Assembly (NCBI GenBank): GCA_903932045.1
Contig: CAIZES010000178.1
Location: 1-32,012 of the forward strand
Reading direction: 5' to 3'
DNA length: 32,012 nucleotides
From: an uncultured Silvanigrella sp.
GTDB taxonomy: Bacteria > Bdellovibrionota_B > Oligoflexia > Silvanigrellales > Silvanigrellaceae
Part shown: piece after piece, positions 1 to 32,012 of the stretch
How the letters are laid out: each line of letters opens with the position of its first letter
Numbering within the stretch: the stretch's first letter is position 1
Made by a program: the position numbers and the translations under genes
Notes under the pieces: model-generated
Databases searched by the model: none
Told to the model about the DNA's origin: nothing
Seen by the model: only the letters and a program-made list of their open reading frames with translations

Positions 1-225
1 AGGAACCGCCGAAACAACCTGCACGAGATCTTCCCACTGCCAATCCGTTTTGATTGCAAAGTCTGGATTTGAGTAGACTCCATGGCCCAGTCTCACAATG
101 ACCCCAATCTTGGCGTAATAGGACAGGGTGCTTGCGGACACTCCCAGCGCCACCGCTTCTTGGGAGGTGAAGGATGGTTTCTGTAAAAGGACTTGAATTT
201 TGGTGAGTTCGGTTTTCTTTCTCAT
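1..225 (-). CDS. AbiEi-like antitoxin, N-terminal part (cut by window edge)
   Basis: The minus strand reads open for 75 codons from an ATG at 225 to the window edge. The product starts MRKKTELTKIQVLLQKPSFT and continues with a stretch of the pattern QEAVALGVSASTLSYY, then a glycine-rich turn GHGVYSNP. This is the winged-helix N-terminus typical of AbiEi-type antitoxins of type IV toxin-antitoxin systems, which repress their own promoter and counter a nucleotidyltransferase toxin (AbiEii). The toxin gene would lie beyond base 1 and cannot be seen. No clear ribosome binding site precedes the ATG; an AT-rich palindrome does. The family assignment is by pattern recognition; the incomplete gene prevents any judgement of whether it is intact. 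Confidence 0.7.
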   Translation of the reverse strand, partial: MRKKTELTKIQVLLQKPSFTSQEAVALGVSASTLSYYAKIGVIVRLGHGVYSNPDFAIKTDWQWEDLVQVVSAVP

Positions 226-228
226 GCT

Positions 229-244
229 TTATATTTTAATATAA
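229..244. promoter_or_regulatory. AT-rich palindrome upstream of the AbiEi-like gene
   Basis: TTATATT TT AATATAA is a perfect 7-2-7 inverted repeat only 3 bp from the start codon of the AbiEi-like gene. It could be the autoregulatory operator, overlapping the -10 region. AbiEi proteins are known to bind inverted repeats in their own promoter; that this is such a site is inferred. Confidence 0.4.
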
Positions 245-306
245 GAACCCACTATGAGTCAATGGGTGCTAACATGAAATTATAGACCTGCCACCGACGG
301 AGATCC

Positions 307-311
307 CCTGG
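307..311. repeat. Target-site duplication, left copy (CCTGG)
   Basis: CCTGG directly precedes the left transposon end and is repeated at 21561-21565 directly after the right end. Five-base duplications are the rule for the Tn5053/Tn402 family. Confidence 0.9.
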
Positions 312-361
312 TGTCAATGTCAGAAGAGGGTGGCAATGAGGTCAGAAGAAGGTGTCAATAG
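312..361. repeat. Left terminal repeats of the transposon
   Basis: Two TCAGAAGA-type repeats lie here, at 312-338 (terminal) and 341-361, both in the same orientation. They are inverted relative to those at the right end. Arrays of such short repeats are the TniA binding sites in Tn5053-type elements. Confidence 0.85.
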
Positions 362-514
362 CAAGATCAGGTGGTTGTGCTCAATTGTTCGCAAACTGTG
401 GACTGAGCAGGGTTTCTTCGCACAGAAAGGGACATCGGCGAATGCCTGGATGGGCAATTTCCTTGGCGTACGACGTTTTCCACTGATCTGATCCCAAATC
501 AATTTGCCCAGCCG
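362..514. other. Non-coding stretch between left end and lipoprotein A1
   Basis: No gene, hairpin or promoter that I can support was seen. If the lipoprotein module were fully duplicated, a gene X homologue would be expected downstream of lipoprotein A1, but the transposon end lies here instead. Confidence 0.5.
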
Positions 515-1447
515 TCAGTTTGCGGAAGGGCAGGTTTCCGTGACTGTAGGATCTTCAAGGCTGGCGGCAGGAACAACAGCCAAAGAGAGTGCCTGAAGAG
601 CGGTCCAGACCGTCGCTTTGTCTGCGTTGGTTGCGGTACTATTCGCGACTGTGTTCGCTTTGCACCAGTTGGGAGTCGCTTCCGTGAAGCTTGCATCGCA
701 GCCAGGGGCGCCACTGCGATAGTTGACGAATTGGCCCGTTGCGCCAGTCTCGTCCAGTGATGCCACCAGGTATCCGTCGGCTGCACCCGCGGTTCTGGTT
801 CCGCTGAACCAGTCCTCCGTTCCGCTGAAAGTGAATGCTCCAGCAGCACTTTGCTTTGCCTCGAATCGATCGGCGAGACTGGTTTCATCGACACCGGCGG
901 GAGATTTGTCCTTGACTCCGTAGAACTGCTGCGTCAGAGCTTTCCCAGCATCGGTTTCGGAGAAGATCATCAAGACTCGCGAGTCTTCCGGTTCTGGCTT
1001 ATAGCGTTGATCGCGCCAAGAGTAGATGTTCTTGCCATCTTCACTCCATTTGACAACCATATGCAGTGAGCCTTTTTCGCAAACAATCAGCTTGTACTCG
1101 TAGCTTCCTTCCGAGACTTTTGTGAGTGAGCCGCTCTTGTCGTTGCTGGGTCCCTTCCCGGTAAACGTGCCAACTTCGGTGAACTCTCCCTTCCATTTGA
1201 CCATATCTGCGTTGAGTTTATCAATGCGATCATTGACGCGTTGTTCGGTGTCCAGCAGTTTGTCGTCATTGGGCGCCAAATCCAACCCGTACTGTGTGGA
1301 TGGCAGCTGAAAATTGATGCTGGGAATATCGAAATTGCCGCCAACGGCAGCAGCGCCTGAGGCTGCTTTCTTCTTGTCTGCAGCTCCACATGCGCTTAGA
1401 GCGATTGCTATTCCTGTCACAACCAGGGTCTGACAAGCCTTAAACAT
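515..1447 (-). CDS. Lipoprotein A1 (unknown function)
   Basis: A 310-residue predicted lipoprotein. The start at 1447 is chosen because ACGGAGGTG lies 4 bases upstream; a longer frame to 1492 has no such site. The N-terminus MFKACQTLVV then a hydrophobic stretch ends in the lipobox LSAC with the acylated Cys at residue 20. The mature part begins with a low-complexity Ala/Lys linker and contains conserved Cys residues in VCEKGS, PGCDASF, NWCKAN and the C-terminal TETCPS, so disulfides are likely. It is a paralogue of lipoprotein A2 at 8810-9838: both share the stretch KGSLHMVVKWSEDGKNIYS and most of the central domain. The gene diverges from TIGR02147 regulator 1, which suggests it is a regulator target. 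No known enzymatic motif was recognised. Confidence 0.85.
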   Translation of the reverse strand: MFKACQTLVVTGIAIALSACGAADKKKAASGAAAVGGNFDIPSINFQLPSTQYGLDLAPNDDKLLDTEQRVNDRIDKLNADMVKWKGEFTEVGTFTGKGPSNDKSGSLTKVSEGSYEYKLIVCEKGSLHMVVKWSEDGKNIYSWRDQRYKPEPEDSRVLMIFSETDAGKALTQQFYGVKDKSPAGVDETSLADRFEAKQSAAGAFTFSGTEDWFSGTRTAGAADGYLVASLDETGATGQFVNYRSGAPGCDASFTEATPNWCKANTVANSTATNADKATVWTALQALSLAVVPAASLEDPTVTETCPSAN

Positions 1448-1485
1448 GGAACACCTCCGTTCAAAAATCGTGTCAACTCCGCCAA
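1445..1485 (-). promoter_or_regulatory. Conserved leader of lipoprotein A1 (copy 1)
   Basis: These 41 bases, which include the start codon and the ribosome binding site, are identical to 9836-9876 in front of lipoprotein A2, although the surrounding intergenic DNA and the genes have diverged clearly. Such exact conservation upstream of a start points to a regulatory leader or operator. Confidence 0.55.
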
Positions 1486-1772
1486 GCACCACTTCAACCT
1501 CAGTGAGTCGGCACTTGAGAGGAGAGAGACTTTCTTTCTCTCCTACCTTTCTTTACGGAACTGGTGGTTGATACTTTAATTTTATTTACAACACGTCAAT
1601 TATGTTCAAAAAAAAATTTGAAGGTGAGTGATTGAAAGTTATGATCCGCATTCGCTCCTGTAAGGTCTCGACATCCATTGATGAAAGCAAAATGAGGTGC
1701 ACAGCACGCAAGGGAGCACTGTACTGCACTTGAGTATGTTGCTGTTATTTGGCTATTTTTTAAAAAATACTT

Positions 1773-1809
1773 AATACATCTTATAAAGATCCGTTAAGAC
1801 AAATAGGGA
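1773..1809 (+). promoter_or_regulatory. Likely promoter of TIGR02147 regulator 1
   Basis: A block containing TATAAAGATCCGTT (-10-like TATAAA at 1782-1787) followed by ACAAATAGGG is conserved with 10163-10199 at the same distance from the start of regulator 2. No convincing -35 hexamer is visible, which fits an activator-dependent promoter, but this is inference. Confidence 0.5.
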
Positions 1810-1840
1810 AGAGATCTGCGCCTGCAGAAGGGAGCTCGCC

Positions 1841-2674
1841 GTGACGACCAAGGGATTCGAACAAGCAACCTCAAAGCACAAAGTCGACACGTTTCTCGAC
1901 TACCGGGAGTATCTCAAGCAGATCTATCTGACCATCAAAGGAGGCTCGCAAGGGTATTCCTGGCTGAAATTCGCGTCCGATCTTGGCTTTTCGCCAACGA
2001 ACGTGATTCGCTTGATCGTCATTGGAAAACGACATCTTTCCAGTGAGGCCGCGCACACGGTATGTGCCAGCCTTGGTCTGCTGAATCACGAACGCCGCTA
2101 TTTTCTCAACCTCGTGGCCTACAATGAGGCGCGCACCGCCTCTGAGCAGCAACGAAGCCTCCATCAACTGGTGACCAGCAAGCAGGCTCTCCTCGATTCG
2201 AACCCCGACAGTCAGGCTCTTCGGTATTATTCCAAGTGGTATTTTCCCGTCATCCGGGAGATGACCAGGCTCAATGGTTTTCAGGCCACGTTTGAATGGG
2301 TCAGTCGTCATCTCTTCCCGTCTTTGCGGCCGGCTCAGTACAACGAGGCAATCGAGCTCTTGAGAGAGATGAAGCTGCTGGAGGTTGATTCAGCCACGGG
2401 AACCGTCAAATTTATGGACAACCGTCAGATGGTTCTTCCCACGGACGCGACGGCAGGTAACATTGCTATCAGTCAATATCACCGGAAGATGCTTGAAGTG
2501 GCTGCAGATGCTGTGTTCCAAATCCCGGATTCTGATCGCGAAATGAATGCATTGACTCTCTGTCTATCCAACGAGTCGTTCGATAAACTCAGAACGCGAA
2601 TTCTTGATTTGTGCGCTGAGTGGTCAACGACAATTACAATTCCCTTCCAGCGACAATTACAATTCCCTGGTTAG
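1841..2674 (+). pseudogene. TIGR02147-family regulator, copy 1, 3' end replaced by IS21
   Basis: GTG start at 1841 after GGGAG, conserved in copy 2. Residues 1-260 are a normal TIGR02147 protein: an N-terminal helix-turn-helix-like part with DYREYLKQIY, GYSWLKFASDLGF and GKRHLS, then a DUF4423 C-terminal part with SKWYFPVIREM and SQYHRKMLEVAADA. An IS21 element entered after base 2620, so translation runs into the IS end, adds 17 foreign residues and stops at 2674. The lost 27 residues lie at 5390-5473 and carry the conserved RLVQLNVQLF tail. The product is therefore almost full length (277 against 287 residues) and could keep partial function. The insertion should also be polar on lipoprotein B1. 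Confidence 0.85.
2614..2620. repeat. IS21 target duplication, left copy (CGCTGAG)
   Basis: CGCTGAG is present here and at 5383-5389. Joining across the element restores the regulator reading frame, as comparison with copy 2 shows. Confidence 0.9.
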
Positions 2675-2689
2675 GGGACACAGAGCGCC

Positions 2690-2961
2690 TGACAAAATCT
2701 CGTCTTGCACCCCGCTACAAACACGCCGGACATTTGGATTCTTAGAGCATTTTGTTCCCCTTTCTCTATTGCTGTTGCATGTGAGTTATCTTCGTTCGGA
2801 GCCGTCCAAGAAAAGCGTAGCGTGTCTGCTTCGCGCGAATACCTGGAGCAGCGACGCAGACCTTGGCTGAAGGCCAAGAGCGAAGCGTGGACGGCTTCGA
2901 GCGAAGATAACGTCAAGCTCACTTCGGTTGGTGAGTCCTGAGGTTTGGAGCGAAGCTCCAA
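2690..2961. other. Structured non-coding left arm of the IS21 element
   Basis: Downstream of istB, 24-base arms at 2785-2808 and 2888-2911 are inverted repeats with two mismatches, with smaller stems nested inside, such as CTTGGC-TGAAG-GCCAAG. At 2945-2961 TTGGAGC-GAA-GCTCCAA forms a tight hairpin followed on the plus strand by GTTTTAATTT, a terminator-like feature that would stop transcription running from regulator 1 into the IS. No reading frame here looks real. Confidence 0.5.
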
Positions 2962-2964
2962 GTT

Positions 2965-3780
2965 TTAATTTGAATTTGTTCCAGCATCATTTCCTGTTTT
3001 TCTTTTCTTTTTTGAACCGCTTTTACTCAAGAGTTCTTCTTCCTCTCTAAGATTAAGTTCAGCTTGATACTCTCGGTAGCTTCGCTCTGTTTTTACTTCG
3101 AGCATTACTGAGTGGTGAACCATGCGATCAATGGCTGCAGCTGTGGTCATTGCATCCTTGAAAATTTTTTCCCATTCTGAAAAAACGAGATTGCTGGTTA
3201 TCATAATACTACGGCGCTCATACCGTTCCGATAAAAACGCAAAAAACACCTCCATTTCCTCTTTAGTATGTTCCAAATATCCAATATCATCACAGATAAT
3301 AACGTCATAGGCGTCAAGTTTTTTGAGTTCTTGAGCCAACTTCAAGGATGCCTTGGCCCTAAGTAATTCTTCAACCAGTTGCCTGGTTGTCCGAAACAAG
3401 ACACGATAACCTTTTTGAGTCAGTTCAAGGCCAATAGCGGTCACAATGTGTGTTTTGCCGCGGCCAGGCAAACCGAACGCGAGAATATTTGTTGCATTAT
3501 CAGCAAACTCCCCATCCAATAGCATCTCAATCTGACGCCGCAGCTTTGTGGGAAATAACGATAAATCGAGTTTATCCATCGATTTATTGGCATCGAGTTT
3601 CGATAAGTTTAGCAGTCTAGCTCTTTTTTGCTGTTCTCTTTGCTGTATTTCGCCATCACAAAGTTCGCCTATAATTTGCTCAACACCCCAATTTTCGATA
3701 ACCCCTTTTTCAATTATCTTTTGATGATTTTGGTGCATCCAGCGGAGCCCCAAACGCTGCAATGGTTCTTGCAAATTCAT
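2965..3780 (-). CDS. istB: IstB, AAA+ ATPase helper of IS21 transposition
   Basis: A 271-residue AAA+ ATPase that assembles on target DNA and directs the IstA transposase. The start at 3780 overlaps the istA stop as ATGA, the usual translational coupling; a longer frame to 3828 has no such support. The Walker A motif is GLPGRGKTH and the Walker B region VIICDDIGYL, followed by the sensor stretch SIMITSNLVFSEW, all in standard IstB positions. The C-terminus is Lys/Ser-rich. Length fits the family (about 250-270). The gene appears intact. Confidence 0.95.
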   Translation of the reverse strand: MNLQEPLQRLGLRWMHQNHQKIIEKGVIENWGVEQIIGELCDGEIQQREQQKRARLLNLSKLDANKSMDKLDLSLFPTKLRRQIEMLLDGEFADNATNILAFGLPGRGKTHIVTAIGLELTQKGYRVLFRTTRQLVEELLRAKASLKLAQELKKLDAYDVIICDDIGYLEHTKEEMEVFFAFLSERYERRSIMITSNLVFSEWEKIFKDAMTTAAAIDRMVHHSVMLEVKTERSYREYQAELNLREEEELLSKSGSKKKRKTGNDAGTNSN

Positions 3781-5282
3781 AAAGCACCACCTATCAATTT
3801 GTCGTAATTTTTGAGGTCCGGTATACACCTTGCAATCTGATGCTGTTTCGATTTCTTTTCAAATCCGATCAAATTTTTTACACTGTCGTAGCTAATTTTG
3901 CTTTTCTCCATCGTCAAAAGCTCCAGTGCAGCCTTAACTTCATCTTCTGATGTTGATGCTGCTAAGTGCAAAATTCGCAAATATTCCAGGTCATTTTTAA
4001 TGGAAATTTCACCGCATGCTATTTCGTCATAAGCTTGTCTGAAGATAAGGGATGGAAACATTTCATCTCGGTAACGATAACAAGCAAAGGCGCCAGGCTT
4101 TCTAATCAAAGACCAAATAACATGCTTGTAATCGATCTTGTGCAAACGATTGCCTAATATTCTCTCGGCTGACACTTGCAAAATGTTTTGGTGCCAAACT
4201 TCTATGTGCCATTCATATTGGCGCACACTGACGACTTGCCCAATAAGTCGACTTGGAACAGAATAGACGCTACGAGCGATAATAATGTTACTAAACTTTG
4301 TAACCTTTACCTTGTTTTCGTCGTAATCTTTCGATGCAAAAAAATCGCACGAACGCATTGCTTTTCGCTCTTCCAAAAACAATGAGCTTCGTTTTTCCGA
4401 AACGTTGCGCTCACGAGCCAATTCTTGTAGCCATTTTTCAAAATCTGCAACGCATTTAAAGTCAGAGGAACCACGAAGCACAATTGCGCTCGCTACTGCC
4501 TTTTTAAATTGATTGTGGGACGACTCTATATCTCCATTTTGTTGTTTTTCACCTACCTCTGTTGTTCTTGGAGTCACGGAATGATTCCCACAAAACTGAA
4601 CGTATTTATCGTTGAAAAATCTTGATTTTCCGTTGTTTTGAACATCCTTTCCAACGCGGTGCGTCGCAGATGTTGAATTGTCTGTTTGAAAATAGTTTGG
4701 TTTTACACCAAGCTCTTTAAGAGATTCTTGAAAGCCCCGATTCAACGCAAGAATTGACTCCGACCTGCAGAGCGTAACCCATTCCCAATTGGAATAAGGT
4801 AGCGTTGAATGAAACATCATGAATGAAAAAAATTCGCCACTTATCGTAACATTCAAGCTTCTTAGCTCACTAAAATCAGCTTGAAGAACCGCACCTGGAA
4901 TATGATCTTGCTCTAGAAAAGCGACCTTTTCGGGACCCTTCAGTGCTCGCCATTTTCTAATCAATCTTTGCAACGTACGAAGCTGGCTTTTCTTCCACTT
5001 GTTGGGGTGCTTTTTGCGCAGGTACTCAAAAAGATCCTTGATTTGCAGAGCATTTCTGTCATCCAGTTTTTCCACAACTTCTGCCCATACATCAGCAAAT
5101 GGGTTGACGCGCGTTCGCCACGTCCGCACCTGTTTCGGTTTTTCTGATGGCAAACAGCCGGATTTTATCCATTTGCGGCCTGTCTTGGCGTCCATGCCTG
5201 CCACACAGGCAGCTTTGGGTGCCGAATTCGTTTTAGCGTACATTTTCAATAGCTTCCTTACTTGATTGTCTGAGCAAGTCAT
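3777..5282 (-). CDS. istA: IstA, DDE transposase of IS21 family
   Basis: A 501-residue transposase. The start at 5282 is preceded by GGAGG with good spacing; the frame extends upstream to 5327 without one. The N-terminus carries a helix-turn-helix region (VRKLLKMYAKTNSAPKAACV). The DDE catalytic core is visible as QADFSE (first Asp), FQTDNSTSA (second Asp) and GDIESSHNQFK (Glu). The C-terminal part holds a Mu-type beta-barrel stretch (SVYSVPSRLIGQVVSVR). Nothing in the frame suggests damage, so the element may still be active. It is co-transcribed with istB. Confidence 0.95.
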   Translation of the reverse strand: MTCSDNQVRKLLKMYAKTNSAPKAACVAGMDAKTGRKWIKSGCLPSEKPKQVRTWRTRVNPFADVWAEVVEKLDDRNALQIKDLFEYLRKKHPNKWKKSQLRTLQRLIRKWRALKGPEKVAFLEQDHIPGAVLQADFSELRSLNVTISGEFFSFMMFHSTLPYSNWEWVTLCRSESILALNRGFQESLKELGVKPNYFQTDNSTSATHRVGKDVQNNGKSRFFNDKYVQFCGNHSVTPRTTEVGEKQQNGDIESSHNQFKKAVASAIVLRGSSDFKCVADFEKWLQELARERNVSEKRSSLFLEERKAMRSCDFFASKDYDENKVKVTKFSNIIIARSVYSVPSRLIGQVVSVRQYEWHIEVWHQNILQVSAERILGNRLHKIDYKHVIWSLIRKPGAFACYRYRDEMFPSLIFRQAYDEIACGEISIKNDLEYLRILHLAASTSEDEVKAALELLTMEKSKISYDSVKNLIGFEKKSKQHQIARCIPDLKNYDKLIGGAL

Positions 5283-5382
5283 GACTTTGCCTCCACTTTT
5301 GCTGAGGCTACAGTTTAAACCGCTCAAAACCGGGAGGGGAATTCTAGTTGTCGTCGGAGGGAGTTATAATTGACGTTCGCCA

Positions 5383-5473
5383 CGCTGAGGCCATGGAGAC
5401 TGAAAACAAGGCGCAATCACGGGATAGACTTGTTCAACTCAATGTTCAATTGTTCACGCTGTCCAAAAGCTGA
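5383..5473 (+). pseudogene. 3' remnant of TIGR02147 regulator 1
   Basis: After the right copy of the duplication (5383-5389), 27 in-frame codons and a stop encode the missing C-terminus, including RLVQLNVQLFTLSK, which matches the end of regulator 2. There is no start codon of its own with a ribosome binding site. Confidence 0.85.
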
Positions 5474-5484
5474 GAGGGTGGCAC

Positions 5485-7053
5485 ATGACTGAAAAAGAGG
5501 AAGCTGCAGTGCGTAGAAATTGGAAAACATGGACAGCAACTTTGTCTGTTGCAGCCTCCTTCTTCATGGGTTGTGGCACGTGGATTGGAAATCCGAAAGG
5601 CTCCTCGTCGCCCCCAACAGGAGGGGGATCGTCAGGATCTGGTTTCCCCGTCGACCTCATGCTGTCTTCGCCGACCGGGCAAGAAACTGCGGTTGGTCTC
5701 TCCCTGGCTGCAGCGCCCGTGAGTCAATACAAAGCCAGGAAAGAAAAGCTGTCGGCGCTCTTGAATAGCAAGGTCAAGAGCGAGTGCACGTTCGATTTGA
5801 AAATCGAAAGGGATGTTCAGAACGTGTCTTGTTTTGGACCTGAACTATTCTATCGTCACCATCCGGATGGAACGGATCGGAACCATGAGGTCGACCCTGC
5901 GACGGGGCTCTATTCATTGCCGCCTGGCGACATTGGCATCGCCAGTGCGTTGATGCCCGGCACAGGAGAGGCCTGTTCGTCAGCTCAACTCAACCAAAAA
6001 GTCGAAGGGATAGCGAGTCAGGTCAACAGCCTTATCTATTCTTTGGCTGCTGTTCATTGCGTGGCCAACAGTTCTGGGAAAAGTCTTCCCAAAGTGGGCG
6101 CAAAGCTCGACCTGACGAAAGAAACGACCGCGGCCTTCGCGAACAACCGAACGGGACTGAGTATTGTTGAAGCGTGGATCTCCCACGTGGCATCGACGGA
6201 AGCCGGCAAGACGGTGTACGAAACTCAGATTCGAGGCTCCTCCGACTCAAAATCGATCACAATATCTTTGAAACACGAGGAAAATGACGCAAAGAATCTC
6301 ACCTATCATGGGAAACTGACGTACACAATTTCCAGTCCCACCGATTCGGACACCAGTCGTTGTCCGCAGGGGGATAGCGGAAAGATGGATGCGACTTCCA
6401 TCACCTACCAGAAGGTGGGTGAGAGTGTCTTGATGCTGGAATTAAAGAGCGCAAAGTATTGCAACCAGCATGCAGATCCTTATGTCAGCGCGGTCGATCA
6501 TACCGTGGATCCTGCCAAGAAATTCAGTGGTGACGCTACGAATGGCTGGTTCAGTCATTTCAACTACGCGCTCTTCAACCTGAATACAGCGACGGACGAA
6601 GGCGACTTTCAATTTGCTTGGCAGGCAGATCCTTCGGATTTGCAGAGTCGCTCCATCAATGTTTCGATCGGTAAGGAAGGCGAGGCATTGCTCGGGACAA
6701 CGTACGTGGGTTTTGGTCCCGACGTGGCCGAACTCAATCCAGGCCAAGTGACGGGAATGATCTGCAACTGGGGCGGACCTGCTCATGACCGAACGGTGCG
6801 GCCCTTCGCTCAACGACAAATTCTGAGAAGGGAGCCTGGTGCGCTTCTTTTCTTGCCGACCGAAAGCAATATCGGATACGCGCCCACCAACAGCTGCGAG
6901 TATGTTGCGGGTTCACAGACTCCTGGCTTTGAATGGGGAACCTCGGCGAGTGTCTCGGGCGAGCATGCAACACAGATGAATGAACTGAGTGACGTCAGTG
7001 CAGGCCTTGTGGGCATCACGGTACCCAAGCAGCCCAACGATATCGAGCATTGA
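5485..7053 (+). CDS. Lipoprotein B1 (unknown function)
   Basis: A 522-residue predicted lipoprotein, 11 bases after the regulator 1 stop, so originally in one operon with it. The start is preceded by GAGAGGGTGG. The signal sequence ends in the lipobox FMGC with Cys 30, followed by GTWIGNPKG and a Pro/Ser/Gly linker. The rest is rich in beta-type sequence with scattered Cys residues (SECTFDL, VSCFGPE, AVHCVAN, KYCNQHADPY, ICNWGGP, NSCEYVAG) suggesting a disulfide-stabilised extracytoplasmic domain. It is the intact homologue of the broken gene at 11116-14117, with long identical stretches. Because IS21 separates it from the original promoter, its present expression is uncertain. No known domain was recognised. 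Confidence 0.85.
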   Translation: MTEKEEAAVRRNWKTWTATLSVAASFFMGCGTWIGNPKGSSSPPTGGGSSGSGFPVDLMLSSPTGQETAVGLSLAAAPVSQYKARKEKLSALLNSKVKSECTFDLKIERDVQNVSCFGPELFYRHHPDGTDRNHEVDPATGLYSLPPGDIGIASALMPGTGEACSSAQLNQKVEGIASQVNSLIYSLAAVHCVANSSGKSLPKVGAKLDLTKETTAAFANNRTGLSIVEAWISHVASTEAGKTVYETQIRGSSDSKSITISLKHEENDAKNLTYHGKLTYTISSPTDSDTSRCPQGDSGKMDATSITYQKVGESVLMLELKSAKYCNQHADPYVSAVDHTVDPAKKFSGDATNGWFSHFNYALFNLNTATDEGDFQFAWQADPSDLQSRSINVSIGKEGEALLGTTYVGFGPDVAELNPGQVTGMICNWGGPAHDRTVRPFAQRQILRREPGALLFLPTESNIGYAPTNSCEYVAGSQTPGFEWGTSASVSGEHATQMNELSDVSAGLVGITVPKQPNDIEH

Positions 7054-7070
7054 TGGGCAGCAAAGACAAT

Positions 7071-8711
7071 TCAGACTGCCTGCGGAGGAGGTTTTGTGCC
7101 AGAAGCATCGCAGGGGAGGGCGTCATCGGGAAAAAGCTGGAGATTGATTTGAACAATGCGATGAGGAGCGGAGACCTGTGACTCCCTGTGGAGGAGTCTT
7201 TCCGCCAGGGAAAAGAGTGCATCTTTTGCCGATGGAATATCATCAGATCCAATCGAAATATGCAGAGCTCGAAAGTCCGTAACGGGATCGTCGAACTCTT
7301 CGAGCGCCCTGATCGTGCTGAACAGAATGTCTTCGTGAAACCGCACGATCGTTTCTCCTTCGATTTCGGTACTCGTTCTAACGGTGTTTGCGGAACGCCT
7401 GTAGCTGCCGCTTTCCTGGTGAAATTCAAGGAAACCTGTTTCGACGAGATTATGCAGGGTTTTCTTGATGGCTTGAACTCCCACGGAAAAAGACAAGGCC
7501 TCGCATATCCATTCCGGATCACCGCGAAAGTGAGGAAGGGCAACCATTTCTCGGAGAACGCTGCTGAGCCAGGAAGGTGTGGCGGCAGAAATTGTTGTGA
7601 GGTATTTTCTTCTTGCAGAAGTCATTGGCCATTGGATTTGTTCCGGATTTTTTGAAAATGGAAACATCTGCCATGCCAAGACATGACCTCCACGACTGGA
7701 CGGACATCGCTTGTGAGTGAGAAAGAACCTCTCGCGTTCCGACTCCAGTTCCCGTCGTATCTCGGAGACAGCGAGGTCGTCGAGTCCGAAGGTCAGAGAC
7801 GTGACAAGACGATCGGACTCGGAATGCAGTTTCATCGAGCGTCGGCCACCCTCGACAATCGTTCTTTTCCATAGAGATTTGTCGAGTGAAAGGGAGCGCC
7901 AAGGAGCCATCACGCACACATGACCGGAGGGAGCATCACCTTCCGGGCAAAGGCCTCCCAAGAGGACGAGATGCTCGTCGAGAAGCGCTGGGGAAGCTTC
8001 GGCATAGACCGATGCGGTGCCCTGACCGACTGAGATCGCGTAACCAGAACTGCTGGTCTCTGCGAGATCCACGAGACAGTGCCAATCCATCTGTTGGACA
8101 AGCCCTTTGCGGGCCAGATTCTGATTCAATGAATTCTTCGAGTGTACGAGTGCATAGACAATGCGTTTCTTTGCGCTCGATATCACTTTGAATCCGCCAT
8201 GGGTGCCAGAGGTCAGCGACTGGGGAACAGTGCCAACAACTGCACCGTGAACTTCCTCGTTAAAAAGAGAACGACGGAGGAGGAGAGCGTGAATCTCTGC
8301 GGGATTCGCCAAAAAGGTGAAGCCCTGAGCTCTCGCTTCATAATCAACGAAAGTCTGGACCCACCCCACTTTCCAGGAAGCTGCCGTTTGTGCTGTGGCA
8401 GCGATGGTCAAACTTGCCTCGGATTCCGAGGGGAACTCCACATGTAATCCACTCAGGTGAGGACTTCCCTCGACCACGACGACCGCAATTTCCTTTTTGA
8501 CGTCGGTCGCTGTCAGGAGTCTCCAAACCTGCCGAATTCTTCTCTGGTGAACTCGCGACGCGCAAATTTGGGACTCCTTGCTGCAATGACCCCATTTGGC
8601 TTGAACGGCAGCAAGACACTCCTCGGGCGTGCTTTCTCGACAAAGATCGGTTGTCAGGATCAATGTGAGAGTTAGTCTCTCTGCGTCGAAACTGAGTTGA
8701 GATCCGAACAT
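7071..8711 (-). CDS. Gene X: unknown N-terminal domain fused to TIGR02147/DUF4423-type C-terminus
   Basis: A 546-residue protein. The start at 8711 is supported by GGAGG 4 bases upstream; the frame runs further upstream without one. From about residue 340 to the end it resembles the C-terminal half of the TIGR02147 regulators: SWLSSVLREMVALPHF, DPEWICEALSFSV, ALHNL-type helix, a VRFHEDILFSTIRALEE stretch matching QYHRKMLEVAADA, and the tail RIVQINLQLFPDD. The usual N-terminal helix-turn-helix is missing. Instead there are roughly 330 residues of mixed beta/alpha sequence that I do not recognise, with no signal peptide. It lies 98 bp downstream of lipoprotein A2 on the same strand and is convergent with lipoprotein B1, 17 bp away. 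Its job may be to modulate the regulators, but that is a guess. Confidence 0.8.
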   Translation of the reverse strand: MFGSQLSFDAERLTLTLILTTDLCRESTPEECLAAVQAKWGHCSKESQICASRVHQRRIRQVWRLLTATDVKKEIAVVVVEGSPHLSGLHVEFPSESEASLTIAATAQTAASWKVGWVQTFVDYEARAQGFTFLANPAEIHALLLRRSLFNEEVHGAVVGTVPQSLTSGTHGGFKVISSAKKRIVYALVHSKNSLNQNLARKGLVQQMDWHCLVDLAETSSSGYAISVGQGTASVYAEASPALLDEHLVLLGGLCPEGDAPSGHVCVMAPWRSLSLDKSLWKRTIVEGGRRSMKLHSESDRLVTSLTFGLDDLAVSEIRRELESERERFFLTHKRCPSSRGGHVLAWQMFPFSKNPEQIQWPMTSARRKYLTTISAATPSWLSSVLREMVALPHFRGDPEWICEALSFSVGVQAIKKTLHNLVETGFLEFHQESGSYRRSANTVRTSTEIEGETIVRFHEDILFSTIRALEEFDDPVTDFRALHISIGSDDIPSAKDALFSLAERLLHRESQVSAPHRIVQINLQLFPDDALPCDASGTKPPPQAV

Positions 8712-8809
8712 GCATCCTCCAAATTCTCGACTACGAGAAGTGTAGATCGTTGTCGCCAACAAATCCACTTGGTGAATTGAGGACTGGAAGATGGGGCAGG
8801 ACAATTGAC

Positions 8810-9838
8810 TTACGGTGCCTGAGTCACCACCGCTGGACACGCTTCGCTTTCGGTCGGGTCACCGAGACTTGCCTTTGGCGTGACGCCCACACCCAAAGCC
8901 TGCAAGCGGGCGTAGGCTTCTGCCGTTGCAGTCGCATCATAGTCAGTGACTCCCCCAATCGCACGCGACTTGCAGAACTCCGGCGCATCTTCGGCAAACG
9001 TGGCGGCGCATCCGGTGGCACCCTTTCGATAGCTCACAAACTCACCGCTGTTCCCGTCGGACGAGAGTTGCCCCAGAATATATCCATCTGCATCTTCAAC
9101 GCGCGCAGCCAAATCGCCACTGAACCAGTCCTCAACCCCACTGAAGGTGAATTCGCCTGCAGCGCTCTCCCTGGCCACAAACAGATCGGCCAGATTGCTG
9201 CCGGCTTCGCCAGCGGGAGACTTGTCCTTTTCACCGAAGAACTTTTGTGTGAACGTTTTGCCCGCGTCCGTTTCGGAATAGACCATCAGGATGCTGGAGG
9301 TCTCGGGCTGTGGCTTGTAGCGCTGATTCCGGAATGAGTAGATGTTCTTGCCATCCTCGCTCCATTTGACGACCATGTGCAGACTGCCCTTTTCACAAAC
9401 AACGAGCTTGTGGTTGTATGTGCCATCGTCAATGGCGGCGAGCGATCCGCTCTTGTCCTTGTTCGGTCCTTTGCCCGTGAACTCGCCAACCTCGCTGAAC
9501 TCGCCCTTCCACTTAACCATGTCTGCATTGAGTTTTGTAATGCGATCATTAACGCGTTCACGCGTATCTGTCAGAATATCAGCCTTGGGAACCGGCGAGG
9601 AATCCGGCGTGGGAGAGGCCGCGAGAAAAGCGGCAGGATCGGCATCATCAAGTCCAAAACTCAAGGAACTCGCAGAACCCGGAAGCAGAAAGTTGATTGA
9701 GGGAATGACAAATTCACTGCTGGCGCTTTTTGCACCACTGACCACGTTCTGGGCGTTCTTCTTGCCCGCAGCGGCACCACACGCGCCAAGAGCGATCGTC
9801 ATTCCCGTCACCACTAATGTCCGACAAAGCTTGAACAT
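8810..9838 (-). CDS. Lipoprotein A2 (unknown function)
   Basis: A 342-residue paralogue of lipoprotein A1. The start at 9838 has ACGGAGGTG upstream in the same position as in copy 1; the frame continues to 10012 without support. MFKLCRTLVVTGMTIALGAC gives a signal peptide and lipobox GAC with Cys 20. A Pro/Ser/Ala-rich linker (PTPDSSPVP) is longer than in A1, accounting for most of the extra length. The central domain (EFTGKGP, CEKGSLHMVVKWSEDGKN, SETDAGK, FSGVEDWFSGD) and the Cys pattern match A1. It diverges from regulator 2 across a region resembling that of copy 1 and probably forms an operon with gene X downstream. Confidence 0.85.
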   Translation of the reverse strand: MFKLCRTLVVTGMTIALGACGAAAGKKNAQNVVSGAKSASSEFVIPSINFLLPGSASSLSFGLDDADPAAFLAASPTPDSSPVPKADILTDTRERVNDRITKLNADMVKWKGEFSEVGEFTGKGPNKDKSGSLAAIDDGTYNHKLVVCEKGSLHMVVKWSEDGKNIYSFRNQRYKPQPETSSILMVYSETDAGKTFTQKFFGEKDKSPAGEAGSNLADLFVARESAAGEFTFSGVEDWFSGDLAARVEDADGYILGQLSSDGNSGEFVSYRKGATGCAATFAEDAPEFCKSRAIGGVTDYDATATAEAYARLQALGVGVTPKASLGDPTESEACPAVVTQAP

Positions 9839-9876
9839 GGAACACCTCCGTTCAAAAATCGTGTCAACTCCGCCAA
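9836..9876 (-). promoter_or_regulatory. Conserved leader of lipoprotein A2 (copy 2)
   Basis: Identical over 41 bases to 1445-1485 upstream of lipoprotein A1, while the flanking intergenic sequence differs at many positions. Contains the ribosome binding site and TTGACACGATTTTTGAACGG just before it on the minus strand. Confidence 0.55.
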
Positions 9877-10162
9877 CCATCACCTCAACCGCGGTGAAGT
9901 GGCACCCGCGAGGGGAGGTTTCTTTCTCTCCCCTCACTTTACTGTACGGAACTTGTGCCTGGCACTTTAATTTGGCTTGCAACATACCAATACAACGACC
10001 AATAATTTTCAAAGTTACAAAGGAGGAATCGTGGTCCGCACCCGAGTTTGTCAGGTGCCAACAATTATTGATAAAAGCAGATGAGGGTGCGCACCACGCA
10101 GATGGCGTCTCGCCTCATCACGCTTATCTACCGGTGATCGCAAGTGCTTTTACTGCTCACTC

Positions 10163-10199
10163 AATACATTCTATAAAGATCCGTTCATACAAATAGGGG
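10163..10199 (+). promoter_or_regulatory. Likely promoter of TIGR02147 regulator 2
   Basis: TATAAAGATCCGTT (-10-like TATAAA at 10172-10177) with the following CAAATAGGGG matches the block upstream of regulator 1. No clear -35 is seen. Confidence 0.5.
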
Positions 10200-10230
10200 A
10201 GAGGGAAGCGCCCTCAGGAGGACCAACGCC

Positions 10231-11103
10231 GTGACGACCAAACCACTCGCGCAACTGAAACAAGCCGCCGCAAAGAACAAGGTCGACACATTTTTCGACT
10301 ACCGAGACTATCTCAAGCAAATCTATCTCACTGTCAAAGCGAAGGACCAAGGCTATTCCTGGCTGAAGTTCGCATCTGATCTTGGTTTTTCCGCAACGAA
10401 TGTGGTCCGCTTGATCGTCATTGGCAAGCGACATCTCCCAAGCGAGGCCGCAGAGCAGGTGGGTACCCATCTTGGCCTGGCAAACCACGAACGTCGCTAT
10501 TTTCTCAACCTCGTGGCATACAACGAAGCGCACACCTCCGCCGAGCAAGAGCAAAGCCTGGGTCGCCTGGTCGCAAGCAAGCAGGCTCTGCTGGATTCAA
10601 GTCCCGACAGTCAGGCTCTCCGCTACTATTCCAAGTGGTATTTTCCGGTCATCCGGGAAATGACCAGACTCGGCGGATTTCAGGCCACCTTTGAGTGGGT
10701 CAGTCGTCACCTTTTTCCATCATTACGGCCGGCCCAATTTAATGAGGGCATCGAACTTCTGCGAGAAATGAAGCTCCTTGAAGTGGAGCCAGTCACGGGG
10801 ATCGTCAAGTTTCTCGACAATCGCCAAATGGTTCTCCCCACGGACGCGACAGCCGGCAACATCGCCATCAGTCAATATCATCGAAAAATGCTTGAAGTGG
10901 CGGCCGAAGCGGTGTTCAAAATCCCAGATTCGGATCGCGAAATGAATGCCTTGACTCTGTGTCTGTCCGACGAATCGTTCGCCAAACTGAAGCAGCGAAT
11001 TCTCGATGTGTGTGCCGAGGCCATGCAGACAGAAAGCGAACCGCAGGCACGAGAGAGACTTGTTCAGCTCAATGTTCAACTATTCACTCTGTCCAAGAAA
11101 TGA
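10231..11103 (+). CDS. TIGR02147-family regulator, copy 2, intact
   Basis: A 290-residue protein with a GTG start after CAGGAGG. The N-terminal third (DYRDYLKQIYLTV, GYSWLKFASDLGFSATNVVRL, GKRHLPSEAAEQV, NHERRYFLNLVAYNEA) is the helix-turn-helix-like region of the TIGR02147 family. The C-terminal DUF4423 part has SKWYFPVIREMTRL, FDNRQMVLPTDATAGN-type sequence, SQYHRKMLEVAAEAV and the tail RLVQLNVQLF. The family is abundant in Fibrobacter and Bdellovibrio and is thought to be regulatory; targets are generally unknown. It is divergent from lipoprotein A2 and 12 bp upstream of lipoprotein B2, so it most likely controls this module. As the only undamaged copy in the element it may now serve both modules. 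Confidence 0.88.
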   Translation: MTTKPLAQLKQAAAKNKVDTFFDYRDYLKQIYLTVKAKDQGYSWLKFASDLGFSATNVVRLIVIGKRHLPSEAAEQVGTHLGLANHERRYFLNLVAYNEAHTSAEQEQSLGRLVASKQALLDSSPDSQALRYYSKWYFPVIREMTRLGGFQATFEWVSRHLFPSLRPAQFNEGIELLREMKLLEVEPVTGIVKFLDNRQMVLPTDATAGNIAISQYHRKMLEVAAEAVFKIPDSDREMNALTLCLSDESFAKLKQRILDVCAEAMQTESEPQARERLVQLNVQLFTLSKK

Positions 11104-11622
11104 GGAGGTGGTGTCATGACCGAAAGAGCAGAAGCCGCAGTATGGAAACAGTGGAAAACCTGGACAGCAACCTGGTTTGCTGCAGCCTCCTTGTTCATGG
11201 GCTGTGGCACTTGGATTGGAAATCCGAAAGGGTCGGCATCCTCACCCACGGGCGGAGGTTCAGCGGGCAACGGCTTTCCCGTCGATCTCATGTTGTCATC
11301 ACCCACTGGGCCGCAGGAGAATTCTGCCAGTCTCATGCTGACCAGCGCACCCATGAGTCCCTACAAGAACAGGACTGAGAAACTCGCAACACTCCTGCAC
11401 AGCAAAGTTGGCACCGAGTGCAGGTTTGACTTGAAAATCGAGCGCAATATTCAAAACGTGGCCTGCTTTGGTCCCGAGATCTACTATCGCCACCACCCCG
11501 ATGGCACCGATCGCAGCCGGCTGGTTGATGCCACCACAGGTTTGTATGCGCTGCCACCGGGAGACGTGGGGATGGCCAGTGCGGTGATGCCCAGCACTGG
11601 CGAAGCCTGTTCATCGGCTCAA

Positions 11623-11630
11623 CTCAACCA
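11623..11630. repeat. ISKra4-like target duplication, left copy (CTCAACCA)
   Basis: CTCAACCA occurs here and at 13053-13060, on either side of the element. Lipoprotein B1 has a single copy of the equivalent sequence. Confidence 0.9.
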
Positions 11631-13052
11631 GGGTGCGGCCTCCATTTGATGTCCGGACCTGAACACGAACGGAGCCCTACACATGTTGAATGCTATCGGA
11701 TTCATGCCACAAGAGGAAAGCCGCTGCTGTCAATTTTTTGCCAGAACTGTGCCCACCGTCCCGTGGTATACGAAAGGGTTCTCAAACTCAGAACAGCCGC
11801 AGCCCCCTGCTCTTTCCATCGCATGCCAGAGCCACAGAGCCGCTGTTTGACGATCACCTTGCATGCAGCCTCGGTGATTCCTGAGCCGATGGGAAGGTTT
11901 TCTTCGACGTGTTCAGCATAATTCATGCGCTTTTTCTGATTTGTAAAATAGGTGATGCAGTCATCGAGCAGTTCCCGGCGCTCTTGGCCGATGTGGCGAC
12001 TCCGAAGCTCCTTCATTTCGCGGAGAAGGGCTGCTGGGCCTGTTCGGTTGTGTTTGAGCCGATGGCAAGCATCATCCAGCCAAGCTTTTCGCTCCTCGGG
12101 ACTCTTGAAGAACACCGCATCGGCCGCCTTTGTGAGGTACTCACTGGCGTGATAGAAGTCGAGCAGTTGACGGTCTGTGTGCTTCTCAAGAAATGGCCAG
12201 TTATCCCTCGCACCGTCGGCCAATCCAATGAATATCGCTCTGGGAAATAGGGCATGCACGCGAGAAATTTCTCGTTCCATTCGCTCGATGAAGGTCTCTT
12301 TCCCATACTCTGGGGTGGCGCCCAGGTAGATGGTATGCAGCCTCTCCCCATCATTGGAGTGCAAAGCAATCGTTCCTACCATCGCCTGGCGCCAGCCATC
12401 TTTAACAGTCAGCATGCACGTGCCATCAATACCTATGCTCACCGCATTGACAGGTTGCTCCTGAGTTGGAGTCTCGTACTCCCAGCTCTCTTCGGTTGCT
12501 TGCGCAACTGCTGCAACAGCATCGGCAATGTTCTGAACAAATGAACGGGCAACTTTGCGCCCATGGTTCTCTTCCAGATCAATGGTGACCCGCCCTGCTC
12601 CATGCTCGGCATACTTATGGGACAGCTGCTTGGCAAACAGTGGAGTCGCCGAAAGGAGTATTCGTGCGTTTTGCTCCAATGGGCAGAAGGTTTTTCCTCC
12701 CTTGCCGGTCTGATAAACGTGACGTGGCACGGTCACTTCACCATAGGGGGTCTGATACGCGCAGTCGACCTCGCCCTTCGAGGTCATCGACACACTCCCA
12801 AACCGTATCGGCTCACCGGAGGTGTCGAAGCGCTTGAGAAGAATCTCCGTGGCCGTAACACCTGCCTCGTTCAGGGCGGACTGAATTCGCGCCTCGGACT
12901 CCAGCATTGATGAGTTCCATTCGATCTCTATCTGGACGACTGTCTTCTTTGACGATGATGATATGATTCGAGCAGTCATTGCGCCTCCTGCAGAAGTGCA
13001 GCAGGCTATCATGAGATTTACTGGAAGTCTACATCAAATGGAGGTCGCACCC
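11631..13052. mobile_element. ISKra4-family-like insertion sequence, 1422 bp
   Basis: Terminal inverted repeats of 22 bp (11631-11652 and 13031-13052) start GGGTGCG and end CATTTGATGT, with one mismatch. The element is flanked by an 8-bp direct repeat and encodes a single intact transposase on the minus strand. Family placement rests on the transposase C-terminus. Confidence 0.9.
11702..12979 (-). CDS. ISKra4-family transposase
   Basis: A 425-residue transposase. The start at 12979 has AGGAGG 4 bases upstream (CGCA spacer). Likely catalytic residues are Asp in SIGIDGTCM, Asp in IGLADGARDNW and Glu in LPIGSGITEAACK. The C-terminal block KQRLCGSGMRWKEQGAAAVL with TTGRWAQFW is typical of ISKra4-type enzymes. 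The reading frame is whole, so the IS may still move. It is oriented opposite to the lipoprotein gene it interrupts. Confidence 0.9.
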   Translation of the reverse strand: MTARIISSSSKKTVVQIEIEWNSSMLESEARIQSALNEAGVTATEILLKRFDTSGEPIRFGSVSMTSKGEVDCAYQTPYGEVTVPRHVYQTGKGGKTFCPLEQNARILLSATPLFAKQLSHKYAEHGAGRVTIDLEENHGRKVARSFVQNIADAVAAVAQATEESWEYETPTQEQPVNAVSIGIDGTCMLTVKDGWRQAMVGTIALHSNDGERLHTIYLGATPEYGKETFIERMEREISRVHALFPRAIFIGLADGARDNWPFLEKHTDRQLLDFYHASEYLTKAADAVFFKSPEERKAWLDDACHRLKHNRTGPAALLREMKELRSRHIGQERRELLDDCITYFTNQKKRMNYAEHVEENLPIGSGITEAACKVIVKQRLCGSGMRWKEQGAAAVLSLRTLSYTTGRWAQFWQKIDSSGFPLVA

Positions 13053-14118
13053 CTCAACCAAAAAGTGGAAGGGATCGCCAGTCAGGTCAACAGCCTCATC
13101 TACTCTCTCGCGGCCGTCCACTGCGTGGCAAACAGCTCGGGCAAGTCACTGCCCAACGTGGGTGCGAAGCTCGACCTGACCAAAGAAACAGCGGCGGCCT
13201 TTGCGAACAACAGAACCGGACTCACCATAGCGGAAGCTTCGATCTCCCACATGGCCTCCACCGAAGTTGGCAAGACGGTGTACGAAACTCACATCAAGGG
13301 AAACTCTGACTCTAAATCTATCACGATCTCCTTGAAGCACGAGGCCAATGACACAAATAATCTGACCTATCACGGGAAGCTGACCTACACGGTGTCAAGT
13401 CCCGCCGATACGGACGCCAATCGCTGTCCCGAAACGGCGAGCGGGAAGATGGATGCCACCTCCATCGTCTATCAAAAAGTGGGCGAGAATGGTCTGATGC
13501 TGGAATTGAAGAGCGCGAAATACTGCAACCAGCATGCCGATCCCTATGTCAGCAGCAGCGACCACACCGTCGATCCAGCCAAGACGTTCATCAGCGACGC
13601 GACGAATGGCTGGTTCAGCCACTTCAACTATGCCTTGTTTAACTTGAACACAGCCACCGACGAGGGCCAATTTCAATTTGCGTGGCAGGGAAATCCAGCG
13701 GATTCACAAACTCGGACCATCAACATGTCTGTCAATCAGGAAGGTGAGGCGCTGACAGCAACGGCCTACGTGGGCTTTGGACCCGATGTCGCCGCCACCA
13801 GTCCCGGCCTCGTCACTGGCATGATCTGCAACTGGGGAGGACCTTCTCGCGATCGCACCCTCCTGCCCTTTGCCCAGCGACAAATCCTGAAGCGAGAACC
13901 CGGCGCACTTCTTTTTGTACCGGTCGAAAGCAATATCGGCTACGCGCCAACCAACAGCTGTGAATATGTTGCGGGTTCAAAAGTCCCCGGGTTTGAATGG
14001 GGGACGTCAGCGAATATCTCTGGCGAACACGCGACCCAGATGAACGAACTGAGTGACATCAGCGCCGGGATGACAGGCATCACGGCACCCGAACAACCCA
14101 GCGACATCGAGCACTGAC

Positions 14119-15657
14119 ATGAAAACAACACGACTTATCTACAATCGAAAAGCATTTCTAGCCACTCATATGATTTCCCTTGCCCTGGCACTGGCAAGTG
14201 GATGCGGGGGGTTTGAAGACACCGCCAGCAATTTCGCGCGGGATCCAGCATCAACACAAGCCACGCCCAAAGCAACCACGACAAAGACCAAAGCCAAGGC
14301 CGACGCACCAACACCGGCAGAGGCACCGACGCAACAGTCAACCGTCGCCACAGCAACCGCTGCCGCCACCACAGTGCCCACGGTCCAGCCAACGATCTCG
14401 TCCGGCGCTTCTGTTCCCAGCTTCAACATGAGTCAGACGCTTTCTGACGAAGCCCAGCGAACGACAATTGCCTTTGCCGGCCTCGCGATGATGACGGGAA
14501 ACCTCGCTTCTCAATCTTTCTTTCCACCGGGCAAGGTTGCCGACTACACCGGTTTTCAGTTCTTGCGCGACAACGATCCCGATGGCATGGGTCACAACAC
14601 GAGCTTTCTCACACGAGTCGCCAACAATGTCATCTTAACTTTGAACGACTCCCAGCTCGCCCAACTGAAAGCCCTGGCGGTTGCCCAAATCGGTCAAATT
14701 AACCTATACGGCTACAAGCGTTTCCCTTTGATGAAAGCCTTTCGTCGCCTGATGGATGGCGACCTTCCGTCTGGTGCGACGGACCTCAATCTCAATGCCG
14801 TCAAGCAGGCTTCGCGAGATCTGTACCTCCTCGATGGGCAGATCAGCTTCGACCGTGCAAAGCTCTATGCGGATATTCTCAGCTCCCTGAGTGCCACCCA
14901 GCGGGCCCGCCTCGACGCCATGAAAGGCAAAGGGTGGAATTCGTGGCCTGACATCTCACAGGATCAGATCAGAAGCAAAATGAGCGGACTCGCGCCGGGA
15001 ACATCCGTGGCCGTCATGACCTATGCCGGTGACTTGTTCAGTTGGTACGCGGGCTCGCTCGAAGCCGATGTCTATTTCTGCCCGGAGAGGCATGGCACCT
15101 ACTTTGGATCCTTCTATATGAAAGACGCGCCGGCCATCGGTCATGAGGGGTACGGCATCGACACTCAGCTCACGGCCACCGCCGGCGCCGCCCTGAGCGA
15201 CAGCGCGAAAGGATATGTCACACAGAGCCAGGCCACATTAATGTCAAGTCTTGTCTCACAGCAGCGGGCAAATCTCTACGCGTCTTCGAACGCTAATATC
15301 GTCGGAACACGAACCAGGATCGCCGCTCTTCTCCGCAGTCTCATGTCGGCTTCAACTTCAGCAGACGACATCCAATCCCAGGTGTTGGAACTTTCCGGCG
15401 AGTACGGTGATCTGGATGGAGAGAACAATCACGCCTATGCCACCGTCTTCGTGCAAGTCTACGAAACACTGACGAGTGCCCAGAAAAGCAAGCTGTCGGA
15501 TCTGCGAAAATCGATCATGTCCGGCCGCTATGCGAACGGGACGGCGTTCGACTTTTCCAACTGCCTAACGCCTTTTCTCTACTCGGCTCCCATTGCCAAC
15601 CAGAGCAGTCTTGAGTCATATATCAGCAACACCGATGCGCTGTTCTTTGAGCCATGA
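14119..15657 (+). CDS. Lipoprotein C with LTxxQ-like motifs
   Basis: A 512-residue predicted lipoprotein starting one base after the lipoprotein B2 stop, so translationally coupled to it. No strong ribosome binding site precedes it. The N-terminus has a basic start, a hydrophobic run and the lipobox ASGC with Cys 29. A long Ala/Thr/Pro/Lys linker (about residues 40-95) follows, suited to crossing peptidoglycan or an outer layer. The globular part has three motifs resembling LTxxQ of Spy/CpxP-type periplasmic proteins: LNDSQLAQLKAL, LSATQRARLDAM and LTSAQKSKLSDL. These may be helical repeats of a chaperone-like or sensor fold, though the overall length is much greater than Spy. No equivalent follows lipoprotein B1. 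The ISKra4 insertion upstream should reduce its expression unless an internal promoter exists. Confidence 0.8.
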   Translation: MKTTRLIYNRKAFLATHMISLALALASGCGGFEDTASNFARDPASTQATPKATTTKTKAKADAPTPAEAPTQQSTVATATAAATTVPTVQPTISSGASVPSFNMSQTLSDEAQRTTIAFAGLAMMTGNLASQSFFPPGKVADYTGFQFLRDNDPDGMGHNTSFLTRVANNVILTLNDSQLAQLKALAVAQIGQINLYGYKRFPLMKAFRRLMDGDLPSGATDLNLNAVKQASRDLYLLDGQISFDRAKLYADILSSLSATQRARLDAMKGKGWNSWPDISQDQIRSKMSGLAPGTSVAVMTYAGDLFSWYAGSLEADVYFCPERHGTYFGSFYMKDAPAIGHEGYGIDTQLTATAGAALSDSAKGYVTQSQATLMSSLVSQQRANLYASSNANIVGTRTRIAALLRSLMSASTSADDIQSQVLELSGEYGDLDGENNHAYATVFVQVYETLTSAQKSKLSDLRKSIMSGRYANGTAFDFSNCLTPFLYSAPIANQSSLESYISNTDALFFEP

Positions 15658-15762
15658 ATCTGCTTCCTGCGAAACAAACAGTTGGGCTGTTCTTATCGAG
15701 GCAGGTCGTAGGGGAAAACGCTGCTCACGCCTCGCATATACTTACATGAACAGCATAACGCC
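15658..15762. terminator. Convergent intergenic region with possible weak terminator
   Basis: Between lipoprotein C and the convergent HigA-like gene, AACAG-TTGGG-CTGTT (around 15678-15692) could form a short hairpin followed by CTTAT. It is a weak candidate only. Confidence 0.25.
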
Positions 15763-16125
15763 TCAATCGCTCTTGGGCGAAAAGCCCTTGGAGTCACTTA
15801 GACCCAGCGTGAGGTTTGGAGTGAGTCCGAGAACGACTGCAACGGCGGCCAGTGTATCGAGAGTGAGGTTGGCATCACCTCTGAGAATCTTGGCGGTGGT
15901 TGCCGAACTCATGTGGAGACGACGGGTGAGTTCGTTGAAGCCAATTTTCTCCCGAGCCATATAGGTAGCAACGGATCTTGAGATGGTCTCCGATAGGCTT
16001 CTGCGGATTTCTGCGCGAAGGATAGCCCTTCTGTGGATATCTTCACGTTCTTGAGGAGAGAAGACCTCTTTTTCGACATCATCGAGATCTTGGAACTTCG
16101 CGAGTTCTTCCTGCGTGAATTTCAT
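15763..16125 (-). CDS. HigA-like antitoxin (XRE family)
   Basis: A 120-residue protein beginning directly after the toxin stop (TAA then ATG), with GGAGG inside the toxin gene as its ribosome binding site. A C-terminal XRE-type helix-turn-helix is seen in GFNELTRRLHMSSATTAKIL and DANLTLDTLAAVAVVLGL, approximately residues 60-110. The N-terminal part is acidic and charged, suited to toxin contact. Toxin-first order with a helix-turn-helix antitoxin is the HigBA arrangement. It should neutralise the toxin and repress the operon. Confidence 0.85.
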   Translation of the reverse strand: MKFTQEELAKFQDLDDVEKEVFSPQEREDIHRRAILRAEIRRSLSETISRSVATYMAREKIGFNELTRRLHMSSATTAKILRGDANLTLDTLAAVAVVLGLTPNLTLGLSDSKGFSPKSD

Positions 16126-16494
16126 TTACGTTTCCTCCGTCATCCGCAGGCGCTTTTTCGCAAGCTCGATGTCACGCCGTTGCGAACTCTTGTCACCTGC
16201 CGCGACGACCACGCAAATGACGCGGCCATCGAAGCCAAAATACACACGGAACCCAGGACCAGGGCTCCGCAAGTCCCTGCATTCCCATAAGGCGCCCACG
16301 AGATGTTTGAACACCTTCGGGCGGGCCAAGGGTCCATCGATAGCGAGATCGCGGAGAAGATCGCCCAAGTAAATTCGGTCTCTGGTCTCAAGGCCCTTCA
16401 TCCACTCTGCAACGGGTTTTTCGCAGGTCTCACTAACCCAGAACAGTACCCGGAAGTTAGTCTCGCCCACCGCTCCTATCCTCCTCTTCGGCAT
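16126..16494 (-). CDS. HigB/Gp49-like toxin (RelE superfamily)
   Basis: A 122-residue protein of the phage Gp49-like/DUF891 type: VAEWMKGLETRDRIYLGDLL, then KHLVGALWECRDLRSPGPG, FRVYFGFDGRVICVVVAAGDK and a terminal basic helix (DIELAKKRLRM). Members are ribosome-dependent mRNA interferases. It is first in a two-gene operon with the antitoxin, next to the resolution site of the transposon, a common position for toxin-antitoxin passengers in transposons. The start has only a weak ribosome binding site, which would keep the toxin dose low. Confidence 0.82.
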   Translation of the reverse strand: MPKRRIGAVGETNFRVLFWVSETCEKPVAEWMKGLETRDRIYLGDLLRDLAIDGPLARPKVFKHLVGALWECRDLRSPGPGFRVYFGFDGRVICVVVAAGDKSSQRRDIELAKKRLRMTEET

Positions 16495-16512
16495 CGCTTT
16501 AGCTTACTAAAG

Positions 16513-16527
16513 TACTTTCGTAAAGTA
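16513..16527. promoter_or_regulatory. Palindrome TACTTT-CGT-AAAGTA, likely HigBA operator
   Basis: A perfect 6-3-6 inverted repeat lies 19 bases upstream of the toxin start, where an antitoxin operator is expected. It also abuts the recombination site at 16540, so repression and recombination could influence each other. The function is inferred. Confidence 0.5.
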
Positions 16528-16539
16528 AAGCAGACATCC

Positions 16540-16643
16540 GAAAGTACACATAATAGCCCTTATGTGTACTTTCCGTCCCCTTTCAGCTACATTATGTGCA
16601 CCAATGATGGGTCCCAACCCAGGAGGCAAAAGTGCACATAATG
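16540..16643. other. Predicted cointegrate resolution site (IRS/dif-like) of the transposon
   Basis: The core at 16540-16573 is GAAAGTACACATAA, spacer TAGCCC, then the perfect complement TTATGTGTACTTTC (14-6-14). The inner ATAA/TTAT edges and 6-bp spacer match Xer/dif-type cores. Two further related half-sites follow: TTATGTGCAC at 16592-16601 and GTGCACATAA at 16632-16641, each one base different from the core arm. A core plus two accessory motifs next to a tyrosine recombinase gene is the plan of the TnpI/IRS site of Tn4430. The last motif overlaps the recombinase start codon, so binding would also repress its gene. Confidence 0.75.
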
Positions 16644-17555
16644 TTCAAACGGAAAAGCCTGGCGCTCCCGGAGCTGCTCCGAGCGTTCGAGTCTGACCTC
16701 CGGCAAAGCGATGCCGCCGACCGGACGGTGGCAAGCTATCTGTCGGACCTGCGCCTCTTTGCTGCGTGGCTTGAGGGGGTCATCCCTGGCGCGGCAGAGG
16801 ACCTCGATGCCTTCACGCTCCAGCGCTACCGCTCCCACCTCGACCACACCGAAAAACGAGCAACGAGCACCACCAATCGGAAGCTGCAGGCCATCCGCCG
16901 TTTTTGTGCGTGGGCGTACAAAACTGGTGAGATGCTCTCGAACCCCGCTCTCGACGTGAAATTGAAACCCCAGCCAAGGATCTTTCAGCCTCGGAGCCTG
17001 GCAACGCCCGACATTCACAAGGTCTTGACCATTGCGGGGCGCGGATCTCACGGACCGCGCAACTACGCTCTCGTACAACTGATGCTTCAAACAGGGCTCC
17101 GGGTAGGTGAAGTGGAGCGTCTTGTCGTTGACGACATCGCCATTCACGATCGGTCTGGTCACGTGCGGGTGCGAGACGGCAAAGGACGAAAAGAGCGCAC
17201 CGTCCCCTTGAATGCGAGCGTGCGAAAAGCCCTCACAGCCTGGCTCCAGGAGCGAAGTCTCACCGTTCCGCAAGAGCCCTCGGTTTTCGTGACCACGACT
17301 GGCAAAGGACTCAAGAAGCGGGCTCTTCAGAAGGTGATTTCTGAGCTCATGACCACCGCTGGTTGTTCGGCTTCGGCGCACACCCTGCGCCACACCTTTG
17401 CCACGAGGCACTACCAGGATCACGGCAAACTCGTCGAGCTTTCAGGACTCCTCGGCCATGAGTCCCTCAACACGACGGCTCGCTACACTCAGCCAACCCA
17501 CGATGATCTTGCTCGCCAGCTTGAGAAAAGCTCTCTGAATGAATTTGGAGATTGA
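16632..17555 (+). CDS. Tyrosine recombinase, probable cointegrate resolvase of the transposon
   Basis: A 307-residue tyrosine recombinase. The GTG start at 16632 lies 5 bases after AGGAGG; an ATG at 16641 is the alternative. The N-terminal SAM-like DNA-binding domain covers about residues 10-105. The catalytic set is complete: Arg157 (GLRVGE), Lys184 (GKGRKE), His250 and Arg253 (HTLRHTFAT), His276 (LLGHES) and Tyr285 (TARYTQ). It resembles XerC/D-type enzymes. It occupies the place of tniR in Tn5053 and follows directly on a dif-like site with accessory motifs, so resolving TniA-made cointegrates is the most economical role. Its 3' end overlaps the tniQ 3' end on the other strand by 89 bp. 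Confidence 0.88.
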   Translation: MHIMFKRKSLALPELLRAFESDLRQSDAADRTVASYLSDLRLFAAWLEGVIPGAAEDLDAFTLQRYRSHLDHTEKRATSTTNRKLQAIRRFCAWAYKTGEMLSNPALDVKLKPQPRIFQPRSLATPDIHKVLTIAGRGSHGPRNYALVQLMLQTGLRVGEVERLVVDDIAIHDRSGHVRVRDGKGRKERTVPLNASVRKALTAWLQERSLTVPQEPSVFVTTTGKGLKKRALQKVISELMTTAGCSASAHTLRHTFATRHYQDHGKLVELSGLLGHESLNTTARYTQPTHDDLARQLEKSSLNEFGD

Positions 17556-18798
17556 GCGAACCAAGCTCACGAGCATCGGTGGCACCACATCGCAAAATCT
17601 CCGAAGAGGTTGGTTTCTCGTGCTCGCATGAGAATTCTTTATCTATAGCGCTTCTTGGAACATATTTTCCGAGTCCAAATTTCAGTGCACAAAAGAATCG
17701 GCTTCGATTCCAGATCTTGAGAATTTCCTCCTTGGAAAGCTGAGAATCGTGCTCCTTGCTCCCGGAGCGTGAAGAGCGAAGTATATATCTGGCAGCGAAC
17801 TCTTCGTTCATGACAAATATTCCTGGCCATGTAGGTATAAAATCGAGATGTCTCGCAACAAAAAAAGGCAGATGTCGACTCGCATATCGCTTTGGAAGTG
17901 TCATTGCTGAAATGAGTCTTTCTGGCCAATTATAGAGAAGGTGTGCTACACAGTGAGCAACAATGGCACGGTTTCGATAGCCGAACACTTCGATCATTTG
18001 CAGACGTGGCGGTGTCTTGCCAGCGTTTCGCCAAATCACAGCATGTGTTTCTGCGAATGCATCGTCTGGAAAGTTTCGCGAGAGCAGCTCCCGCTGCAGA
18101 GTGCGAAGAAAACGACACCAAACATGAAGCGGAATCCTCTCGTCCCAAAGCTTCGCTATGCCAGTCTGAAGCGCATCGATCGTAATTGCATCGAGCCAAA
18201 TGAGAAGGCGGCCTGCCTCCACTATCTGAAGTGTTGTCAGTGGCGCATCCCAATTGAGATCATTTTCCTCGACGAGGAAACATCTGTGTTTGGGACAAGT
18301 TGTGATAACCGTTGTCCTCCAGAAGAGAAATCTTGAGGAGTTTGTTTCCCTTGCGCAGGCAGGACAAAACTGACGCCATTCATGCCGATTTCGCCAGGGA
18401 AGATAGCGCATCCACGGTTGAGATGTCGCTGGTCCGTCGTCAAATCGGGCTTTGTGAGGCTCCTTTCCGAGAATGGAAAATGCATGCGTGTAGCGAAGAA
18501 CTTCGTCTTTGTTCGTGGGTTCAAGGCCAACGAGAACATCCGGCACGTACGATCTCAGCGTCATGGCGTTGAGAATTCGTGACTCAAACCCTGTACGTTC
18601 CGCAATGCGTGAAATGAGGGTTTTCGATGGCTTTGCATCGATATCCCACCAGGATTTTGGCTTCTCCAGCTCAAACCCGATGAGAAAGAGGTCGTCAATG
18701 CTGATGCGGTAGTACCCTGCGATTCGCGTGAGCCAGGATGTGAGCGATTCGAGCGACGTGGGCTTCGGACACACGGGGAAGCGAGACGCCGGCCTCAC
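17467..18798 (-). CDS. tniQ: TniQ, transposition target/accessory protein
   Basis: A 443-residue TniQ-family protein. GTG start at 18798 overlaps the tniB stop as GTGA. The N-terminal part has the typical ESLTSWLTRIAGYY stretch at residues 17-30. A zinc finger is visible as FCPAC (Cys145, Cys148) with TCPKHRC (Cys168, His171 or Cys173). In Tn5053-type and Tn7-type elements TniQ/TnsD proteins are required for transposition and take part in target choice. The C-terminal end is encoded on DNA that also encodes the end of the tyrosine recombinase on the opposite strand. It is third in the operon tniA-tniB-tniQ. Confidence 0.92.
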   Translation of the reverse strand: MRPASRFPVCPKPTSLESLTSWLTRIAGYYRISIDDLFLIGFELEKPKSWWDIDAKPSKTLISRIAERTGFESRILNAMTLRSYVPDVLVGLEPTNKDEVLRYTHAFSILGKEPHKARFDDGPATSQPWMRYLPWRNRHEWRQFCPACARETNSSRFLFWRTTVITTCPKHRCFLVEENDLNWDAPLTTLQIVEAGRLLIWLDAITIDALQTGIAKLWDERIPLHVWCRFLRTLQRELLSRNFPDDAFAETHAVIWRNAGKTPPRLQMIEVFGYRNRAIVAHCVAHLLYNWPERLISAMTLPKRYASRHLPFFVARHLDFIPTWPGIFVMNEEFAARYILRSSRSGSKEHDSQLSKEEILKIWNRSRFFCALKFGLGKYVPRSAIDKEFSCEHEKPTSSEILRCGATDARELGSLNLQIHSESFSQAGEQDHRGLAECSEPSC

Positions 18799-19715
18799 GC
18801 GAGTTCTCGTTCACATTGCCGTCGTCGCTCCGTCGGTGAATCATAATCAGTGCGTGCCAGTAGTGACATGCCAATTGCCTCTTCTCCGCTCTCGATGGCC
18901 AGAAGAGCCGCACGCGTGAGCAGAGTGGAAATTTCGCCGATGGTTCCCTCTGTTTTTGTGAGGATATAGCGCCGCACTTCCGGAGTGAGAATTTCGGATC
19001 TGCGGCGGAGCGGAAAAATAGCGCGGTAGCTTGCCAAGAGAGACGCATATTCGCTGTCATCTTGCCAGACGGGCAGGATCTGAGGCTCGAAGCGGTTTTC
19101 AAGCTGTGGATCATTTCGGATGGCGAGATAGGCGTCACGAGTGCCAACACAGACGATAGGGATCATGAGTTCGTTCCCAAGAAACCGAAGGAGGTTCAGG
19201 AACTCCATCTGCACGTTGCGACGCCCTGCCAGAACATTGTGAAGTTCATCAATGACAAGTATTTTTGCGCGTACTTTACGCAGCACATCAAGGGCAACTG
19301 CTTCCAGATCGGCAACACTGCACTTTGGCGAGGCTGGCGCCCCGATTTTGTAGAGTAGAAGCGAATAGAATCGCGCGATGGTTGGATCGCTTGGCATCTG
19401 CATGGCAACGACAGGAATGTGTTCGGTTCCCACTTCGCCATGACTTCGCTCAAGCATCATCCGCCGAAATTTTTCGACGATCATGCTCTTCCCATTGTTG
19501 GTCGGTCCAACAATCAGGAGGTTGGGCATCCGAGTTTTCTTTGGGTGGGAATAGATGGACTTGAGCTTTGCCAGTACGGCTTGGGCGCGTGGATAGCCAA
19601 TCCAGCGTTCCGCCAGGATGCGGTTTATGCGTTCTTCAGCAGGGAGCATGGCCACAGGACGAAGCTCTGGCATAAGGTGGTCGAACGAGATGTCGGAAAA
19701 AAGTCCTTCATGCAT
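18795..19715 (-). CDS. tniB: TniB, AAA+ ATPase of transposition
   Basis: A 306-residue AAA+ ATPase, close to the 302 residues of Tn5053 TniB. The start at 19715 overlaps the tniA stop (TGATG), with GAGGAG upstream; the open frame to 19814 lies inside tniA. Walker A is GPTNNGKS at residues 70-77, Walker B is ILVIDELHN at about 150-158, followed by sensor motif VCVGTRDAY and an arginine-rich C-terminal lid. It is the counterpart of TnsC and IstB, bridging target DNA and the transposase. Confidence 0.93.
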   Translation of the reverse strand: MHEGLFSDISFDHLMPELRPVAMLPAEERINRILAERWIGYPRAQAVLAKLKSIYSHPKKTRMPNLLIVGPTNNGKSMIVEKFRRMMLERSHGEVGTEHIPVVAMQMPSDPTIARFYSLLLYKIGAPASPKCSVADLEAVALDVLRKVRAKILVIDELHNVLAGRRNVQMEFLNLLRFLGNELMIPIVCVGTRDAYLAIRNDPQLENRFEPQILPVWQDDSEYASLLASYRAIFPLRRRSEILTPEVRRYILTKTEGTIGEISTLLTRAALLAIESGEEAIGMSLLARTDYDSPTERRRQCERELA

Positions 19716-21421
19716 CACGTCCACTCCTCGATTTCTGAGAACGGCTTGATGGAGGAGACGTCTTCTGGGACTGCTTTGCTCTTCAAACAAGTGGGCGGCT
19801 GGTCTGCTTTCCATATGGCGACAGCGGCATCATGGCGGGCCTCTTTTCTCCTGGTCTGCTTGGTTTTTTTGGAGGAATCCTTGATGAGGCTTCTCATCTC
19901 ATCGAGAGTTTTGAAAAGCACAATTTCATCAACCTCCCGGATTCCTCGTGCTTGAAGTCGTCTCATGCACTCCCTGTGCTCCCAAAGCGTGATAGTTGGC
20001 CGTCCCAGGGTGCGATAGGGAACTTCGAGATACTGTTTTTCCTTGGGGTGGAGAACGTAAATGCGACTCAAATCCCTCGGATCGCGCCGGATGATGAACT
20101 TCGTCTCGGGCTTTCGGTTGGCAATCCATGTGCTTAATGCCATCGAAAAATAGTGGATGTGGTCGATGACAAACCCATCTCTCTGCAAAACCCGCCTATA
20201 CAGGGGCAGAAAATCGATAAGAAATGATCGCTTGTTTGAGATTTGCGTCAAGGTGGATTTCAACTCCGAAATCCCTCGTCTGTAGCGAGCCAGGGGAGGT
20301 TCCGTAATGCCATCATGAACGTCGAGGTGATAGCGCCCAACAATGCAGAGCGTGAGCCACTTTTCGAGTTCCGCGAGTGTCAGCGTGGCTTTGGCGTCGG
20401 AATCGTACTTGCCACGTTCTCTGATGTTGGAGAATGTGGTTCCGGGAAGCGCATGAACCTCCTTCATCAGCGTGCCAATGAGACGTTCGATAATTCCGTT
20501 GAGATTTGGCGCTCCGACGCGTCGCCATTGGATACGAATGCCGTGCTGCTCGCATCCTCGCGTGAGGGCTTCGCTCTTGAATTCCGGTGCACAATCCACC
20601 TGAATGGCCTCAGGCTTTCCTGAAATCGGCCAGAGGCCATCAATTCCTAGGCGCTGAAGGAAATCCTCTTTCTCAAGCGCCGCATGGGTAAGACAAAGAC
20701 CTACGGACACTGCGGACGGCGCATCCAGGGAGAGGCAAAACCCTACAATGCACCGGCTGAAAACATCGATGGCCACCGTGAGCCACGGTCTTCCAATGGA
20801 CTGCCGCTCTTTTTCGTCCACGATAATGATGTCCACCAAGGTGTGGTCCATCATGATGAGTTCCAGTGGCCGCGTGGCGTTGAGGTAGGGACCATGGTTT
20901 GGAGTGAAGGGTCGAGCCGCCTCCGTTCCTTCTCGCTTGGTGATGATTTCGCGCTGACTCAGAAGCGCCAAGCGGTTTCGAATAGTGTTGCGGGCAGGAA
21001 CGGAGATGCCAGCCTCGACACAGCGGCGCCGCACTTCGGTCACTGCGACTTGCAGGTTTGGCTTCTGTTTCTTGAGGTAGTGCTTGCGGAGGGCTTCACT
21101 GATGATCCTGTCGGCATCGGGGGACAGACGCGGCTTTCCCTTGCCCCCAGAGGGATATCGCTCTGCGAGCGAACTCAAAAGTCCTCCCGATTCACGGTAT
21201 CGGGTCACAAGACGGTAGATGGTCCGCCAGGAGCAGCCAAGCTTGCGAGCAGCGGTTTGGGCATCTTTGACGGGCAGGCTTGCCATTCCCAGGAGGGGTT
21301 CGATAACATGGTACCGATCGCGGGCAAGTGCCCAGACCTCTTCGGAGAGTGTGGCGGTGTCGCTGTCAAAAGTGGATGGCAATGGCTGGTCGCCGTCGGG
21401 GATTTCCCCAGTGCTTTCCAT
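19715..21421 (-). CDS. tniA: TniA, DDE transposase of Tn5053/Tn402 type
   Basis: A 568-residue transposase (Tn5053 TniA is 559). I prefer the start at 21421; an ATG at 21466 is possible but lies within the terminal repeat array. N-terminal helix-turn-helix domains (DAQTAARKLGCSWRTIYRLV) bind the end repeats. The catalytic triad is Asp192 (IMMDHTL), Asp276 (QVDCAPEF) and Glu312 (LNGIIERL), with the DD(35)E spacing. A Mu-type C-terminal beta-barrel follows (RRDPRDLSRIYVL). The gene is intact, heads the tniABQ operon and reads inward from the right end. Confidence 0.95.
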   Translation of the reverse strand: MESTGEIPDGDQPLPSTFDSDTATLSEEVWALARDRYHVIEPLLGMASLPVKDAQTAARKLGCSWRTIYRLVTRYRESGGLLSSLAERYPSGGKGKPRLSPDADRIISEALRKHYLKKQKPNLQVAVTEVRRRCVEAGISVPARNTIRNRLALLSQREIITKREGTEAARPFTPNHGPYLNATRPLELIMMDHTLVDIIIVDEKERQSIGRPWLTVAIDVFSRCIVGFCLSLDAPSAVSVGLCLTHAALEKEDFLQRLGIDGLWPISGKPEAIQVDCAPEFKSEALTRGCEQHGIRIQWRRVGAPNLNGIIERLIGTLMKEVHALPGTTFSNIRERGKYDSDAKATLTLAELEKWLTLCIVGRYHLDVHDGITEPPLARYRRGISELKSTLTQISNKRSFLIDFLPLYRRVLQRDGFVIDHIHYFSMALSTWIANRKPETKFIIRRDPRDLSRIYVLHPKEKQYLEVPYRTLGRPTITLWEHRECMRRLQARGIREVDEIVLFKTLDEMRSLIKDSSKKTKQTRRKEARHDAAVAIWKADQPPTCLKSKAVPEDVSSIKPFSEIEEWT

Positions 21422-21432
21422 AGTGTTGATCC

Positions 21433-21560
21433 TGTTGTCAGTCTCTTCTGAACATTCAGGATACATTGACAGCCACTATTGACCAAATCCATTGTCACGC
21501 TCTTCTGACATCCCCCTGAAACTCCAGGACCGCCATTGTCACCGTCTTCTGAAATTCACA
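21433..21560. repeat. Right terminal repeats of the transposon
   Basis: Three TTCAGAAGA-type repeats on the minus strand at 21533-21560 (terminal), 21489-21511 and 21433-21454. The common core is TCAGAAGA, three variable bases, then TGACAA. The innermost copy sits just before the preferred tniA start, so TniA binding could control its own expression. Confidence 0.85.
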
Positions 21561-21565
21561 CCTGG
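21561..21565. repeat. Target-site duplication, right copy (CCTGG)
   Basis: Matches 307-311 exactly. The reconstructed empty site reads GATCCCCTGGGGTACCAC. Confidence 0.9.
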
Positions 21566-21570
21566 GGTAC

Positions 21571-21584
21571 CACAACCGGTTGTG
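21571..21584. promoter_or_regulatory. Perfect 14-bp palindrome CACAACCGGTTGTG
   Basis: A fully symmetric 14-mer 10 bp outside the right transposon end. It may be the operator of the downstream coiled-coil/recombinase operon or an accessory site of the recombination unit. No protein can be assigned from sequence. Confidence 0.4.
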
Positions 21585-21703
21585 CTTTGTCTCTTCGCAC
21601 TGGAGTCAACAGTATGCTATTATTAGAGTATTGTCGAGATGCCAAAAACGAATTTTTCTTTGGTGGGCTTCCCTCGGTTTTTTCGGGGGTGGGAAGTGGG
21701 AAA

Positions 21704-21733
21704 ACTATCGGATAATGGGTGTTATCCGATAGT
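21704..21733. other. dif-like core recombination site of the flanking element
   Basis: ACTATCGGATAA, spacer TGGGTG, TTATCCGATAGT: a perfect 12-6-12 inverted repeat. The ATAA/TTAT inner edges and the 6-bp spacer match the E. coli dif layout (11-6-11). It lies about 120 bp upstream of a two-gene operon whose second gene is a tyrosine recombinase, so it is probably that enzyme's crossover site. Confidence 0.75.
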
Positions 21734-21824
21734 GTGTGACTGAATGGTAATACGAGTGTGTTGTGTTTACGCGTTTACATGTGATAAGATGTAGGTGATG
21801 TGATCGACGTTTTGCCAAAAATTG

Positions 21825-21851
21825 CCCCTCCGAAGGGGTGAAGGAGCCCCT
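21825..21851 (+). promoter_or_regulatory. Mutually exclusive hairpins over a ribosome binding site
   Basis: CCCCT (21825-21829) can pair with AGGGG (21834-21838), leaving the ribosome binding site AAGGAG free. Alternatively AGGGG can pair with CCCCT (21847-21851), putting AAGGAG in the loop. Translation of the next gene could be tuned by which forms. A promoter with TTGTGT and TAAGAT boxes upstream is plausible. Confidence 0.35.
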
Positions 21852-22694
21852 ATGAGCACCCCCCAAAGCCCCCGCGACAGCGAGGTCATCAGCCTCCGCA
21901 CCAGCGCCGATTTCAAAAACCGCCTGCGGGAGTGGGCCGACGGCCGCGGCATCCCGATGTCGAGGCTCCTCGAAGAGATGGGCGAACTCTACGCCCGCGC
22001 CGAAGCGGGAGCCGAACGGAAGCTCTCCGCGGTGGAACTCCTCCTCCGACCCCACTTCCAAACCATCGAGCGGGAGCTGAGCCGAGCGTTTGACGAGTCC
22101 GAAGGGAAGGGGAACCTTTTCCGGGAAGAGGCCGAAGCCCTGCGGGGGGCGGCGGACAGGGCAGAACTTCGTCACAAGGAGGAACGAGCGGCCTGGGAGA
22201 TCGAGCGGCAGAGTCTTAGAGAGAAGGCCGACACGGCAGAACGAACCCTCGCCACCGAGCGGGAAGCTCGGGTGGTGGCCGAGCGCCAGGCCCGCGAGGC
22301 AACCGACACCGCTCGGGCGCTCACGACCTCCCTCTCGGAAGCTCGAAACCAGATTGAGGAGCTGAAGGTGCAGGTCGTGGGACTTCCGGCACTCCGGAAA
22401 GAGCGGGACGCCATGTCTGCCGAGAGCCACAAGTTGGCGGTGGAGCGGGAAAGCGCCGAACTCTCCCTGGCGCGGGTCCGGGAAGATTTCCTCCGCGAGA
22501 AGGAGGCCGTGAAACGGGGGGACGACGCCCACAGCCGCGAACTCCAGGCGATGGAGCGCGAGTTTGAGGCCCGCGTCGCCAAGGCGCAGCTCGACTTAGA
22601 GCGGAGCCACCTGCAAAAAACCGCCGAGCTGGAGCGCCAGATCCAAACCCTCCAAGGGCAGGTGAGCCGCCTGGGTGAAGGGACGACGCCATGA
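21852..22694 (+). CDS. Coiled-coil protein with small N-terminal DNA-binding-like domain (KfrA-like?)
   Basis: A 280-residue protein, start at 21852 after AAGGAG. The first 45 residues (SEVISLRTSADFKNRLREWA, then GIPMSRLLEEMGELYAR) look like a ribbon-helix-helix DNA-binding unit. From about residue 60 to 275 it is a long, highly charged coiled coil rich in Glu, Arg and Ala (AEALRGAADRAELRHKEERA, VVAERQAREATDTARALTTS). Small DNA-binding head plus long coiled coil is the build of KfrA-type plasmid proteins, although sequence identity is not claimed. Its stop overlaps the start of the tyrosine recombinase (ATGA), so both are made together; it may help organise the dif-like site, act in partition, or repress the operon. 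Confidence 0.75.
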   Translation: MSTPQSPRDSEVISLRTSADFKNRLREWADGRGIPMSRLLEEMGELYARAEAGAERKLSAVELLLRPHFQTIERELSRAFDESEGKGNLFREEAEALRGAADRAELRHKEERAAWEIERQSLREKADTAERTLATEREARVVAERQAREATDTARALTTSLSEARNQIEELKVQVVGLPALRKERDAMSAESHKLAVERESAELSLARVREDFLREKEAVKRGDDAHSRELQAMEREFEARVAKAQLDLERSHLQKTAELERQIQTLQGQVSRLGEGTTP

Positions 22695-23677
22695 GCGACG
22701 TGCTCGTGCCGGAGATTGTCGAGAGCACCGGCGCCCTCGTCCACGGCGAGGCGGACGCTCACTTGCAGAGGCTCGTCACCGAGTGGCTTCTCACCTGTGG
22801 GGGCGCCGAAACACGGAAAGCCTACGGGGGAGATTTTCGGGAGTTCTGCGTGTTTGTGGAGAAGGGGTTTGGGCGCATCACCTGGGACGCGGTGACTGGA
22901 ATAGGGGCTTCGGCGTTTGCGGCCTGGCTCAAGAACCGGCTCGAACAGCGCGAGATTGCCCCCGCCACCGCCGCGCGAAAGCTCGCGAGCGTGAGCGCGT
23001 TTTTGGAATTCTGCGTGACCCGAGGCGATCTCCAAAGGAACCCCCTCGCCAAAGTGAAACGCCCCAGGGTTCCCAAGCAACCCAAAAGCGCGGTGCTCTC
23101 GGACGACGAGGTGCGGAAATTGCTTGCGGTGATTGGCGCTGAGCGCGAAGAGGCCGAGAAGGGCAAACTCCTCGCACCCGTCAGGGCGGCGCGGTTTAAT
23201 GAGGTGGTTTTTAAGACACTGCTTGGGACTGGGTGCAGGATTTCGGAACTGTTGGCGCTCCGGGTGTGCGATGTGGAACTCTGTGGGGAGCTGGGGCGAC
23301 TGCATTTTCGGTGCAAAGGATCAGAGGATCACAGCGTCGCTGCGCCACGTTCTCTTGCGGAATGCGTTCTAGAGTTCGCGCGATTCGCTGGTGTGAACGG
23401 TGACAAAGAGTGCGTGTTTTTGTTTGCGAACACCAAGGAGTCGGCAGAAAAACGGATTGGGCGGGAGCTTGTGCGGCTATGCAAGAAGGTTGGGATCGAG
23501 AAAGAAGTGACGCCCCATGTGCTTCGTGCCACCGTGGCCACGTCGCTCCATGAGAAAGGTGTACCCGTGGTACACATCCAGCGGCTCCTCAACCATAAGG
23601 ATATTTCGACGACAGCGGTGTACATTCGGAGAGTTGACACCGAGGGTAATGCGGCATCTTTGGACTTATCTTGGTAG
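22691..23677 (+). CDS. Tyrosine recombinase (XerC/D-like) of the flanking element
   Basis: A 328-residue recombinase with a SAM-like N-terminal core-binding domain (about residues 20-120) and a complete catalytic set: Arg183 (GTGCRISE), Lys209 (RCKGSE), His276 and Arg279 (TPHVLRATVAT), His302 (LLNHKD) and Tyr311 (TAVYIRR). The C-terminal helix after the nucleophile is short. It differs clearly from the transposon recombinase. The dif-like site 1 kb upstream and the coupled coiled-coil gene suggest a resolution or integration unit of a plasmid, integrative element or island. The GC content falls after it. Confidence 0.88.
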   Translation: MSDVLVPEIVESTGALVHGEADAHLQRLVTEWLLTCGGAETRKAYGGDFREFCVFVEKGFGRITWDAVTGIGASAFAAWLKNRLEQREIAPATAARKLASVSAFLEFCVTRGDLQRNPLAKVKRPRVPKQPKSAVLSDDEVRKLLAVIGAEREEAEKGKLLAPVRAARFNEVVFKTLLGTGCRISELLALRVCDVELCGELGRLHFRCKGSEDHSVAAPRSLAECVLEFARFAGVNGDKECVFLFANTKESAEKRIGRELVRLCKKVGIEKEVTPHVLRATVATSLHEKGVPVVHIQRLLNHKDISTTAVYIRRVDTEGNAASLDLSW

Positions 23678-23783
23678 ATAACTTGGTATTTATAAACCCA
23701 ATTGGCACGAGTGCTGTTCTGTGTTACACGTCTCCAGAAGGCGAGTATGGTTTGGCCGGTTTTTTCGCCTAAGAAGTGATCCA

Positions 23784-24062
23784 ATGAAGCAGAACGAGGC
23801 TCTCATGCTATTTCCAAAAGTATCCACGAAAGATTGGGCTCAGCTGTATAAATTAGAGCCCTTTGAATCAGAATGCGAGAGCTGCGGCCGATTACAGACA
23901 ACTGATATTCCATGGGCTTCCGGGAGCTGGCGCGGCTTGAAATCAGATATTTGTGGATGTGGCGGTGGCTGTGATATCTCGACAGCAATTCAAGTTGACG
24001 AGCAAGAAAGACTCCTGTGGAAAGATGCTTTTGCACGAACGGCTAGTGGCCTTCAACAATAA
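23784..24062 (+). CDS. Small Cys-rich protein, possible zinc ribbon
   Basis: A 92-residue protein. I chose the ATG at 23784 (MKQNEALML), with a weak AAGAAG upstream; the frame extends to 23721. Cys residues in ECESCGRL and DICGCGGGCD form a C-x2-C plus C-x-C-x3-C arrangement that could bind zinc. The Trp-rich middle (IPWASGSWRGLK) and the acidic C-terminus are not diagnostic. It is convergent with, and overlaps by 20 bp, the last gene of the minus-strand defence operon. I do not recognise the family. Confidence 0.6.
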   Translation: MKQNEALMLFPKVSTKDWAQLYKLEPFESECESCGRLQTTDIPWASGSWRGLKSDICGCGGGCDISTAIQVDEQERLLWKDAFARTASGLQQ

Positions 24063-24555
24063 TGAATTCACGCGCAATAATCCAATTGACAAAATCTTGT
24101 GATAACTCGTTTTTGCTCACAGCATTTCCCGACGCAAGAGTTGCCCTAGGATTTTTGTCCCTTTGAAGATAAAATTGACCAGTTGTTGTCTTTCTATGTT
24201 GAGATCCAGTTAGGTATCCTTGAACCACCTTCTTTAGTATTTCTTTTTTAACTTTATCAAGATAGTTATACGCATCAACGATATTGTGAAATTTGTGTTT
24301 CCTAACATCAATACTGCCGTTTGGGTAAATCTTATACCTGATTTCCACATTAGGACCACAAATGTAACCATGTATAAAAAAGCCCTTCGCGTTATTTTCA
24401 AGAGCCATCGCATTTAGATGGTGAAGCACTCTCTTCTTATTCTTCTGACGGACCGCACGACTGTGCATGTTTTGGTATTTATTTTGACTTGGATTCGCGT
24501 TTATGTACTTTGCAATATCAGAATATTCCGTCGCTGTACACCATGCTTGACCCAT
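24043..24555 (-). CDS. Unknown protein, 170 aa
   Basis: Last gene of the minus-strand operon. AAGGAG with 6-base spacing supports the start at 24555. The protein is basic, Lys/Asn-rich and AT-rich at DNA level, with no signal peptide, membrane segment or known catalytic motif. FHNIVDAYNYLDKVKKEILKK is a likely helix, and GYICGPNVEIRYKIYPNGSI looks like beta strands. It could be an effector or accessory partner of the upstream defence genes, but nothing in the sequence proves this. Confidence 0.65.
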   Translation of the reverse strand: MGQAWCTATEYSDIAKYINANPSQNKYQNMHSRAVRQKNKKRVLHHLNAMALENNAKGFFIHGYICGPNVEIRYKIYPNGSIDVRKHKFHNIVDAYNYLDKVKKEILKKVVQGYLTGSQHRKTTTGQFYLQRDKNPRATLASGNAVSKNELSQDFVNWIIAREFIIVEGH

Positions 24556-24575
24556 ACTTTACTCCTTATATTACT

Positions 24576-25079
24576 TCATTTTGCATTTGGGCATTCTCTT
24601 GCTTTTTCTGGTTTATTATGAACATCGACAAATCTACCGCAATTATTCTTTTCTAATTTTCCGAAGCAGCAACGGTAGCAAGTAAGCTCTGTTTCATCAT
24701 TTGACGCATATGTTTGCCACTTACCATTACGAAATTCTATAATGAATGTTCTTGCGCCAGCATCGGAAATTGATTCGATATCAAATTTTGGCTTCCAGTC
24801 AACATCACCACAACCACTGTATCCAAATTCTTTACCTATCCATTTTCCTTTACTTTTATTGACTTTATATATGCATTTTTCATTTACGACATCAGTCGTA
24901 TCCCATATTTCTGCTAGTACTTCTTTTGCATTGTTTCGCACATGCACGCTATTGTTTTGATTAGATACAGCATCTACTTGAGCACGCGCATCATCATCGG
25001 CGAACGCACATGAATAATAAACCCCAATGTAGATCATCGCGAAGTACGCGTACCGCGCGAATTTATATATGCAACACAT
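24576..25079 (-). CDS. Exported Cys-rich protein of unknown function, 167 aa
   Basis: Starts at 25079 with GAGGG upstream, overlapping the end of the preceding gene by 46 bp. The N-terminus is hydrophobic and ends in a probable signal peptidase site (SCAFA then DDD, near residue 27). The mature protein has Cys residues in EKCIYKV, YSGCGDV, LTCYRCCF, NNCGRF and ARECPN, suggesting disulfide bonds in the periplasm or outside. No known family is recognised. Its place in an operon with cytoplasmic helicase and methylase genes is odd. Confidence 0.65.
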   Translation of the reverse strand: MCCIYKFARYAYFAMIYIGVYYSCAFADDDARAQVDAVSNQNNSVHVRNNAKEVLAEIWDTTDVVNEKCIYKVNKSKGKWIGKEFGYSGCGDVDWKPKFDIESISDAGARTFIIEFRNGKWQTYASNDETELTCYRCCFGKLEKNNCGRFVDVHNKPEKARECPNAK

Positions 25080-25582
25080 GTGTCACCCTCTGGTATACGA
25101 GAACTGGTTATAATTGCGAAACACATTCCTGTCGAAGATGTATTTGATACAACAGAGAACCCAAGAGAGTCTGTCTCCGATTTCTTGAGACTGCCGATGC
25201 CTGCAGCAACGCACTCTCCAGCTTTATCATGATACGAAAATGAATCCACAACTATACCGCCTTCATATTCAAGCAGCAAAACAACTTTATACTCTTTTGA
25301 CAAATGGATTCTTGGCGGTATGATTTCAAAATAGCTCCAGCTGATAAAGCGACCAGATTCTGAATGTGCGACGCCAACTTTACAGTTTCCAATTCTCGGA
25401 GCAAAAAGCTTTTTAGCAAGAGGCCATTCCGAAGCATTCCAATTGTCTATAAACAGATTTACTACACTCACCAATGTCGCAAACACTGTCACGAAAGAAA
25501 TAACCCAACGCCAACTCATTTTCACGTGGCACCAAACCGACTTTCGAAAACTGTTTAGCTTCTCTTTCTGCTCATCACTCAT
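25034..25582 (-). CDS. Single-span membrane protein of unknown function, 182 aa
   Basis: The ATG at 25582 is 2 bases after the helicase stop, so translation is likely coupled; an upstream in-frame GTG at 25594 overlaps the helicase end. Residues about 18-45 (WRWVISFVTVFATLVSVVNLF) form one membrane helix following a basic cytoplasmic start. The remaining approximately 135 residues are beta-rich, with FISWSYFEIIPPRIHL and VVLLLEYEGGIVVDSF. No catalytic motif is visible. Membrane proteins next to defence nucleases can act as effectors, but that remains inference. Confidence 0.65.
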   Translation of the reverse strand: MSDEQKEKLNSFRKSVWCHVKMSWRWVISFVTVFATLVSVVNLFIDNWNASEWPLAKKLFAPRIGNCKVGVAHSESGRFISWSYFEIIPPRIHLSKEYKVVLLLEYEGGIVVDSFSYHDKAGECVAAGIGSLKKSETDSLGFSVVSNTSSTGMCFAIITSSRIPEGDTCVAYINSRGTRTSR

Positions 25583-25584
25583 TA

Positions 25585-28317
25585 CTACTTCCACCCCTGC
25601 GTCAGTGCTCTCAGTTTTTCACGTTTATCAAGAACATCAGCACATGATTCCCAATCAACGTTTTTGACTTCACTAAATCGCAACTCAAAAGGATGCTTCT
25701 TTTCCGCGAGATCATTTATGCGCTTCTTGGCTTCTTCGCGCTCACCCAATGCAACTTCGATCCACGCATCTTCAAGCACATCCGGAACCTGTCCAAAAAG
25801 ATCTAGGATATTTTTTAAACGTTCAGAAAGAAGCTCATGAACTCTGTCTTCAACCGAGTCCTTGTAGCGCAGATTACATACACGGACCTCGTCCAGCGCT
25901 TGTCCCATTCGCTGAATTCGTCCCTTTCTCTGCTCAAGTCGTGTTGGATTCCATGGAAGGTCAACGTTAATCAGGGTGCCCAGTGTTTGCAGATTTAAAC
26001 CTTCACTGGCAGCATCGGTGCCAACTAGAAGTCTTACTTTATGATTTGTGACGAGCTTTTTGATTTCGTCTCGCGATCTTGGAGTGAATATTCCGTTCTC
26101 GACAATTCTTGACTTATTTCCGCCCGCGTAGATCGCAACCATCTGCTCTGGAAATAGCTGAGAGATATGCCTTGCTACCAGTTCAGCAGTATCAAAATAT
26201 TGCGAAAACAGTATGCAGCCTGATTCTATCCATGGCTGTGTTCCATCAAGGCCCTCAGCAAGGACATCTCTAACGAAATTAATTTTTGGGTCTTCAAAAC
26301 GATACTCGTTGAGGATATTAAGAAACTTTTCAAGAACTTCCTTCTCATTGTCAAGAAGTTCTATTGATTGTTCACCAGATTGTTCTTCAAACTCTTCATC
26401 CTCAATATCTGTGCTGGATGCAGGCGCTCCCGACTGAATGCCGATGAGTTTTTTTGCCGTGTTCATTCCAGCAATAATTGAACTTCCCAAACGACGAAGA
26501 AGCATCGTTTTCAGAAACCCAACACTGTTTTTGCGCATTCCAAGTAGACGGGAAAACTCCTCCGCAAGCTCGTATGCTTCTCTCAAGTATATCGGAAGTG
26601 GAATGGCTTTTTCATAGAGATCGACTCTGATGGGCTTCAAAAATCTCTGTCCTGTAGTTGGATCGATTTGGTCTTGCAAATACTCTCGTGTTCTACGAAT
26701 TATGCTTCGAATAAATGGATTATACATACGTGCAAAGCTCGGCCTAATTCGGTTAAGTCTTTGCTTCAATGCGGCATCAGATTCAAATCGAGCGTCATGC
26801 TGAATCACAGCGTCTGCATCTTTGACCCCATACCTTGTCAGTTGTCGGCGTACAGCGTCAAAATCAGTTCCCTCGTCTCTCGCCGGAAATGGATTTCTAA
26901 TGATCGGCCAATAAGAAAGAAGATCTGCCGGTAATTCCTGTTGTCCAAGCGTTAGCGTAAGCGCATCTCCTGCGCTACGCCAGATACTGGCAGAGTTTCC
27001 GAGCACGTTTTCCCCTTTGCGGGCCAGCGCATCCAGAAGATCCCATGCCTCTATAGGATTGATTTGTACCGGAGTAGCAGTTGCCAAAAGAAGGCTATGT
27101 GACCGCGCCGATATCTGCTGAACGAATCTGAGCAGGTTGTTTGGTTCAGCGGTTTCACTTGCGGCATCCGGACCAAGACGTCTTCGACGCGACCGATGAG
27201 CTTCATCCACAATGACAAGTTCATAGCTTGTTTGAAGCAAGATCTCCGCAGCAGGTGAGCCACTTGTGATTAACCCTTGCGATACAACGCCAATTCTACG
27301 CGGACACGAAAGAATTCCTTCCAAACCGGAACAGGGATATTCGAGTCCATTTTCGTCCACCCAGTTTCGCCCAGTCCAAACCGCTGACGGCAGACTGATA
27401 AGTGTCATCATCTCTGCCTGCCATTGTTCAAGGAGTGTTCTCGGAGCAAGAATCAGAATCGGTCTATTGCCATTCAAAGCCGCAATGGCAGCTACTGCTG
27501 CAAGTTGTATCGTCTTTCCGAGTCCAACTGCATCTGCAAGAACTAAGCGGGCACCATGTGAGGACAAGTGCAGTTCTGATGCTTTTTTTATAAAGTATTT
27601 CTGATGTGGTGCGAATCCAAATGATTCTCGATACACTGGTTCCTCAATAAAAATGGAGGCAGGTTCAGGATTCTCTTTCCACTTTTCAACAGACTTGATT
27701 ACTTTTCGTCGAGATATTCTTTCAACATCTTCCAAAATGAAACGACATTGACTTAATGGGATAGCCCTCGCATCGTTCCACAAAGCTTCAAACTCATCCT
27801 CAACCCACTTCACAGATTCCTCAGAGTCATCCTCCCAAAGTAGCTCGTAATTCATTTCCCAAGCATCACGAGTTTCGTTTACGCTGCCAAGAAAAGATAG
27901 GCTATTCTTAGCTTTGTATCTGATGACACCTGCTTTTCCATGTATCAATCCAAAAACATCCGACGGAAGCACTTTTACAATTATTTTTTCGCTAATTAGA
28001 AGATGATAAAGCTTTTCAAAGCGAGATGAACCCTTATTTTCTGCAACGAGTTCTGGATTTGAGTTACACCATTCTCTCCGTAATGCAATCTCTGCAGTTC
28101 GTACATCCTGAGTATTTAGCTGCGAATTACAGACCACTCGCACTTGTCCAGTAACATTTTCGATCGCTTCTCCGGCGATTTCCAGAAGAGATGACGTGAA
28201 GTATCCAGCGATTCGGTCGTACGATTCAGCACCAGCTAAGCGCTTAATGAGATAGTCTTGAGCTAGACATCTCTCTGTTCTCCGTGATGAAAATCTCGAA
28301 ATCGCCATTTCCGTCAT
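25585..28317 (-). CDS. PLD-like nuclease/SNF2 helicase, anti-phage type
   Basis: About 910 residues. The ATG at 28317 follows GGGAG closely; a TTG at 28329 and an ATG at 28308 are alternatives. Residues about 15-190 form a phospholipase D-like domain with AGYFTSSLLEIAGEAI and the half-motif HGKAGVIRYKAKN...GSVNET. The helicase core follows: ADAVGLGKTIQLA (motif I), VIVDEAHRSRRRR (motif II), ATATPVQ (motif III), and in the second lobe TDAASEGLNLQT and LPWNPTRLEQRKGRIQRMGQ (motifs V-VI). Proteins of this build recur with DUF1156 methylases and DUF3780 proteins in defence islands, where they are predicted to recognise or degrade foreign DNA. It starts 25 bp after the methylase stop. Confidence 0.85.
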   Translation of the reverse strand: MTEMAISRFSSRRTERCLAQDYLIKRLAGAESYDRIAGYFTSSLLEIAGEAIENVTGQVRVVCNSQLNTQDVRTAEIALRREWCNSNPELVAENKGSSRFEKLYHLLISEKIIVKVLPSDVFGLIHGKAGVIRYKAKNSLSFLGSVNETRDAWEMNYELLWEDDSEESVKWVEDEFEALWNDARAIPLSQCRFILEDVERISRRKVIKSVEKWKENPEPASIFIEEPVYRESFGFAPHQKYFIKKASELHLSSHGARLVLADAVGLGKTIQLAAVAAIAALNGNRPILILAPRTLLEQWQAEMMTLISLPSAVWTGRNWVDENGLEYPCSGLEGILSCPRRIGVVSQGLITSGSPAAEILLQTSYELVIVDEAHRSRRRRLGPDAASETAEPNNLLRFVQQISARSHSLLLATATPVQINPIEAWDLLDALARKGENVLGNSASIWRSAGDALTLTLGQQELPADLLSYWPIIRNPFPARDEGTDFDAVRRQLTRYGVKDADAVIQHDARFESDAALKQRLNRIRPSFARMYNPFIRSIIRRTREYLQDQIDPTTGQRFLKPIRVDLYEKAIPLPIYLREAYELAEEFSRLLGMRKNSVGFLKTMLLRRLGSSIIAGMNTAKKLIGIQSGAPASSTDIEDEEFEEQSGEQSIELLDNEKEVLEKFLNILNEYRFEDPKINFVRDVLAEGLDGTQPWIESGCILFSQYFDTAELVARHISQLFPEQMVAIYAGGNKSRIVENGIFTPRSRDEIKKLVTNHKVRLLVGTDAASEGLNLQTLGTLINVDLPWNPTRLEQRKGRIQRMGQALDEVRVCNLRYKDSVEDRVHELLSERLKNILDLFGQVPDVLEDAWIEVALGEREEAKKRINDLAEKKHPFELRFSEVKNVDWESCADVLDKREKLRALTQGWK

Positions 28318-28341
28318 TCTCCCTAGCAACTATTATTTGGT

Positions 28342-31275
28342 CTAAACTGAGTCTTGTTCTAGTAGTCCAGCAATCAGTTTTGCAGCATCAGCATCCGCTG
28401 TCCAATGTGAAAGAGGCGCACATTTGTTAGATATGTATCGTAGAATTGCTATCAACGTTTGCCGCGAATCCCAATATTGTCCTTCGAGTGTTTCTTTTAG
28501 GTGATCCTTACCTTTTCCCGCTCTCTCTTCGCTGACGGCAATAAAAATTGAGAGAAGACACTTGCGCACCAGTGTGTTTCCAAATCCATCCGATTCAAGA
28601 ACTTTTCGCTTCATTTCACTTGCGGTCAGAAGTCTGGCCGCATTTGGTTTTGTTGATTGAAACAGTGAAGAATAGTCCTTGGCACCAAGCGTTCTCGCCA
28701 ATTCTTGAAATGATGAATTCTTCAGATCTCCCTTGACTTCCAATTCAAGTCCCCGCAGAAAATATCTTTCGATTGGAGTCAGTCTTGCCCAACATGACTT
28801 GGAGAAACCAGCAGGGATGAGTTGTTCAGAGGCGATCTTGACAGCCTGTGCGATAACGTTTGCAACGGTGTTTGTTAGATGCTCGTTTGCAAGAGCTTCC
28901 TGAACATGCACCCCTTCAATGACTGCAGCATTAGTCAAAACTCTCAACGCTCCAGAATATGCGGAGAGCTGAAAATCGAGATCTGTAAAGACGGATTCAG
29001 ATGAGTCCACATCAATTGCCTGCATTTCCTTTACTGTTTTTCTGACTTCATCCTCGACTTTGGTAATAATTTCATCCGCAAATATTTCTTCGCTGCCAGA
29101 TCTCTTTCTAAGGAGAAGACAAACAGTACCCTTAACGTGATTGCCGTGATCTCGACCAAGCGCCTCTGTCTCTGTTGCAACACACCAGGCATTTACAACT
29201 TGAAGTCCTGATGCCCACAGAATCAAACAAAGATCAGCCCAAACTGCGGGATTCTGATGAGTAAACATGACAATTTGGATACCATTGCTTTGGGTATTGG
29301 TCACCAGATTTGAATACACTTCAGTCATAGATTGACGAAACCCAGTACCGACACCTTTGACTGCTAGTGCAGATTTTGTGTCGCATGTCCAACTTGGGAA
29401 GCTTCGCTTCAGGAGAGCGGGAAGAAAGCGTAGGAACAATTCCGTAATTTCGTGGTATTGAACCGCGTCAGCATAGGGTGGATCGGTAATCCACAAATCG
29501 CACTGCGTGCGAATTTCACGCGCATCTACACACTCGACAGTACCCGAAAAGTTTCGATCATTCGCTTTCAAAGAAAGCTCACCGCACGAAATTAAGGTGC
29601 TCATGCCTCTCGATGCATAATTATACAAGGTGTTTAAAGCCTTGTTGTCGGTTGAATCCTTGCTGCTGCTATCCTTGGGATTCCACCTACAAAGTCGTGA
29701 GTTCCAGTTCGACAGCTTCCCAATTGTCAGAGCCGCAACACCCGAACTGACATCGTCACTCTTCGTTTGGAGAAACATTTCACATAGTGTTCCAAGTGTC
29801 AGGAGCTGCCTAGGATTGAACAAATGATGCCAGTGAGTCCAACCTCGCTCACGAGGTAGTCGATCCGTCTCTGCACCTGACTCAACTTTTCCAGACGGAA
29901 TTATACCCCTCGTTTGCCAATCTATAAAACGTTCAGATAGAAGGTTTTCTACAATAGCCTCTCGTTTGAGATCTCCATCTGTCACTGCGCAATAGTGGCG
30001 AACACTTCGCTCCTTCTTTCCATTCTTGATCGGCTCAACCCATCTAATGCAGTACATCCGCTCCTGAAGGATATCCGTTTCTCTCGGTGTGATGTCGTTA
30101 TTGTCCCACATTCTAAGACCATATTTCTTGCTGCCATCATTGAGTCGATTATCGCCACGAAGTCCTGATATTTCGAATGTCTCCCCTGTTTTTGGACACA
30201 CAAGTTTGCCGTTTTTGACTGTTCCACTCGCAGCGGTTTTCATTTGTTCATCAGATGCATTCTCAATTATGATTATGTCATAGGTTTTCTTTGCTTTGTT
30301 CTCTTTGAGAACTGCACAAACTTTGCTTTTTTCGCTGATCACCCATGATGGAGCAAGTGGAACGAGGAGTCCGCTTGCAGGGCACACAGTTTGGAAGCAA
30401 TATAGAAAGACATCCGCTCTCCAGCCCTTTTCGTTGTGCTCGATGCCCCATTTCGCGATTTGCTTGTCGACCTTTCTGAATACATCCAATTGTGTAGCAA
30501 CTGTTGTTTGGCGTAGTTCCTTAGTTCCACCAATCAGAGTGAGAGATGCCCACGTGAGAAGTGCAGCAAGGGGATTGATATCGGCACCGTAGGCATTGCA
30601 TCCAATGCGAGCCGCTTCAAAGGTGATACTTCCTCCCCCACAGAATGCATCACCCACGGATGGTTTGTGTCCAAAGCGTCTATAGCCAAGCTCGTCCACC
30701 AGATCTGGAATGGACTTTGCGCTAGTTCCAAGGTGGGCATTGATAACTTTCCAAGACTCTGAACTTGGACCATCGATTTCCTCAGGTCTGCAACAGAACT
30801 CTAGCTTTTCGTCGTAGTTCATAAGAAAGAATACTTTCTTTTCAGCTTCTTCTCTCTTAACTTGCGAAAGCCCCTCAAGCCAATGCGGATTTGACAAAGA
30901 CGAATTGGCTGCGAAGTACCGATTTCTCTCAATGGCCGACGGCAGTTTTTGAAAAATTAATTGGACTGGTAGTGATTTTCTTTTTCTTCTCCACAGACCA
31001 TCATTGTCCATGGTAAGAATTCGGAGGAAAACTTCACGATCCATCCGCGAGTCAATTGATGCAGGCACTAATGATGAAATTATCAAGCTTCGAACAAGAA
31101 TCAGTTGTTTTCGTCCCCACCATTTCCCAATGTTCGTAAGTGTTTGTCCAGAACGCGCCTCTTTTTCTTTGTAATTTTCTTTAGAAATCAGGGACGCCGG
31201 GAATTGAACTTCAAGAAACGATTTTGCAAGTGCGTTCGGCATTGATTCGATCTTCTTTGCAGCGTTGCTAGCCAT
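28342..31275 (-). CDS. DUF1156 DNA methyltransferase (adenine-specific type, anti-phage associated)
   Basis: A 977-residue protein; the start has AAGGAG upstream. The N-terminal DUF1156 part includes NIGKWWGRKQLILVRSLII (about residues 47-66). SAM-binding motif I is VGDAFCGGGSITFEAARIG (around residues 207-225), and the catalytic motif is TDPPYADAVQY at about 596-606, the DPPY type of amino-methylating enzymes. Cys pairs in YCFQTVCPASGLLVPL may bind a metal. Such very large methylases accompany DUF3780, an ATPase and a PLD-helicase in predicted defence systems, where methylation likely marks self DNA. The gene seems intact. Confidence 0.88.
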   Translation of the reverse strand: MASNAAKKIESMPNALAKSFLEVQFPASLISKENYKEKEARSGQTLTNIGKWWGRKQLILVRSLIISSLVPASIDSRMDREVFLRILTMDNDGLWRRKRKSLPVQLIFQKLPSAIERNRYFAANSSLSNPHWLEGLSQVKREEAEKKVFFLMNYDEKLEFCCRPEEIDGPSSESWKVINAHLGTSAKSIPDLVDELGYRRFGHKPSVGDAFCGGGSITFEAARIGCNAYGADINPLAALLTWASLTLIGGTKELRQTTVATQLDVFRKVDKQIAKWGIEHNEKGWRADVFLYCFQTVCPASGLLVPLAPSWVISEKSKVCAVLKENKAKKTYDIIIIENASDEQMKTAASGTVKNGKLVCPKTGETFEISGLRGDNRLNDGSKKYGLRMWDNNDITPRETDILQERMYCIRWVEPIKNGKKERSVRHYCAVTDGDLKREAIVENLLSERFIDWQTRGIIPSGKVESGAETDRLPRERGWTHWHHLFNPRQLLTLGTLCEMFLQTKSDDVSSGVAALTIGKLSNWNSRLCRWNPKDSSSKDSTDNKALNTLYNYASRGMSTLISCGELSLKANDRNFSGTVECVDAREIRTQCDLWITDPPYADAVQYHEITELFLRFLPALLKRSFPSWTCDTKSALAVKGVGTGFRQSMTEVYSNLVTNTQSNGIQIVMFTHQNPAVWADLCLILWASGLQVVNAWCVATETEALGRDHGNHVKGTVCLLLRKRSGSEEIFADEIITKVEDEVRKTVKEMQAIDVDSSESVFTDLDFQLSAYSGALRVLTNAAVIEGVHVQEALANEHLTNTVANVIAQAVKIASEQLIPAGFSKSCWARLTPIERYFLRGLELEVKGDLKNSSFQELARTLGAKDYSSLFQSTKPNAARLLTASEMKRKVLESDGFGNTLVRKCLLSIFIAVSEERAGKGKDHLKETLEGQYWDSRQTLIAILRYISNKCAPLSHWTADADAAKLIAGLLEQDSV

Positions 31276-31288
31276 ATTTCAACACTCC

Positions 31289-31867
31289 TTAGTTTTGAAT
31301 TCTTATCGTGGGTGCCGAATATGGCTGGGCCAATTCATAGCTACCAACATTACTATTTGACCTGTTGCAGAGCGCAATTTGAATCGCAAGCTTCCATCCT
31401 GAATCTTTCGTTCCAAGATCCGATGATGCCATATTAAATAGCCACCAACGCTCTTCAGAAGTAAGCCCAGACCATCTTTCGATGGCAGAGGAGACTTCAC
31501 AAGCATGAGCATTCTCTACCGCCCAAACGAGCAGGCACAACTCTTTTCCCAAGAGTCGTGGAATCAAATTCAGACCACTGGAAAACCGAATGTTTTTCGC
31601 ATTAGACTTCTCTTTCAGTTTAATTTCGCGCGCAAATGAAGGCAAAATATCCTCCCAGATCGAGACAGGAAGACTCGCTAAAGTCTTCGCCTGTTTATCA
31701 CTAGTGAGAGGTCGATCATTTGTTGGCAAAAGAAAGCATTCCCGTATCTCAACCAAAGCATCTGAATTTGACTGTCCAGGGATAGATACTTGGAAGTGGT
31801 GCTGGTCACCATCTGCTAAGAACCCAAAGCGACACGATGCTGGTATTCTTCTCGTAGTCATAATCAT
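31289..31867 (-). CDS. DUF3780 protein, anti-phage associated
   Basis: A 192-residue protein with the family hallmarks: FGFLADGDQHHFQVSIPGQS near the N-terminus, then RLLGKELCLLVWAVENAHAC and SGLTSEERWWLFNMASSDLG towards the C-terminus. The start overlaps the stop of the preceding gene as ATGA, and the methylase follows after 13 bp. The function is unknown; it occurs almost only next to DUF1156 methylases, so it is probably a complex subunit. Confidence 0.82.
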   Translation of the reverse strand: MIMTTRRIPASCRFGFLADGDQHHFQVSIPGQSNSDALVEIRECFLLPTNDRPLTSDKQAKTLASLPVSIWEDILPSFAREIKLKEKSNAKNIRFSSGLNLIPRLLGKELCLLVWAVENAHACEVSSAIERWSGLTSEERWWLFNMASSDLGTKDSGWKLAIQIALCNRSNSNVGSYELAQPYSAPTIRIQN

Positions 31868-32012
31868 CCAGCCTTTCTCAATGCGTTTTGTTTAATGGTT
31901 TTGTCTTTGATATCGATCCCTACACACTGTGCAAACCCAAGCAATTGCGATCCATTGGTGAATCGAACAGAAGTGCATGAAAATAGAATTTCGGCATCTG
32001 GAATCAGGGTAC
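31864..32012 (-). CDS. 3' end of an upstream operon gene, cut by window edge (possibly DUF499 ATPase)
   Basis: An open frame enters from the right edge and encodes the last 48 residues of a protein ending QNALRKAG, with its stop overlapping the DUF3780 start (ATGA). In related clusters the gene before DUF3780 is usually a large DUF499 ATPase. The fragment itself carries no diagnostic motif, so the name rests on gene order alone. Confidence 0.55.
   Translation of the reverse strand, partial: TLIPDAEILFSCTSVRFTNGSQLLGFAQCVGIDIKDKTIKQNALRKAG

Follow-up and report, generated by a model that had tools for sequence, protein, structure and literature searches.

The locus described here raises the question of how a transposon of the Tn5053/Tn402 type might resolve its cointegrates when the gene beside tniQ encodes a tyrosine recombinase, rather than the serine resolvase TniR that would act at a res site. 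The DNA analysed (the 'window', that is, a stretch of 32,012 nucleotides from an uncultured Silvanigrella sp.) had previously been examined in a sequence-only reading, which proposed that it carries a Tn5053-like element into which the TnpI/IRS unit of Tn4430 had been moved. The first part of that proposal was borne out: both ends of a Tn5053/Tn402-like element were located, together with a target duplication, and tniA, tniB and tniQ were identified by Pfam.

The element extends from position 312 to 21560 (21,249 bp), and is bordered by two identical 5-bp copies of the target duplication CCTGG, at 307-311 and 21561-21565. Its left end (312-358, forward strand) begins with the tip TGTCAATGTCAGAAGA at 312 and contains two TniA-type repeats (320-336 and 342-358), each with one mismatch relative to TCAGAAGA-N3-TGACAA; its right end (21435-21560, reverse strand) contains three repeats of that form (at 21435, 21492 and 21536), and has its tip, TGTGAATTTCAGAAGACG, at 21560. 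The two terminal sequences, TGTCAATGTCAGAAGA and TGTGAATTTCAGAAGACG, match at 21 of 25 bases, and the left end resembles that of Tn402 and Tn6048, with TGTCATTTTCAGAAGACG occurring in the same place on a Tn6048-carrying plasmid and in similar elements. Because both ends were found with CCTGG on either side, the element is delimited, and the presence of the same duplication at both ends further argues against a chimeric or assembly join within it. The window thus contains an intact-looking tniABQ transposon, Tn402/Tn5053-like in type and 21.2 kb in length.

The transposition genes all lie on the reverse strand, and comprise tniQ (17467-18798; Pfam), tniB (18795-19814), which encodes an AAA ATPase (PF05621, E 1.7e-67), and tniA (19715-21466), which encodes a DDE transposase with rve and Mu-transpos_C matches. 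The TniA protein is 45-53% identical to its nearest relatives, which are Tn6048-type and related TniA proteins. No match to a serine resolvase was found anywhere in the 32-kb window, and it is a tyrosine recombinase that adjoins tniQ, so that the element is better described as Tn5053-like than as a strict member of the tniABQ-res-tniR group.

That recombinase (16632-17555, forward strand) is a TnpI-like protein of 307 amino acids. Its gene, which the sequence-only reading had placed beside tniQ, lies tail to tail with it, and the two convergent genes overlap by 89 bp at the 3' end of tniQ. The protein matched Phage_integrase (E 1e-33), and all six residues of the R-K-H-R-H-Y catalytic set that the sequence-only reading had attributed to it are present (R157, K184, H250, R253, H276 and Y285). 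When scored against NCBIfam equivalog models, it reached 178 bits for XerC and 154 bits for XerD, relative to cut-offs of 335 and 330, respectively; the integron integrase model was also matched, again below its cut-off.

Ahead of the recombinase lies a site in three parts, the description of which withstood closer inspection. The predicted core recombination site (16540-16573) is a perfect 14-6-14 palindrome (GAAAGTACACATAA-tagccc-TTATGTGTACTTTC) with inner edges ATAA and TTAT; the 32-kb window has just one other perfect palindrome with arms of at least 11 bp and a spacer of 5-8 bp. The core is followed by the two near-identical putative accessory half-sites that had been claimed earlier: GGTGCACATAA (16592-16602, reverse strand), which is inverted and centred +40.5 bp from the centre of the core, and AGTGCACATAA (16631-16641, forward strand), which is direct and centred at +79.5 bp. 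Each half-site has a 13-bp core (16589-16601 and 16632-16644, respectively) that is the exact reverse complement of the other, which places the half-sites in inverted orientation relative to each other, a feature added by the present analysis. The last motif indeed lies over the recombinase start: the second half-site spans one possible start codon, the GTG at 16632, and the first base of the other, the ATG at 16641, falls on its final position. In 20,000 shuffles of the local sequence, a core and two half-sites of the quality seen in the window never occurred at these positions.

Other tniABQ elements, with TniA proteins of about 44% identity or more to that of the window, were compared for the resolvase beside tniQ. 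A serine recombinase adjoins tniQ in L109, L112 (Tn6048), L115, L116, L117, L122 and L143, and the related elements with a resolvase in that position all encode a serine enzyme, in agreement with the earlier premise that such an enzyme is usual. Among the others, L111, L114 and L015 have no resolvase at tniQ, L113 has its serine gene on the other side of tniA, L016 has one 2.7 kb past tniQ, and L121 has a serine resolvase nearby. Among the neighbourhoods examined, L110 and L150 encode tyrosine recombinases elsewhere, and a serine one at tniQ. The check that the sequence-only reading had recommended, a search of other tniABQ elements for a tyrosine recombinase next to tniQ, yielded none in the plasmid neighbourhoods examined or in 19 TniA neighbourhoods (from 399 Pseudomonadota genomes sampled), and the arrangement is accordingly represented by one instance within searches that sampled genomes. 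In each of two genomes (G059 and G061), a Tn3 element that carries a TnpI relative occurs together with a tniABQ element whose resolvase is of the serine type, which indicates that the two families do meet in one cell.

The closest relatives of the recombinase are mostly TnpI-like proteins encoded directly 5' of Tn3-family transposases, with up to 46-48% identity among the matches listed, and the best five genome matches among those listed (L028-L032) each have a Tn3 TnpA gene directly 3'. The best plasmid matches (39% identity) are enzymes of Megaera and Legionella plasmids. The gene from Legionella antarctica (L013) is followed directly by a Tn3-family transposase (TnpA), that on one Megaera plasmid (L014) by a DUF4158 protein and a transposase, and that on another (L012) by parA, with no adjacent Tn3 transposase. 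Two samples of 345 and 399 genomes contained no further close relatives, their matches near 1e-30 being at the level of Xer proteins, and the viral contigs searched contained none. In a phylogenetic tree, the window enzyme and eight TnpI-like proteins (L012-L014 and L028-L032) form one clade (93/93; 90 in a quick tree), in which the window enzyme is sister to the Tn3-linked TnpI enzymes and is not nested among them; the direction of transfer can therefore only be inferred. The broader clade also holds enzymes that lack Tn3 linkage (L034, L035 and L108), given which the unit may be of plasmid origin.

It is the geometry of the site that argues most strongly for enzyme and site being a single functional unit of the TnpI/IRS kind. 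A core followed by an inverted half-site at about +40.5 and a direct half-site at about +79.5 is found at six Tn3-linked relatives and at the unlinked plasmid homologue L012. The spacing is identical to the base (+40.5/+79.5), with the same orientations, at L012, L013, L014, L029, L030 and L031, and lies within 2 bp of that in the window at L032 (+39.5 and +77.5); upstream of L028, the closest relative by identity among the matches listed, this geometry was not found. The corresponding stretches of DNA share 31-55% identity with the window, and the half-site sequences differ. Such low identity combined with the same layout indicates that the spacing has been kept while the sequence has changed. 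In a scan of 1.94 Mb of compared DNA, the layout was encountered at the window and at the loci of these relatives, and otherwise at two low-complexity places.

These results uphold one part of the proposal that a TnpI/IRS unit resides in another transposon family, in that Tn3-linked TnpI relatives share the layout of the site, and revise another, the likeness to the unit of Tn4430 itself. The accessory motifs are inverted in the window, as they are in every Tn3-linked relative that could be compared, whereas those of Tn4430 (which was compared by description only) are described as the direct repeats DR1 and DR2 (PMC7157771), and the position of the enzyme as sister to the TnpI proteins of Tn3 elements likewise qualifies that proposal. 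A search for the terminal repeats of Tn4430 and Tn5401, using a 38-mer, gave no match in the collections searched.

Resolution of cointegrates by a unit of the TnpI/IRS type is the most likely interpretation of this arrangement. TniA, TniB and TniQ would insert the element through a cointegrate pathway, which is to be expected because the scan of open reading frames revealed no nuclease like TnsA; Tn7-like elements without TnsA are taken to form cointegrates when they move, and so to depend on a resolvase (PMC8649781, PMC11406308). The TnpI-like recombinase would resolve the cointegrate by strand exchange inside the TAGCCC spacer of the 16540-16573 core, and would also bind the half-sites at +40.5 (inverted) and +79.5 (direct), thereby favouring resolution between directly repeated copies. 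For the TnpI protein of Tn4430, the accessory motifs have been proposed to give selectivity for directly repeated sites. The element would then be a replicative transposon of the Tn402/Tn5053 type that most likely relies upon this unit rather than upon a serine TniR acting at res, the unit having presumably replaced an ancestral serine resolvase. Autorepression through binding over the start codon, as suggested earlier, is plausible, and in Tn5401 TnpI reportedly modulates its own expression (PMC7157771), but a consensus scan revealed no promoter of the sigma-70 type here.

Divergent from the recombinase is a toxin-antitoxin pair on the reverse strand, composed of a Gp49/RelE-ParE-type toxin (16126-16494; PF05973) and a HigA-like HTH antitoxin (15763-16125; HTH_26, with TIGR02607 below its cut-off), and preceded by an imperfect palindrome (16496-16531) that is a possible operator. 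A plasmid enzyme that itself adjoins a toxin-antitoxin pair (L019) was considered as the donor and ruled out, as it falls outside the clade and is not accompanied by the geometry. The cargo includes two diverged copies of a gene set (515-7053 and 8810-14117), in which a small lipoprotein-like gene is accompanied by one for a TIGR02147/DUF4423 protein and by a lipoprotein gene of the CGTWIGNP type; an additional DUF4423 protein is encoded at 7071-8840. An IS21-type istB and a probable istA are inserted at 2965-5327, and a lipoprotein gene is apparently split (11116-11649 and 12963-14117) around an open reading frame (11702-13012) that has no Pfam match and is possibly an insertion sequence.

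A different explanation is that recombinase, site and toxin-antitoxin pair together form an Xer-like module for plasmid multimer resolution and stability, now carried as cargo and serving the host replicon instead of the cointegrates of the transposon. In a genome of the same bacterial family, a plasmid-like contig carries parA next to the gene of a related tyrosine recombinase (30% identity), and the toxin-antitoxin pair that comes after this recombinase is 33-37% identical to that of the window; the homologue L012 also lies beside parA without a Tn3 transposase. The enzyme of the plasmid-like contig, however, falls outside the TnpI clade, and the +40.5/+79.5 layout was not found by the scan in the DNA upstream of it, while the recombinase of the window abuts tniQ, in the usual place of tniR, with no serine resolvase seen in the window; the explanation is accordingly considered improbable. 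By eye, a core of the form GGATAA-N6-TTATCC can be discerned upstream of the recombinase on the plasmid-like contig (L164:3821-5417), along with a repeat of one of its arms.

Still less probable is the view of the unit as a relic, decayed or inactive, with resolution of the cointegrates left to host recombination. The insertions in both cargo sets (IstAB at 2965-5327, and the split lipoprotein gene at 11116-14117) do indicate an element that is partly disrupted, but the recombinase frame is complete with its six catalytic residues, the core is perfect and both half-sites are intact. The recombinase could also be imagined as an integrase or invertase whose substrate is other DNA, in which case the palindrome would be an ordinary operator, given that the enzyme scores against the models for XerC, XerD and integron integrase, though below the cut-off in each case. 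This appears very improbable indeed, in view of the three-part site of identical spacing ahead of the TnpI relatives of Tn3 elements, and of a core with a 6-bp spacer and flanking half-sites, which is more in keeping with a site of strand exchange than with a simple operator.

Beyond the right end of the element, by 144 bp, lies the second perfect palindrome of the window (12-6-12, ACTATCGGATAA-tgggtg-TTATCCGATAGT, at 21704-21733), followed by a coiled-coil KfrA-like open reading frame (21852-22694) and a second tyrosine recombinase (22691-23677). The presence of this palindrome and recombinase by the right end suggests insertion near another recombination site. In the res hunting of Tn402 and Tn5053, it is the outer end that lies nearest the target resolvase gene, whereas here the tniA end faces the flanking recombinase; the idea of an element that hunts for sites of tyrosine recombinases was not adopted, as it is oriented the opposite way to the canonical arrangement, and as L193, a homologue of the flanking recombinase, shows no comparable core. 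Further along (25585-31867), genes for DUF3780, a DUF1156 methyltransferase and a PLD-helicase stand in a row, and match a PADLOC candidate defence system.

The sequence-only reading had known of no described tniABQ element with such a layout, which holds in part. According to Benler 2021 (PMC8649781), the resolvase of elements in the Tn5053 clade can be of the serine or of the tyrosine type, and a 2024 review describes the same alternatives in TnsA-less Tn7-like elements (PMC11406308); at the level of the gene, the swap is thus not new in kind. What was not found described is a defined recombination site for such an element, its exact match to those of Tn3-linked TnpI relatives, and an adjoining toxin-antitoxin pair like that of Tn5401 and TnBth4. 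The window offers a concrete case, with both ends defined, of transposition genes from one family combined with a resolution unit that agrees with those of another, to the base in the spacing of its presumed protein-binding sites. It further offers a recombination site that can be tested for the kind of tyrosine resolvase whose presence in TnsA-less Tn7-like transposons had been predicted on the basis of gene content, and a site geometry that can be used as a search criterion for more such units. The case suggests that resolution units are interchangeable modules between transposon families. A broader proposition, in which the whole cassette (enzyme, three-part site and possibly toxin-antitoxin pair) is portable between replicative transposon families of unrelated mechanism and the element now targets tyrosine-recombinase sites, is regarded as doubtful.

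With Tn402, Tn5053 and Tn6048, the element shares its tniA-tniB-tniQ order (the gene order being as in Tn6048), TGTC...TCAGAAGA ends with subterminal repeats, and a 5-bp target duplication; in contrast to their tniABQ-res-tniR arrangement, the gene that converges with its tniQ encodes a tyrosine recombinase, and the accompanying site is IRS-like. The tyrosine 'tnsR' of Benler 2021 (PMC8649781) is similarly a resolvase predicted for the cointegrates of a TniA/TnsB element, the Tn5053 clade included, but the part of that account considered here describes neither the recombination sites nor the source of the enzyme, whereas in the window the site is defined. The ATAA/TTAT inner edges and the 6-bp spacer of the core are shared with sites of the XerCD/dif type, from which the window differs in having a single enzyme and two extra half-sites, and in XerC and XerD scores at about half the curated cut-offs. 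In the TnpI/IRS units of Tn4430, Tn5401 and TnBth4, too, the gene for a tyrosine recombinase is preceded by an inverted-repeat core together with two accessory motifs, and in Tn5401 and TnBth4, as in the window, a toxin-antitoxin pair is transcribed away from the site (PMC7157771); where those units belong to the Tn3 family, the unit of the window is without a Tn3 transposase, and has tniQ, tniB and tniA as its neighbours.

Follow-up and report, generated by a model that had tools for sequence, protein, structure and literature searches.

A candidate resolution module composed of a palindromic site, a coiled-coil protein gene and an Xer-like tyrosine recombinase gene, located beside a TniA/TniB/TniQ transposon

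A palindromic site and a two-gene operon encoding a coiled-coil protein and a tyrosine recombinase occupy positions 21704 to 23677 of the stretch of DNA analysed here (32,012 nucleotides; hereafter the window). We estimate, with a probability of roughly two in three, that they form a resolution module of a mobile replicon, which would act in cis, by site-specific recombination, to resolve multimers or cointegrates. This reading is favored by a perfect and unique inverted repeat, a complete recombinase, toxin-antitoxin neighbors such as are also found at many homologous loci, and the existence of a comparable system, TnpS-TnpT-rst, in which a tyrosine recombinase and a coiled-coil helper act with a cis site to resolve cointegrates. 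The source replicon is represented by a fragment within a 503-contig assembly, so that the contig is no more than a putative plasmid sequence.

The putative recombination core site (21704 to 21733, no strand assigned) has the sequence ACTATCGGATAA TGGGTG TTATCCGATAGT. Its 30 bp comprise two arms that are complementary at 12 of 12 positions, separated by a 6-nucleotide spacer, and this perfect repeat, with the dif-type inner edges and spacer length that the sequence-only reading had described, is indeed present. The two half-sites follow the ATAA-N6-TTAT pattern of dif sites, although their symmetry is unlike that of XerCD dif. No second match to the core was found in the window with three mismatches allowed (none were expected, based on 100 shuffles), and the genome assembly has no second full copy, while one lone 12-nucleotide arm occurs elsewhere in it, which is about the expected number. 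The exact core is absent from viral contigs, and no DNA-level relatives of the operon locus were found in plasmids. A possible degenerate copy resides at 251 to 280 (+ strand), and is weak: 19 of 30 positions are identical, including the whole spacer (AATGGGTG), with p ~0.01 in shuffles. In the empty site, before a transposon inserted between the two, it preceded the core by 199 bp. Second core copies near homologous sites are not a feature of the recombinase family, and are absent at most other loci.

The recombinase gene (22691 to 23677, + strand) encodes 328 amino acids with a Phage_integrase domain (E = 5.6e-24). The R...K...HxxR...H...Y residues are all present in the alignment, so that the protein is catalytically complete as judged by its residues. 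It is a short, Xer-like enzyme in which no arm-binding domain was detected, and it scores below the curated NCBIfam cut-offs for XerD (127 bits versus 329.6), XerC (122 versus 335) and XerA (127 versus 220). A decayed fragment on contig C408 of the same genome (L050:7037-7210) is 86% identical to the operon recombinase over 58 residues, and a fragment of a close relative in a second genome from the family is 62.5% identical over 40 residues. The fragments show that modules of this type arrived and were lost within this bacterial family, which agrees with an origin in mobile elements.

Homologous recombinases are frequently preceded by the same kind of site. We surveyed 16 loci, consisting of 14 plasmid loci, one locus in a genome of the same family, and the window; the recombinases of the other loci are 25-40% identical to that of the operon and mostly plasmid-borne. 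A site was defined by 11-nucleotide arms with at most one mismatch, a 6-nucleotide spacer, AA/TT inner edges, and a location at most 1.3 kb upstream, and three of the loci were known before this rule was set. Sites occur at 10 of the 16 loci, compared with 0.017 loci expected from dinucleotide shuffles; the remaining six have no detectable site. The downstream stretches of the 16 loci yielded no sites (0/16), nor did 28 relatives from whole genomes, which are mostly chromosomal Xer-type (0/28). Examples are found in Citrobacter IncX5 (aagtggtgataa AATAGG ttatcaccactt), Methylomonas (ttaggtcctataa TCTATT ttataggacctaa), Lichenicola (agcacgtgataa TCCAGT ttatcacgtgct) and Polaromonas (tcaaccattgataa AAACGG ttatcaatggttga). 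When another gene precedes the recombinase gene, the site is usually ahead of that gene, as in Citrobacter, P. putida, Polaromonas, and the window. Moreover, similarity among outer arms tracks similarity among recombinases (r = 0.69, Mantel p = 0.0015), in a set of 12 sequences of which several are closely related. Both the co-occurrence and the co-variation of palindrome and recombinase, which the sequence-only reading had proposed as a check on its claim, are thus observed; a lack of conservation of the palindrome near homologous operons, which it had named as grounds for giving up the claim, was looked for and did not occur. A reverse search with one arm type (GGTGATAA-N6-TTATCACC) found no match in 383 genomes. 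Two viral matches with a longer arm (TGGTGATAA) are within or at the start of coding genes, have no recombinase, and were dismissed as chance.

These loci also bear on the idea that the palindrome serves just as an operator, for the coiled-coil protein or in a promoter region, with no link to recombination. The palindrome does lie 118 bp before the start codon of the coiled-coil gene, and a ribbon-helix-helix protein could bind such a sequence. However, the same kind of site is found ahead of recombinases that have no coiled-coil gene (in Methylomonas, Lichenicola and P. amygdali), and those sites share the dif-type inner edges and the fixed 6-nucleotide spacer, which makes a purely operator function very improbable.

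The coiled-coil protein (21852 to 22694, + strand, 280 amino acids) starts with an ATG at 21852, and its ORF overlaps that of the recombinase in the sequence ATGA. In its predicted structure, a small helical N-terminus precedes long helices (60-220 and 225-276). The N-terminal ~55 amino acids resemble a ribbon-helix-helix pattern, but this assignment stays conjectural, as the single-sequence model has a pLDDT of 65 and a fold search returned no match. Thus, the ATGA coupling, the coiled coil and the complete recombinase of the earlier description all hold. Domain and family profile searches placed the protein in no family above its cut-off, and searches of plasmids, viral contigs and 58 genomes from the class detected no homologs. 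Other loci have in its place a gene for a GNAT protein, DUF4160/DUF2442, toxin-antitoxin genes, or nothing. The coiled-coil protein is therefore not a conserved part of the module, and the self-contained recombination unit that had been envisaged is retained for the dif-like site and its recombinase, but not for the coiled-coil protein as their general or defining partner. Nothing favors the suggestion that this protein functions in partition, as ParA or centromere-like iterons were not seen beside the operon, and we discarded it.

The sequence-only reading had also called a coiled-coil partner unusual, although there is a precedent in Tn4651, whose TnpT has been described as assisting the tyrosine recombinase TnpS (PMC7157771). 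The TnpS-TnpT-rst systems for cointegrate resolution in Tn4651 (pWW0) and relatives combine a tyrosine recombinase, a DNA-binding coiled-coil helper and a cis site. Also, the gap between tnpT and tnpS in Tn4651 contains an imperfect inverted repeat, ATAA-TGGAGTG-TTAT (ATAATGGAGTGTTAT), near to the ATAA-TGGGTG-TTAT of the window (ATAATGGGTGTTAT), and AbiEi-like genes are nearby in both cases. However, TnpT has a KfrA_N domain (E = 2.6e-26) as well as a coiled coil, and KfrA_N is missing from the protein in the window. The tnpS and tnpT genes are divergent with the site between them, whereas the genes in the window are co-directional with the site upstream of both, and TnpS is only 24% identical to the operon recombinase. 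The coiled-coil protein would work most like TnpT, but because KfrA_N is missing and the gene order differs, it is at best an analogue and not a member of that system.

The symmetric arms suggest that a single recombinase binds twice, and it would occupy both identical arms as a homodimer. Two sites carried by a replicon dimer, or by a transposition cointegrate, would then form a synapse, and strand exchange across the TGGGTG spacer would split the molecule into monomers. TnpI-like accessory half-sites are absent at the operon core, where the best extra half-site matches at 7 of 11 positions, so something else must favor direct repeats on one molecule, and the coiled-coil protein is the obvious candidate. 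Produced from the same transcript, it would most likely bind nearby DNA through its N-terminus and hold or order the synapse, as is proposed for TnpT with TnpS. Since its gene has no homolog, this role is suggested by position and analogy. Crossover at the core, resolution as the purpose, and help from the coiled-coil protein are all what we infer.

Integration of elements is a common activity of tyrosine recombinases that have a core nearby, and the operon might instead move an element between an attP-like core and att sites in a chromosome or plasmid. The degenerate copy that shares the spacer, 199 bp away in the empty site, could be read in this way. However, without a second full core in the genome there is no attL/attR pair, the short recombinase has no detected arm-binding domain, and most homologous loci are on replicating plasmids with one site each. 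The presence of just one full site in the genome assembly speaks against an integrated element and in favor of intermolecular resolution of dimers or cointegrates, and we regard an integrase system as unlikely.

Among known systems, the resolution module that we propose fits the plasmid Xer-like recombinases exemplified by IncX5 Citrobacter, Pseudomonas, Polaromonas, Methylomonas and Lichenicola, since the recombinase is homologous and a 6-nucleotide-spaced inverted repeat of the same kind lies within ~1.3 kb upstream. Identity to these proteins is 25-31%, and the place between site and recombinase is taken by a different partner gene or by none. Single-recombinase Xer systems (XerS/difSL, XerH/difH and XerA/dif) similarly use one recombinase and dif-like inner edges, and for XerS and XerH the site is near the gene; by comparison, the arms of the operon site are fully symmetric, and the gene is of an accessory plasmid type rather than a chromosomal resolvase. 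TnpI-IRS (Tn4430 and Tn5401) also has a single tyrosine recombinase and an inverted-repeat core in cis, but the operon site has no accessory half-sites like DR1 and DR2.

Much of the window upstream of the module belongs to a Tn5053/Tn402-like transposon of 21,249 bp (312 to 21560, no strand assigned), with terminal and subterminal TCAGAAGA repeats. Its ends, TGTCAATGTCAGAAGAGGGTGGCAA and TGTGAATTTCAGAAGACGGTGACAA, are flanked by 5-bp target-site duplications, CCTGG, at 307 to 311 and 21561 to 21565. The operon is outside the transposon, which on its right side stops 143 bp short of the core site, and the transposon is inserted beside the module rather than part of it. An AbiEi_4 antitoxin-like gene that is cut by the contig end (1 to 225, - strand, E = 7e-10) was the divergent neighbor of the operon before this insertion. 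The sequence-only reading overlooked the transposon, which separates the site region from the gene that originally flanked the site, and also a second palindrome of the same type within it. Two stretches of cargo are duplicated (515 to 2674 and 8810 to 11103), such that a lipoprotein-like gene and an adjacent regulator-like gene (1841 to 2674 and 10231 to 11103) each occur twice. Further cargo includes a gene for 522 amino acids (5485 to 7053), and a second copy of it is split by an ISKra4-type insertion at ~11702 to 13012.

The transposon resembles Tn5053, Tn402 and Tn6048 in having TniA (46% identical to that of Tn6048), TniB, TniQ, terminal repeat arrays, a 5-bp duplication, and a location beside a putative resolution-type site. 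However, these relatives carry a serine resolvase, TniR, with a res site, and here the place of tniR is occupied by a TnpI-like tyrosine recombinase gene (16632 to 17555, + strand). Ahead of this gene is a perfect 12-6-12 inverted repeat that extends slightly on both sides (16542 to 16571, no strand assigned; AAGTACACATAA TAGCCC TTATGTGTACTT), accompanied by extra half-sites at 16592 to 16602 (- strand) and 16631 to 16641 (+ strand), with matches of 10/11 and 9/11, an arrangement like TnpI/IRS. Thus, it is the recombinase and site of the transposon (16542 to 17555) that fit TnpI-IRS. Among the best plasmid relatives of this recombinase are TnpI-like enzymes that are coupled to transposases of the Tn3 family. 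Some elements of the Tn5053 clade and some clade-3 Tn7-like elements are known to carry tyrosine resolvases (PMC8649781). A Desulfosarcina Tn3-family transposon (L068:5836-9856) combines a TnpI-like recombinase with a 15-6-15 core site, and a degenerate second copy of the core (23/30) lies downstream.

Relatives of Tn5053 favor resolution sites that are occupied by their recombinase (PMC7765201), and IS1202-family elements target dif sites (PMC10132070). The insertion 143 bp from the core agrees with such "res-site hunting", and its position is suggestive, but it is a single case that could equally be a coincidence. By a simple coordinate estimate, the chance of an insertion within ~145 bp of the only such site is of the order of 7e-5 in the 4.2-Mb genome, or 0.03 within the 10.8-kb flanks. 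On the other hand, the tniA end faces the recombinase gene, the opposite of the canonical orientation, in which known res-site hunters are inserted with their cargo end closest to the resolvase gene (PMC7765201; pAKD16), and our limited survey revealed no second example. Two Chelativorans plasmid recombinases beside TniA were considered, but they are 86% identical with similar flanks, and so are part of that element. No tyrosine-recombinase target was seen near TniA relatives in two genomes (G006 and G011) or a TniQ relative on a Pigmentibacter plasmid, and serine TniR homologs are near two of these.

Taken further, Tn5053-type TniA/B/Q transposons with a tyrosine resolvase may seek out the sites of tyrosine recombinases, just as relatives with a serine resolvase seek serine res sites, and the operon may represent a class of plasmid resolution modules, widespread but so far unnamed, in which a palindromic, 6-nucleotide-spaced site and an Xer-like recombinase recruit unrelated helpers, here a coiled-coil protein; we offer this combined proposal as a tentative one that is rather doubtful at present. 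With the adjacent transposon, the choice of targets near tyrosine-recombinase sites becomes testable. The authors of one survey stated that they were unable to tell which families resolve plasmid multimers or cointegrates (PMC3414803), and many plasmid-borne tyrosine recombinases lack an assigned role. A rule that looks upstream of the operon for a 6-nucleotide-spaced inverted repeat with AA/TT inner edges is a means to name sites and test such enzymes, and the coiled-coil partner would be a second, independently built helper alongside TnpT.

Near the module, positions 25585 to 31867 encode a Phospholipase-D/SNF2 helicase anti-phage protein, a DUF1156 anti-phage-associated protein, and a DUF3780 gene, and constitute a defence island.
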